This document shows, one piece after another, positions 1 to 64,000 of a DNA stretch of 64,000 nucleotides. The translations under genes and the position numbers were made by a program. The notes under the pieces were generated by a model. The model was not told where the DNA came from, ran no database searches, and saw nothing but the letters and a program-made list of their open reading frames with translations. The first letter of the stretch is position 1, and each line of letters begins with the position of its first letter. This stretch comes from Mortierella sp. BCC40632 (Eukaryota > Mortierellomycota > Mortierellomycetes > Mortierellales > Mortierellaceae), in assembly GCA_011634665.1 (NCBI GenBank), contig WAEK01000003.1, positions 1,740,001-1,804,000 of the forward strand, given 5' to 3'.

Positions 1-305
1 AAACGATCCCACGGATGGCAAACAGAGAACATACAGTAGTGATCCGATTTATGATGCAGATGACTGACGATGCGTTTCGAACCAGCACTGGTCGGTGTTG
101 CTGCTGCTGTGGTGGTGGTAGTCATATCAGCTGTTGGTGTTGTAGCAGGGACGGAGACGGGCGACTCAGAAGAGGACGGAAAATAATCCTGCACTGAAAG
201 TGGGCCTGAGAGCAGGTCCTGCGCCGTCGTCCCTCCAGTACCGGCGTTCTGAAGCATTGTAGACCAGTCGTTGGCGTTGAGAAGGTCAGCTTGGTGGAGG
301 GCCAT
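1..305 (-). CDS. Partial gene, N terminus only, unknown function
   Basis: A minus-strand frame starts with ATG at 305-303 and stays open for 101 codons to the left edge, so the gene is truncated by the window. The protein begins MALHQADLLNANDWSTML, then becomes rich in Ser, Thr, Pro and Ala, with a short Thr run and an Ala run. A GTATGT donor-like site lies about 50 bases from the edge and could end the first exon. Codon use is C-rich at third positions, like the other genes here. Such a hydrophilic, Ser/Thr-rich start is common in fungal transcription factors, but no domain is visible and I do not assign a function. The bases just upstream are low-complexity promoter-like sequence. Confidence 0.5.
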   Translation of the reverse strand, partial: MALHQADLLNANDWSTMLQNAGTGGTTAQDLLSGPLSVQDYFPSSSESPVSVPATTPTADMTTTTTAAATPTSAGSKRIVSHLHHKSDHYCMFSVCHPWDR

Positions 306-1444
306 TTTTGAAGTACAAGAGGTGGACAAAAAGGAGGAGAGGGGAATGGGGAGAAAAAAAAAAAAAAAAAAGTGAGAGCGAGAGTGAAGTGAAGGGGAGG
401 GGGCGGGAAGGGTTCTTTTTTTTTTTGGCGAGGATCTGAGTGAGTGAGTGAAATGAGAAAACGAGAATGAAAAAAGCGAGAGCAGGAGCGAGAATGAGAG
501 TGGGTGATCCTGTTGCAAGAAAGGGCCTCCCGAGGTTTTTTGTTGAATCGTCAAGGAGATGAATCTCTGGATGGTCTTGGTGGATAAAATCTTGGATATG
601 ATAAAAATGGACGCTGCCTGGTTCCTCAAGTCTTGAGAAGAGACGAGATGCAGGGAGAGTGATCTTTTCTTTTTTTGAGCGCCAAAGGACTATCGGTGCT
701 AGGAGAGATGAATAGAGGGAGAGAACGAGAGAATGAAAAGGAAGAAGAATAAAAAAAAAAAAAAAAAAAAAAAGGACGATGGAGCAGACAAAGGGGACTG
801 GCGCGATGGCTGGGAAAGGGACAGAAGAGTAGCAAAGAAGAGTAAGAGTAAAAGAGCGGATGCTGGGATGCAGAGGGCGGAGGGAGAAAGAGAAGAGGAA
901 TGCGATGACCCAGCGGCCAAAGATGATGCAGCGGCGGCCCGATGGCTCTGCTTCTGCCTGCCTCTTTGGCTTTGGCCGCAGCCTCATTTGGCCCTTAAGC
1001 GGATCAATCACACTGCCTTCTCTCTGTCTGTCTCTGTCTCTCTGTCTCTCACTCTAACTCTCTCAACTCTCAGATGCATTCACAGGGAGAGAGGAGAGAA
1101 AGTTAGACCCTTGCTTTTGCTTCTTAAGTTCTCGACCTTTGCATTTTTTTTTTTTTTTTTTTTTTACACTGTTTGTTGAGCAAACCCCGCGACTTTTTCT
1201 CTCTGCTCGTTAGCTCTAGTTCATTTTTTTTCTCTTTTTCTCTTTTTCCGTGGGCGGCTTGCCTTGATCGTTATCTCCCTCCCTGAGGGTCAGGCTGTTG
1301 CTCAACTTCCGCAGATGGGACCTGTTTTATGTGCTCTCCGCAGCGCTCCGTGACCACAACGTCGCCTTGCTAGAAGAATCCTCGCTTCATTACGTGGTCT
1401 GGCCTCGTTGTCAGTGTCTGTGTGTTTTTTTTTTTTTTTTGGCT
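306..1444. other. Intergenic, promoter-like low-complexity region
   Basis: No convincing gene is present. The stretch holds poly-A and poly-T runs of 10-22 bases (near 354, 416, 751 and 1146), GA-rich and TC-rich tracts, and a TC cluster near 1018-1070. Long frames crossing it consist of Lys/Glu/Arg or Phe/Leu/Ser from these tracts and are not genes. It probably contains the upstream region of the minus-strand gene that starts at 305. Confidence 0.6.
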
Positions 1445-2012
1445 TTATTCCCGCCCAGAGCAAGGAGTCGGAATTATCTCTAGCTGGAACCGTAGCTTAA
1501 AAGGGCTCATGTCAACTTTCTTGAATAAACCTGGCTGGTATTCATCGATAAACTCATATTTTGCAGAAAGCTCCCATGGCAGGATCGAGATAGTGAGGAG
1601 AAACTCCTTGTGAGTCAGTTGCAGCGACGTCAAAGTTGTCGGAGGTGCGATGACGGTGCTCCAGATGATGCTCTGTGCGTAAAATTGGTATCCCATGTGG
1701 ACATGCAACAACAAAAAAAAAAAAAAAAGCGAGCCCAAAAGGAATTCGATAAGTGTCGCGAACGAATCATAACTATGCGGACAGAGTGCATTGGCAATGT
1801 TTTTGGACCTGCCCAAACATCATCATGGTATGAGGATGGATAGGTGGATGACTACTTCAAGCGCAGCCCCAGCTTACTTGAACAAGATCATGAGCCTCTT
1901 TACTCAGGTCTAGAGAAGGCTCTTTGCCCACTTGCCCCGTCCTGCTTTCATCCCAACAGGAAGAACGAACGAGGAGTAGGACCGTGCAGGCACCAATCAT
2001 CAGGGTCAGCCA
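1445..2012 (-). CDS. Putative small membrane protein, 5' end unresolved
   Basis: Two exons can be supported on the minus strand. Exon 2012-1878 has the acceptor CTATCAG and donor GTAAGC. It encodes 45 residues including a hydrophobic stretch LTLMIGACTVLLLV that could be a membrane helix. Exon 1672-1445 follows in the same phase and encodes 75 residues, including FLLTISILPWELSAKYEF, before TAA. A T15 run sits in the intron between them. An upstream block, 2215-2139, reads MFRFPETRLVHVMSKIVQ with coding-like codon use and ends in a GTAACA donor. However, joining it directly to 2012 runs into a stop, so the first exon or its junction is wrong in my model. I do not recognise the family. Confidence 0.45.
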
Positions 2013-2332
2013 CTGATAGGAAGAGAAAGAGAGAGAGCTCAATGCTCAAATTGTGGTGGTGTACGTGGGGATTACCAACGAGGCTAAAGTATCGAATGAA
2101 GAACAAATAGAATGATGGAGGGATTAAGTCAATGTTACCCGCAATGAATGTAGGTGGCCACCTGGACGATCTTGGACATGACATGGACCAGACGAGTCTC
2201 TGGGAAGCGAAACATTATGGAGCAGCAGAATGGTGGATGGGTAGTGTGCATCCAAGAGTCCTTTGGCGAAAGAGACCAGCAATATGACTTGGAAGGGGGG
2301 GGGAGCAACGTTTGGTGGCGCGTACGAGTCAC

Positions 2333-2807
2333 GCGCCGAGTTGGCAGACCTCTCTCCTCGCTCGCTCGATGGCGTCAGATCTCCTTTGCTTGTCTTTAAG
2401 TTTCCTTCTTCTCTTCGTCCTTCTCTTCTTTCCTTCTGCTTCTGCTCTGCTCTGTTTATTTTTTCTCTCCTCTTTTCTCTCTCTCTCTCTCTCTCTCTTC
2501 CTCACCCTGCTCTTTGTGGATTCTCCTCATCAATTCCATTTCATTGCATTCTGCATCAGACTTTTTTCTATTTCCTCCTCCTCTACTTTTCCCTACTATT
2601 TCAATCAACTTTCCTTTTGTTCATACAAGGGATTCCAGGCAAGGAGCTGTTTTCATCCCAAGGAAAAAAAATATAAAACCCTATATCACCAATATTGGTC
2701 AAAGACACAGGTTGGCCATTCAAGGACAAATAGGATAGGCAGGACTTTCTAGTGACAGACATCCAAAGACAGACACAGATCAAGGTTACCTCGAACCATC
2801 ACACAAA
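2333..2807. promoter_or_regulatory. Upstream region of the DinB-like gene
   Basis: This is a TC-rich segment with a TC repeat near 2480-2500 and no supported coding exon. It lies between the minus-strand membrane-protein gene and the plus-strand DinB-like gene, so it probably works as a divergent promoter. No specific binding site can be named. Confidence 0.4.
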
Positions 2808-4319
2808 ATGACTTTGGATCCCATACTTCCTGCACAGTCAGGCCACCAGGATGCTAGCCACATTTTTACTGTTGCTACTCGGTCACTCCAGGACTGTGTC
2901 GACCTTTTGCTAACCATCAAGGAAGCCATTGCAAAGGAGAACCTCCAAAGTGTTCACACCCCCTCAAATCCATCACGTTCGCAAGAAAATGGAAACGACC
3001 CCTCACAGGAACATGAAGACGATCACGAGAGGGATGGAGATGCTACACAAGAATATGCACCGACAGCACACGCGAATGGGACCAGCAGCAATGGCTGTCA
3101 GGGGACAGTCCTTCCTCAGTTGCAGGAAATCAAGAGGACCAAGCTTTCCGAACTTTACTCCAAACCATCAGAGTTGGCATGTAACTCGACCATCGGGAAA
3201 CACGTCCGACATCTCCACGATCATTACCGCCTTCTTCTATCCACTTTTCCAGGCTCATCAAACTCAGCTGACAAGGTATCTTCGGCACCCGTACTCATTT
3301 GACGAAGAAGAAAAAAAAAAGGCTGTTGTCGTCATGAATGCTCTTTTGTTTATTAATATTAACAGAGATATTGGGGGATATACATTTTGAACTTTCCTCT
3401 CTTTTCCATTACTTCATGATATAGGAGTCTGCCACGAGAAGCGAGTGGTGTGTCGATTATGATCAGCGATCAAGAGAGGTAAATGAGAAAGCGACCCAAC
3501 ATGACATGAACCTCTTGGTTGAAAAGACAAAAAAAAATGCATAATAGCTCCTCATCATTGCAAACAATCTTTTTCGCTCACTCTCTCCTTTCTTTCGCGC
3601 TGCATCACGGACGGTTAAGAGGGAGACACCCATTGGTCCCTTCTTGTGCGACAGGGGGAGGGAGAGAGAGACTAGCCCCATCCTTCTTGTAGTGTGCTGA
3701 CCATGTTTACTCACCCTATTCTCACATTGTGTGTCGAATATAGGTTCCAATGGAGACTGACATGGATTTTGCTGTCACAGAGCTAAAGCGACTGCAAGAT
3801 GTCCTCGAGACGATACAAAGGATGCACCGGGAACAGCATGACCAATCTCATTCTTCTGAACAAGGCGAAACCTCTTCTATATCCAATACTACTACCTCGA
3901 CCCTCCCTCTTGACCTGCAGCAACCACTGACATTGCAAGCAACCATTGATCCTAATCTTGATCCTGTCCCCTTCCAGACGACCTTTGGTCGAGAACTTTG
4001 GTTCTGCAGTCTCCATGCAGTGAGTAAAACCTCAACGTCTTGCTTTTTGACACGCACGACCCCCCCCCCTTCCTCCTTTTTATTCCGAAGAAACCGACAC
4101 CACGCGTGAATCCTTTTTTTTTTTTTTTTTTTTTTTTTTCTTCTCTCTCCCTCCTCATTGTCTTCTTCTCTCACTAAAAAGATCTATTCTCTCTCCGACG
4201 AATGGTAATAGGTTCACCATTTCGCCATGATCAAAGTTATTTGCTCCGAGCATGGTCTGTCATTGAAGGAAGGTTTTGGACTCGCACCTTCAACTGTCAA
4301 AAGCAGGATCTCACAGTAG
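2808..4319 (+). CDS. DinB-like four-helix-bundle protein
   Basis: Four exons (2808-3275, 3425-3478, 3744-4019, 4212-4319) join in phase 0 to give 301 residues. The DinB-like fold is suggested by spaced histidines expected to bind a metal. They occur in GKHVRHLHDHY (about residues 130-140) and in the C-terminal HAVHHFAMIK (265-274), separated by the conserved-looking VDYDQRSREVPMETD across exons 2-3. Eukaryotic members of this family have no well-defined substrate; bacterial relatives are metal-dependent thiol-transferase-like proteins. Residues 45-105 are hydrophilic and probably disordered. A canonical AATAAA lies at 4389-4394, 70 bases past the stop. The gene stands alone, with convergent transcription from the ceramide synthase. 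The fold assignment rests on motif memory, not a search. Confidence 0.75.
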
Positions 4320-4624
4320 AGCATATCTACCTCTTGTTACACCTTTTTTTTTTTTCCTTTTTTTCTCGCGTGTATGATGACCCCTATCAATAAACCCTTC
4401 CTTCTAGCATGACAACATGGATTAACACCACCCTTTTGTTTTGTTTTGCTAGCTCTTGTTCGATTGCATTATATTGTAGTAATAATAATAAGATTGGTAG
4501 TGTACACAAAAAAAAAAAAGAAAAAAAGAAAAATAATAATAATCATGGCTACGAGCACGTGGTGGGGGCCCTATTTTCTGTTGTCTTGTCCCATTTACGA
4601 TTTGCTTAAGACATGAAAAAGTCT
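4320..4624. terminator. Convergent 3' region with poly(A) signal
   Basis: About 300 bases separate the stop codons of two convergent genes. On the plus strand AATAAA at 4389-4394 fits the poly(A) signal of the DinB-like gene. AT-rich sequence and an interrupted A run (4508-4540) follow. Nothing else is seen. Confidence 0.5.
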
Positions 4625-6601
4625 TTATCCAGCCACTCGAAGAGGAGCTGGAAGTGTCGAGGCATGACTCGACAAGGGCGAGTCCATGGCATCTCGAAGT
4701 TGTGTTGTTTCGTCCAATAGAGGCTTGGTCACTCCTCGTCTCAAAGTCTCTTTCTTTTCTCCTTCTTCTTCTTCCTCCTCCTCGACCTCCACTTCCTCCT
4801 CGGCTTCTTCTTCGTCCTCACTACGAACATCCTCACTGTTTTCACCCTTCAGTACCTTGGCCACCACACGGCCAATCATGACAAGCCAGAAAACCAGGAC
4901 TGCATAGAGTGAGAGGAGCAAGAACTGGAAACCTTTGAGCACATTCGCACTAAGGTAGATACCCTTGGATGGTTCCCAGGCCATGACGGCATACTTGGGA
5001 GCCTCAACAAAACAAGACCAGACAATGATGCCATAGTAATAATGTCGAGACAGGACCCAGGTGATGACGAAAAAGACAAAGCCCACGTCCGCCATTTGAT
5101 CTTTGTGCATGTACTTGAGCATCTTGCAGGCGGCAAGGACAATGTCTGAAAAATCCATGGCACAGAGGACAGCATGACCGACCGAGGTGAGGTTGAAGGA
5201 GTAAGAGAATCCGATGAGGAGACAGGTGATGATGTGATGAATCAAAAACTCGAGGAAATCCTTGCGACGCTTCTCAATCCCAAGCAAGGCAAGGACGAGT
5301 TGTTGAAGCCAAAAGGCAAACTGGATCAAATAATACCATTTCATGGTTGCATCGAGTTGTGTCTTGGGGTAGTCATGCCAATAGTAGGACGTGTCAGACC
5401 AGTACGACGACTGATACAAGAGACTCATCCCAAACGTCCACATGCATCCGTCGTACAAGACCAACCAACCTTGCTCAGCAAACCGCAGCAGCTTGCCCTC
5501 GCGTGCATGTTCCTCCTTTCGACGCTTCGCAACTGTGGCCTCAGTTTCGTCTTCAACTTTTTTACCATTCAGGTTTTTGCTTTTTTTGTTCTTGGGGATT
5601 CCATTCTTTTTCGGTTCTCCAACATTAAAATATTGTCCGAGTGGGATAAAGACGAACGTCATGGCAGCTTCACGGAGGGCTGTCCAGATCATCATCCACA
5701 GCAGTACCATGTACAAATCATTCCAACCCTTTCCATAAACCACCTTTCTCTCGCCCGTGGTCTCGTCCAAAAGGATTGTCTGATACTGGAGGGCCATGGC
5801 CATGGAGGACCAGGCTTCGTTCGGATTAAACTCGTTCAGTCTTGGTTTGGCCCACTTTTTGACCATTGCCGGTCCACCCATGGTCGCGGCTGCTGTCCAA
5901 CCCTGGGGCAATGCACTCCAAATCGGTGGAGGGATCAACGCAGTCATGGTCGCAATCCAATCGACACGGTGGCCATCTCTTGCTTCTTTCGAGACAACGA
6001 GCACATGCGAGAGCAACATGGCCATGATGACGGAGCAGGAGAGAACCAACTGGTGTTGAACCAAAAACGAAGCCCACGTTTGTTCAACATGTTTGGGAGT
6101 GATGGGCATCGGTGCTCCGTGAGAATGATGGTACCGGGAGCCGTGTGGTAGTTTCTTTAGATCAGTCCCGTGCAAAGGTGGAGACGAGACATGGTCATGA
6201 AGTTCGTGGCCATTTTCTGTCCCGTGAGTCCGATGGATGAGTGGGTCCGTGTGTGTTCGCCTCATCCAGAATTGAGTAGCACTGCTGCCTTCGGGTGGGG
6301 AAGGGGAGCGACCACGGGTTGGGTCGTTGTGGTTATGTCGCCGGTGATCATAGTGAAAGGGTTGGCCTGTGGTAGAGTCGATACTGGCCTTTCGACGCAT
6401 CGAGTTAGATCGTTCGCGTGCCGTCATGCGCGGACGGAGAGATGCCTCGTTCGATTGCATCCTTGAAGCGGTAGCGGAGGATATGGCACTTGATGAACGA
6501 GATCCTTGGGACGAGGTAAAGGTATCGGCAGTCGCCGAAGGGGAAGAGGATCTGGCGGGGGTATCGAGGAGAGGAAGAGTGGCGGCAATGGGATCCTGCA
6601 T
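4625..6601 (-). CDS. LAG1: Ceramide synthase (LAG1/LAC1 family, TLC domain)
   Basis: A single-exon gene encodes 658 residues. It should N-acylate sphingoid bases with fatty acyl-CoA in the endoplasmic reticulum membrane. The TLC/Lag domain occupies roughly residues 370-600 and contains the catalytic pair HH at 455-456 in EFLIHHIITC. The acidic motif AMDFSDIVLAACK, typical of Lag1 proteins, follows about 25 residues later. Several hydrophobic helices flank these motifs. Residues 1-170 are Ser/Pro/His-rich and probably cytosolic and disordered. The C-terminal tail after about residue 600 is strongly acidic with a long Glu run, a possible CK2 target as in yeast Lag1/Lac1 (inference). The protein is longer than yeast Lag1 (about 411 residues) because of these two extensions. 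Which paralog it represents cannot be told. The frame open on the opposite strand is a shadow. Confidence 0.93.
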   Translation of the reverse strand: MQDPIAATLPLLDTPARSSSPSATADTFTSSQGSRSSSAISSATASRMQSNEASLRPRMTARERSNSMRRKASIDSTTGQPFHYDHRRHNHNDPTRGRSPSPPEGSSATQFWMRRTHTDPLIHRTHGTENGHELHDHVSSPPLHGTDLKKLPHGSRYHHSHGAPMPITPKHVEQTWASFLVQHQLVLSCSVIMAMLLSHVLVVSKEARDGHRVDWIATMTALIPPPIWSALPQGWTAAATMGGPAMVKKWAKPRLNEFNPNEAWSSMAMALQYQTILLDETTGERKVVYGKGWNDLYMVLLWMMIWTALREAAMTFVFIPLGQYFNVGEPKKNGIPKNKKSKNLNGKKVEDETEATVAKRRKEEHAREGKLLRFAEQGWLVLYDGCMWTFGMSLLYQSSYWSDTSYYWHDYPKTQLDATMKWYYLIQFAFWLQQLVLALLGIEKRRKDFLEFLIHHIITCLLIGFSYSFNLTSVGHAVLCAMDFSDIVLAACKMLKYMHKDQMADVGFVFFVITWVLSRHYYYGIIVWSCFVEAPKYAVMAWEPSKGIYLSANVLKGFQFLLLSLYAVLVFWLVMIGRVVAKVLKGENSEDVRSEDEEEAEEEVEVEEEEEEEGEKKETLRRGVTKPLLDETTQLRDAMDSPLSSHASTLPAPLRVAG

Positions 6602-8282
6602 GTGCCGAGGACACTAGGAGGAGGAGGTTTTCTTTTTCTTTTTTTTTTCTCTCGGCTTGGGATCTTGTAGACGAGAGAGAGATGAGAGAGAGAGAAAGAG
6701 AGAATGTGTGTGAGAGTGTGTGTGAGAAGAGAGAAGAGAGAAGAGAGAAGAAGAAAAAGAAGAGAGAGAAAAAAAAATGAGAAACAAAAGGTGGCGGCAG
6801 AGACTCGGAGGGTATTTATCCCGAGTTGCCCCCCATTAGGCAAATCTTTCTCTCTCTCTCACCCGCTGCTGCACTGTATAGACAACACACTGCGCGGACC
6901 CCTTTGTTGTTGGCGGAACTTTCACTTAGCCCATCGCATCATGCGTCAGTTCTCTTTCTCTCTTTCTTTCTCTCCCTCTCTTTCTCTCTCTCTCTGCTCT
7001 CGGACTCTCTTTTCTCTGCGCACTTTTTTTCGTTTTCCTTTTCTACTCCGTTCGGTTGGAGGCGTCAAAAATCTAGTTGGATTGCTCCTCTTCTTACTTC
7101 ATCTCTCATCTCTCTCTCTCTCTTTCTTTCTCTCGTACTCTCACATTCATCATCTCTCGCACTTTTCTCTCGCAAGAAGCTATGTGCGTGTGCCCTTGCA
7201 TTCGACCTCCTTACACCCCCATCCATGCTCACTCTCCTGGACCGCTGCAAACGATACCTCGGACTGATGGACTGAACAGACAGACAGACTAAGACGTGGT
7301 GTAATTGTGTTTTTTTTTTTTTTTTATGCGAGCAAGCGGATCAAGACAGTAGGACCGGTGTGTGTAAGAGAGACACTCCCTTCTATTCGTCAGAAACTGG
7401 ACAGAAAGAGAGAAGGCGCGTGTGTGTTTCTTTGTGCGAGAAAGATGGAGTGTGTCGGTAGTGGTGGTAGTGGTAATGGTGATGGTGGTGGTGGTGGTCA
7501 AAGGACAGAGAAATCGAGCAAAGAGAACAAAAAACAAGAAAAAGAAAAAGAAAGGAGAGAAGGAGAGAAGGAGAGAGAGAGAGAGACCCATTCCAGTTTC
7601 CCATTCTCATTCTGTCGCACCCCCAGGACAATACATCCAAAGGGGGCGCCGTCCTTTTTTTTCCTCTTCTCCTCCTTCTTTTTGTCTTGTTGTTGTATGC
7701 GTACACATACAGACAATACACACACATACACTACTCGCACAAATAATGACTGATAATCGTCCCGAGGACACATCCGCACGCGGCAGGGTACCACCAAATA
7801 CCTCTCAATCTCTCGTTCGAGCAGAGCAACGGCCATGACAGTCTGCGCATTTTTGTCCTCTGATGCGTTCATTCCGACTATTCTCACCCCAACCTTATTA
7901 ATCCATGCGCAGACACACACACACACACAAGCCCTCTTCTCCTCCTCCTTCGCTTTGATTTGCTGACAAACTAGCTCCTGTCTCAGCGGCCTTCTTAATC
8001 AGCCTCTTGAACAAGAGTCAAGCGGACGAGTGTACTGGATGACAGCCTCTCCAGCCTCAAAGCCAAAGGAAGCCACGCAGGCACACCACTCACACACACA
8101 CACACACACACTCTCTCTCTCTTTTTGTCTTTTTTCTCGGAGCAACTTCAATTGAGAAAAAGACCCACCGGATTATTTTCTTCAGATTTAGCTCAGTTGA
8201 CAACGTCTGGCTCAAATTCACGACCTCGGGAAATCATTTACTCGCTCCGGAGAAAAGGCACATGTCCGGTTTACCCATCCAT

Positions 8283-8341
<59 letters not shown>

Positions 8342-8491
8342 AAAGAGAGATAGAGAGAGATTAACGGGTAGACAACACAAACACATTCGCTCATACTATC
8401 CCAGATTAACTGTACTTGATCATCTATTTGTAATTAAGGTATTTTTTTCTTTTTTTTCTTTTTTCCTTTTTCCTATGATCTCACTCGCCAA
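6602..8491. other. Upstream region of ceramide synthase, microsatellite-rich
   Basis: No gene is supported in these 1.9 kb. The sequence holds GA tracts near 6680-6770, TC tracts near 6950-7140, a T run at 7310-7325, a GTGG-type repeat near 7455-7500, and CA repeats at 7913, 8090-8110 and 8284-8340. The segment next to 6602 is the likely ceramide synthase promoter. The segment next to 8491 is the 3' region of ERG8. Confidence 0.5.
8284..8340. repeat. CA dinucleotide microsatellite
   Basis: About 28 CA units, broken by a single G near 8334, lie in the 3' flank of ERG8 and are followed by a short GA tract. This is the longest CA repeat in the window. Confidence 0.9.
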
Positions 8492-10216
8492 TCATAGCTC
8501 TTGCAGCCGGTGAACTACGGCCTCGGAACCCTTGGTCGCCTGGAGATGGTCCTGTTCGAGTTCAAGCACCAAGCCTCCTTCAACAGACTCTTTGCACAAA
8601 AGGGGTCCAACACTCATCTCCTTGAACTGCGCCCATTGCTCTTCCACACCTCGTCGTGACTCTTCGGACAGGACAATGCAAAAGATGGCATCGAATCCAC
8701 CAGCTATTTTTTTTTTTTTTTTTTTTTTTACCAGGACATAGACAAAAAGGGATCAAAGGATCATTTTTTTTTTACACAAGTTAACAACACAGAATCTGAG
8801 AAGCAACCATTTCCGTAGAGTCAAATCATTCATCTTTGGTCAACTTACCTCCAGGAACTCCCGCCATCAGGACTCCAGGCACAGACATGCACACATCCAA
8901 CAACCGGGTCTGCTCTTCAGGCTCAACAGGTACCTGGGACAGTCGGCTCATCTCTCTCAAATAGACTCTCACACTCGAAAACTCGGCATGAATAGCATTC
9001 AACAGTCCAATAACCAGCTTTTGAGCACCATCAGTCTCTTGCTCCAGTTTTGCCCAGTTGGCCACAGGATGAACACTGACTTGTTGAATAGCTTGGTGAT
9101 AAGTCTCCACATCCTTGCTTGCCAATTGATCCAATTCCTTGAGCAATTCAACTACCTTGTCATTGGATGCACCAAGCTCTCTCCAAAGTTGATCCGCCTC
9201 CTCGGCCTTGGTCTTGCGCCACTTGAGGACATTGGAGACCAAGGTCGGGGTATGACTTCCTGCATCAATATCCGCCAACATCAAATGCAATCCTGGCGCA
9301 AGTCGGAACGGGACCACAACATTGTCCCAGGAGGGCTTTTGACGAGGATCCAGTACTTGGATCAATGCCTTGAGTCGATCTTCTTTAGCCTGAGCATCCA
9401 TGGTCTGGTTCTCGGGTGTGCTCATGACCTCATGTAAAAGTTCGGGACTAAAGCGACGATAGGTATGACTTCCCCAGACAGCGGACGAGACATCAAAGCC
9501 ACTACCGACTTTACCCTGAGCAAAGCAATGAACAAACTGAGCGACATTGTGCAAGAAGGCCTTGTTGACGATAGTAAAAGTTGATTGATCCTTTGAATCT
9601 GTGTTGTTTTCCAGACGAGCGGCACGGAAATGAACAAAGATGGCCGAGACGAGTGAAGTGATCAATGCGGCGGAGGAGCCCAGTCCTGTCTTGTGGACCT
9701 TGCTCAAGGTTGTGTGGGTTGGTACAAAGAGTGGGATCTGTCGAAGAGAAGTTGTGTTCAAAGCAAGGCCGCGAGCTTCGAGCTATTTTTTTTTTTTTTC
9801 AAGGAAGAATTGATAAGAAATCGCCTTAGTAAAAATATACACATCTGTCTTTTGCTCCACAATAGTAGAATGATCCTTTTTTTTTTTGTTTGTTTGTTTG
9901 TTTGTTTGTTTGATCCAGATGAAAGCAAAAGAAGAGGAGGAAGGAGGGGTAAAAAGTCATACCTCGTGGCGTTGAGAGTAAAAATCATTGTTTCCTGCAA
10001 TCACAATCTCGAGTCCAGTGCTGAGCTTCTCTTTGATCTGTTCTCTAGGAACCAACTGGCCAAGGATGGCTAATGAGTACGCCAATGCCAACTCGACAAA
10101 TGTGTTCTTGGAATCGTTCTCTTCACTAGATCGGAAGGTACAGAAGAAGAAGAAGAAGGTTTAGTCGTGAGGGAGAGATAAAGAAAGAAAGAAAGTAAAG
10201 AAAAGAAAAGGGTGAA

Positions 10217-10262
<46 letters not shown>

Positions 10263-10662
10263 AAGAAAGTGGCCTATTTACCTCGCAGAGAGTTCGACAG
10301 TTTGTGAATCGAGATTGACATGATATGTCCAGTTAGCGTTCTCGAACTGGGGTGATCGGACAAGGATGGTATTCTCGGACGATGATGGTGATGATGCAGA
10401 AGTGCTGATAGGGCGGATCAACGTGTAAAAACGGGCATCCGTAGCAACGACGAGTCCTGAAAAAGCGCGGTCAAGAACAAGATAACCTCCTGCTAAAAGT
10501 ACTTTTCCTGGGGCAGAGACGACTCTAGAGAAGTAGATAAAAAAGAAAGAAAGAAAGAAAGAGAGAAAAAAAAACGCGGTAAGAGTCGCCGTCAATGAAA
10601 AAGCCGAGGGAGAAAGAGAGAGAAAGAGAGAAAGAGTAAAGTTTTTACGTAGTAGCAGACAT
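8492..10662 (-). CDS. ERG8: Phosphomevalonate kinase (mevalonate pathway)
   Basis: Five exons (10662-10649, 10524-10282, 10125-9963, 9782-8849, 8703-8492) join in frame to 521 residues. The enzyme phosphorylates mevalonate-5-phosphate to the diphosphate, using ATP, on the way to isoprenoids and ergosterol. It is a GHMP kinase. The N-terminal motif SAPGKVLLAGGYLVLD is at 8-23, the ATP loop KTGLGSSAA is at 171-179, and the C-terminal glycine loop GVPGAGGFDA is at 448-457. The stretch GNNDFYSQR is also typical of the fungal enzyme. The first exon is a 14-base microexon coding only MSAT plus two bases. The last junction completes the glycine loop exactly, which strongly supports the model. Introns carry long GA/TC and T runs. 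Length is close to that of fungal ERG8 enzymes (about 450-500). Confidence 0.95.
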
Positions 10663-11246
10663 GGCGATAGCTATAGCTTGGATGAAGGGTGGATGAATGA
10701 TGTTTTTTTGAGTCTTTGGGGGAGGGGGGAAAATGTGGGAAAGATGAATGGAGAATGAATGGCGGGATGGAAGGCAATGGTGACAAGAAGAGAGAGTGAT
10801 AAAGAGCTTTGTCCTGAGTGGCTCGTCCCCTGGGTGGCCCGATTTGGCGATCAGCCCACTGTCCCACAGTTTGCTTTTTATACAGTAGGCTCGATACGGT
10901 GACGACGCGACTCCTTATTTGAAACACGCAGGTCATATCTCAGTGCAAATCCGTCATAAGAGGGGGTGATGGCCATGGCAGTGTCAAAGACAGATGTCAG
11001 CTCGGACGAGCTTCTTGTGTAAAAGGTTAAGAAAGTCTTTTTTGACTGACAAGTCAAGAGAAGGGGAGGGGAAAGGGAGTAAGAGAATATGCATTTGCTC
11101 TTCAGACTGTGGTCGTAGCTTTCCCGATTCCTAATACCTTCACGTGCGGCGATCTTCTATAAAGAGGAGAAATTTTTTATTGGAAAAAAAAACCTTCTGC
11201 CCTTTCCCTCCTCCTCTCCTCCCCTCACGAATCCGCGATTAGTCAA

Positions 11247-11278
11247 ATCTGATCTGATCTGATCAGATCAGATCAGAT
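11247..11278. repeat. Perfect 32-bp palindrome of GATCT/GATCA units
   Basis: The centre is between 11262 and 11263. Bases on both sides are exact complements for 16 positions, and they form repeated GATCT then GATCA units. Further GATC units follow to 11290. The segment could extrude as a cruciform or act as a dimeric binding site. Its role is unknown. Confidence 0.9.
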
Positions 11279-12110
11279 CGGATCAGATCCAGCAAGCATA
11301 CAGGTAAACCATTTCTTCCATTCTCTCACCCTTACCTCTCTCCCCTTCCTCCCTCACTCTTTTCTACACGTCCATTTTTACCCTCCCCATTTTATTTTTC
11401 TTACACCCACTTTTAAGTCAGAGCATCTGTCGCCCTTTTAACAGGTCACTGTTGAAAGCTAGTTGGTCGTTTGCTCGTTACAAAGGTGGAAGAGCAATAT
11501 GTCCCACCGCCTGCAAATTGTCTTGTTTTAAGACACTTGCGAATGTGTGGGATGCGTCTCATTGAGAGTTGAAGCTCACCTCCTTCCTGCCTCAACTTTG
11601 TTGAGTGTGGGAGGGAACTCTGTCCGTGGTGAATCTTCTTAGTGCTTTAGACAGATATTCCTTCATTTTTCCACCCTTCTCCCTTCCTTCCTTCCTTGGT
11701 CATGAACAGATGATTTGGATGCAGCATTGTATTAACAGTCTGTTTTTTGCTTTGGTTTTCCGTCTTCAGGTTAGGTGTCTTTTATTTTGTCCTTGAAATG
11801 TCAAGCTCGATAGCCTTTGGGATCAATGGATGTAGTCATGGATCATTGAATAAAAAAAAAAAAAAAAAAAAAAAAATGATGGAAACGCGTACATAGCTTG
11901 ATCTATATTCTCGGTGTGATGAGGAGGGGGACTGAATGGGCATTCATGAGAAAAAAAAGTTTGGACTGACCAGTGAATGAGAGAATGCATGATGATCATT
12001 TCGAATGAGAGGCTGGAAGAGGATTTTTGTGGTGTGTAAAGTATGAAGATACATCCCTGTGGTATGCAATTGAGGAGGACATTCTCTTTTTATATATATA
12101 TCTACCTCCA

Positions 12111-12240
12111 GCCCTGCTTTCTGGATCATTGGGTCCAGATATTTTGCTTTCGGGTCCCTGATCTCAGTCTAGCACCACTCCTCTTCGTTCTCACTCTTCT
12201 TCCCCCTGTCCCTTTGTCCCAAGTGTCAAATATACAAGCG
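12111..12240 (+). repeat. Duplicated segment A, copy 1
   Basis: From GCCCTGCTTTCTGG to the sequence around AAGTGTCAAATATACAAGC, this segment matches 15142-15506 once a 216-base insertion in the second copy is removed. Most differences are single bases. No coding potential is evident. Confidence 0.8.
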
Positions 12241-12599
12241 GCTGTGGCAGTCAAGCGTTCATAGCGACGTTGCTTTTCGATCCTTCGATGTCGCCTCTTT
12301 CTTCCCTGCAGGAGAGTTGGCAGACATAACCGTACGAATGTTCATCCCCATAACATCATCAAAGTGTCAACAAAAAAAAATCACCCTAGTACCAAATGAC
12401 GTGTCCTAAGCGTACTTTAACCAGTAGCAGCTGGCGATCTCCGCATAAAGATAATGATATTGGGACTTGGGTATAGTCCACTTCATCTGTTTTTGTTTTT
12501 TCTGTTCCTATTTACGTGGATTACTCACGGTCCGTTGCATAGGGTTACTGCAAAGGGGGCTATTAATCCTTAGATAAGCAGTACAAACCGGGATCAAAA

Positions 12600-13670
12600 A
12601 CAAGTGGACAATATATCCTTGCTGGCGCCCATCACTTGAATCGGGTTATGTTCGTCCCTTGAGTACCCCAACAGAGACTCACACGTTGCATAACTGGTCC
12701 TATATGGCAAAAAAGAAAACAGTAATTGATAAATACCCATGGCTAATAACATTGGGTACTTAAGCTTAATATATTCATGGGTCACCTCCAAACACCATTC
12801 CCGTAATCCGCACATTCCTCAGCCTGTGCGCTCCTCCAACTTCCAGGGACCGTGCGGACAAAATGTCGTGTAGTTGTCTCGGGACCTTGAAAATGGACTC
12901 TCGAACATACCTACCAGCGTTCTCATCCCACCGCCTTGTTGTTTTCCCAATTATCCAATCCCTCATAGGCGCCTCCAATGTCCGCCAGATCATGTGTACA
13001 CGCATCCTCATTTTTTTTTTATTGGTCTGAGGAACGAGGTTAATATGGCGTTCTTAGCTTTTTCTCAAATGGGTCGAATCGATCCCTGGAACTTCTCCGG
13101 TGATGATGTATGATCCTGGAGCCGCCTTCGCCAGTAGACGAGTGATGCTCCACGCATTATTTATCCACCAATCTTCTGACAGAGTCGACCCCAAGATGAA
13201 TGTCAAGGGTTCCATCCCGTACAAGTCCCACCTAGAGATTTGCAAACAGTGGATCTTATTAACATCGGCGAACATGCAATTTGCAAAAAGAGGACGGTTG
13301 CTCTGCGTACAAATAGGAATGCATCATGGTGCACATCATTAGCAATAGCAGAGACTGAAGTGCATACTAGTTCTCCATACAACGGCGAATGATGGCCCTC
13401 TCCAGATCACAGGGCCGGTTGTCTAATTCGCTGATGATATCTTGCTCTTAGATAATATCTTCTAAGGTGTCAAGGTACTCTACTGCTTCTGTTGAATAGG
13501 TCGCAGAGGTAGGCAGATCAGATTTAATTTCATCCCAGTCCTGAGGAGAGAAGAGGGACTCGGTGTATTTATCCTAGAGGTCGACCGTAAAGCTATGGAT
13601 AGCTCTATTGGCATGGCAAGCAACATTGAATAAATCTTTTGTGCACAGCATACTTTTATGCATTCAGAAA
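12600..13670 (-). pseudogene. Decayed multi-copy-family gene
   Basis: On the minus strand, blocks of protein-like sequence run from about 13640 to 12600, broken by stops and frame changes. The first block contains DKYTESLFSPQDWDEIKSDL and SELDNRPCDLERAIIRR but has TAG, TAA and TAG interruptions in about 80 codons. A second block (13275-13054) contains SEDWWINNAWSITRLLAKAA and GSYIITGEVPGIDS. A third (13011-12775) contains RWDENAGRYVRESIFKVPRQ and AHRLRNVRITGMVFGG. A fourth small piece follows near 12680 (SLCWGTQGTNITRF). A homopolymer at 13011-13020 coincides with one frame change. The order is colinear with one ancestral protein. I associate this pattern with a large Mortierella gene family of unknown function; that link is from memory. 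Confidence 0.65.
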
Positions 13671-13770
13671 TGAAAGTATCGGTATAGCTACATACTGATC
13701 GACAGATAACCCCAAGCCTACATGAAGAAGGACACCCTCATCTACAGTATATTGGCAGACCGGCTCCCTA

Positions 13771-13827
13771 ACAACAACAACAACAACAACAACAAAGAAA
13801 AGAAAAGAAAAGAAAAGAAAAGAAAAG

Positions 13828-13858
<31 letters not shown>
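13771..13858. repeat. AAC repeat followed by GAAAA repeat
   Basis: A short run of CAA/AAC units (13771-13793) passes directly into about 11 AAAAG units (13796-13850) and an A-rich end. The A-rich end abuts duplicated segment B, suggesting an expanded poly-A tail (inference). Confidence 0.85.
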
Positions 13859-13860
<2 letters not shown>

Positions 13861-13862
<2 letters not shown>

Positions 13863-14210
13863 GAGGTTGCATTTTTTGAGGACATCACAGCAGTAGTCCG
13901 TGGTCCGTACTTTGGTTGCTTACGATGCAGCTTACGACGAGAGAGTAAGGGAGAGTGTGCCATTGCAGCAAGTCAAGTTACTTTTTTTTTTTTTTTTTTT
14001 TTTTTTTCAAAGGACGGATCGGTTTTGCAAAAACTGACGGAAGAAGGGAGGGGCAGGAACAGGGATAAAGGAAGGGAGCGTGGAGACAGAAAAAGAGAAA
14101 GAGAGAGATAAATAGGACAAAGGGAACCTCATTGCGTCTTTTGACAAAATGATGAGCCCCATGGTGGAGATCAGGAGGAGAGAAAGGTAAAGTCCACACT
14201 CTCTTTCTCT
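13861..14210 (+). repeat. Duplicated segment B, copy 1
   Basis: This matches 15533-15945 on the same strand. Shared landmarks in order are AGAGGTTGCATT, GTGCCATTGCAGCAAG, CAAAGGACGGATCGG, GGGATAAAGGAA, GCGTCTTTTGACAAA and CCCCATGGTGGAGATCAGG. Copy 2 has an extra piece of about 75 bases in the middle, while copy 1 has a T26 run in place of a mixed T tract. Both copies keep short parallel open frames on the minus strand, so the unit may be a dispersed repeat family. Confidence 0.8.
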
Positions 14211-14213
14211 CTG

Positions 14214-14249
<36 letters not shown>

Positions 14250-14907
14250 CTGTATCCTTTCTCTCCTTGGTCACATTTAATCTGAATAGATCGAGACCCG
14301 CTTATTTGATTGAACCAGGTAATCCTGTGGAGAGATCACTGTGATCCCATTGATCTCTTCTCTTGGCCAGAGCCATGGCCCTAGCGCAAAGGGTCAATGG
14401 TGAACTCTGAACATTTCCGAGCGAAAAAATAAATAAATAAAATAACAAAGGCTTTACTCTCTCTTACACACACGCCCTTTGAGCATAACTCGGAATATCG
14501 CTTTTTTTTTCTTTTCTTTTCTTTTTTGCCGCCCTCTTTTTCTGCTGCTTTCTCTCTTTTGTCAGCCATCCGCCCTGTGCTGTGGCAGTAAAAGGAGGCA
14601 AAAAGGAGACAGGGCGCAGTAAACAAGCGCGAAGATCTCGTCCTCATTGACTCAAAGAGATATTCCATTTCAATTGTACGGAGGCAGACTCAGTCTCGGA
14701 AGAAGAGACAGAGGGCATGGGGCAACCTTTGGTCAGCAAAACCAGCAAGCCATTGCTCCCAAAAGGGTCTGCGCTGTTTGCTTCTGACCATGGAGACAGG
14801 CATTGAGGTTTCCAATGCACTACACAGGGTGACCTCCTGACGGGAATTGGTTCCTCTATCGACCTAATTGCTTGTCTCTTTCTCTCTCTTTCTCTCTTTC
14901 TCTTTCA

Positions 14908-14958
<51 letters not shown>

Positions 14959-15141
14959 CCCTTCTTCTCCTTTCCATCTATCCGCATCCACTTTCCCCCG
15001 CCGACTCATGAATCTCTCCTGTCTGTGTGTCTCCTCCGTGCTTTCCTTCTCCCCTCACCCCTTAGTGCCTTTTTTTTTTTTTTTTTCCTCTCTCTCTCTC
15101 TTTTCTTTTTCTTTTTTTTTTTTTTCTCTCTTACTTCTCCT
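14211..15141. other. Intergenic, no gene seen
   Basis: TC and GA tracts dominate, including about 22 TC units at 14911-14954 and T runs near 15070 and 15115. There is no frame with ordinary amino-acid composition and no RNA gene is recognised. Confidence 0.5.
14911..14954. repeat. TC microsatellite
   Basis: An uninterrupted TC repeat of about 22 units in the intergenic region upstream of the P2X gene. Confidence 0.9.
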
Positions 15142-15506
15142 GCCCTGCTTTCTGGGTCATTGCGTCCGGATATTTTGCTTTTGAGTCCATGATCTCAGTC
15201 TAGCACCACCCCTCCCAGGTCTACCCCATGGTGGCCTGCGAGAGAGCAGTTGGCTTGGGTCCGATGAATATTTCGGCACAGCCAGTGAGAGAGTGGCAAA
15301 TGAGAGGGAGAGAGAAAGAGAGAGATACATAAAGAGAGGTAGAGACGGACAGAGAGAGAAAGAGAGACAGAGCATGCGCGAGGATGAGCAAGTAAGAGCG
15401 AGGAGCGGGGCAAAGGAAGTAAACCCACCTCCACCCCTCTTCGTTGTCCTCGTTCTCACTCCTCTTCCCCCTGTCCCTTTGTCCCAAGTGTCAAATGTAC
15501 AAACGG
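15142..15506 (+). repeat. Duplicated segment A, copy 2 (with insertion)
   Basis: This is the counterpart of 12111-12240. The two halves, 15142-15214 and 15431-15506, match copy 1. The 216 bases between them are unique to this copy. Segment B follows after only about 26 bases here, whereas in copy 1 the two segments are 1.6 kb apart. Confidence 0.8.
15206..15439. mobile_element. Candidate small insertion with 9-bp direct repeats
   Basis: The block 15215-15430 is absent from the related copy at 12111-12240. It is flanked on both sides by CCACCCCTC (15206-15214 and 15431-15439), which fits a 9-bp target-site duplication. The insert is 216 bases, purine-rich, non-coding and lacks clear terminal inverted repeats beyond AGGT. 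It could be a MITE-sized transposon or a simple replication-slippage product. Confidence 0.4.
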
Positions 15507-15532
15507 ACATTCTTTTAGAGGCAAGGTTCAAA

Positions 15533-15945
15533 AAAAGAGGTTGCATTCTTTGTGGACATCGCAGCGGTAGTCTGAGGCCCGTACTTTTGGTTGCATGCAA
15601 GACCAAAATCCGTGTGCTCAGATGCAGCATACGAGAGAGTAAGAGAGAGTAAGAGCGCGTTTGAGAGTAATCTCATAAATTGCCTCCCAGAAATAACAGA
15701 CGTATGGAGTGCCATTGCAGCAAGCCAAGTCTTTTTATTTTGTTCAAAGGACGGATCGGCTTGCAAAAACTGACGGAAGGGGGGGGGGGCAAGAATAGGG
15801 ATAAAGGAAAGGAGCGTGGAGACAGAGAAAGAGAGATAGAGAGAGAGAATGGACAAAGGGCGCCTTATTGCGTCTTTTGACAAAGCGGTGTGCCCCATGG
15901 TGGAGATCAGGAGGAGAGAAAGGTAAAGTCCACACTCTCTTTTCT
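15533..15945 (+). repeat. Duplicated segment B, copy 2
   Basis: This is the counterpart of 13861-14210 in the same orientation. Extra sequence around 15640-15705 is not present in copy 1. A G9 run at 15780 replaces the AGGGAGGGG of copy 1. It ends in a TC-rich tract like copy 1. Confidence 0.8.
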
Positions 15946-16374
15946 CTCTTCTCTCTTTTCTCTCTCTTTCACTCCTTGCTCTGACCGTCTGCATCCTTGG
16001 ATTCCTTTTTACCAATCCTCTCTCTCTCTATCTCTCTCTCTCTCTCTCTCTCTTCCTCTGTCTCTTCCTCTTTTCCTCTTTTTCTCTCTTTCCACTTTCT
16101 CACTCGCTACACATACACACACACTCTCTCTCTTATCAAGATTGCTTCTCCTCCTAATTCCTCTACTCCCTGTACTCTTCATCGTCAGCTCTGCAGTATC
16201 TCGATAGTGGCACCTCATACCATCCTATTCGGCTTTCTTATCCTTTACCATCATCTACCCCGTCGGCATTCTTAAACGTCTTTTTTTTTTTTCCTCCAGT
16301 AAAAAACGTGTCCTTCCCATCTCGTATCCTCTAGGGCGCTGCTTATTCAGTACTCTCCCAGCTCTCTCTCGCTT

Positions 16375-16409
<35 letters not shown>

Positions 16410-16586
16410 CACACACTCCTTTCTCCAGTACCTTTCCTACTCGCTCATTCACTCTGGGACCTTTATCCAGCACGAACCAGACCCCATAGACAACGATCAA
16501 ATACCATCGAGGAGCCCACCAGAAGACACCAAAAAAAGGAAAAAAGAAAATAGAAAAAAGAAAGAAAAGAAAAAAGAAAGCAGGGA
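15946..16586. promoter_or_regulatory. Upstream region of the P2X gene
   Basis: TC-rich sequence with repeats at 16019-16052 and 16379-16404 leads into an A-rich stretch (16530-16580) just before the start codon. No TATA box or named factor site can be supported. Confidence 0.4.
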
Positions 16587-19500
16587 ATGGCCATTCATGG
16601 GAGCGGGACTCCAGTGGCCGCAATGACATTCTCGGATCGATTCTTCAGGTAACTTGATCATTCTCCTCATCCTCGACCTTCCTTCGCTCTTTCTCTCTCT
16701 CTCTTTCCTCCGCTCTTTGCACATTTGCCTTCGCCTTTCCCGCGCATTGCGACCTAATTCGGACACAGCCACGTGCGAGCTCTGCCCATTGGGGGGGTTT
16801 CTCCCTCTCTCTCTCTCCCCCCTCTCCACCCTTCCCTATCCTATCCCCTGACTGAGTGGATGTATGAATGCATGGGACCATGGATCCATGAATACGCCAT
16901 TCCTCTATCCATCGTTTTCTCATCGCGATCTTTTCTTTTGATGAATTCGTCTGCTCAATAGCTATGAGACCTTCAAGGTCCTTCGGGTACGCGAGTAAGT
17001 GTGGAGGGTCCGACATCCAATCGTCCGATTCAACGGAATGTGGTTTTTTATTTTCCTTTTGCCGACATGCCCCCTCTCGCCTCCCACACGCAAGCACGCA
17101 CACTCCATGAGCAACATGATTGTCCCCATGGGAGAGGGAGAGACAAACAGACTTCAGGACCCGGACCCTTCTGGAGTACAGAACTTTAGTCAAAACAAGG
17201 ATGCGCGACAAACTGAGCACAGGCCAGCCTTTTCTCTCTCTTTCTTTCCTTCTCATACGCACACAAGAGAAGGATTGAGTAGTGAGAGTGTGCTACGTGT
17301 CCCACACACGCCCAACTCCCGGGGCGCGTGTGTGTGTGTGTGTGTGCGTGTTTTTTTTTTAGAAGCAACCCCGAATTGACATTGCCCACAAAGGACACAA
17401 CTACACCGTTCATCTCATTCTCACCCAATGGCTAATCTCAAGAGTAGGGTAGTAATGAGAAAGCCAAGACACACACATACAGAGATACAGACACACTCGT
17501 ATTTTTAGGTCCAGGGTCACTGCCGACCACAAGGACCAACAGACTGACAACATCAGGAAAACACGAAAAGGGGAGAGAGAGAGAGAAAAAGAAAGATAGA
17601 GAGAGATGAATGAGAGACGGGGGGAGAGTGAGAGAGTGAGAGAGAGTGAGAGACAGCCAGGAGAGAGAGAGAGAGGGATAGAGACATTGCCAAAGAGTAC
17701 GCGACTAATTTGCTGTTGCATCGTATTTTTTTCTTGTGCGTGTGTGCGTGCGTGTTGTTCTCGGCGTGACCAGCCGTCGGCTAGGGGCGATCTACCGCAT
17801 GTTCCAAGCTGCAATCCTGCTCTACATTGCCTCATCCATCATCCTGCAGCAGCGGTATCTCAAGACAGAAAATATTATCAACGGCAAGTGAACATTGCAT
17901 TGCATTGTGAGCGGCTTTTTTTTTTTTTTATTTGGAAAAAAAAAAAAAAAAAAAAAAGCAGTGATCACCTGGAATCGGATGCTAACCCTTACTGTCATGT
18001 CTTCTTTTCTCCCAACTTCTCTAGGAGCTGTCCGGGTGACGCTCAAGGCACCCGTGGATGGCCTGACAACACCCGAGTACTGCACAGCAACACCACGGAA
18101 ATGCCTCTACTGGAACGAGAATGACATTCTGTATGAACCGGGAGTCGATGGCGCCCTGATCACCACTCGTGCACAAATCACCCAGTACGGACCATTCGAC
18201 AATCAAACACGTCCAGCAGACAACCCACAGACTCAATGCGATGTCAACCTCCCCAGTGCAACAGGATGCGATCCTTATCGAGCCCCTTCCACCCTCTTGC
18301 TCCCAACCTCCTATGTCGCCGATATTGAACGCTTCACCCTGATGTTTGAACATTCCATTCGAGGACAGGCCACAGGTCTACAGATCCGCTCCGGAAACAT
18401 GGAGTATGGTCTATTACGGGACTCGACCTCTGGAAAAGTCGTCCGAATGTTTACGAACGAAAGTCGCTCCACCATGGCACAAGATGCCCTTCAATCCCTT
18501 GCCCACACCAGCAATCAATCCATCTCATCCTTACCTAAGGGGTATCGTCTTGCAGGCGATGTCATGACCGTGGGCGAGTTTTTAAAAGCTGCAGGGGTGG
18601 ATTTGGATGAACTTTCAGAAGCCCCCACCGTCAAGGCTAACGAGACAGTGAGGTCATCGGGCGTAGTGGTGATCGTGGTGGTCCAGTATGCGGCCAGGGG
18701 CTGGAACCCCAATCGGATCAGCTACGAATACCTCCCCAAAGCAATCCCGGATCAGGAATACAAGGTCATTGAGACCATTCGCGACTTTCGAGGCGGGAAT
18801 AGGGTCGAGATTAACCGTCATGGGTACGTGTGTGGTTGTTGGCAAACATATGACGAGCAAGATGCTAGGGAAAAGGAGAGAGAGAAAAGAGAGCTAAGGA
18901 AGCTGCATGCAGTAACTCACATTCCATCCTCCTTTCTCCCCTTTACCTTGATACCATAACAGCATTCGTATTGTTTTCTCACAAGCCGGCCAATTGGGCC
19001 AGTTTTCACTCATGACCTTGTTGACAAACCTGGTCGCTGCGATCGCTCTCTTCAAGGTAGCCAACATTATCGTGGAATTAATGATGCTTCGACTTCATCC
19101 TCAGAAAAAGGTGTACGTTCGTGCCAAATACGAAAACACTCGACAAAATCAAGCATGGAAAAGGGGTGAAGGGGGTATGGCGCCGCCCCAAAGCGCTCAG
19201 CTTTCTGAAGTCACCGATGGTGCAGGTGTGGGTCAACCACAACAGGGTTCCATGAGAACCATTTCGTCCATGGGCTCAGGTTCTTCAGGAGAAGTGGGTC
19301 GGAACAAAGAGAATGCGATTGAGATACTTCCTGGCTCGGAAGGAACTTTGAGCGGACCAAAGGAACCCATAGAAAATGGTCACGAATCTGAGCATGGAAT
19401 GACCAGTTGGGAAGACACGGAGGACGAAGAAGAGGAAGAAGAACAAGAGGAGGCTCCATTGGAAGCCGAGGAAGGAATGACCAAGAAGGATACGTATCTT

Positions 19501-22269
19501 GATCAAAAAGATAACGGCAGTATTACTACTTGGCAACGTCATGGGTCTGACTCGGAGATACTCTGGGTACCAGGCTCATCCAAGAACCTTCTCAGGCGAT
19601 CCGACTCTCCCATCTCCGGAAACGGTACTTCAAGTAAACTCCATACCTTATCCACCAAGGGTAACAGCACTCTTCCGAATGACATTGAGCAAACCAAGTT
19701 TGGGGGAAGCTCGCAACGATATCACTCAGAGTATTCCAAGAGTACAATCCCTGTTCCCGCACTCAAAGGCAACATGGTCGCAGATGACATGGAGATTGAG
19801 ACACGGTTTGGACCTGTTCGTCCCAATGAATTCAAGGGATTCAATCCAGGTGGCATTCCGTTGAACAGCACACCACCATTGTCACCTTCGGTCACACAGA
19901 CCAGGATCGTTCACAACTTGATGTGTGGTATGGCCACACCTGAACGGCAGACTGTAGAAGGACATTCTAGCTCGACCATGGCAAGCGCAGCAGCCATAGC
20001 GCGTCATCGAACCAACCAGTCGCCCGCTGCCATGCAAGCCGCCTCTCCATGTCCCGTGTTCTTTGGACCTGACACACCTAGCCAGCATAACTCGACGCCT
20101 GCCTCGGGACCTGGACGTCGAAGACAGAGAAGGCATGCAAGTCATAAGGAAAGCAGTGCTCAGGATGGATCTCGAACCAACGCTGTACTCTCTTCTCGAC
20201 ATTCTTCCAGCTCTCTTTCGTCCTTGACTTCTTCTTCTTCTTCCTCTTCCATTGCCTCATCCTGTGAGGCCTCAGTGGACAGTGCTGGAGATAACCGGAC
20301 AGTGAACACGGCAATGAGTCTTCATCTTGGATCAGGTGTCCGATCGACCTCCCCATGGTCTTTTGGTATTCCAGACAGTCCATTGAGAGATTACGGTAGT
20401 GGATGTGAGAGTGTGCATGGTATGTCCTCCTGTGTTGGTGGTGGTCTACCTCCACCAACAGCACTCGCCACTAGTCCCGGTTCTGGTTCTAGAAGTGGAT
20501 TCAAGAGACGTCGAAAGGATGACTATTCGGCCTCTGCGGGGATCAATACTTCAGCAGCAGCAGCAGCAGCAGCAGTGACAAGACGAGTGTCAGAGGAGAC
20601 ACCTCGATCGAGTACGATAGAGGATATCAAAGGAAAACAAGTCAGTCATCATCCTGGTTCACACTCTCAACTTTGGACAAGAGTCGACGCAAGCGAGTCT
20701 TCGTCTTCGTCTTCGTATTTACAGACGACCACAGGATTTGATTCCACCATGGTCTACAATGCCCAGAATGTCTCTTCTTCACATTTCCGATTGCCTCCAT
20801 CTTCAGGGATTTTATCGGACGCTGGAATGGATTCCGACAAAAAAGTATTTAGAGAGGAACCAAAAGAATTATCAACCACGATGAGTGCGACACTTTTGGG
20901 AAAGCAACCCGTGAGATCTGGACATCATCATCAGGGTTTGCGGACTTCATTGTCGTCACCATGTCTTTTAGGATCCTCAACCTCATTGTCACAACCGATG
21001 CAAGATGAGAGTCAAGGACCGTCTGCAGAGGCATCATCTTCGAGTGCCATCAAGGCATCTGGTATCGCCTCTTCATCTTCCTCCTCCTCGAATCTTTATG
21101 CATCCCCTCTTTTAGTCAGTGATGTCAGTACCGGTCAGGGCATTGGATCTGGAGCTTCGACACTTGTCACACGATTGAGTGACGAAAGTAGTCGAGTCCT
21201 ACAAGGGGGCTTGCCTTCTTCTCAGACAATGTCAACATCTTCTTCCAGGACATCGAATCATTTCAAATCGGATTCTTTGACCGCGGGACAGAGTGGACAG
21301 AAACCTCCTGCTCGGGATATCTCTGCATTATACCCACGACCCTCTCAGACTCATCTCTGGAGGAGACAAAGTGAACCCTTGTCCACGTTGTTCAGTTTGA
21401 ATACTGGAGGACAACAGGGAACAAGTCTTTCAACTGCCACTGCATCCTCGACTATGGGTGGTTTGAGTACGACTACTGTCAACAGCTCTCATCAAAGGGT
21501 ATCCAGCGAGTCGGTGCGTGCTCAGGAGCAGCGGTTGAGTACGAATCGATCCATTTCGGAAAGTACAAGTCGTCCTAGTATTTTGTCCGCTTCCGCCTCG
21601 ATTTCGACCTCCATGTCTTCTGTATCCCAGAACGCAACCCCTGGATCTGACCTACGATCGTTTATGCCTCTGGAGAGTGCGTATTCGATGGATTATAGCA
21701 GTGTCAATACGAGTACGGGATCCAGGTCTGGAATAGATGGAGACAGTGGTGTTAGTAGCAGTAGTCCGACTACAGCCATTTATCCATCGGCCTCTTTGTC
21801 GATGGGCGGTGCTATGCCTTATCGAAGCTATCACGGGTTCCCTTCTTCGACCACGACGGCAACTACATCGTCTGCGTCCATCAGCAAACGAATGTCGACG
21901 ACGGTTGGATCGAGTTCTCATGGATATAGTCGATCAGTTCATTCGACCATTGGCAGCAGTACTGGACAGGGTGAAAAGACTAGTACCAGTGCTACAACCA
22001 ATTCAGCAGCCGCAGCTAGTACTGGTGTCAACATGAGCACGAGTCCTTTGACGAGTCATCCTCCATATCAATACAACCAACCAACCCACAACTTCTTCAC
22101 CAGTGCGGTGACGATGGGTTGTACGACGACCCTGGCTGGTACAGGGATCCAAGTCCTCGGGAGCACCATCACCATGGTCACGGCCGATAACAAGAGAATT
22201 CTTCTTCGACGAAGTGAGCCCTTGATTCTGAGTGAAGGCGTTGGAGAAGAAAAGGCCGCCCGTATGTAA
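16587..22269 (+). CDS. P2X: P2X-type ATP-gated cation channel with giant tail
   Basis: Five exons (16587-16648, 16962-16994, 17774-17883, 18025-18823, 18963-22269) join in frame to 1,436 residues. P2X receptors are trimeric ATP-gated cation channels with two membrane helices. The N terminus has the family signature YETFKVLRVRDRRLG (22-36). TM1 is about 36-57, the ectodomain about 58-345 and TM2 about 350-378. Before TM2, GIRIVFSQAGQLGQFSL (335-351) matches the conserved G-I-R ... G-x-A-G-x-F region. Ligand-site candidates are K76 (TLKAP) and N296/R299 (GWNPNR). The trafficking motif YXXXK is at Y386-K390. The ectodomain has few cysteines, as in protist P2X, not the ten of vertebrates. The remaining roughly 1,045 residues are Ser/Thr/Gly-rich and acidic near the membrane. 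Intron 3 needs a GC donor. In amoebae P2X acts in contractile-vacuole membranes; location here is unknown. Confidence 0.93.
17884..17889 (+). other. GC-AG splice donor of P2X intron 3
   Basis: Exon 3 must end after 17883 to keep the reading frame into exon 4 at 18025. The intron then begins GCAAGT, the usual form of the rare GC donor. A GT three bases further in (17888) would shift the frame and destroy the ectodomain. Confidence 0.8.
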
Positions 22270-22735
22270 TACAACAAACAAACAAACAAGCAAGCAACAA
22301 CAGCTACAATACACACTTTCTCTCTCTCTCTCTCTCATCTCTTTTTCTTGTCATCTTATATCTCAATAGCTAGGTTTTCCCTCTTTCTCCTCTAAATAGC
22401 ACCCCCTTTTTTTTCCCTTCATCTTTAGGCTACAACATACAACACTTACACATAATGAACATAAATCTTTCGCCTACTTGCTCTCTCTCTCTCTCTCTCT
22501 CTCTATTTCTCTGTCTCTGTTTGAGTTTTTTCTTTTTTTTTCTCGTCTGTATCTTGACACTGCATTTACCGAGTTGATTGGATTATAAAAATAATAATAA
22601 AAAAAATAATGGGGTGGGAATACAAGTTCTATATCACAATGTAAAAAAAAAAAGAAAAGAAAAGAAAGAGAAAAGAAAAGGAAAGGATAGATGGAAAGAA
22701 AGAAACAACAACAACAACAACAACAACAACAGACT
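22270..22735. terminator. Convergent 3' flank of P2X and F-box genes
   Basis: An AT-rich interval holds TC tracts (22321 and 22480-22504), AATAAA at 22596-22601 on the plus strand, GAAAA-type repeats and a CAA repeat (22707-22731). The latter directly follows the minus-strand stop codon of the F-box gene. No gene is present. Confidence 0.5.
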
Positions 22736-23985
22736 CTAGTCAAACAAACTAAACTCGGGAATAAGATTCACAGGCAACAAGGGTGGTGGATGATGTGATC
22801 CAGGTCCCGATCCAATTCCCGTAGCAACAACAGCAGAAGCAGCAGAGGCAGCCGCAGTAGTCAGGTAATGCGCCGGGTAGGCCGTCGGGATCGATCCCAT
22901 AGAACTAAACATGTGTGTAAGAGAAATAGATCCAGGGGGTGTCCTTGGACGATTCATATGAATCGGTTGTGGTTGAACCACCGTCAAAGAATCCTCAGAG
23001 GACAATGATGCCTCTCCAGAGGATGGTACCGTCGTCGCCACTGCGTTGGAGGAAGAAGAGGCACCATTGACCGTAGTAGTGGATCCAGAGACAACTGACA
23101 TAATTCCATTGGACCCAGTGATCGTTGTCATGGTTGAAATCGTTGTAGACCCACGCACGAGTTTGGCCCGCTCACGTTCTAGAATGGTTTGGTGGTTGAT
23201 AAAAGGTGGTGATCGCAGTGCTTTACATGCACCACAGTTCTTGACACATTGCCAACACCGTTCCTGGGGTGCATTGCAGAACCGACACCGCTCTTGAGAC
23301 CAGACAATATTGGTACAAGGGGGTGATGCGGATGTGGAAGGTGGATTCGAGGCAGAGGTAGGTGGTGGAGTAATGGGTAGAGGAGTGGAACCAGGTGGAG
23401 GTGCCCAATGGAGACCACCCCCATAGTGCTGAGCTCCGCCATTGGCTTGATTCGGAGGAGCAGTGTCCTGGGCAGATCCTGAAGAGGATACAATCGGTCC
23501 AGGGCATGGATGAATATCCAAAGTAACTCCATGAGTGTGTCCCTTTTGACTAGAAACAATGACTCCCTTGTGATCCGGGTTGTTGCGTATGGACAAATCA
23601 TCCTGAACTTCTTTTGACAAGGGTAAAGCGACTGCTGCTCCGACTATTGTGATATCATTCAAGACTTGTTTGAATCCAAGAATGTCTTCTTCTTTGGTCA
23701 TATAAGGATGAAAGATCTCCCATCGACGAAGACGAAGGCTATGAGGCAAGATATCTTCATTCCTGAGCATATCCCTGAGCATGGAGGCATCGTTGGCAAG
23801 ACTGGTTTGGTGACGACGATAACGAGAGGAGAGGAATTCTAGGTTGGGGAACTTTATCAGCATGACCAATGGAGAAGGGAATTGAGAAGAATCTGTAGAG
23901 TCCATATAAATCTAAAGAGAAAAAAGGACATGTTTTTAGGGTGTGGTTAGCTCTTCTCTTGTTTTCTTTTTCTTTTTCTTTCTGC

Positions 23986-24024
<39 letters not shown>

Positions 24025-24741
24025 CACCTCGCGTGATCTCAATTGCATTCAAACATAAAAATAAAGGCCCAACATTTACCTCGCGGACAAAATCAACCAA
24101 TCGATTCTCTTTACGGAACCGACGCAGGACAGCATAAATCTCCGAGATCAGGGACCGACTTCCTCCTCGATCTCGATCCCGTTCATTCTCTTGATGCTTC
24201 AACCGTTGATCTTTTTCTTCCTTGTCTTGATCCTTTTCCTCTTCTTCCGATTCACTCGACTCCCAATCTGATCCAGATTTGTTGCCCATCGACTTTTTCT
24301 GTGTTGGATAAAGTCTTTTTCTTGGATCCCGCTTTTTGGCAAAGACAATCTTGGAAGAATCAGATGCTGACACAGATGATCCGCTCGATTCTGCCGTTGT
24401 TGTGGTCGATCCACTGGCCAGTGCAGTAGCCGCAGCAGTAGTAGTGGTTGTGGTAGTAGTGATAGCGGTGGTGCCATCAACAGCAACAACTGGAGCTGTC
24501 AACTTGGAAGATGCAGAAAAAGAAGCTAGATTGGCGTATTCTGACAAGGGCACGAACCGGACTCTTTTCCAAGCATCTGGCAAGTTCAAGAGAAGATAAC
24601 GATGATACCGGCAAGTGTCGAGGAATCGAAAGATGGCCAAAATGTCAAGATAGCTCATCACTTGGAGAACCAATTCTGGGGGGAGTTTAGCAAAGATGGA
24701 TCTTTGATCGATCCATTGAATTGGATAAAGTGGAGGAGCTT

Positions 24742-24773
<32 letters not shown>

Positions 24774-24796
24774 TGATCCTGGGCGTGAGTGTCCAT
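22736..24796 (-). CDS. F-box protein with six-cysteine cluster
   Basis: Two exons (24796-24080 and 23911-22736) join in phase 0 to 630 residues. A poly-Gln run (8-16) precedes an F-box at about 34-76 (FAKLPPELVLQVMSYLD), so the protein probably recruits substrates to an SCF ubiquitin ligase through Skp1. Residues 95-235 are Ser/Thr/Ala-rich, then acidic with Lys. The second exon has a region with no recognised domain (240-375) and a Pro/Ser-rich linker. A cluster follows with cysteines at 448, 451, 458, 461, 465 and 468 (C-x2-C-x6-C-x2-C-x3-C-x2-C), which could bind zinc. The last 130 residues are low complexity. Typical F-box substrate domains such as LRR or WD40 are not visible. The substrate is unknown. 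Confidence 0.85.
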
Positions 24797-25591
24797 GAGT
24801 ATGAGATAGAGTGGTGGATAAAGCTCTGTATGGATTTTTGTTGGAGATGGAGGGTTGTTGTATCAGAGGCTCGTTCACGAAACCCCTAGCTGTTTCTGAC
24901 TTTTTTTACGCCGACGAGCATGAGAAGGAGGAGAGGAATTAGTCCAACGAGTTGATCTCATTCCAAAAAAAAAAAAAAAAAAAAAAAAAAAGTCGAGCCT
25001 AGTCAATGAAGCATTGCTTTTGCTTTTTACCTTTCTGGGTCTTTTGTGTGGGGATTGCGTTTGAGAGGGAAAAGGGACGGGTGCTGGAAAAAGAGGAAAC
25101 AAATGGAGGACAGGATGTTTAAGTAGGAAAGAGGAAATGCAATGCACCTCAGCTTTGTCAGCAGAACTTCTTCATGAGCCTAAACACTTTTTTTTTTCTT
25201 CTCTCTCTTCTCTCTCTCTCTCTCTCTCTCTACCAGAAAGCGTTGTGCTGTACGTGGCCCCTGGATTCGTACGTGGTCATATCCTCTGCCTCCCCCCTCC
25301 CCCTCACTCTCGCTCTGTGCGCAGCGATACTGCAAGACGTTGAACAACACGCGCAGACAGACAATGAATATGTTGTAATATGTCTGAGGAGGGTTGTGAG
25401 CCTATCATGGCGATGGCCTTTCAGGTATTTAGAAAAGGTATGGACCAAAAGAAAGAAAGAGAGAGAAAAACCAGACTCGGTCCCAGACCAAGAATGCTTG
25501 CTTTTATGCTAAATGTCCTTTTTTGTTTTTTGTTGTTTTTTTTTTCTTCGTTTTTTCTTCTTTTTTTTCTTCTATGCCATGTGTGTATCCA
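24797..25591. other. Intergenic between F-box and hydrolase genes
   Basis: This contains the F-box gene promoter side and the 3' flank of the hydrolase gene. An A27 run (24965-24991), a TC tract (25213-25231) and T-rich blocks near 25520-25570 are the only features. No exon is supported. Confidence 0.5.
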
Positions 25592-26376
25592 CTACCTCCG
25601 TCGAGAATAGCTTTCTACAGGAGAGACAGGTGTTGGAATTGCCGAGGATGAATTATTCGCCTCTTCAATCGCTGCCTTGAGCGCTGCCATCTCTTCAGCA
25701 GACAGGCCCTTGATCGAATCTAGATCGGGTATCTTGGCCTTGGGTGCCGGTCTCCGGAACGCTGCCTCCAGTTGCATCTTTTCACTATCTGATAACGAAG
25801 CCGAATTGGCCAACTCGGCCTTGGAGGGCATCATCGGCTTAGGAGCCTTGAGTCGTTCATTCGGATTGATCTTGAGTGACCGTTGATAAAGAATCGCCTC
25901 TTCCTTATCCAAGAAGGACTCGGACGTGATCTTGAGTCCAATCAGCTTCATCAACAAGGGAACCTTGACTCGATAATCCAGATGTCCCTCCACATGTTCC
26001 GTCAAGTCCTTGTTGGTCACGCCAGGAACATTGTTGATCGGTCGAAGTCCCGCCACTGTGCCCAGACCTCCTGTCGTCGCTCGGAACAAGAATCCTAGGA
26101 CCCAGTCATTGCGAAGATAACCATTCACGAGTTCTCCTGCGACAGCACTCCTGGCCTGTCGCCATTGGCTCTCGGAGGCCGTAACGGGTGCGCCAAACAG
26201 ATAGACATCCTCGACAATGCCATAAGCATCCAATCTTCCGAGTTCCAACAGGCAGTAAAAGATGACTCGAGCTCCAAGACTGTATCCAACCTATGATGAG
26301 AGGAGAGGAGAACGGTACAATATGCTTGTTAGATCCTAACATGTCGCGAATTTTTTTTTCCCCATTCTATTGAAGC

Positions 26377-26415
<39 letters not shown>

Positions 26416-26810
26416 AGAGAGAGAGAGAGAGAGAGAGAAGGAGAGAGAGAGAAGGAGAGAGAGAGAAGGGAGAGAGAGAGAAGGAGAGAGAGAGAAGGAG
26501 AGAGAGAGGGCCAAGATTTACCAGAGTTGCAGGTCGGAAACCAAGATAAGATCTCATCAACAACGAATCAGCCAACACAAGACCCGCGAGTTTGGCACGA
26601 TCCAGAGCAATACTCCAAGGATTATCGATCAAATAACCCAGACGTGTCAATGCCATGGGCCAGGCAAGCGCCGAGAGAAGCGCCGAGAGAAGCGTGTGCT
26701 TCAAGATTTCCTGTGCAGTCAAAGTGATCACCTCGGTCGCCAGCAATCCAAGAGCGTTTCCCACTAGATATGTTGACGGTTAACAATAAAATGTATAGAA
26801 AGAAAGAAAG

Positions 26811-26849
<39 letters not shown>

Positions 26850-29123
26850 AGTGGGATAAACAAACAAAATTCTGTCCACTACTCCCTAAACGGAAAAGGA
26901 AAAGAAAAGAAAAGAAAAGAAAGTATGAAAGAATCACTTACGCTGCATCAACATCTCTGGTTCCCAGAGAAGAGCAAAATGATCTCCATTGATAGCATCC
27001 AAGGTCGAGAATGGTAACGAGGCATCCTCCTCTCCAATATCAAGCCATCCAGAAATCGTCAGAATCACATTCGCTCGCTTGTGGTCATGAATCGACACAA
27101 ACTCAAACGTATCAATCCCTGCCGTCCGTCTAGCCATCTTTTTCATGGCCAATCCAGATCCTGTCACGGCAGCTCCACTCGTGATCACAGCAATACCTCC
27201 ACTCCCCGCCAAAAACGCCGAGGCTGCTGTGGCTGTGGCACCTGTGATATGAGCTCCCGCAAGAGCGGCTCCAATTCCTGCTCCAATTACCGGTGCAAAA
27301 AGTCCTGCAGAAAGTCCCAGGACCAAACCACCTCCTACAGTGGCCAAACCCATCATGATCATTCGTCTCTTGCGAGATTCTCGATTCCTGGAAGTTGTAT
27401 CGGGCTTCAAGAGACCATCCGAGGAAGGGGTCGATTCCTGTTGGAGTTGCTTCATGATGGCCTTTTCCAGGATCACGATCTCGTCCCATTCCAACCCAAG
27501 ATACTGTCCCACAGTCTTTAACAGGACACGCGCACGAGCGTCATAGACGGAATCCGAGATGGAAATCAAAAACAGATCGGCAATCATTGTCCAGCGTAGG
27601 TCGACAGTGATGGCTCTTTGACTACTGATGGATGCTCGAGAACTCGTGACCGAGGATTCATAAGTTCCGCTGTCGGTCGAGATTGCTCCAGAGGATCGCT
27701 CACTCGATTGAGACGAAAAGGAAGGTCGAGGGACACTGTTGCTGACCACTGAGTCCGAGTCATGTGACGCTGCTGCTTCGCCCATTCCCCCTTGAGTCAT
27801 GGAGGAAGGGAGGGATGATTGCCCCTGACCCGCACCAGAAGGAGAAGCAGGAGAAGGGGGAGAAGGAGGAGGAGGAGTTTGTTGAAAGGTGGTGAGGCTG
27901 GCATTTGAGAAATGGCGAGAGTGGCGTGGCATGGGTGAGGAACGACCTGAGGTGGACAGGCCCGCCTGGTCCACCTGTTGGGAAGAGACAACACGTTGGG
28001 TGCCATCGGCGACAAAGGATTCGAGGAGATCCTCTGGCTGGATCATCATCTGAGGCAACTGCGCGATAGTCCTTTGGGCTGATCGGGGATTGGGAGAGTC
28101 ATAGAAGGAAAAAAAAAGAAAAGAAGAGAGATAGATGGTGTGAGCAAGAAAAGAAAGAAAATAGGCCGTGGGTATAATTACCGAGCAGAGAAAAGAAGTG
28201 AGAAAGAAAAAGGGAAAGGGAAAGGGAGAGAGAGAGAGAGAGGAGACGGACCAATCTAATCGATTACGATCCCCGATCCATTCTTTCTGCACCCAGAAAG
28301 ACAAGGTTTTCCTGCAAAACATATTAATTTTTTTGGCCTCGAAATAATTATGAGCACTTCTCTCTTTCTCTCTCTCTTTCTCGCCCTTTTCTTTTTCCAC
28401 AAGGGTACAAAGGAGAACGAGAGAGAACAGGAAAGACCGCAGAAAAAGGCATGGCCAATAAAAGAGTCCTTTAAAATAGGATCGACAGGGACTGGGAAAA
28501 AAAAAAAATGAAAGAGAAAGAATGTGTGTGTGTGTGTGTGCATTTCCTGTCCGAACGTAAACCTCCTCATCTCTCAAATCTCTTTTCTCTCTCTCTCTCT
28601 CTCTTTCTCCGTCTCTTTCTGCGGAGCAATGCGTGCACCCAAATCAGACACTTTTTCCCTTTTTTCTTTTTTTGTTGACCGCCCTGTTAACCCGTTGCTT
28701 TTTGAAGAAAAAAAAAAAAAAAAAAAAAAAAAAGATGGAGGAAAGAAAAGGTGGGGAGAACAAGTGCTTGAATTCCTCTCTTTCACCACAGTCACCATCC
28801 ATTCAAGAGACATGCATAGAAAAGAGAGAGCAAGAAAAGAAAGAGAACACAACAGCAATCACAGCAGCAACAACAACAACAACAACAACAACAACAGCAA
28901 TAACAAAACTTACTGCCCGAGTCAATATCAAGGTGTCTTGACAGTTGGTTAATGAGCTTGGAGACAAAGCTCTCCAGGCTCTGCTTCGCGTGTTCTGCCT
29001 CCTTCCCCTCCAGTGCCTGGAAAAGACGGTTGGCCGTAACAAGGCAAAGGCCAGCATACGCAAACGCCTGCCCTTCGGTCAAGATATCCTTGGATGCTCC
29101 AATCTCACACGGGGCACTATTGC

Positions 29124-29157
<34 letters not shown>

Positions 29158-29619
29158 GGTATTGCTAGTGTTGTTAGTGCTGTTGTTGTTATTGTCGTTG
29201 TCGTTGGCTGTAGCATCTGTAGAAGTAGTGCTGGAAGAATTAATGGAGGTCTCAACAGTCAATTCTGCCGACGGTTCTGCCGAAGAGTCCTTGGGCAAAG
29301 CCCCAAGCGACCCTGGTGAAGCAATAGCAGGGTCAGAGGGGCTTTGACATTCTAGAGTCGGAGCCTGACTCATGGGTTCAACAGCGGCGGCGGCGGCGGC
29401 GTTGGTTGTGGTGGTAGCAGTGGCAATGGCTGTGGTGGTCATGGAGGATGCAGCGGTAGTGGGGGATACACTAACAACAGAAGCAGAAGGTGTGGAAGGT
29501 TCAATGTTGTTTGGATATCCTGCCTCGGCGTGTTTTTCTTGTGGTACGGTGCAGAGGGTCGACGTGTCAATTGTACCATGGGTTGTTTGCTCAACCATTG
29601 TTGTTGTCATCGGTGCCTC

Positions 29620-29658
<39 letters not shown>

Positions 29659-30051
29659 AGTGGTGGTGGTGGTGGTGGTTGAGAGCGAGGATGAAGAGAC
29701 AGCAGTGGCAATGACAGGCGCAGAGGTTGAAGCAGAGGTAGAAGGAGAAGAAGAAGAAGGAGGAGAACAAGAAGAAGAAAAGGACGAAGAAGAGAGAGAG
29801 AATACAGGCTCGACAGCAACGGCCTTGGCATGCACAGCAACAGCAGTCGGAATACTCGGCTGCTTCTTTTCCCGGGGAAGATCTTTGTCCAGAAGAGGGC
29901 TGTGGCCAATATGTGTCTCTGTTGTGTCTGTGTCGTGGCTATGGTCGTGGCTAGGGTCGTGACTAGGGTCGTGGCTATAGTCGTGACTAGGGTTGTTGGT
30001 GTAGCTATTGCCTAGATCAGCTACAGGGTCTCGGACAATGGTCTCTCCCAT
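25592..30051 (-). CDS. TMCO4/Mil1-like (DUF726) alpha/beta hydrolase
   Basis: Four exons (30051-28914, 28078-26942, 26763-26522, 26290-25592) join in frame to 1,071 residues. The family includes human TMCO4 and yeast YFL034W (Mil1), membrane-associated putative lipases or adaptors. The serine nucleophile motif GYSLG lies at 841-845, created precisely at the last splice junction. A GHLDYR motif near 940 could hold the catalytic histidine. A Gly/Ala-rich hydrophobic stretch at about 620-690 (GLSAGLFAPVIGAGIGAALAG) is characteristic of DUF726. The first exon has an unusual disordered front with His/Asp repeats (SHDPSHDPSHDHSHD), about 20 consecutive threonines and an Asn run. It ends in a helical segment starting LTEGQAFAYAGLCLVT that belongs to the family. 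The introns contain A36 and A27 runs and GA repeats. Confidence 0.88.
26811..26846. repeat. A36 homopolymer in an intron
   Basis: Thirty-six consecutive adenines on the plus strand (T36 on the coding strand) lie in the second intron of the DUF726 gene, upstream of its acceptor. Confidence 0.9.
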
Positions 30052-31009
30052 GGAGCCTGTGGAAAGAGGAGAAAGGATGGTGATCTCTTTTACTTTTGAA
30101 TGAGCACCAGTCGCCTGCGAGCTGGAGTCGTCGAGAGAGAGAGTCGAGGGTCCCTCGGGTGGGTCTCTGTCGTGGGGGTGATCCTAACCGCGTTGAGGAA
30201 TGAGAAAAAAGGAAAAAAAAAAAGGGCGATGGGACGATGCAGAACAAGAAAGAAGAAGAAAGAATCGAGGGGGATCGGTCAGAAACCAAAGAGCCAAAAG
30301 GAAAAAGCACCGGCCAATTGGCGACGAATCGCACGGGGTAGACTGGAATGGGTTGCGAGCAGAGCAGGGCTCGAGCAACGCATTCAGAGGAAGAAAGAGA
30401 GGACAAGAGATGGAGATGAATGCATTCGCAAGTGGGATGTGAAGGTGCAGTTACCATTGTGCGAGTCAAGAGAGAGAGAGAGAGAGAGAAAGAGAGCAGG
30501 GGAGTGCAGTTGGAGGACAGGGGACAGAAGGACAGGGGGGAGCGTTGGGTCGGGTGAAGGTGTGAGCAGCAGCGGCTGCCCGAAGAGAATCTCTGAGTGG
30601 ACGAGAGTGAGAGAGAGTGAAAGAGAGAGAGTGAGAGATAGGCCCTGAAAAAGATAAAGTCCCGAGATGAGTATGTTGTCTGAGCGACAGTTACAAAATG
30701 TCACGGATGAAGAAAGAGGAGATGACAGGGACAAGGGCCGAGGGATGGAGAATGCAATGGAGATGAGAGGAAAAGAGAGAGAGTGAGAGAGAGCGAGAGA
30801 GAGCGAGAGAGAGAAAGAGAAAAGAGAAAGAGAGAGGAGCTCTTTCAGAAGAGAAGAGAGAGTGCGTTCAAGAGACAGACAGACAGACGAGGCAGACAGA
30901 CAGACGAGGCAGACAGACAGAAAGGCAAGGAGGAGGAGGAGGACCAACACAACAGAGTGGAGTGGAGTGGAGTGGAAAGGGAAGGGGCAAGCGGGGAGAG
31001 CCCCCACTC

Positions 31010-31044
<35 letters not shown>

Positions 31045-31599
31045 ACTTTCTCTCTCACTTCTCTCTCCTCTTCTCCTCTTCTCTTCTCTTTTTCTGGCCA
31101 CCGACACCAACCTATTATTATCCCCGGGTCCCCTTTGGCCAGGACGGGCGATGCACCCATGACATCGACGGTGATACACATCGCACATTCCACTCCTCAT
31201 TCGCGTGTTGTCCTTTAGCCCTGTTGTTCACCATTACCCAACTTTCCACTTCCCATCGCCCATTTTTTTTTTTTTTTTTTTTTTGACTCTCAAGGCATGA
31301 CATGGCCCAACAGTTGCACCCATACCAAGATCGTGGCATTTTGCGGCCATGCATGACCCCCGGTAGTACCATGCGAGTCATATAGGGTCCAGAGCATTTG
31401 AGCGCCAATTAAGCTACACGTTGTTGAGATGGAGCACTAACTGGGTCTAAACAGGGAAAAAAAGGGGGTTGGTTGGAGGAGGGAGGGAGGGAGGGGAAGG
31501 GAGACCATCATGGTAAGGGTTCCTGACCGTATGCGTGTCCAAGACAGGGAGAGAGAGAGAGAGAGAGAGACTGGAACTTAAGCAGAAGAAAAAAAAACA

Positions 31600-31731
31600 T
31601 TGGGATTCATGGTCATTTCATGACGATCCATTGTGTATTGAGCGCACAGCTCTAACTCTCCCTTGGATTGGACCGACCACAAAAAGGTGGTCGCTGCACC
31701 CTGTGCCCTGATGGTCGTTTCCTCCAGAGTC

Positions 31732-31791
<60 letters not shown>

Positions 31792-32240
31792 AGATGTCTT
31801 GCATCTCGGGTGTTCAATTGCCTCCTCAACAAAAAAAAAAAATAAAAGAGAGAGAGAGATATAGAGAGAGAGAAAACTCTTTCTTCGGAGGTTTTGAATA
31901 TGGTCAAGGTCTCTTTTACACTCACGTAAGCTGTTTCTTGAGTCCAAACAGTCCGATGGTTGCATTGATGCGCTTGGGCGAGCAGTCTTCCTGGAGAGGG
32001 AGAGCCTTGCTCAAAGGGGGGGAAGGAGGGGAATGGGGAGGAAGAGAAGGAAGGAAGAGGGAGAGAAGAAAGGTCAGAGTCAAAGAGTCGTCTTTTGGCC
32101 AACGCCTGCAAGAAGGGATTGGTCTGCAGCGAGCGACTGCAGGAACTACAGACACCGCCCACAATGAGGCTGAGGAAAATGTACATTTCATTATCATAAA
32201 GTCCCATGAAAAAAAAAATGGAGGAGCAGGGATGATTCAT
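31600..32240 (-). other. Isolated exon-like fragments, unidentified
   Basis: On the minus strand an exon-like block at about 31990-31923 has the acceptor CTCTCCAG and donor GTGAGT and reads EDCSPKRINATIGLFGLKKQ. Another block near 31720-31600 reads TTFLWSVQSKGELELC, and a third near 32200-32110 reads SLQTNPFLQALAKRRLF. The splice signals are good, but no start codon or full-length frame could be assembled. They may be exons of an undetected gene or remnants. No family is recognised. Confidence 0.25.
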
Positions 32241-32929
32241 GTTTGGTGGAGAGGAGCGTCTTTTGCCGGTAATATTTGGACTGGAGAAAGCAATGCGAAC
32301 ATTGTCGAGTCATTGTCAAGACCTAGTGAATGGCTCTCCCTAATAAGAATAATAAAAAAAGGGTCGATCAAAATGGTTAGACGCGAATACCAAAACGATC
32401 ACAAGGTTGATGAAACGAGTTGGAAGGAAGCTGAAGAAGAACCGCAATCTTCTTCTAGATTGGGCCCATCCATCCCCTTATCGCACTTTTTCACTCTTCT
32501 GCTGCTGCTGCTGCTACTGTTGGAGATTGGGATCTGGATTGTTTTCCCGGCCATTTGACCCACTAACCTTAGAACGTCCTTAATTTTTTTTTTCTTTTTC
32601 TTTTTTCTTTTGAGCATGTCGACACAAACACAGCTGCGGGCTCCTTCCATGTCGTGGATCAAGAGGACACCTTTGCTCTTTTTGACATTTCTTTTGTTGC
32701 GCTGATTCATGAGCAGCCTGAGGTTTATTTCTTTGTTTTCACAGTCGTGTGGTCTTTGAATGCAAAAAGTCGCTCTCCAGAGAACCCGCTCTTTTTTCTT
32801 TTTTCTTTTTTTTATTTCATGAAATGAAAGCCCAGAGTGTGATTCTACAAATAAACGACCCCACGTCAGAACCAAGTTGGATACAAAAAAAAGGGCTGTC
32901 TACAGCAGCAAGGAGAGAAGAAAGGACCA

Positions 32930-32933
<4 letters not shown>

Positions 32934-32971
<38 letters not shown>
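32934..32971. repeat. T38 homopolymer
   Basis: Thirty-eight consecutive thymines form the longest homopolymer in the window, located in the gene-poor region. Confidence 0.9.
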
Positions 32972-32972
<1 letters not shown>

Positions 32973-34229
32973 GAGAGATGTGCAAGGGTCAGTATAGAAG
33001 ACCTGGTCCCTTGGAGAATAATTTATTTTTTTCTTTGAGTGACATCTCAAACTATCAGTACCCACCAGGAGGAATCTACAATGAACTATGGGTTCTGGCT
33101 TGATCACTCTTCTCTGATTTGAACTCACTCTCCCCCCTCCTCCGTCTGTGCGCACCCAGATAGAAACAATGCGTCGCATAGGATCGGCCTTTTCAGATCC
33201 TACTCTCCCTCCCCTTTTGCATATTTTAGAACAATGGACCCTGATGGAGAGGAAGCCTGGATCTGTTTATAATTTCCTGAAACATCGGCCCATTTTCAAC
33301 CAATTCCTCCGGTCCATCTTTTGCTTCAGGATATCCTTGCTGTGGATCACAGAAATAGAAAAATGTAACAAAACAGGCAGGGGATTGGCTTGCTTTTATT
33401 TTTGTTTGGTTATTTGGTCATCCTCCTTCTTTCTTTTCTGGATCCTCTGCCCCAGGCGCGTGATTTGGCAAGTTATCCATGTCTGAGAACCTTTGCTCGC
33501 CAATCGTCGATCCCAGGAATGGCCACATTTCACCATTGTCGCAATGCTGCAATGCAAACTCTTGTAGTGAAGACCTTCCGAGCTATATTTATAAAAAAAA
33601 AAAAAAAAAAAAAAATCCCAGGGATGTGCTTATCTGACATTTGATACGGTAACTCAAATAATCAGTGTCAAGAGGCATCCAAGTCCGAACTCAAGTTCAA
33701 GCCCAGGTCCAAGCCCTAACCCATTCGAGACTAGAAAAAAAATCTATATACTGCTTTTCTGTATTAGCTCAAGAGATCGAGTGAGTATGCGGACATTTTG
33801 TATCGAGCTCTAGCTTGTCCAAACACTCCTATGACTGTAACTAGCACAGCCACTGGGCAGGGTCCAAGAAATCTAGCAGCCTCCGCTTTCTCACCGCATT
33901 TGTGTTGCTCGAAAAAAAAAAAAAAAAAAAAAAAATAGAAGAGATGTCATGCCGCTCAATGTTTTTCAGCCAAGGGGTGTGAAAGGGACTTGATATTTAG
34001 AGACAGCTACTAGTCCAGGCACTTCGAGACAGCAAATAACCAGTGGTGTTAGCATATGAAGCCTTATCAACTGATGGCGATTCACTGACGCAGCCGACAC
34101 GCCAAACAGGTATCATTTGAGAACAGAAGAGTCACTCTATCCTCAATTTGCAAAAATAAACAAGGACACTGTTTCCTCCCTCCCATGGGTCCTTCAGTCT
34201 TTGCTCGCTAAACTGAACCCTTCACGTGG

Positions 34230-34440
34230 TGTTGACCGATCTCCGCCTAGGCTTTCTTCCTTCTTTCTTTTCTTTGTATCTGCCAAAGCATATCCTTTGC
34301 TTATCAACGATCTGCCATCAGTCAGAGCCAACTTTTGTTCTTTTCGTGACAAAGAGCCCATATTCCTTAGCCCGACACTCATCCAGCCATGTCGCCATCT
34401 CGCACTGATACCAGGACTGTAAACTACTGTAGTCTGATGG
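34230..34440 (-). pseudogene. Possible FAR1-like DNA-binding fragment, broken
   Basis: On the minus strand the residues around MATWLDECRAKEYGLFVTKR, then an in-frame TGA, then KQRICFGRYKEKKEGRKPRR resemble the FAR1/WRKY-GCM-type zinc-binding head of MULE-like transposases (aromatic-basic spacing, basic end). The match is from memory and only one plausible metal ligand is visible, so this is tentative. Another stop follows about 60 codons later. Confidence 0.25.
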
Positions 34441-35619
34441 CTCAAACAATACTGAGGGAGCATGCACACGACACACACCCATGCGCGCGTGCAAGACAGC
34501 AAAGAAACACCAACCAAATGGTTTTTGTTTGTACATACACTCTTTCTATACACAAACTGCAGAGAGGGAGATTTGATGATAAGTAGTCTATACTAGACTA
34601 CCGAGAATGTACCTCTTTTGTTTTACCAAGGATACCCATCGCAAAGAAGGAGGCCAGGAAAATGTATATGCTTAGTGGCCCGACTTTTTTTTTGGGGGGG
34701 GGGGGCCTAGTCCTCCTCCTGTTCCCTTCTACCCTTCTTTACTCTTTTATGCTGGATAAATTCTATGCTTCATTAAGGTACCCTGTTGGATAGCCTCGCA
34801 AAAAAAAAAGCTAGTCTACCTATTTGGTAAGACATTTGAAGCGTGACTCCACGCTATAGATTGCCACGGATTGTCAGAAAGGAGAGAGTCATCTAGCATA
34901 AAACACACACACACATGGCTGACAAAAAAAATATCGTCATTATACATGCTTTCATTTTTTTTTCTGGACCATCCTATTCCGCAAACTCTTTTGTTTTAGA
35001 CTGCAATCGCCTCTTTCCCAGAGACAAAGCAGAAATAAGAGTGACCCAAATGAGTTCTGGAACCAGAAAGAGAGCGAGAGAGTTTTTTTTTTTGTAGCAG
35101 CAGCAATGAAGTGGGACATTTTCTCCATATGGATTCAGCCCATCCCTTTTCACTCTTTTTTCAGCTATCCATGCACTCGATATCTGGTTCGAAGAGATGA
35201 GAAATATGGATCCAGAAATTGCAATCATTTCCCAAGGTAATAAATTCTAGTTTGACGGAAACAATAATGAGCATGGTTTACCAAAGAGCAAGAAGGTGAG
35301 ACAAATGAAGAAGGGAAGTGAGGGGGAGGGGAGGTTTCTTCCTTCCCTCCTGCATGGTCATTGCGGAACAAATTCATAGCTTGCTCTATGTCGAACAATG
35401 AGCGGGTTCGATTTTCAGTGGGATGATACTGACCTCATATCTTTTTTATTATTTTTCTGATAGGTATATATCACTCTTACTAGGGGCTGAGGTAATTTTT
35501 TTTTCTATAGTCTTTGCCACCAACCAAGGCTATCTCTGACACTATCACTGAGATGCTAAATGGATATCGAGACTTTAAGCAAAGCAGTGAAGGGGAAAGA
35601 TAAGGTGGAATATCCTCTA

Positions 35620-35651
<32 letters not shown>

Positions 35652-36401
35652 GGCTCTCCAATTGGCATTTCAAATTCTCGTTGTAGACTTTTTGCCTCCT
35701 AGTCAACGCGATCTGTGGAAAAGGTCATCCCCCCCCCTCCTCGCCACCTGATGATTATTGTTCAGAGAACAACAACAACAGCTGCAACAGTAGTACTAGG
35801 GATGTCGAGAAGCATTACATGCAGATATCTGTACCACAATAGCCAAAAACTTATTTTTTTTTTTTTTCCCCCCCCTCTCCCCTATTCTTCTCTCCCGTTT
35901 GAAAAGGTAAAAAGAAGAAATGGTCATCAAACCTTGATCCTACTTTTGAAAATGCAAGAAGGCAAAAACAAGTGACCAGCTATGCGAGCTGCAAGTAGGT
36001 CATAGCAACACTAAACAACAACAAAAAGAGAAAGGATACCTCTCCCCATCCCTCTCGTCATTCTTTGCAGGTTCAACATGGAAGCACTAGGGGTTGATTT
36101 TTCTTCTTCTTTTTATTGCTGTGTCTGCGGTAGAAAAAGAAGGGAGGAAACTTGCTTGGTAGATTGTCAGGATGAGTGATGATGACAATGTTGTTGTTGT
36201 TGTTGCTGTTGTTGTTGTTGTAAATTGCATCGCCTCTCCTTCTCCTTCTTCTCCTAGCCACCGCCTTTTGCTGAATGAGGATGGTCAATTTACTCTACCC
36301 CAAACAACAACAATACATCCCTCATCACACGCTTCTTCTTGGAACCTTCTCCCTCTCCTTTCCCCTCTCCTTTCTCCCTTCATGCTTGTGACGATTGGTA
36401 A

Positions 36402-36404
<3 letters not shown>

Positions 36405-36469
<65 letters not shown>
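36405..36469. repeat. GA microsatellite, about 33 units
   Basis: This uninterrupted AG/GA repeat is the longest dinucleotide tract in the window, in intergenic sequence downstream of the arrestin-like gene. Confidence 0.95.
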
Positions 36470-36472
<3 letters not shown>

Positions 36473-37251
36473 AAGAAGAGGAAGGAGAAAGGGATTGAAA
36501 GACAGTGCTGCAGTCAATTCACATTTGACCAACCCGAAACCATTTTTATTTCATTATCATTTTTTTTGCTATCCAGTTCGATTTTTTTTTTTTGTTCATG
36601 GAACAAGGTATATTACAAAAAGAATAATAGCATTGGCAAGGAGTAGAGTCTCATATATATATTTTTCTCGTTGATATATTTTCAAATTGCTGTTAGGGGG
36701 TTTTTTTCTTTTTCTTTTTCTTTAAAAAAAAGGACTTTGGAGAAAGGCGGAAACTGGGCCCGCATTGAATAAAAGGTAGCCTCCTGGGATATACAAAATA
36801 GTTAAAAAAAAGGGGGGGGAGGGGGGGAAGGGATTGAAAAGGGTAAAGGGAGAAGGAGGAAGGGGGAGTTACTTTTTCTTTTTTTGTTGTTGTTGGACAC
36901 TATATACTCGATAGAAACAGAACGTGCCTGCAAATGGAATAAATTGGATCCACATCCGGGTAGATCCAGAACTACCATAATCCTGCGAGGCACGAATAAA
37001 GAAAAAAAAAATAAACGAACATAAAAAAAGTAAAAAAAAAATAAAGACGTGCGGGGTAAGAAGCCCCGAGGGGAAGGGGTATTCGCTCGTTCTTTTCTTT
37101 TCTTTTTTTTTTTTTTTTGTGTGTGTGAAGAAAGTGGAGGAGGAAGGGGGAAAGAGTGATGGGTATCGCTGCAAGAGATGTCGCCCGCAAGAAAGAAGAG
37201 AAAAGGATAAAAAAAAAAAAAGAGTCAACACCAAAAGGGAGAGACCTCTTC

Positions 37252-39631
37252 TTAACGTCGGTATTCGGGCAGCTGATCATCAAACAGCACCGGGAGTGGT
37301 CCAGCCTGGCGCACAAGTGCAAAATGTGGATCATGCGCATGGTAAGGATCCTCCTCACGACAGGTTCGCAATGCCATTGGGAACTGTGAAATGGTCGCAT
37401 GAAGAGTCGACACGGCAGGTGGAAGATATGCCTGGTAATCTGGCAACATGGGTGCAGGAGGAGGAAGAGTTGGTCTAGGTGCCACTATTTCGACTTGGGC
37501 TAAAAAAAAAAATAAAAAAGAAAAAAAAATAAAGAGAATAGAAAGTTGCAATCGATGTTAGAACAGATCTTGGAAACGTCCCTCCCTTTCTTCTCACAAC
37601 CCTTTTTCAATACATACTTTGGCTCTTGATCTCTTCAGCTTGACGATCCTTCTCCTTGCCTCCCTTGATTCGAATACATAGCGTCAATGTGTAGTTGATT
37701 TCAATGTACTTGGCCTTGGTCGTCGGAGTGAGGACCAAACCCGCAGCAGAATCCGCGGCCGGGATCTTGACATTTACAATCCTCTCCCAACTTCCAAACC
37801 TCAATGGCCAACCCTCATTTCCAAGACTGACGGCCATCACTTTCTTGACAACACGTTGGGTATCTGACATACCCTTGACACGAGTAATCAACTCTTGATC
37901 CAACTGGAAGTGAGCTCCCAGGATCACGGCCTGTTGACCTTCATAGACCGTTCCGGGCAAGAATGGGTGGAACTGAATCTTGATCGGAAGAGACTGTCCC
38001 AAAGTCAAGTAACGGGATGAAAGGGACCAGGAGAAGGGGATCGATTTTTTCTTGCTAAACTCATCGACCCACACAGGTTGGACCCGTGGTCCTTCGATCT
38101 CGGCCAGGTCCACGTTGGTGTTGAGGACATGGATCGACTGCGTGGTGGTCATGAGTGGAGTCGAAGGAAATGCAGGAGCAGATGTTGTTGAGGACGAGGA
38201 CGAAGGTGGGTTGACACTGCTCGGTGGGGGCGAGGGTGGCAGTGAGGCTGCAGGCGAAGGTGGAAGCGAAGTCGGGGGCGAGGGGAACATGGACGCAGTA
38301 ATCTGTCCAGTCGTGATCGGCGGGGGCAAGGGCGGACGCGATGACACCGACGACACCGAAGCGAGTGAAATCGAAGACATGAAATTAGTCGTCGACAACA
38401 AGGAGACAGATGGTCCGGTGTACTTGACTAGTCTAGCCTGGAAAATGTACCGCATCCCGCCCCGGGAGTGCTCACTCGATGAAGGCCAGAGAGGATCGAT
38501 GACAGTCTCGACCTCGCGGTGGTACCTGCCCTTGGGAATCATGCCAGGCCTGCGGTAACCATCAATGGGAAGCACCCAGCGATGCTTCTTGAAGACCTCG
38601 TCCGTGTTCAGGCGCGTGGTCTCTCCAGTAAAGGCCTCATTGGAGACTAGGAACGGGGGTGAGAGAAAGACAGAGCAGAGTCAGGATCGAGGGCTCAAAC
38701 GCATATAGAGGAGGAGGAGAAGAGGAACGGGAAGATTTTTTTTTTTTTTTTTCGTCCAGGGCGAATGGTTTGTATTGGGATGGGTAGAACAGAGACTAAA
38801 TAAAACGGTGAGGCACGCATAGGAGAAGGGGGCAAGGATGAGCAGAGACCGCCTGGGAGAGAAGGGTCAAATGGGAGCAATGAACAGTGAAAAATAGGGG
38901 ACCAAGAGAGAGAAATGGAGAGAGAGAGAGAGAGACGCGGTACCAATGCTCGTGGGACAAGAAAAATTGAACCAGGCGGATGTATTCGTCCCTCCCGTTT
39001 GAGTATGGATTGGGCGAATGTGGTTCGCTCCAGTAGTAGCTGGGTGAGAGGACAAAAAGGCACGGTCTGGTATTTTCATGTATATTTAGGCCAAACAAGC
39101 GAACCAGCGCACAGCAGGCACCTGGGAATTCGGGTTTGAAGTAAACACAGTGCCTCCAATGAGAGAAGAGGAGGTCCGAACAAAAACCACGAGAGTGCCA
39201 TACATTGGCAGGGTGGCACCAACATCCGAGCTGTCAAAAAAAATAATCCCCCTCTCCTCCTGTGAGGTCTGTCCCTTGCTGCCTCAAAGAGATAGGACCT
39301 TACCTGTCATGGTAGACGCGGCAATAGCCGTAAAGGTAATCTCAATCTCATCTCCAGGACAGTCGCTTGGAGTCTCAAAGACAACAGTCGCCTTGACGAT
39401 CGCAGGTGCCTCAGGGCTACCATAGAACAATGGTAGCTCCTTATGACCAATCTTGACAGACTGGTCCGAGTGCACATGGATCGTCAGAGACTTTTGTCGT
39501 TGGCGCTTCTTGTTGTTGCTGCTGCTGCTGCTGCCAATGCTACTGTTGCTGCTGCCACTGTCACTGCTGCTGTCATTTCCACCATGGTTGGATGATTTGG
39601 GCGCCTTGGATCGAAAGAGACTGATGGGCAT
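37252..39631 (-). CDS. Arrestin-like trafficking adaptor
   Basis: Three exons (39631-39304, 38646-37618, 37499-37252) join in frame to 534 residues. The arrestin N domain begins after a Ser/Asn-rich start. It shows VKIGHKELPLFYGSPEAPA and VVFETPSDCPGDEIEITF, typical of fungal arrestin-related proteins. The C domain follows in exon 2 (LGQSLPIKIQFHPFLPGTVY). Between them lies a Pro/Ser-rich loop (about 190-245) rich in PPS repeats. The last exon ends in QLPEYRR, an L-P-x-Y motif of the type bound by WW domains of the Rsp5/Nedd4 ubiquitin ligase. Such adaptors direct ubiquitination and endocytosis of plasma-membrane transporters. The first intron is 657 bases and GA-rich. The cargo cannot be predicted. 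Confidence 0.85.
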
Positions 39632-42593
39632 GGCGAATGGAGGAGCAAGGGAGAGTGGGTGAGCTCAGGGTCGAAGGAAGGTACAGTGGGGCGCTGTCCT
39701 GTTGGGACGACAAGGTCGATGATGTCGGTGGTCAATGCCTGAGGAACGTTTGTTGCGGCTGTATGTGAGAGAGATTGTGTGAGAAAGAGAGTGAGAGACA
39801 GGGTCCACGCGGAGGAGCAAAGGTATAGGGACGGAGAGCAAAGGTGAAAGAATAGAAATGAAGTGGTGGAAAAGGAAAAAGAGAAGGGAAAGAAAAAAAA
39901 AAGCGAGGATTGCAAAGTCAGAAGCGGTGGAAACAAGGTAAGGATGCTAATGCCGCGGCGATGGGAAAGGACTCGAGGACATTAGCGAGCAAGGTGTGGG
40001 GACGCGGAAAGAGGAAAGGAAGAGGAAAAGAGCAAAAGAGAGCAGGTCGCGGCGATATATATCGGTCCTGAGACGCACCTACCCTGCCGCAAGACAATAG
40101 GCACAGGGACAACTGGACAGAGGCAGGCCGTTGGGTGACGGTGTCACTCTCCCTGGCCTGAAAAGGGTGGCTCTGGTTGTGTTATTCAGTCGTTGCCGTA
40201 GTCTAGTGCTAGTGTTGTCTGAACCAAGCATTACATGCCTCTCTCTCTCTCTCTGTCTGTCTGTTTGGTGAGCCCAGACCAGTCTCCTCTCTACCGCCTC
40301 TCTATTACCATGAGCTAATGTTGTTTGCTCTGCATCTCTCCCTCTCTCTCTCTCATTTCTCACTTTTTCGTCTCACTTTTACATTCTCTCTTTTGTGCCT
40401 GTCCGTTAGGTTGGGGTTAGGAAGAAGGGCCAATGACTCCTTTGCGAGGCGAAAGATGCAAAAACAAACACAATCAAATACCCTGACCCATGGTCATGGA
40501 ATGCCGCCTATAAGAATGATAGAGTTGAGGGTCGATAGTAGTCTGTACCATGGCCACGACACCACTGTTGACTGCCGTCCTTATTGCGGCATCGATGCGC
40601 CGTGAAGAGGCATTGAGTGGAGGGGTGGATGCATGCGCGTGCAGGTCGAAAAGCCCCGATGTTGATTCCCTCTCTTTTTTCTTCTTCTTCTTCTTGTCTC
40701 CCAGGCGAAGAGAAGAAGAAGAAAAAAAGACGTTGAACCATGGACAAGGCCTTTGCTCAGATCATCATCGCTTTCCCTTCCCTTTTTTTCCCTCGCGAGT
40801 ATTTTGCAGTCTGTGCGTTTCACAGAGTGAGCATGGGTAGAAATTCACCGACCACCACTGACCATGATCTCTCTCTGGGCCGAGAGTGCGCGGCATAGTG
40901 GCTCTCCTCTTTCCTAGGATGCCTTTCCTTTCCTTTTTTTTTTCACCGGCCCTTCCCTCCTTGCGTATGCGGACCCGTACCCGCGCCCGGAGATATATCA
41001 AAACATGCAAGCCCGAGAGCATCCAAATAGCGCACCTAGAAACATCATTGGCTTCTCTTTGCCTACCAAAGCCCTCATTCTTTTTTTTTTACAAACAGTG
41101 GTCGAGTTCCGTTAGTAGTGCGAAGAGAGACAGAGAGAGAGAGCACCGGTTGCCCATCGCTCCAATAGATGCCTCTATTGATGACCCTAAAAGACCTACT
41201 TACCACCAGCTCTCACTTTTGGTCATTCTCGCTCTTTTTTTTTTTTTTTTCTTTTTTTTCAGCGAGTCGCTCTTGTTCGTCTGTCTCTTCTCTCTCTTTT
41301 CCTTTCAGGATTGACCAGAGTATAAATAAATATGACAAAGAAGGATGGGAATGAACCTCCATTCCATTCCAACTCCCAAAACTCCATAACGGAGGACACG
41401 ACATGGGTACCCAATCATCCTTTTTGGCATAAGGAATGTCCTGTCTTGTCTTCATTAGGGTCCTCTGCATTCCCGATTGGCACCCTGAAACTCTATTGGA
41501 TCCCTCCTCCCCCTCCCCCTCTCACTTTCTTCCCTCCTTCATCGATCCAGGCACAAGATGAGAGGCCCTTTTTTGGGGGGGAATGCTGGCAGCCTCTTGG
41601 CCTCCCTTTCTCTCTCAAAATTTAGCATGACTCCAGGAGAAGGATCATCGCTCATATTCGCTGGCGTACACTTCGTGAGCTTGACAAAAAAACAAAAATG
41701 AACATTCGCTCGGCACAGGTCTCTATTTTTTTTTTTACTCGCTAATAGGTACCATTTCACTGTTTTTTTTTTGGAGTCTTTGCGTGCATTATTAACAGTG
41801 GCTCAGTTGAGAAGAAAAGAGGGGGGAGAGGAGGAAGAGGAAAGGAAGTTGCATTAATGCAAGCGTTGGGAGGAGAAAGAGAGAGAGGAGAGAGAGAGAG
41901 AGAGAGAGAGAAAAGTCAAAACAGTTACTCTCCTCTCCTATAGGACCCATCTTTACGGTACATGGTTCATATTGTTCGTTCGGGTTTTGCTGACCAACTT
42001 TTTTGTTTGTCCTACCATCACCGCCTCCCCTCTCTCTCTTTCTCTCCTCCTCCTCCTCCTCCTCCTCCTCCTCCCTCCTCAATGTTGAAAAGAGTAAAAA
42101 GGTGAGAAAAAAAAAAAAAGAAGCTCGATCTACTCGGACAATATGCAAAGTCGGGGTATTACCGGACGAAAAAAAAAAAAAAAAACACCAACAAGAGGAG
42201 TATGTTGGGCGCGAAGGAGAGGAAACGGCACGTTCAACGCGCGCGCGTTTGTGTATGTGTGTGCGTGCGCCTGTTTGTACCAGTCCTAACGGTCCAAGAG
42301 TTAAGGTTTTCATGCTGCTGACCAAGGGCCTTTGTCCCCCCCCCCTCTTCCTCCTCCCCCTTCCTTCCTCTCACCCCTTCTTGCGATAAGCAAAAAAAAA
42401 CAAACAGTATAGACGTGAAAAGAAAAAAAAAAAAAAAAAAAACTAGGAGAAAGAGGCGGTGAAAAAGTATGGACCAAGAAAGAGGGGTTGCATCTTGGAA
42501 TTTGAACCAAAAGGTCAACAATTGAAAGTAGCGGGTCCTGCTTGTCCGCCCGTTTGCTCTTTGTACGAGTTGTTGATTGTGAGCAGCCTTTTT

Positions 42594-42641
<48 letters not shown>

Positions 42642-43047
42642 GTTTATATCTCCGTAGTGGGCAATTATTACATGTTGATCTGACAGCCCATGTTTGCATG
42701 GAGCATCACAACACTCTTCGCAATTGATTCAGTCTTTGCCGAAAGGATAGTAGGTATTGTCTAGGTCGCTGGTCGTTCTGGAGGTAGAAAAGAGGAGAGG
42801 CTGAGGACCCAGGACTGTGGCCAAGACACCAATCTCAACATCACTTTGCGGCGCTTCACTCAATGTTCCGGAAATTAGACCAAAAAAAAAAAAAAAAAAA
42901 AAGTCTCGTTAGAGATGGGTAGGAGGTGGTGGTCATACCTCCTTGATGACACGTTCGATCGACTTGGGATGCGTATTTGTATATTTGTATATATGTGTGT
43001 ATGAGTGTGTGAGAGTGAGTATGTGAGTGTTGGTGTGGGTGTATTTA
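39632..43047. other. 3.4-kb intergenic region, no gene recognised
   Basis: The arrestin-gene promoter side (39632-40100) contains CTG/GCT-like codons only in the gene itself; a GATATATATC element at about 40053-40062 is the most TATA-like sequence. The rest holds TC and GA repeats (40236, 40340, 41896, 42597-42637), T and A runs (41238, 42104, 42170, 42425), and a CTC/TCC triplet repeat at 42043-42075. The longest frames are low complexity. The 3' flank of RPC82 near 42960-43040 has TGTG/GAGTGT repeats. Confidence 0.5.
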
Positions 43048-45240
43048 CTAAAAATCTCTGAATGTCATGACCATCTCTGCAAGTCTCAACTCTTGAATCT
43101 CGAGCTGTTCTAATATTCCATTCAGCTTATTAATCTCAGCCTTTTCCGCCGCATTCAACAACGCATCGTTCGCCTTCACATCCGTCCGCTCACACTTTTC
43201 CAAAAGAACAGACCGCCGAGTACGCTCAACAAACCGACGCTGCCTCAGGTTGGCCATTGCATGATAGAGATTCTCGCTCAACGAGTCTGCAGCCCGAGGT
43301 AATACAACCTCCCACAAGTAAAAAGTCCTGGATGGGGTACGGTCGTTTGTCTTTGGGACTTCTTGCAAGTTCAGCACTCCAAAAGTACAAAGCGTCGTCA
43401 ACTTTTCACGTACATCCTTGACAGGCATCATGGAAAACTTGGAGATTTGCTTTTCTTCAAGCTTGCCCTTGTCAAGGAGCATGTTGATAATCCGGACATA
43501 GGGCAAGCCGTACCGCGTCGCAACAATGTCCTGGATAAGATTCTTTTTCAAGATCTTGTTGGCCAACTCGAGTTGAATAGAGTATTGACCACTGCGTCCT
43601 GCATCCTTCTTCAAGATCTTCATCAGGTCGTCTTCAAGAATCTGCATATACTTCTCAAGACATTCGCTCGCTTTAGGCTTGGCGCTGTTGAAACCCAAGT
43701 CGGCAACATCAAACTCGAGTGTGTCTACCAAGTTGATGTCGGCTGGAAGAGTGTTGAACAAAAGCATGGTATTAACGGGTGTCGACAGACCCTCTTTGCA
43801 ATTGATCATTTTCTCCTCGGCAATGCTCAGAATAGCCTCCATGATCTTTCTGGCAGTTGGATTTAGACGAGTCTCGTAAAGACCAGCGATTTGCTAGTTT
43901 GGTAATGGATAAACAAAAAGGGGTGGGAGATATTATTAGAGATATGCCAAAATACGGCACACGTTGGAGGACAGAATATCACTCATTGACCGGGGCGGGA
44001 CGTAAAGAAAGAGTTACCATGTTGCGCCACCGAATAATGAATCTGTCAAAGTTAACCTTGAAGAATACATCTCGTTCGACTTCTTCAATAATTTGAAAGT
44101 CACCATCTGTCAACTTGCGACGCTTATCGGTGCCATAATCATCCATGCCATCCGAGACTGTATCCAGTGTACGTTTCTAATAAAGAATTGGACCAGAGAG
44201 GGTATCAGACGCTGACCCAGCAAGAGTGACTCTTACGAGGTCCTTTAAGAGAGGACAAAATTTCCAAAAGAAAAAGAATGAAAGAAAGAAAGAAAGAAAG
44301 AAAAGATAATTACCAGGCCAACAATGGTGTTTCTGTTCAACTCCTGTCCCTTTTGCGCTACAATGTTTCGGCGGATGGTGGCCATTTCAGCGGCTGTCGG
44401 TGGCAATGTCATTTTGTCCGTCTCTTTCTTTTCCTCGGCCATCTCGCGATCAATTGGAGCCAACGAGTCCGAGGGTCTGACTGCAATAAGACATTTTTCC
44501 TTGACCATCCTGGTAAAGACCTTTTGGATTAATTGAGCGCCTAGATCAAGTCATTCATGGAATTGGTTACGTTGTTGGTCTTTGCTCTTTGGAAATCCCT
44601 CTCCCTCTCCCTTTCTTTCTTTCTTTCTTTTTCAAGCATCAACTCATGACAAGAGAGTAATAGGCCATTCTTACGGGCTGTTCGGCCACCGGATGCTGGC
44701 TTCGCAGAGTTGTCGCCAATCAAGTCCGTAACTCTTTGCTTTCCATGAACGAGGACGCTTAAAATCACTTCTTCTCCTTCGCGATCGAACCATAGCTTTG
44801 AGTATTGGAGCACCTTGGGAATCAATGCTCGATGCAACGTCTCCTTTTTGTCCATCTCATAATAGGTCACCACCCTGTTTCTTTCCTCTGACTCTGCATA
44901 GTAGGCGATATTGTGTTGGATCAGAACCAAAAGTGACTCTCGGACTTGACGCGGCTTGAGCTCTGTGAACTTTGTAATCAAAGGGACGGGCATGCGCCCC
45001 TTTCTGATGAGAACATTGGCGACTTTCTATGATGATGCAAATGGAACACCATGGGAGGAGAAAGGAAAAGAGAGAGGAATATCCATTTAATAAAGAGAAG
45101 AGACCCTTTTCTTTTTCTACAGGTTGCTCGAGTGTGCCTCGGACATTGTCGACTCCTCTGTGAATTGACCGCCTTTTTGGGTTTTACCTCGACAATGGGG
45201 CCAAAATGCTCCTTTATGATTAGGCGACACAGGCGATTCT
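43048..45240 (-). CDS. RPC82: RNA polymerase III subunit RPC82 (POLR3C)
   Basis: Five exons were found (45240-45188, 45026-44675, 44540-44314, 44176-44018, 43893-43048), joining in frame to about 545 residues. The product is part of the RPC82-RPC34-RPC31 subcomplex that helps RNA polymerase III open promoters of tRNA and 5S genes. It starts with NRLCRLIIKEHFGPIVE, the first winged-helix of the family. Then come LKPRQVRESLLVLIQHNIAY (second recognition helix), DRFIIRWRN and a C-terminal winged helix plus coiled coil (PSRTFYLWEV, ending VMTFRDF). The first exon found begins with two bases of a split codon after the acceptor CTACTAG, so a small upstream exon carrying ATG is missing from my model. 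Exons on both sides carry clean GT-AG signals. The gene is divergent from casein kinase 2. Confidence 0.9.
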
Positions 45241-46356
45241 CTAGTAGAAAATGGGCCAAAATGGTTAGCCAGAGCTAGAGCTCACAGCTTGAAGCTTTTC
45301 TTTTTTTCTTTTTCTTTAAAAAAAAAACTCTTGGGTAAAAGACTCAAGGCCTGGGGCTCTAACCATGGGTGCTCATTTGCGATCGTTATGTTGCTTGGGA
45401 GAAAGAGGTCAAGCCTAGAACCGAGCACAAGGCTTGCCTCTCAAAAAAAAAATGTTTACTTGGTTTGGGCTTAACAACTCAGCCACCTCAGAGCCTCGAC
45501 CATGCTTGGCGAAGAAGGCTGGACCAGACCCATTCAGTCATGGAGACCTCTCTGCTCTTGACCCTTGAAGGGGGTCATTGCAAGCATAGATACGGAATGA
45601 AGATACAAAGGGGTGCGCGGCAAAGGCTCTAGCCGGTTACCATGGGCGCTTCAGAGTTCTCATCTATCCAAATACACTGGCTAGAATGGTACATGAGAGA
45701 GAAGGAGAAGACTATCTAGTCCTAGCTGATCTCTGTCTCCTTGTCAGTTGCAACAGAGTGGCACCTCTGAGCAAGCCGTGATTTGGTGAAGCCATGCTTG
45801 TGGAAGAAGAGGGATGGGCATGGTGGATCACATGGGCGGTCGTGGCAAAGGAGCAAGAGAGAGAGTGTGTGTGCGGCGTCGTTATTTCCGGACGAGTGGT
45901 GGTGAATGGACTCTATTTCCATGCGCAGAGTTTTTTTTTTTCTTCTTCTCTTGCTCTCTCACTTCAGCTGCTGGCTGGTGGGTTTGAGGAGGTCGGTAAA
46001 CACAAGTCGATTACCTTTTGGTCTCTCCATTCTCTCTACCTACCTTTCTGCTCTTCCTTTTTTTTTTTTTTTTCTCTCTCTCTCTCTCTTCCTCTCCTGT
46101 CGTCCTTCCATTTTTCCCCTTTTTTGTGCTCGACTCCTGCTGTCGTTCTCTCAGCCGCTCTCTTTCTCTCTCTTTCCTTTTCTCTCTTCTCCCCCCTTCA
46201 CCCCCGCTCGTCATCCTTTGACCTTTTTTTGCGAGCCTGACGACACTCTCCATCTTTTCTTTTTTCTCTCTCTCTCTCTCTTTCTTTCATCTTCCTTTTA
46301 TTATTTTTTTTCCCTTCTTCATTGGACCGCTCTTGTGGATATATTGAGGGACTGAA
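45241..46356. promoter_or_regulatory. Shared upstream region of RPC82 and casein kinase 2
   Basis: About 1.1 kb separate the first recognised RPC82 exon from the casein kinase start. The missing RPC82 first exon should lie here. TC-rich blocks at 46070-46095 and 46267-46283 precede the kinase start. On the minus strand 45500-45400 resembles a broken tRNA-like sequence: a box reading GTGGCTGAGTTGTTAAGC, then an internal T run and GGTTCTAGGC. It cannot fold as a tRNA. Confidence 0.45.
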
Positions 46357-47486
46357 ATGCCGACAGGAAGCATCGCTCGAGTATACGCGCACGTCAACGA
46401 GTCGCACCAAAAGGAGTACTGGGACTACGACAATCTCCAGGTTCAATGGGGGTAAGGCTTGCCCCGTTCACATACACTCTCACACACACACTTCAGTCTT
46501 CCCTCTCCTTCCCGTGATGCAGGACCGAATCAATGCAAAAAAAAAAAAAAAAAAAAAATAAGAGCCATTTTAGGGAACAAGGTCAATCCAATTGAGATGA
46601 GTCCTTGTTGTGATATGGCTCTTTGGGTCATCTACTTTTCATCCTTGGCTTCAGTGCTCTCGATCCGTCGATAGTCGACGAATCTCGGATACTGGATGGG
46701 CTTTTCTAGTCGAAAGAGAGACGAAGATATTATTGTTGTTATTTTTCTTTCTTTCTTTCTGCTTTCTCTGTCTGATTCCCTCCCAAGACTCGGACAATTG
46801 GATGACAATGTGGGTGGCTGGGCATGATGAGGTGGCAACCCTCTTTCGTCGGGGATTCGTCTTCTCTCTCTCTCTATCTCTCTTCTCTATCTCTCCTCTC
46901 TCTCTTTCTTTCTCTCTCTCTCTCTCTCTTTCTGGCTGCGCTCTATCTTCTCCCTAATCCCCAGGATTGGTTGGCACGAGCTCGAGCTCGAGCGCGAGAA
47001 AGCTACAGCACATGGATCGGCTCACTTCGCCTTGACCCTTTCCACGAGCAACACCCTGTTTCTTCAGGAGCCTTTTTTTTTTTTTTTTTTTTTCTTCAGA
47101 AGAAAGAAGGGAAAAAAAAAAAAAATAACGAGGCAACTGACCCTATCTATTTTGTACTCCTTCATCCTCATTGGTGTATTTCTTCTCACATACCCTTCTC
47201 TTCTTCCTTGTCCTCTTTTGTATATTTTTTAATTAGGGTCCAGGACAACTATGAAGTTGTGCGCAAGGTTGGGCGAGGCAAATACTCGGAGGTGTTTGAA
47301 GGATTCAACACTGTCACAAACGAAAAGTGCTGCATCAAGGTCCTCAAGCCTGTCAAGAAAAAGAAGATCAAGCGTGAGATCAAGATCCTTCAGAACTTGG
47401 CCGGAGGTCCTAACGTCATTACTCTCTTTGATGTTGTCCGTGATCCACAGGTACACCCTACATTGACTTGCTCGAGTTTCTTTTTG

Positions 47487-47527
<41 letters not shown>

Positions 47528-49035
47528 TTTTATTACTATTATTCGGTTTTCGACTCTTGGAGAGAGGGGGAGAGAAAGAGAAATAAGAGAAAAAGGTGGA
47601 AAGAAAAAAGAGAAAAGGGAAAAGACTGGCTGATAAGCAGGATGCTAGCGAGCATGTGTCACGACCAGAAGAAGGAAAAGGAAAAAGAAAGAAAAACAAT
47701 ACGCTGTTTCTATTTTCAAAAGGACCCGACGATCGAATTTGAGCTTACAGAGACAATATAGTTTATCAGGAGCTGATAACATCCTTCCCGAACCATTCAG
47801 CGACCGGGAATCATATTTCAAATTTCTCACCTTGCCTCGCTCCCTCTCTCTCTATATCTCTTTGCTTTCTGCTCCCCCTCCATTCTCATAGTCCAAGACT
47901 CCTTCCTTGATCTTTGAGTGCGTCAACAACACCGACTTCAAGATCCTCTACCCCAAGTTTACCGACTTTGATGTCCGTTACTACATTTTTGAGCTTTTGA
48001 AGGTAATGTGAATGGATCCACAGCATGTGGCGTGGTATGGCTATGTCTATGTGTACTGGTCAGGTCTCGACGAATGAAAAGAGTAACCGCCGACTGGCTA
48101 GAAGAAGAAGAACGAAAAAAAAGTTCTCTAACAATCCCATCACTCTACTCAACCTCCATATCGACATGCACTAGGCTTTGGATTTCTGCCACTCTAAGGG
48201 TATCATGCATCGTGATGTCAAGCCCCACAATGTTATGATTGAGCATGAGAAGCGCAAGGTAGGCTATCATGCTGAACAAGACGCAACTAATTTTTATTTG
48301 TTTATTTTGTTTAAAAAAGAACTATAGTAGAGTCTAACGTGATTTATCTGGCAAATGCGACTTGTCGTTTTTGAATATACCCTTTTTTTTTTTCTTTTCT
48401 TACTTTAGTTGCGTCTTATTGATTGGGGTCTTGCAGAGTTTTACCATCCCGGCACGGAATACAATGTCCGTGTCGCTTCTCGCTATTTCAAAGGACCCGA
48501 ATTGCTTGTGGACTTTCAGGAATACGACTACTCCCTTGACATGTGGAGCTTGGGAGCCATGTTTGCCAGCATGGTAGGACAATTATGGATCTACGCAACT
48601 CAGCCCTAGGATTGTATAAAAGGAATAACCTTACCTCATCGCTAACACAACTATTGGCATTCTCTTCTTTTTATTTATCGTCTCTCCAAACAGATCTTCC
48701 GCAAGGAGCCATTCTTCCATGGACACGACAACTATGACCAATTGGTCAAGATTGCGCGCGTTTTGGGAACAAATGAACTATTCGCGTATCTGGAGAAGTA
48801 TGATCTCGAGCTGGATGTCCAGTATGACGAGATTCTTGGACGTTATCCACGCAAGCCCTGGAGCAAGTTTGTGACGCCAGAGAACCAGCGTTTTGTGTCG
48901 AACGCAGCGATTGACTTTTTGGACAAGTTGTTGCGATATGATCATCAGGAGCGTTTGACGGCTGCAGAGGCGATGGAACATCCTTACTTTGATCCTGTCA
49001 GAGCCGCCGCCGCCAAGTCACAATCGCCGCAGTAG
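46357..49035 (+). CDS. CKA1: Casein kinase 2 catalytic subunit alpha
   Basis: Six exons (46357-46451, 47237-47450, 47892-48002, 48175-48258, 48409-48573, 48694-49035) join in frame to 336 residues, close to human CSNK2A1 (391) and the kinase core. It is a constitutively active Ser/Thr kinase for acidic sites. Visible motifs are the N-terminal RVYAHVN...EYWDYD region, the nucleotide loop [11 protein letters not shown] (44-54) and catalytic K66. The basic cluster [12 protein letters not shown] (69-80), used for substrate and regulatory-subunit contact, is also present. The catalytic loop HRDVKPHN has D154, and the CK2-specific DWG (173-175) replaces DFG. The activation segment [16 protein letters not shown] is intact. 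The C-terminal tail beyond the core is very short. Intron 2 contains T37 and intron 1 is 785 bases with TC tracts. Confidence 0.97.
47489..47525. repeat. T37 homopolymer in a CK2 intron
   Basis: Thirty-seven thymines lie within the second intron of the casein kinase gene, about 40 bases after the donor and far from the acceptor, so this is not simply a polypyrimidine tract. Confidence 0.9.
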
Positions 49036-51755
49036 ATGAAAAAAAGAAGAAAAAAGAAAAAAGAAGAAAAAAAAAATTGGGCATGAACAGAATGGATAAG
49101 GAAAAGGCGGGATGTGAGAGAGCTCAAGATTATGTATGTGTGTGTTTGTATGAGTGAATGAGAGAGGAAGGGGTATTCTCTATTTTTTTTTTTTTTTTTT
49201 TTTCCCTCCATTATTATTATTATTATTATGTCTTGGGGACATGCTTGTTCAGAACATTTTTTACATCATTGCCACATTCGTCTGTTTTGTCTTTTTTTTT
49301 TTCTTTTTCTTTTTTTTCTTTTCTCTCCTTCATTCTTCCCTCTCTTTTTCTTTCTTTGTTTCTCCTGTCCACTCTTATTAAAACAATGTCGCATCAAATT
49401 CAAAAACTGGATGATACCAAGAAGATAGATTGATAGATCGGTAGAGAGAGAGAGAGAAAGAGAGAAAGAGAGAAAAGGAAAAAAAAATAAAAAGGGTGTA
49501 AGGAGGAGAGCTGATGATGAATGGCGGTGGGAGGAGAAACTGAGAGAGAGCGAGAGAGGGGTGTTTCGAGTTGTCGGTTTATAAAGTCAAACGGGTTCTT
49601 GTCTCGCTGGTGATTGGACAGGAAGAGACGCGTGCTAGGCCCAACGGACCCAAAATAGCAGCAACTTGGATTCCCCATTCCTTTCCTCTCTCTCTCTCTC
49701 TCTCTCTCTCTTTTCTCTTTCTTTTTTTTTTTTTTTCTTTTCCTGGAGTCAAAACGCTCTCCTTTGGGTAGTGGACCAAGATAGCCTGCGAAAAAAAGGA
49801 GGAAAAAAAGAGAGAGAGAGAAATACTCAGAGAGCGTCCTGTAGTGCGTGAGGGTTGAGCAACGGTTGCTGTATCTTGATTGCTAAAAGAGATAGAAAGA
49901 TAGAGAGAGAGAATCCAACAAAGTCGTGAGTACTTTTTTATATTTTCTTTTTCTTTTTTATATATATACCTGACCTAACATGACCTGACCTGACCTGAGG
50001 ACGATTTGGTTTCGATTGTTTTTTTTTCTTCTTCTTCTTCCAAACTGCGCTCATCGGAGGTCATGTACACATTGCTCAATTGCTCAAAATGCGCTATCCT
50101 CTTTTTTTTTTTTGAAAAAAGGGCGGAAGGTCAAAAATTTTGGGATGAACTCGGGGGGAGGTAGGGAAGAAGAGGAGAAAGGAGGGAAGGACAGTGAGAG
50201 GAAAAAAGAGGACGAGGAAGAGGAGGAAGGTGATCCGAGCTGATTGATTGAGCTCAAAGAGAGTGATATATAATGTGTGTGTGTTGACAAATTAATTCAT
50301 TGCAACGAGACCTACAGGGCCCAAACAGTCGGTTCATTTGGAAGTAAAGAATGAAAAGAAGGCGAAAGTGAGAATGAGAGAGAAACAGAAAAAAATAAAA
50401 AGTGAGTTGGCGGGGTATCATGTCATTCATTCGCACTACATACAAGGTTAAGAGCAACAAAAAAAAAAAAAAAAAAAAAAAGAGAGAGAGAGTGAGAGAG
50501 CAGACTGAGTGATTGAGTGTGTGACTGAGTGGGTGAGTAAGTGAGAAAGAGTGTGTGAGTGAGTAAGAGTGAGAGAGTGAGAGTGAGAATGAGTGTGAAA
50601 AAGAGAGGAGGAGAGCAAAGGTAAAAATACACAACACCGAGCAAAAAGAGCAAACCTGGCTTTTCTGTTTTGTCACTGTCGCATGGTTGGGCAACATGGT
50701 GGGACATGGTCAGGATGTGGTTAGGGCAACAAACAGAACCGTAAGATGGGCCCCCACATTGGCGCTTGTGCTCGGTCTGCAGCGATCATGCAGCAACCAG
50801 CAGACAAGGGAGGCGGGGGGAAAGTGAGGTGACCCCGCCGACCTGCGGGGACGAGGAAAAGAATCCTCGGCGGGGACGGCGGGGGAGAGAGAGTTGGAAA
50901 CACGGGAGGGGGAGAGCAAATGTATAGAGGGACAATGGGGTTGGGGGAGGAAGAGGAGGAAGAGGGAGGTGGAGTTGGATGGGAAAGAGAGGATGGAGAG
51001 AGACAAAGAGAAAGAGATCTCTTCTTCTTCTTCTTCTTCTTCTTTTCCTTTTTCTTTCTTTTCTTCTCTCTTTCCTTCTCTAAGGAGGAAGGGGTGGGGT
51101 TGGATGGGGTTTTTCTCTCTCTCTCTCTCTCTAGACGATCGAGGGGTGTGATTTCTTCTCCTTTTTTTTTTTTTTTTGAGGAGGCATCAACACTGGGAAC
51201 GGACGGGGCTTTGGGAGGATGGATTGATTGGATTGCCCATCGGGGATGGATGCGATCTATCTCTCTCTCAATAGATCTCTATCTCCTATATATCTATCTC
51301 TCTTCTTTTCTTCTCTTTTTCCATTTTTCTTTTCTTTCTCTTCCGGACTTTTTAATATCCATACATCGGGATTTTTATTTGTCTTTCATCCTGATTATTC
51401 GTTGTTTTCTTCGATTCGGAGATCGATCAGTTTTGTTTTTTTCCATCCATCTTGCATCGGGGCCCCCGGCATCGGCGGATCCCTCCCCCCTTTTGCGCGC
51501 GGATCCCCATCATCCTGACGACGATCCCAATGCCATCGCCACCGCCACCACCACCCCGCCGCATTCACCACCACCCACCGCCACGCCATCGCCGCTACCT
51601 GCTCCGTAGCAGCGTATTATATTACCCTAATACCACCAGTCCGGCCACCTTTTTTAATTTCTCTTGCTGTCACCTCATCGACTCTCTTTACTCGATCTCC
51701 ATCCTTCTACCCACCCCTACCCTGCCACACACCATAACCATTCGCGCTTTCGCTT

Positions 51756-51788
<33 letters not shown>

Positions 51789-52276
51789 CTTTCTTTTCAT
51801 TTTCACTGCCACTCTCTATCGTTCTCGACCCAAAAGCTCTTTGTAGGCCAATCACCCAACAGGTTTTTTTTTTTTTTTTTTCTTTCTCTTGAGGATCAAA
51901 GTTCCTGGAGAATTCGATCAGAGGCCCCACATTCGTTTCTCCTTCCTCAATCACTTTTTTCCTCACTTTCTCTTTCTCTCTCTCTCTTTCTCTCACTTGC
52001 TCTCCCCCTCTCCTCAACTCATTCCTCTCACACAAACACACAGACACACGCTCTCTGTCCCTGTCTACTGTCTCCGTCTTTTTTTTTGCTGCGGGGAAGG
52101 GTTGTCTCCTGTACGGTGCCGAGCCGGTGCGTGGACCCTGTGTGTGGAATGAACGGATCTGCTTGCCCCTGATGGATCCACTCCGAGACAATTCCATGGC
52201 GCCCAAAATGGGCGATGGAACAGTGCGCGTGACGGCGAGTCGAGAGTAGGGAGGAGAAGAGAGAGAAGAGAGAGAG

Positions 52277-52320
<44 letters not shown>

Positions 52321-52747
52321 AGAAAGAAAGAGAGAAGAAAAAAAAAAAAAAAAAGACGCGGCGTCTCCCCTTTTTCGAGGGGCACTCCGCCGGTATAGAT
52401 TCGGCCCCGTGCCTCTTCTCTTTCCTTTCTCTCTCTCTATCTCTCTCTTCTTTTGTTCCTCTTCCTCTTCTTCTTCTCTTCTTCTCTTCCTCTTCTCTTC
52501 TTCTCTCTTGCGAGATTACTGGCCCTGCCAAGGGGCCTTACATTCCCCAAGTCCATGTCGGGATGCATCTCTTGTTCCCACTCTTTCTCTCATTCGCTTT
52601 TTGATTCTTGATTCTTTCTTTCCCTTCACTCCACATACACTCACAAACATGCATAACTCTCTCCTCCTCCTCACTCAGGGGACCCCATGTCATCGAGAAA
52701 ACAGCCAAAGAGAAGAGTGAGCGAGAGAGAATAAAAGAAAGAAAGAG

Positions 52748-52804
<57 letters not shown>

Positions 52805-53423
52805 AGAGTGAAAGAGTGAAAATAAAGGGCGCCTGGTCTGGCGATCACCTGCCTTAATGGCCATGGTCTATGCAGCCGCCTGGTCCTCCATGCATATCTG
52901 CCTGGTACTATGCATCTTTCTCTCTCTCTCCTCTTTCCTCTCTCTCCTCTCTCTTTCTCTCTTTATACCCCTGTCACACTCCTCTCTATCTCTTTCTCTC
53001 TCCTTCCTCTCCCTGCCTGTCGTCACCACACTTGCAGGAACTCTCGGTCCATGCTGGCCATCGCCACCAATGCCCCGCCCCCTGTCATACCTTACCCCCA
53101 TCCCATCCCCCATTGCACATCCCCATTCGCCTCTCCGCCTCACTTACTCAAGACTAACGTCTGCTTCTCTTCCTTCTCCTCCTTCTCTTCCTCTTCCACC
53201 ACCACTCTCTCTCCTCCCAATCCAACCTCCCCTTCTTCCATTTCATTCCCATCTCCTTCTCCTTCCCATCCTCTCCACCGCCACCCAGATCTTCTAAAAA
53301 GACCTACTTGCCGCTTTTCCCGCCCCGCGCCGTTGGAGCCCTTGCCTGCCCCAAGCCCGCTGACATCCGCCGCCTCCTCCCTTTTGATATCCTCCCTTCC
53401 AACGGACCACCTGATCCACGTCC
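49036..53423. other. Intergenic 4.4 kb, no gene recognised
   Basis: The 3' flank of casein kinase has T19 (49184), ATT repeats (49210) and T-rich tracts. Tandem TGACC units lie at 49970-49996. GA/TC tracts occur at 49690, 52280-52315 and 52750-52800, with A and T runs at 50459, 51170, 51760 and 51865. From 52850 to 53423 the plus strand is C-rich, with CCT/TCC and CCA repeats. It reads as the 5' leader or promoter of the coiled-coil gene. Confidence 0.5.
52750..52800. repeat. GA microsatellite
   Basis: About 25 uninterrupted GA units lie upstream of the coiled-coil gene. Confidence 0.9.
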
Positions 53424-54584
53424 ATGAATCCAGAGCCATTCTCGGACAAGCCTTACTACCGTCACACCTCCGGAACCCTGTCCTCTGCAGACTACGAGGC
53501 TGCTGAAGATAGCCCCGCCACCTCCATGGACCGGAGCGCCACCCCTGGCTACGGCAAGAACTCTAACTCTCGATACCCCTCCGGACAGCCCTATGGTGCC
53601 GACTCTGTCTCCCCCTCTGGCTACCGACACGACAATGGCCCTCGTCGGGAGCCTGACTCGGCCACGGACCCACCAAAGTCAATGCAATCGCTGCAGAGTT
53701 CACAGCGTTACACGACGGAGCCAACTTTTGTTGTCCAGAGCGCCTCGACCCCTAACCGGGCCCATCCTTCGTCCTACCATACACGTGAGGCCCAGGGCCC
53801 ATACCAATACAATAGTGGGAGTGAAGAAGACCCAGTCCACTACTCTACTCAGGAACCAGCCTTGTTGGGCGACCTGCAACGGGCACCGTACAGGGTCCGG
53901 CGTGACTCGGGGCTTCCACCCATCAAGTTAAGTGCTGCCAAGAGACTTCCCCCCTTCACAGCTAGTCTCTCCTCGAATGCGACGGGATCCTTGATCGAGG
54001 AAGAAGATGAAGGTGATGAAGATGACGGGGACCCGTTTGGCAGCCGAGGTGAGCCATCCCACAGACGATTGGACCGTCAAGGCATCAAGAAGGATTCTGT
54101 CCCGGGGGTCGGCAAGGAGAGCGACCGAGGAATGGATCTCCGACAGATCAAGACTCAACCATCCAGGCACATCGAGAACAACAGTGGATCGGATCCAACA
54201 AGGTATGTAATGCATGTGTTGTGCATGTGTGTATGTGTGTAAATGTGGATGTGTATGTGTGTCTGTGTGTGTGTGTATGCGTGTATGTGTGTAGGAGGTG
54301 TAGGTGTAGGAGGTGTAGGAGGTGGTGTGCTGTTATTATTTTTCATGCTCCTTCGAATCGTATTGTTTAAAAAGCTCAGAATGGGGTTCGTGCCAGGTCA
54401 TGCCTCCAGTCATTGGAACGGCGATGGGTTTTGGGAATGGTCATCAGACCCGCACCCGCGCTTCCTTTCACCCGCGGCCCACCGGGCGTCCCATCCTCTG
54501 TTCCATTCGTCCGCGGGCGACTTCCCATCCTCCCAGCGGAAAGGCATGCATGAGAGTGTATATTCCGACAGACAGACAGAGAGA

Positions 54585-54624
<40 letters not shown>

Positions 54625-54654
54625 AGAAAGAACGAGAGAGAGAGAAATAGAGCG

Positions 54655-54712
<58 letters not shown>

Positions 54713-57700
54713 GCATTGGGCATTGGGGCGTTCAGTCAAGAGAGAGTTTGTGTTGTTTTTTAGTTTACCGCCCTTCCCTGTTGTTGTTGGTGTTCATTCG
54801 CGCGTGAGGTTGCAGGGTTTTTTTTTTTTTTTTTTTTTCTTTTTTCTTTTTTTTTTTTTTTTGCCGCGCCTGCTTTTCTTTGCACTCTGGCAGATGCAAC
54901 AACCAGAACAGGGGCGGTAGCCGCCCTCTTTTCCTCCTCGCCCTTAACCTTAATTGCGTTGGCCGTATTTTCTGTATGACCAGCGCTAAATGCACCCCTG
55001 GACAAGCCCCATGCAGGCCCGCGCTCTACTCCGTTTCCCTTTCTTTCTCTTTTCTCTCTCTCTCTCTCTTCTCTCTCTCTCCCTACTCGATCTACTTTCT
55101 CCCTCTGGAATGTACCTTGTGTTCTACGTGTGTGTTTGTTGAACCAACCAACTAACCGAATCAAACCCACAACAAACTCAAATAGCTCCTCGGCACTCTC
55201 TCCTACCCGGTCCTCACTCCTCCCATTCCCTTCTCTCCCCGCACGGACCGCCCTGCCCTCCATCTCGACCCAACAAGGGAACCATCCCCAGAACAACACC
55301 AACAACCCCGGCAACACCAGCCCATCCGCCGCACCTCGACGGGAGCTGGATCGTGGACCTGCTGACTTGAGTAACCCTAGTACGGGGCTTGCTGCCGCAC
55401 TGCTCGCTGGAAGAAATCAACTTGCAAAGACTCAACAGCAGGGCCGTCCACCCACACAGCCATCATCCCAGTCACAACAACGGACTCAACAACCACTGGG
55501 ACTAAAACTCTCAGGCACGGGTCGAAAGCTGAACCATGAGTCGACACAAGAGCCTCCCACCATCAGCACCGGCCACGTGCGCATCCCAGTTCCCGATATC
55601 ACCTCTCCCGTCACAAGAAGCTTTCGAAGCCCTCTCAACACAAAGCAGTCTGAGCTCGAGGGCAACCACGACCACCTGATCTATCAACGAAGAACATCCT
55701 TCACTCTCTCTCCAACCTCCTCCAATCCCGAGCTTGCAGAATCCCAGACCGATAGTCAATCAGGATCCTACGACACACCTCAGCCCGAGCACTCTCTTCG
55801 GAGAAATGGTGTCAAGTATGGCGCTCACTCTTATCGTACGGGAGGTCCCAGCATCTCCTCCAACATGTCTGCATTCTCAGACGACTACCGTCAACCCCGT
55901 CCTCGACCCCAGACTCGAGCTCAACATCACCACGAGTCGAGTCTATTGGGGACATCCTATGACTCGGCCATGTCTGGTCATCAGGATGGCGCTGGAATGC
56001 ATTCGCGGTATACCTATGCTGGAGATGAACTGGACCAAGGCTCTCTTCCAAGTCAGAGTTACACCGAGACCCTTCGCCTCCAAGCCCGGTACAACCAAAC
56101 AGGAGAACCTTCGAGTTACCCCCACTCTTATTCGAACCCCGGTCGATTCGGATCCTCCTTGGAATCAGACCGGATGCATTACCCAGGACAAGGTAACAAG
56201 AACATGGGTCACCGAGCAGAGAAACTTTCCCAGCATGATCACCGCTCGAATGGACGTTCAGACGTGACCCCTGTGGGATCGTATCCTCATACTTCTGGTG
56301 GTGGTGGCACTGCGGAATCGGTTCATTCTCTCGATGAAGCAGATGATCTACAGGATCAGCTGGCAACCGAGACTGAATATATCATGACTCGAAACACTGA
56401 ACTCCTCAAGATCTTGAGTATTCGGGATGAAGAAATCCAGACACTCCAACAGGAGCTGGACCATACCCTCCGAGTAATGCACGAGTACGAGGAAGATTTG
56501 ATGACAATGCACACTGCAGCAGCCAAGCCCTACGAGAGCTACCACAAGACATTGGATCAAATCGGACATGAGATGACACAGCAGGATGCACTTGTCCAGG
56601 GATACCAAATCGAAAACGAAAAGTTGACCAGTCAACTCAAGTCATCGATGGATCTCCGACAAGAGGCCGAGAAGCGACATTTGCGTACTGTAGAAAGTTT
56701 AAAGACCGAGATTTCTCAACTTCGCCAAGATCTCGAGAATGCTGATCAAGAGAGATATGGACGACTCGACCTGAGGGTGATGTTGAACGAATCTCAGGAT
56801 GCACATGAGCGATCACTTCAGAGTTTCAAGGACAAGGAAGAAGAATACATGGCCGAGGTTGGGGAGTTGAAGGCACAACTTCGATTGACAGAACAGACGC
56901 TCGAGGATGAGCGCAAGTCCAAGCTTGAGGAGATGCAAAAGATTGAAAAGGATTTCCAGGATGTCCGTGTCGGGTTTGAGATTATGATGAAACAGATGGA
57001 GAAGCATGGACATGGATCGACGTATGGATTGACCATCCCATCTATGTTGAAGCGAGGCTCTTGCTCATCGTCTGCGGATGATGGACAAGCTGATACTACA
57101 GCTGGAGCAGAACTTGAGCGAGACATTGGTCTTCTCAAGGCCTCTTTGCTTCATAGTCCAAGCAAATCCTCTGCGACTCAGTCCTCCACTCCTTCTCCAC
57201 CCTTGTCGGAGAAGCACAAGACGGAACGTATGGGTACTGCCCCTTCCAAGGACTTGGATCGCAAGTTGATTTCGACCGAGTCCTTGGTAACGGCCAACAC
57301 TGCTGACGGCTCTGCTGAAATGGAAAAGTCAGATCTTGAGCAACGGATGAGTAAATTCGAATCGGACATGCGACAGAGTCTTTTGCGAACCATTTCAATC
57401 GAGAGCCTTGCCAGTGTACGTTCCTCGACGGGTACGGCCATTCCGATGGCAGCTCAGGTAAAGAAGCGACTTCTTCAGAACCAAGTCTATCAACATTCAG
57501 GTCAGGCAGGCACCTCCAGAGACGACGTTCGGACGATGACCAAGAGCGAGGAACAAACTCTAGCCAACAAACTAAGGGACCGAATCGGTGTTCTGAGTGT
57601 TGAGAACAGAAAACTTCGTTTGGAGGCTGCGGCCTTGTCACAAACTCTGCGACATACACAGGCTGAACGAACTCGCAAGGTCACCAAGCTCGAGGAAGAA

Positions 57701-58957
57701 TTGGACAAGTTTGAGGATGCGGCCAACTTGAAGTTGGAAGACATCAACACGGACGAAGGTCAGCTCCGGGTTCGAAAGGTGATTCAGGGACTCTTGGTCC
57801 GAATCCGTACCAAGGAAGCCGAGACCGAGTTTTATCACAATGCCTATCTGGATAAGGTCTTGGAACTGGACCAGCTGGCGCTTGCAACTGGCAAGAGTCT
57901 AGGCATGGATGGATTGGGCGAGACTGTAGGAGAACTATCTGTTCAAACGGGTGAGGGTGCTACGGGAACAGTCAACTCGAGTGTGATCGAGGCCCTAGAA
58001 GCTCGAATGAAGGAACTGGAGAGATCTAATCTGGAGCTATCCTTTAGACTCGCAGCAGAGCAACGACGTGCCCAAGCAACCGAAAGCGAGAATGCAACCC
58101 TGGTGCGTGAGAAATTAACACTTGCACGAACGTTGGAGGACCGGATTGACCAACTTCAGGACAAGCTGAGTGCGGTAGAAATTGCAAAGGCCAAGTTGGC
58201 GGATGAGAACAGTGCGCTCAAGGAAAAGAAGCAACAGGGATTGTCTTCTGCCAATCATGAGAATGGCCAGGTCAATGGTCAGGGTGTGGACATGGATGAG
58301 TCAGCGAATACAGAGTCGGTCACCATCATGCGGACGCGACTTCTCTCGTTGACACGACAGCGAGATCAATTGCGAGAGCAACTCCAGGAGGCCTTTGATA
58401 TACAACTGGCCCTGAGAGATCAGTCTGCAGGAGGTGTACCAGACTGGACCGTGGATGACTTCAAACGGTTGGAACAAGCGCTTGAGGAAAAGTCGAGCGA
58501 GTTGGGGATCTGGAAGGAGCGAGCAGTTGCTTTGGAAAGAGTGGTTGAACGAATCCGGATGATCAAAGACCGACCAGAGCCGATCGGGTTGTCGATGGGA
58601 GATCGGTCATCGGCCCATGATAGCGACTCGATGAGCTCGTCTTCAGTGATTGGTAGTTCAGGACGCCGCCGACATCATCAGCAAGGCCCTGGCCAACATC
58701 ATACTTTGGAAGAGTTGGATCAAGTGGTGTTGAAGCTAGAACAACGTCTGGAGCGTCGTGACCAAGAGCTTCAAGAAGTGGTGATGGAAGCGAAGCGTCA
58801 GACAGACATGAGGCTTGAAGCGTGGAAAGCCAAGTGGGTACAGGTGGTCCAACGCAAGAATGCAGAGATCCATCGGTTCCAGACCGAGCTTGAGGCGTTG
58901 ATGGCGGCTGTTGATCGCGACCGTGCCCGGATGGCAGCCTCGATGAAGAAGCAATAG
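53424..58957 (+). CDS. Large coiled-coil protein of unknown function
   Basis: Two exons (53424-54202 and 55186-58957) with a 983-base intron join in phase to 1,516 residues. Residues 1-640 are hydrophilic, Ser/Pro/Gln-rich and probably disordered, with an acidic patch EEEDEGDEDDGD in exon 1. From about 645 long heptad-type helices begin (LQQELDHTLRVMHEYEEDL, then TSQLKSSMDLRQEAEKRH), interrupted by Ser-rich linkers around 900-1060. They resume to the C terminus, which ends in MAASMKKQ. Such an architecture is typical of cytoskeletal, spindle-pole or septal scaffold proteins, but no defining motif is visible and no function is assigned. The intron carries GT, GA and T repeats. ATG 53424 is the first in-frame start after a C-rich leader. 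Confidence 0.8.
54660..54710. repeat. GA microsatellite in an intron
   Basis: About 25 GA units lie inside the single intron of the coiled-coil gene, close to a second GA tract at 54591-54620. Confidence 0.9.
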
Positions 58958-59588
58958 TCGTAGAGGCCTGTAGACCTATTTCTTTTACTTTTTCTTTTTC
59001 TTTTTTATTTCGTTTTTCTTTTTTTTTTCTTTTTTCTTTTCCTTTCTTTCTTTCTTTACTTGTATACTAGTGATACAGCACAGCCATGTTATGTCGAATC
59101 TCTTCCATACCACTACTCTCGCATTTAGCTTCTATCCCATCCTCTGACACAACTCGTACATTTTCTTTTTCTCTCTTTTTTTTTTTTCTTCCTTTTTCTT
59201 TCTTATTTCAACCCTAATGCCGATCTGTAGAGCAGCTGCAATATACCCTATCAAGCCTCTTTTGTTAATTATTGCTGACCATGCTCCTGTGTTTGCCTTG
59301 AATGAATCACTAAATGTGTAGTGTAGCAGTGGAGCGCAGTACAGCGCATGGCGTTTGGTTAGTCCACGCACAGGCAACACAGCAGCAGATTGTGCGATGT
59401 CTTTTTTTTTTTATTTGGCTACCGTATTGCCTCATGTTTCTGACTCTACTTTATTCCTGTCTCCTTTGGGGGAAGGGGGGTAACCTTTGCTTTTTTCTCT
59501 TTTTCTACACATTTGTCTACTTTTGCCTTGACTCTTCATTTTTTTTCTTGAACCTTTGTCCTTAGCTACTCCTCTTTTCTCTCTCTCT

Positions 59589-59621
<33 letters not shown>

Positions 59622-60701
59622 CTACCAATGACCCACCACTGCCCCAGGCCCACTCTGACTAATGGCGATCGACAAACTTCCTCATCGCATTTACTGCAAC
59701 ACTCGTCTTTCCGAGGCGTTATTTCTCTCTCTCTCTCTCTCTTGCACTCCCCCTCCCCTGTCCATCAGAAAATTTTATTCGAGAGAAAAGTGAGAACGAG
59801 AGAGATGTTGACCCCCTTCTCCCCGCTCTCTTTCTTTGCTGACTTTTTTTTTTAATGTTTACGGGGGGGATGACTCTTTTTTTTTTTTTACTCCTCTCAC
59901 TCACATACTGTTCTCTTCTTTCTTCTCTGTCCTATTATCAGTTTTTTTTTTTTTTTTATTTTCTGGCCGCGCTCTCTCTCTCTCTCTCTCTCTTATTCTC
60001 CGCTCACTGTCTTGTCTACCACCACCCCCCTACCGCCGTTTTTTTTTTTTGTGGATGCATATAGAAAAAAGACACCAAGGTGCTTAGATGGATGCAACAT
60101 TTTGATTGTCTTTTTTTTCTGTCTGATTTGAATCCAACGGCCCAATAGCCGACACGGTCCTCGTCGTTCTACCCACTCAGGAGCGGAGATCAGTGTGTCC
60201 CCTTTGGTTGGGAGGAAAAAAAAAATACACACACACCCACACACAAAAAAAAAAAACTTTGTGTTGCGAGAGCAGTCGGTCCGGGATTTAACGGAATCAG
60301 CCAGGTAAGAATGGGATGAGTAAGAAGGAGTGGGGTTTGGACTAGAGAGGAGAAGAAAAGGAAGAAGGGGGAGAGGGTTGGAGTTGGAGTGGGGTGAGGT
60401 GGGGGTAGGAGGGAGGAGGAGGTTGGTGGCTGAGGTGAAGAGAGAGGAGAGAGAGAGAGATGTGGGGATGAAAGATGAGAGATGAAGAAAGAGTAGGAGT
60501 GAGTGAGAGATTGAATGAGTGAGCGAGTGTGAAAGTGTGGGTGAGAGTGAACTGGGTGAGAAGAGTGGAGAAGAGAAGAGAAGAGAAAGAAAGAAAGAAA
60601 AAAAAGGGCACCGTGTCAAGATATCCATGAGCGAAAGAGAGTGGGCACGGCTCCATCCCACGTTCGACAGAGGAGGGCTGCTCCCCGTCTGGTTCAGTCC
60701 G

Positions 60702-60746
<45 letters not shown>

Positions 60747-60820
60747 TGGGCAGTAATAATGCTTCGCCCTCGCACTACATTCCTCAGCGTCTTTTTCTCT
60801 TTTCTCTTTCTCTTTCTTTC

Positions 60821-60864
<44 letters not shown>

Positions 60865-61244
60865 CTCGAAGCACCTCTCACTGGTTCATCTGTCTACCCG
60901 CTTACACTAGTCTCTGTGCCCCACCCCCTTCACCATGCTCCATACTCCTCTTTTTTCGGTGTCCCTGCTCCTGCTTCTTCATCGCACGGCAGTCGCGTGG
61001 CTATAGGCAACGTCAGGGTGCAGGAGAAAAGAAGAAGTAAGAGGAGGAAGAGGAGGAGGAGCAGAGGAATGGTAGAGTAATGATGATCAATCTGCAGATG
61101 TGACCAAGAGAGTAAAAAAAAAATGAGAGAGAGTGCGTGTGTGTGTGTGTGTGTGCTGGGCGGGAGAGACGGTTCTGAGTCGGCCGCTGGTACGAGAATT
61201 TTTTTTTTCAACCGTCCAAAAGAGCAAAGGTGCTGATTTTTTTT

Positions 61245-61290
<46 letters not shown>

Positions 61291-61812
61291 CTCTCTCTCT
61301 CTCTCTCTCTCTTACTCTCTCTCTCTCTCTCTCTCTTTGCTCTCTCACTCTCTCTTTCTCTCTTTCTGATCGATCGACGGATCTGCATCCTCTTGGGTCC
61401 GCCACCATCATCACCCCACAATCTCACCCTCCGCCCAACCCCCTTTCTGCATCCGTTCGACTCTCTTCATCCGTCCTTTACTTCCATCCAGCTTCAGCTC
61501 TCTACGACTCGGCGCTACTCTTACCCCACCCCACCCCCTCTCTCCCCTACCTTCCTACTCTCCTTTCTCTTTCTACTCTTTCTCTCTCTCTCTTCTCTCT
61601 TCTCTCTTCTCTCTTCTCTCTTCTCTCTCTCTCTGTCTTCCTGCCGAACGCTGGTCTCGTCGGCTCATCTCCCATAGAGTCTCTGTCTCTCCATCCAGCC
61701 GACCGGTTCAACTCGATCCTGAAACGTCTGGTCGAGCATTTGGATCTGCTGTTGAAAGAGCCCAACTCTCCCAACCAGCTCTCCATCCACTGCCAACTCG
61801 GCCTAAATCACG
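58958..61812. other. Intergenic 2.9 kb upstream of the CHD-like gene
   Basis: T- and TC-rich 3' flank of the coiled-coil gene is followed by alternating TC blocks (59580-59620, 60697-60742, 60828-60862, 61250-61345, 61580-61634) and GA-rich blocks (60440-60600). T runs lie at 59872-59890 and 59942-59957. No coding frame with normal composition is present. The end next to 61813 is a TC-rich leader of the chromatin remodeler gene. Confidence 0.5.
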
Positions 61813-62193
61813 ATGGATCCTAATTACCCATTCCAGGTAAGTCTTGTTTGTGTCTCTTCTAAAGATCCGCTTTTTTTTTCTCTCTCTCTCTCTCTTTCTC
61901 TTTCTCTTTCTCTTTCTCTTTATAAAAAAAAAAAAAAAAAAAGGCGACCCGATCAGAATCGACTCGGTGGGCTCGCAATCCGTTGAATCTGAGCCAGTGT
62001 TGCTCGAGACGCGCCTTGCAGCTGATCACCTCTCCCGCCATCCAGAACTTGTCTTTGATGTCGTAAATGCCCATCCACCCCTAACCTACCTAACACTAAC
62101 TGGAAATTCTCTTTCTCTCTTTCTTTTTCTTTCTACCTCTGGTCTCTCTGTCTCTAGGCGCGCATGCCTTCGAGCCAGCAGCTCCTTCTGCAA

Positions 62194-62225
<32 letters not shown>

Positions 62226-63114
62226 ACAACAGCAGCAGCAGCAACAACATGTAGCGCAGATGCAACAGATGCAACATGGTTACGCACATCATCTGACAAT
62301 GCATCACCATCCCCAGGTCGTTTCTCCACAGCTGCATCATGCTCATGTCAACCGCCAACTTCATGCCCAGCAACAGGCTCAACAAACTCAGCCTCAGGCC
62401 CAACACAGCCAGCACCTTGCACACCAGCTGTCTCCGCAACTAGAACTTCAGTCTGCTAATCTGACGCCCCAGCAGCAACAGTATCTCTTGCAGCAACAGC
62501 AGCAGTACCAGTACCAGCAACAGCAGCTCTTTCTCCAACAGCAGCAGCAGCAGCAGCAGCAGCAACAGCACTTGACTCAGCAGCCACAGCAGCAACAGCA
62601 ACAGCAACAACAGCAACCGCAGCAGCCAGATCAACAGCAACAGTATGCTTATGCTTCTCCTGTTCAATATGCAAGTCCTACTATGCCTTACAGTCAGTCA
62701 ATGTCTTTTGATTCAACAGCAACCAACTATACAATGGACCAGTCGCCTTTGACATCACCTCCGATCTCCTCGGCCCAAGTCCAAGCTCAGACATTGGCTT
62801 ACACGCAAGTGCAAGCTCAGGAAGTGGCTCGACAACAGCAAGAACTTGCTAGACAACAAGCCCTTGCTCGTGTCCAAGCTCAAGCTCAAGCTCAGGCTCA
62901 AGCGCAGGCCCAGGCTCAGGCGCAAGCACAGGCCCAGGCGCAAGCTCAAGCACAAGCACAAGCACAAGCGCAGGCGCAGGCACAGGCACAGGCCCAAGCA
63001 CAAGCGGCCCAGGCAAAAGTACAGGCGCAGCCTCAGATCCATACCCCGGCACAGCTCCAGGCGCGTAACCAGGCCAACTTTTTGGCTCGTCCAGCTACTG
63101 CAACGACTTTGCCA

Positions 63115-63145
<31 letters not shown>

Positions 63146-63797
63146 CATCACAGCAGCCGCAGTATCAGCAGCCGATTCAGCAGCCTGTAATACACCAGAA
63201 TGCCTATAGTCAGTTGCCAGCTCATCTTAATCAGCAGTTCATGGCTCAAGCTGGCATCGCCAACACCTCGGGAGTGGTTGCAACGTCAGTCATACCCAAT
63301 CAGACGTTGGCCCCTGCTCTTGTCCCTGCTCCTGCACCGGCTCCTGTTGTCGTAGTTCCTGCAGCGACAAATGCAAAGTCAGGAAGAGCCCAAGCCGCGA
63401 ATGCGCGTGGACGAGGTGCGGTAGTCAAGGCTAGTACGGTGACTCAGGGTCGACAGAGACGTGCAACGGTCAAGGCCAGCTATGGTGTGACGGAGGGATC
63501 GGAAGAATCAGAATCTGGTTCCAGTAGTTCTGGAGAAGAAGGCTCTTCTTCATCTTCTGAAGGAGAGATTTCTCACTCTTCGGAGGAAGAGTCCGATATG
63601 GAGTTTAAGGGCAATACACCTCCGCCGACCAAGAAGCCTGCCGCCAAGAAGAAGAAGGCAGCCAAGTCTGGTGGTAGTGCCTCTCATTGGGCGGTTCCTT
63701 ACGATCCAGTATTGGTACCGATGGGAAGCAAGACATTGGAAAAGATTTTGGCCTGGAGAACACACGAAGGTGTCGAGCAGCTTCTGATCAAGTACAA

Positions 63798-63833
<36 letters not shown>

Positions 63834-64000
63834 ATCTGGTTTGTTTATTTTCAAATATTGCTGTTGCTACCATTGTTTTTTCGAATCGCCCCTAATTATT
63901 CTTCTCCTGTTTGTGCCTCTTTGCATGTCACAACCTAGTTTTCGAGCTATCTTCATGTGGAATGGGTTTCTCGGAAACAGATCGAGAATAACGAGCACCT
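61813..64000 (+). CDS. Chromodomain (CHD-type) chromatin remodeler, N-terminal part
   Basis: Three exons are visible (61813-61836, 62158-63798, 63939 onward) and the gene runs off the right edge after about 575 residues. Exon 1 codes only eight residues, MDPNYPFQ. Exon 2 encodes a Gln-rich region with several poly-Gln runs, then 22 Gln-Ala repeats (62875-63006). A Ser/Glu acidic patch and a basic patch ([12 protein letters not shown]) follow. The chromodomain starts at the end of exon 2 ([10 protein letters not shown]) and continues in exon 3 ([17 protein letters not shown]), matching the YLHxEWV signature of CHD proteins. A SNF2 ATPase should follow outside the window. The lack of an insert and the YLH-EW spacing resemble the CHD6-9/kismet type, which is only a suggestion. 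Confidence 0.8.
62875..63006 (+). repeat. Coding (Gln-Ala)22 repeat
   Basis: Twenty-two consecutive six-base units each encode Gln-Ala. Both Gln codons and all four Ala codons (GCT, GCG, GCC, GCA) are mixed, so the repeat is regular in protein but not in DNA. Confidence 0.95.

What the first reader, a model, noticed from the sequence alone, without database searches (positions are those of the whole stretch)
16587..22269. Fungal P2X receptor with a cytoplasmic tail of over 1,000 residues
The two-helix P2X core ends near residue 390 of 1,436. The rest is a Ser/Thr/Gly-rich tail with acidic and basic patches. Animal P2X tails are at most about 240 residues, so this suggests a scaffold- or phosphorylation-controlled ATP channel. 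P2X homologs are known from basal fungi and protists, but this tail architecture is unlike any I know.
Basis: partly seen in the sequence, partly recalled or inferred. Interest (0 to 1): 0.88.

Follow-up and report, generated by a model that had tools for sequence, protein, structure and literature searches.

The report
Fungal ATP-channel with thousand-residue tail
This soil fungus carries a real relative of the animal ATP-gated P2X ion channels, and like its fungal family it has a huge, mostly floppy inner tail with a few strongly preserved spots, a version of the channel for which no description was found.

Summary

The tail is not peculiar to this genome. The 42 long homologs (40 named Mortierellaceae, 2 unnamed) have tails of 650-1,366 residues; 21 relatives outside the family have 7-176. 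It is mostly predicted disordered but holds conserved islands. The strongest is the last 60 residues (mean identity 0.63; other 60-residue tail windows average 0.20, maximum 0.52), its end motif closing 37 of 43 proteins, predicted as short beta strands, with no Pfam or PDB relative found. A juxtamembrane TxDFSDLR-like box is in 19 of 21 outside relatives and 0 of 46 Mortierellaceae rows.

Best reading: an ATP-gated trimer with a lineage-specific regulatory or anchoring tail. P2X identity is strong; gating, location and tail role are inferred. New variant of a known kind.

The parts
16587..16648 (+). exon 1, cytoplasmic N terminus (MAIHGSGTPVAAMTFSDRFF..)
   Evidence: end of it resembles P0028
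16962..16994 (+). exon 2, 33-nt microexon coding the YETFK (YXTXK) motif; symmetric phase, so in-frame if skipped
   Evidence: motif present in 17 of 46 homolog models, partial ones included
17774..17883 (+). exon 3, RRLG + TM1
   Evidence: alignment to human P2X2
17775..17849 (+). TM1 helix, about residues 33-57
   Evidence: helix 31-55 of P0028 model, mapped by the alignment
18025..18823 (+). exon 4, ectodomain (Cys 88, 95, 140, 150; invariant R72 and R278, conserved T173)
18963..22269 (+). exon 5, end of ectodomain + TM2 + whole tail + stop
19009..19095 (+). TM2 helix, about residues 351-379
   Evidence: helix 354-382 of P0028 model, mapped; residues 331-391 mean identity 0.91
19114..19128 (+). 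YxxxK box, YVRAK, residues 386-390
   Evidence: [YF]xxxK box in 46 of 46 Mortierellaceae rows
19129..22266 (+). cytoplasmic tail, residues 391-1436, mostly predicted disordered by homology to the P0028 model
19768..19878 (+). island A, residues 604-640 (..EIETRFGPVRPNEFKGFNPGG..)
   Evidence: mean identity 0.57; alignment; a 59-residue query over it gives one match in the genome
20008..20070 (+). island B, residues 684-704 (SPAAMQAASPCPVFFG)
   Evidence: mean identity 0.58
20503..20526 (+). conserved basic stretch, residues 849-856 (KRRRKDDY), NLS-like
   Evidence: mean identity 0.46; related basic string in 34 of 43 tails
22087..22266 (+). C-terminal conserved block, residues 1377-1436 (..TITMVTADNKRILLRRSEPLILSEGVGEEKAARM)
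   Evidence: mean identity 0.63; alignment A3; AF2 short strands; no Pfam or PDB relative found; one match in the genome

Best explanation
A fungal P2X receptor, of the deep 'Branch 1' type if fungi belong there as published: three subunits, each with two membrane helices and an ectodomain, form a cation channel opened by ATP on the non-cytosolic side. Each subunit carries about 1,045 cytosolic residues, so a trimer would carry about 3,100 residues of mostly disordered chain. I propose that the tail is a regulatory tether: conserved short motifs and the C-terminal beta module bind cytosolic partners and, through basophilic-kinase-like RRS sites, place the channel or set its activity so that ATP-evoked cation (Ca2+) flux is coupled to a fixed partner. 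Shown here: P2X profile, motifs and (for a homolog) predicted fold; tail length; its family-wide presence; conserved islands. Inferred: trimer, ATP gating, membrane, partners, phosphorylation.
For: Pfam; PDB sequence matches to P2X1, 2 and 4; P2X fold of homolog P0028; YETFK and YVRAK boxes. Tail 650-1,366 residues in 42 of 42 homologs against 7-176 in 21 outside relatives. The 44 Mortierellaceae rows of the tree fall on one side of a branch, support 100/99, so one gain of the tail suffices. Conserved islands and C-terminal block; the block is predicted beta, mean pLDDT 73-81 over residues 31-70 of the 80-residue piece, while 728 of 1,120 residues of P0028 have pLDDT under 50. In 26 aligned C termini, R62 and L66 of the RRSxPL string are invariant and S63 and P65 are kept in 90% or more.
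Against: No expression, localisation or current data. Vertebrate ATP-contact positions are not all kept: the Lys of KAYGIR aligns with Asn in the fungal NRHGIR, and residue 76, the candidate for another Lys, is K in 35 of 63 aligned rows and Q in 19. This tail has no match to the PxIxIT, dileucine, NPF, PPxY or IQ patterns tried, one LxVP (LWVP at 535) and one 14-3-3-like R..S.P. Most of the tail is poorly conserved (residues 857-1365: 0.14). 6 of 43 proteins fail the C-terminal motif pattern (P0057 is a near variant; the other five lack it). The C-terminal model is modest (pTM 0.35).
Confidence: 0.6

Rival explanations
1. The tail is mostly passive low-complexity expansion; only the core matters.
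For: Tail mean identity 0.23, 0.14 over residues 857-1365; Ser and Ala runs; predicted disorder. A second high window, residues 752-811 at 0.46, is partly a Ser run and may reflect composition.
Against: Islands A and B at 0.57-0.58 and the last 45 residues at 0.69, recognisable in Actinomortierella too; among rows that reach past TM2, the only short tails in the family are models P0001 (283), P0003 (215) and the partial P0011 (83).
Confidence: 0.17
2. The tail is a messenger: it is cut free on activation and acts in the nucleus, using the conserved basic stretch as a nuclear signal.
For: NLS-like basic string in 34 of 43 tails; Ser/Thr/Gly-rich composition.
Against: Pfam finds no DNA-binding or other domain beside P2X in the protein, nor any in the two tail pieces tried; no cleavage site was looked for; basic strings also serve lipid or protein contacts (recalled).
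Confidence: 0.1
3. A P2X-fold channel that is not gated by extracellular ATP, or works on an internal membrane as in Dictyostelium. Its internal-membrane half is compatible with the best explanation, so the odds overlap.
For: Canonical Lys positions not all kept. Dictyostelium P2X lie on the contractile vacuole (PMC3360091, passage; PMC10620158, passage).
Against: [quoted passage not shown] invariant R72, R278, R333 and near-invariant T173 could serve.
Confidence: 0.3
4. Gene-model error: P2X and a downstream gene wrongly joined.
For: No transcript; related proteins are also predictions and could share an error; models P0001 and P0003 have short tails.
Against: One open frame runs from TM2 to the stop; three unnamed-source gene calls (P0076, P0077, P0078) run from TM2 into the tail; the conserved C terminus is in the same frame.
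Confidence: 0.03

Closest known systems
Basal fungal P2X homologs (Allomyces, Spizellomyces, Batrachochytrium; Cai 2012, known here only through passages of PMC3853471 and PMC3410928)
   Same: P2X family in fungi
   Different: Those species were not among the rows compared here; the 21 outside relatives that were (Blastocladiella, Catenaria, Gonapodya, Basidiobolus, Glomeromycotina and unnamed rows) have tails of 7-176 residues
Dictyostelium P2X receptors / 'Branch 1' P2X (PMC10620158, passages)
   Same: Fungi are placed in Branch 1 by that paper; vertebrate ATP-contact residues partly absent
   Different: This one has a tail of over 1,000 residues; no functional data; no Branch 1 tree was made here
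Vertebrate P2X7 with its cytoplasmic ballast
   Same: P2X core with an added cytosolic C-terminal region
   Different: P2X7 tail is 239 residues (PMC3360091) with a Zn-coordinating Cys domain (PMC7016195; passages of both); here about 1,045 residues, 7 scattered Cys, no Pfam match in the tail
Lunasporangiospora selenospora protein P0022
   Same: Nearest homolog: 90% over 321 core columns; tail 1,009 residues
   Different: Model starts at MASAVRVTLKAP, so lacks the N terminus and TM1, and is named cytochrome c oxidase subunit 1

Membership tests
P2X receptor (PF00864) | Profile match above curated cut-off | tested here: met
   59.6 bits against 27
P2X receptor (PF00864) | Two TM helices around a P2X ectodomain fold | tested here: met
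P2X receptor (PF00864) | YXTXK/R N-terminal and YXXXK C-terminal motifs | tested here: met
   YETFK at residues 22-26, YVRAK at 386-390
P2X receptor (PF00864) | Canonical vertebrate ATP-contact Lys/Arg set | tested here: inconclusive
   Lys of KAYGIR aligns with Asn, the next residue being an invariant Arg; a paper reports functional Branch 1 members lacking such residues. The NFR-motif position was not settled
P2X receptor (PF00864) | Trimeric ATP-gated current | not testable with these tools
   needs expression and recording
P2X7 subtype | Zn-coordinating Cys ballast domain | tested here: not met
   No second Pfam family at E 0.001; the 7 tail Cys are scattered over residues 656-1388

The most novel reading that the evidence does not exclude
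Mortierellaceae evolved a receptor-channel hub: an ATP-gated channel whose roughly 650-1,370-residue tail, tipped by a C-terminal module with no match found in Pfam or PDB, recruits its own signalling complex, a fungal counterpart of the scaffold-bound channels of animal cells, replacing the juxtamembrane TxDFSDLR box of other fungal P2X.
Probability: 0.25. Interest if true: 0.75.

Novelty: new variant of a known kind. Interest (0 to 1): 0.55.

Why it matters
It points to P2X-type ATP sensing in Mortierellaceae and, by the sequences found, in arbuscular mycorrhizal fungi (Rhizophagus, Gigaspora and others). Members of both groups live with plant roots (recalled); whether plant or fungal ATP is the ligand becomes testable. 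The tail is a defined case of one lineage adding a long disordered, motif-bearing chain to a ligand-gated channel. The wrong database name may be one reason why it has gone unremarked.

Tried and rejected
Paper searches for P2X or purinergic terms with Mortierella, Allomyces, Basidiobolus, early-diverging fungi, Rhizophagus, Mortierellomycota/Mucoromycota, and for P2X C-terminal tails listed no title or abstract start describing this tail. Only open-licence PMC papers were searched; of broad queries only a part was listed (20 of 47, 12 of 26, 10 of 1,397, 5 of 837), so say little. Cai 2012 and two other papers were not held.

C-terminal block: no PDB sequence match with the profile; single-sequence phmmer gave three weak matches, best E 0.56; no Pfam family for the window's own block and scattered hits at E 0.019 and worse in other members; Foldseek best E 0.58, read as no match. 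The model is modest, so a known fold is not excluded. Searches of the own genome gave no second place for the core, the C terminus or island A; that tool scores only its best candidates.

Considered and dropped: calcineurin docking (no PxIxIT here, one LxVP; 20 of 42 others have a PxIxIT-like string), dileucine sorting, 14-3-3 mode I as a general feature.

Alternative splicing of exon 2: 17 of 46 models have YxTxK, 6 join FFS-like ends to RRLG directly, 23 start elsewhere or are partial. I read this as annotation trouble with a 33-nt exon; real skipping cannot be told.

Rows and limits: the tree dropped 10 partial rows (P0002, P0004, P0011, P0063, P0073-P0078) and never held P0005-P0010; its program warns of long branches, among them the join of Mortierellaceae to the rest, and the root is a long outgroup row. 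Conservation used 31 homologs after an 85% identity filter. The 60-residue windows include those over islands A and B: highest 0.52 at 612-671; the 77 windows clear of 604-704 average 0.17, highest 0.46 at 752-811. P0003 is near-identical in core to P0061 (tail 1,366), so I read P0003 and P0001 as model differences. The TxDFSDLR pattern is a loose one of my own; P0064 and P0072 fail it. could list only proteins of about 790-2,513 residues; searches cover shorter ones. Searches scored only the best 7,983 and 7,992 candidates. P0074 is a partial record, and not all outside rows are named.

Full report
The gene. From the raw sequence and all frames I reconstructed five exons that give 1,436 residues. 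Three introns are GT-AG; intron 3 is GC-AG. The exon joins reproduce strings seen in homologs. Exon 5 runs from before TM2 to the stop at 22269 without a stop in frame, while each of the five other frames has 35-47 stops, and 300 base shuffles never gave more than 200 open codons in the forward frames.

ATP site. Alignment puts Asn where vertebrates have the Lys of KAYGIR, next to an invariant Arg. R72 (61 of 61 rows with a residue there), R278 (69 of 69) and R333 (70 of 70) are invariant; T173 is T in 68 of 70. [quoted passage not shown] ATP gating is therefore likely but not shown.

The tail in the family. A full-length search returned 42 proteins, 40 named from genera that NCBI places in Mortierellaceae and two unnamed (P0033, P0063), with 650-1,366 residues after the YxxxK box. 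In 21 relatives outside the family (Basidiobolus, Blastocladiella, Catenaria, Gonapodya, Glomeromycotina and unnamed rows) the tail is 7-176 residues. Animal P2X C termini run from 26 to 239 residues (PMC3360091, passage). On a core tree of 63 rows, the 44 Mortierellaceae rows lie on one side of a branch (100/99), Actinomortierella splitting first, so one gain is enough; the program warns of long branches there. The window's nearest relative is Lunasporangiospora selenospora, a Mortierellaceae genus. The family also lacks a juxtamembrane TxDFSDLR-like box: 19 of 21 outside relatives have it, 0 of 46 Mortierellaceae rows.

Islands. Mean identity of 31 homologs to the window protein: residues 331-391 (TM2 region) 0.91, ectodomain 0.68, whole tail 0.23, residues 857-1365 0.14, but island A 0.57, island B 0.58, last 60 residues 0.63 and last 45 0.69. 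The 93 sliding 60-residue windows of residues 392-1376 average 0.20, highest 0.52 at 612-671, which overlaps island A; 77 windows clear of residues 604-704 average 0.17, highest 0.46 at 752-811, partly a Ser run. The C-terminal motif is at the very end of 37 of 43 proteins; P0057 has a near variant and five lack it, possibly through model differences. Predicted alone, the last 80 residues form six short strands, mean pLDDT 73-81 over residues 31-70 of the piece, pTM 0.35. No Pfam or PDB relative was found, and one match was found in the genome.

Mechanism. A ligand-gated channel with a long disordered chain, scattered conserved motifs and a likely folded tip kept at the very end is what one expects of a tether that docks partners. 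That is inference. The RRSxPL string in the tip and other RRxS strings are basophilic-kinase-like (consensus recalled, not tested). Rivals are passive expansion, a released nuclear messenger (NLS-like string in 34 of 43), and an internal-membrane or non-ATP channel; the last overlaps with the best reading as to membrane.

Novelty. P2X in basal fungi was reported before (PMC3853471 and PMC3410928, passages citing Cai 2012). I found no description of the long tail in the paper searches listed under Tried and rejected, which have limits told there. The sequences themselves are public, 35 of 42 misnamed. I call it a new variant of a known kind.

Noticed in passing
homologs of window 16587-22269: 35 of 42 long P2X homologs are named 'cytochrome c oxidase subunit 1' in public databases, 2 'P2X purinoceptor 2', 3 hypothetical, 2 unnamed: a propagated naming error, since all 42 rows carry the Pfam P2X domain.
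   Followed up: partly
16962-16994: A 33-nt microexon of symmetric phase codes the YXTXK motif, whose mutation changes P2X1 current and desensitisation (PMC2704932, abstract and introduction); 29 of 46 homolog models, partial ones included, lack it.
   Followed up: partly
17884-18024: GC-AG intron (GCAAGT donor).
   Followed up: no
one search hits P0067-P0069, P0071-P0074: Named Glomeromycotina (Rhizophagus, Gigaspora, Diversispora, Paraglomus, Funneliformis) encode P2X with tails of only 7-37 residues.
   Followed up: partly
4628-6613 (-), 23939-24862 (-), 26937-28643 (-), 43051-43893 (-): Neighbouring ORFs match TLC domain, F-box-like, DUF726 and RNA polymerase III subunit RPC3/RPC82 families.
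   Followed up: no
37610-38680 (-): ORF with a sub-cut-off Arrestin_C match (22.1 bits, cut-off 27.7).
   Followed up: no
54980-58954 (+): Open frame of 1,325 residues without a Pfam match at E 0.001.
   Followed up: no
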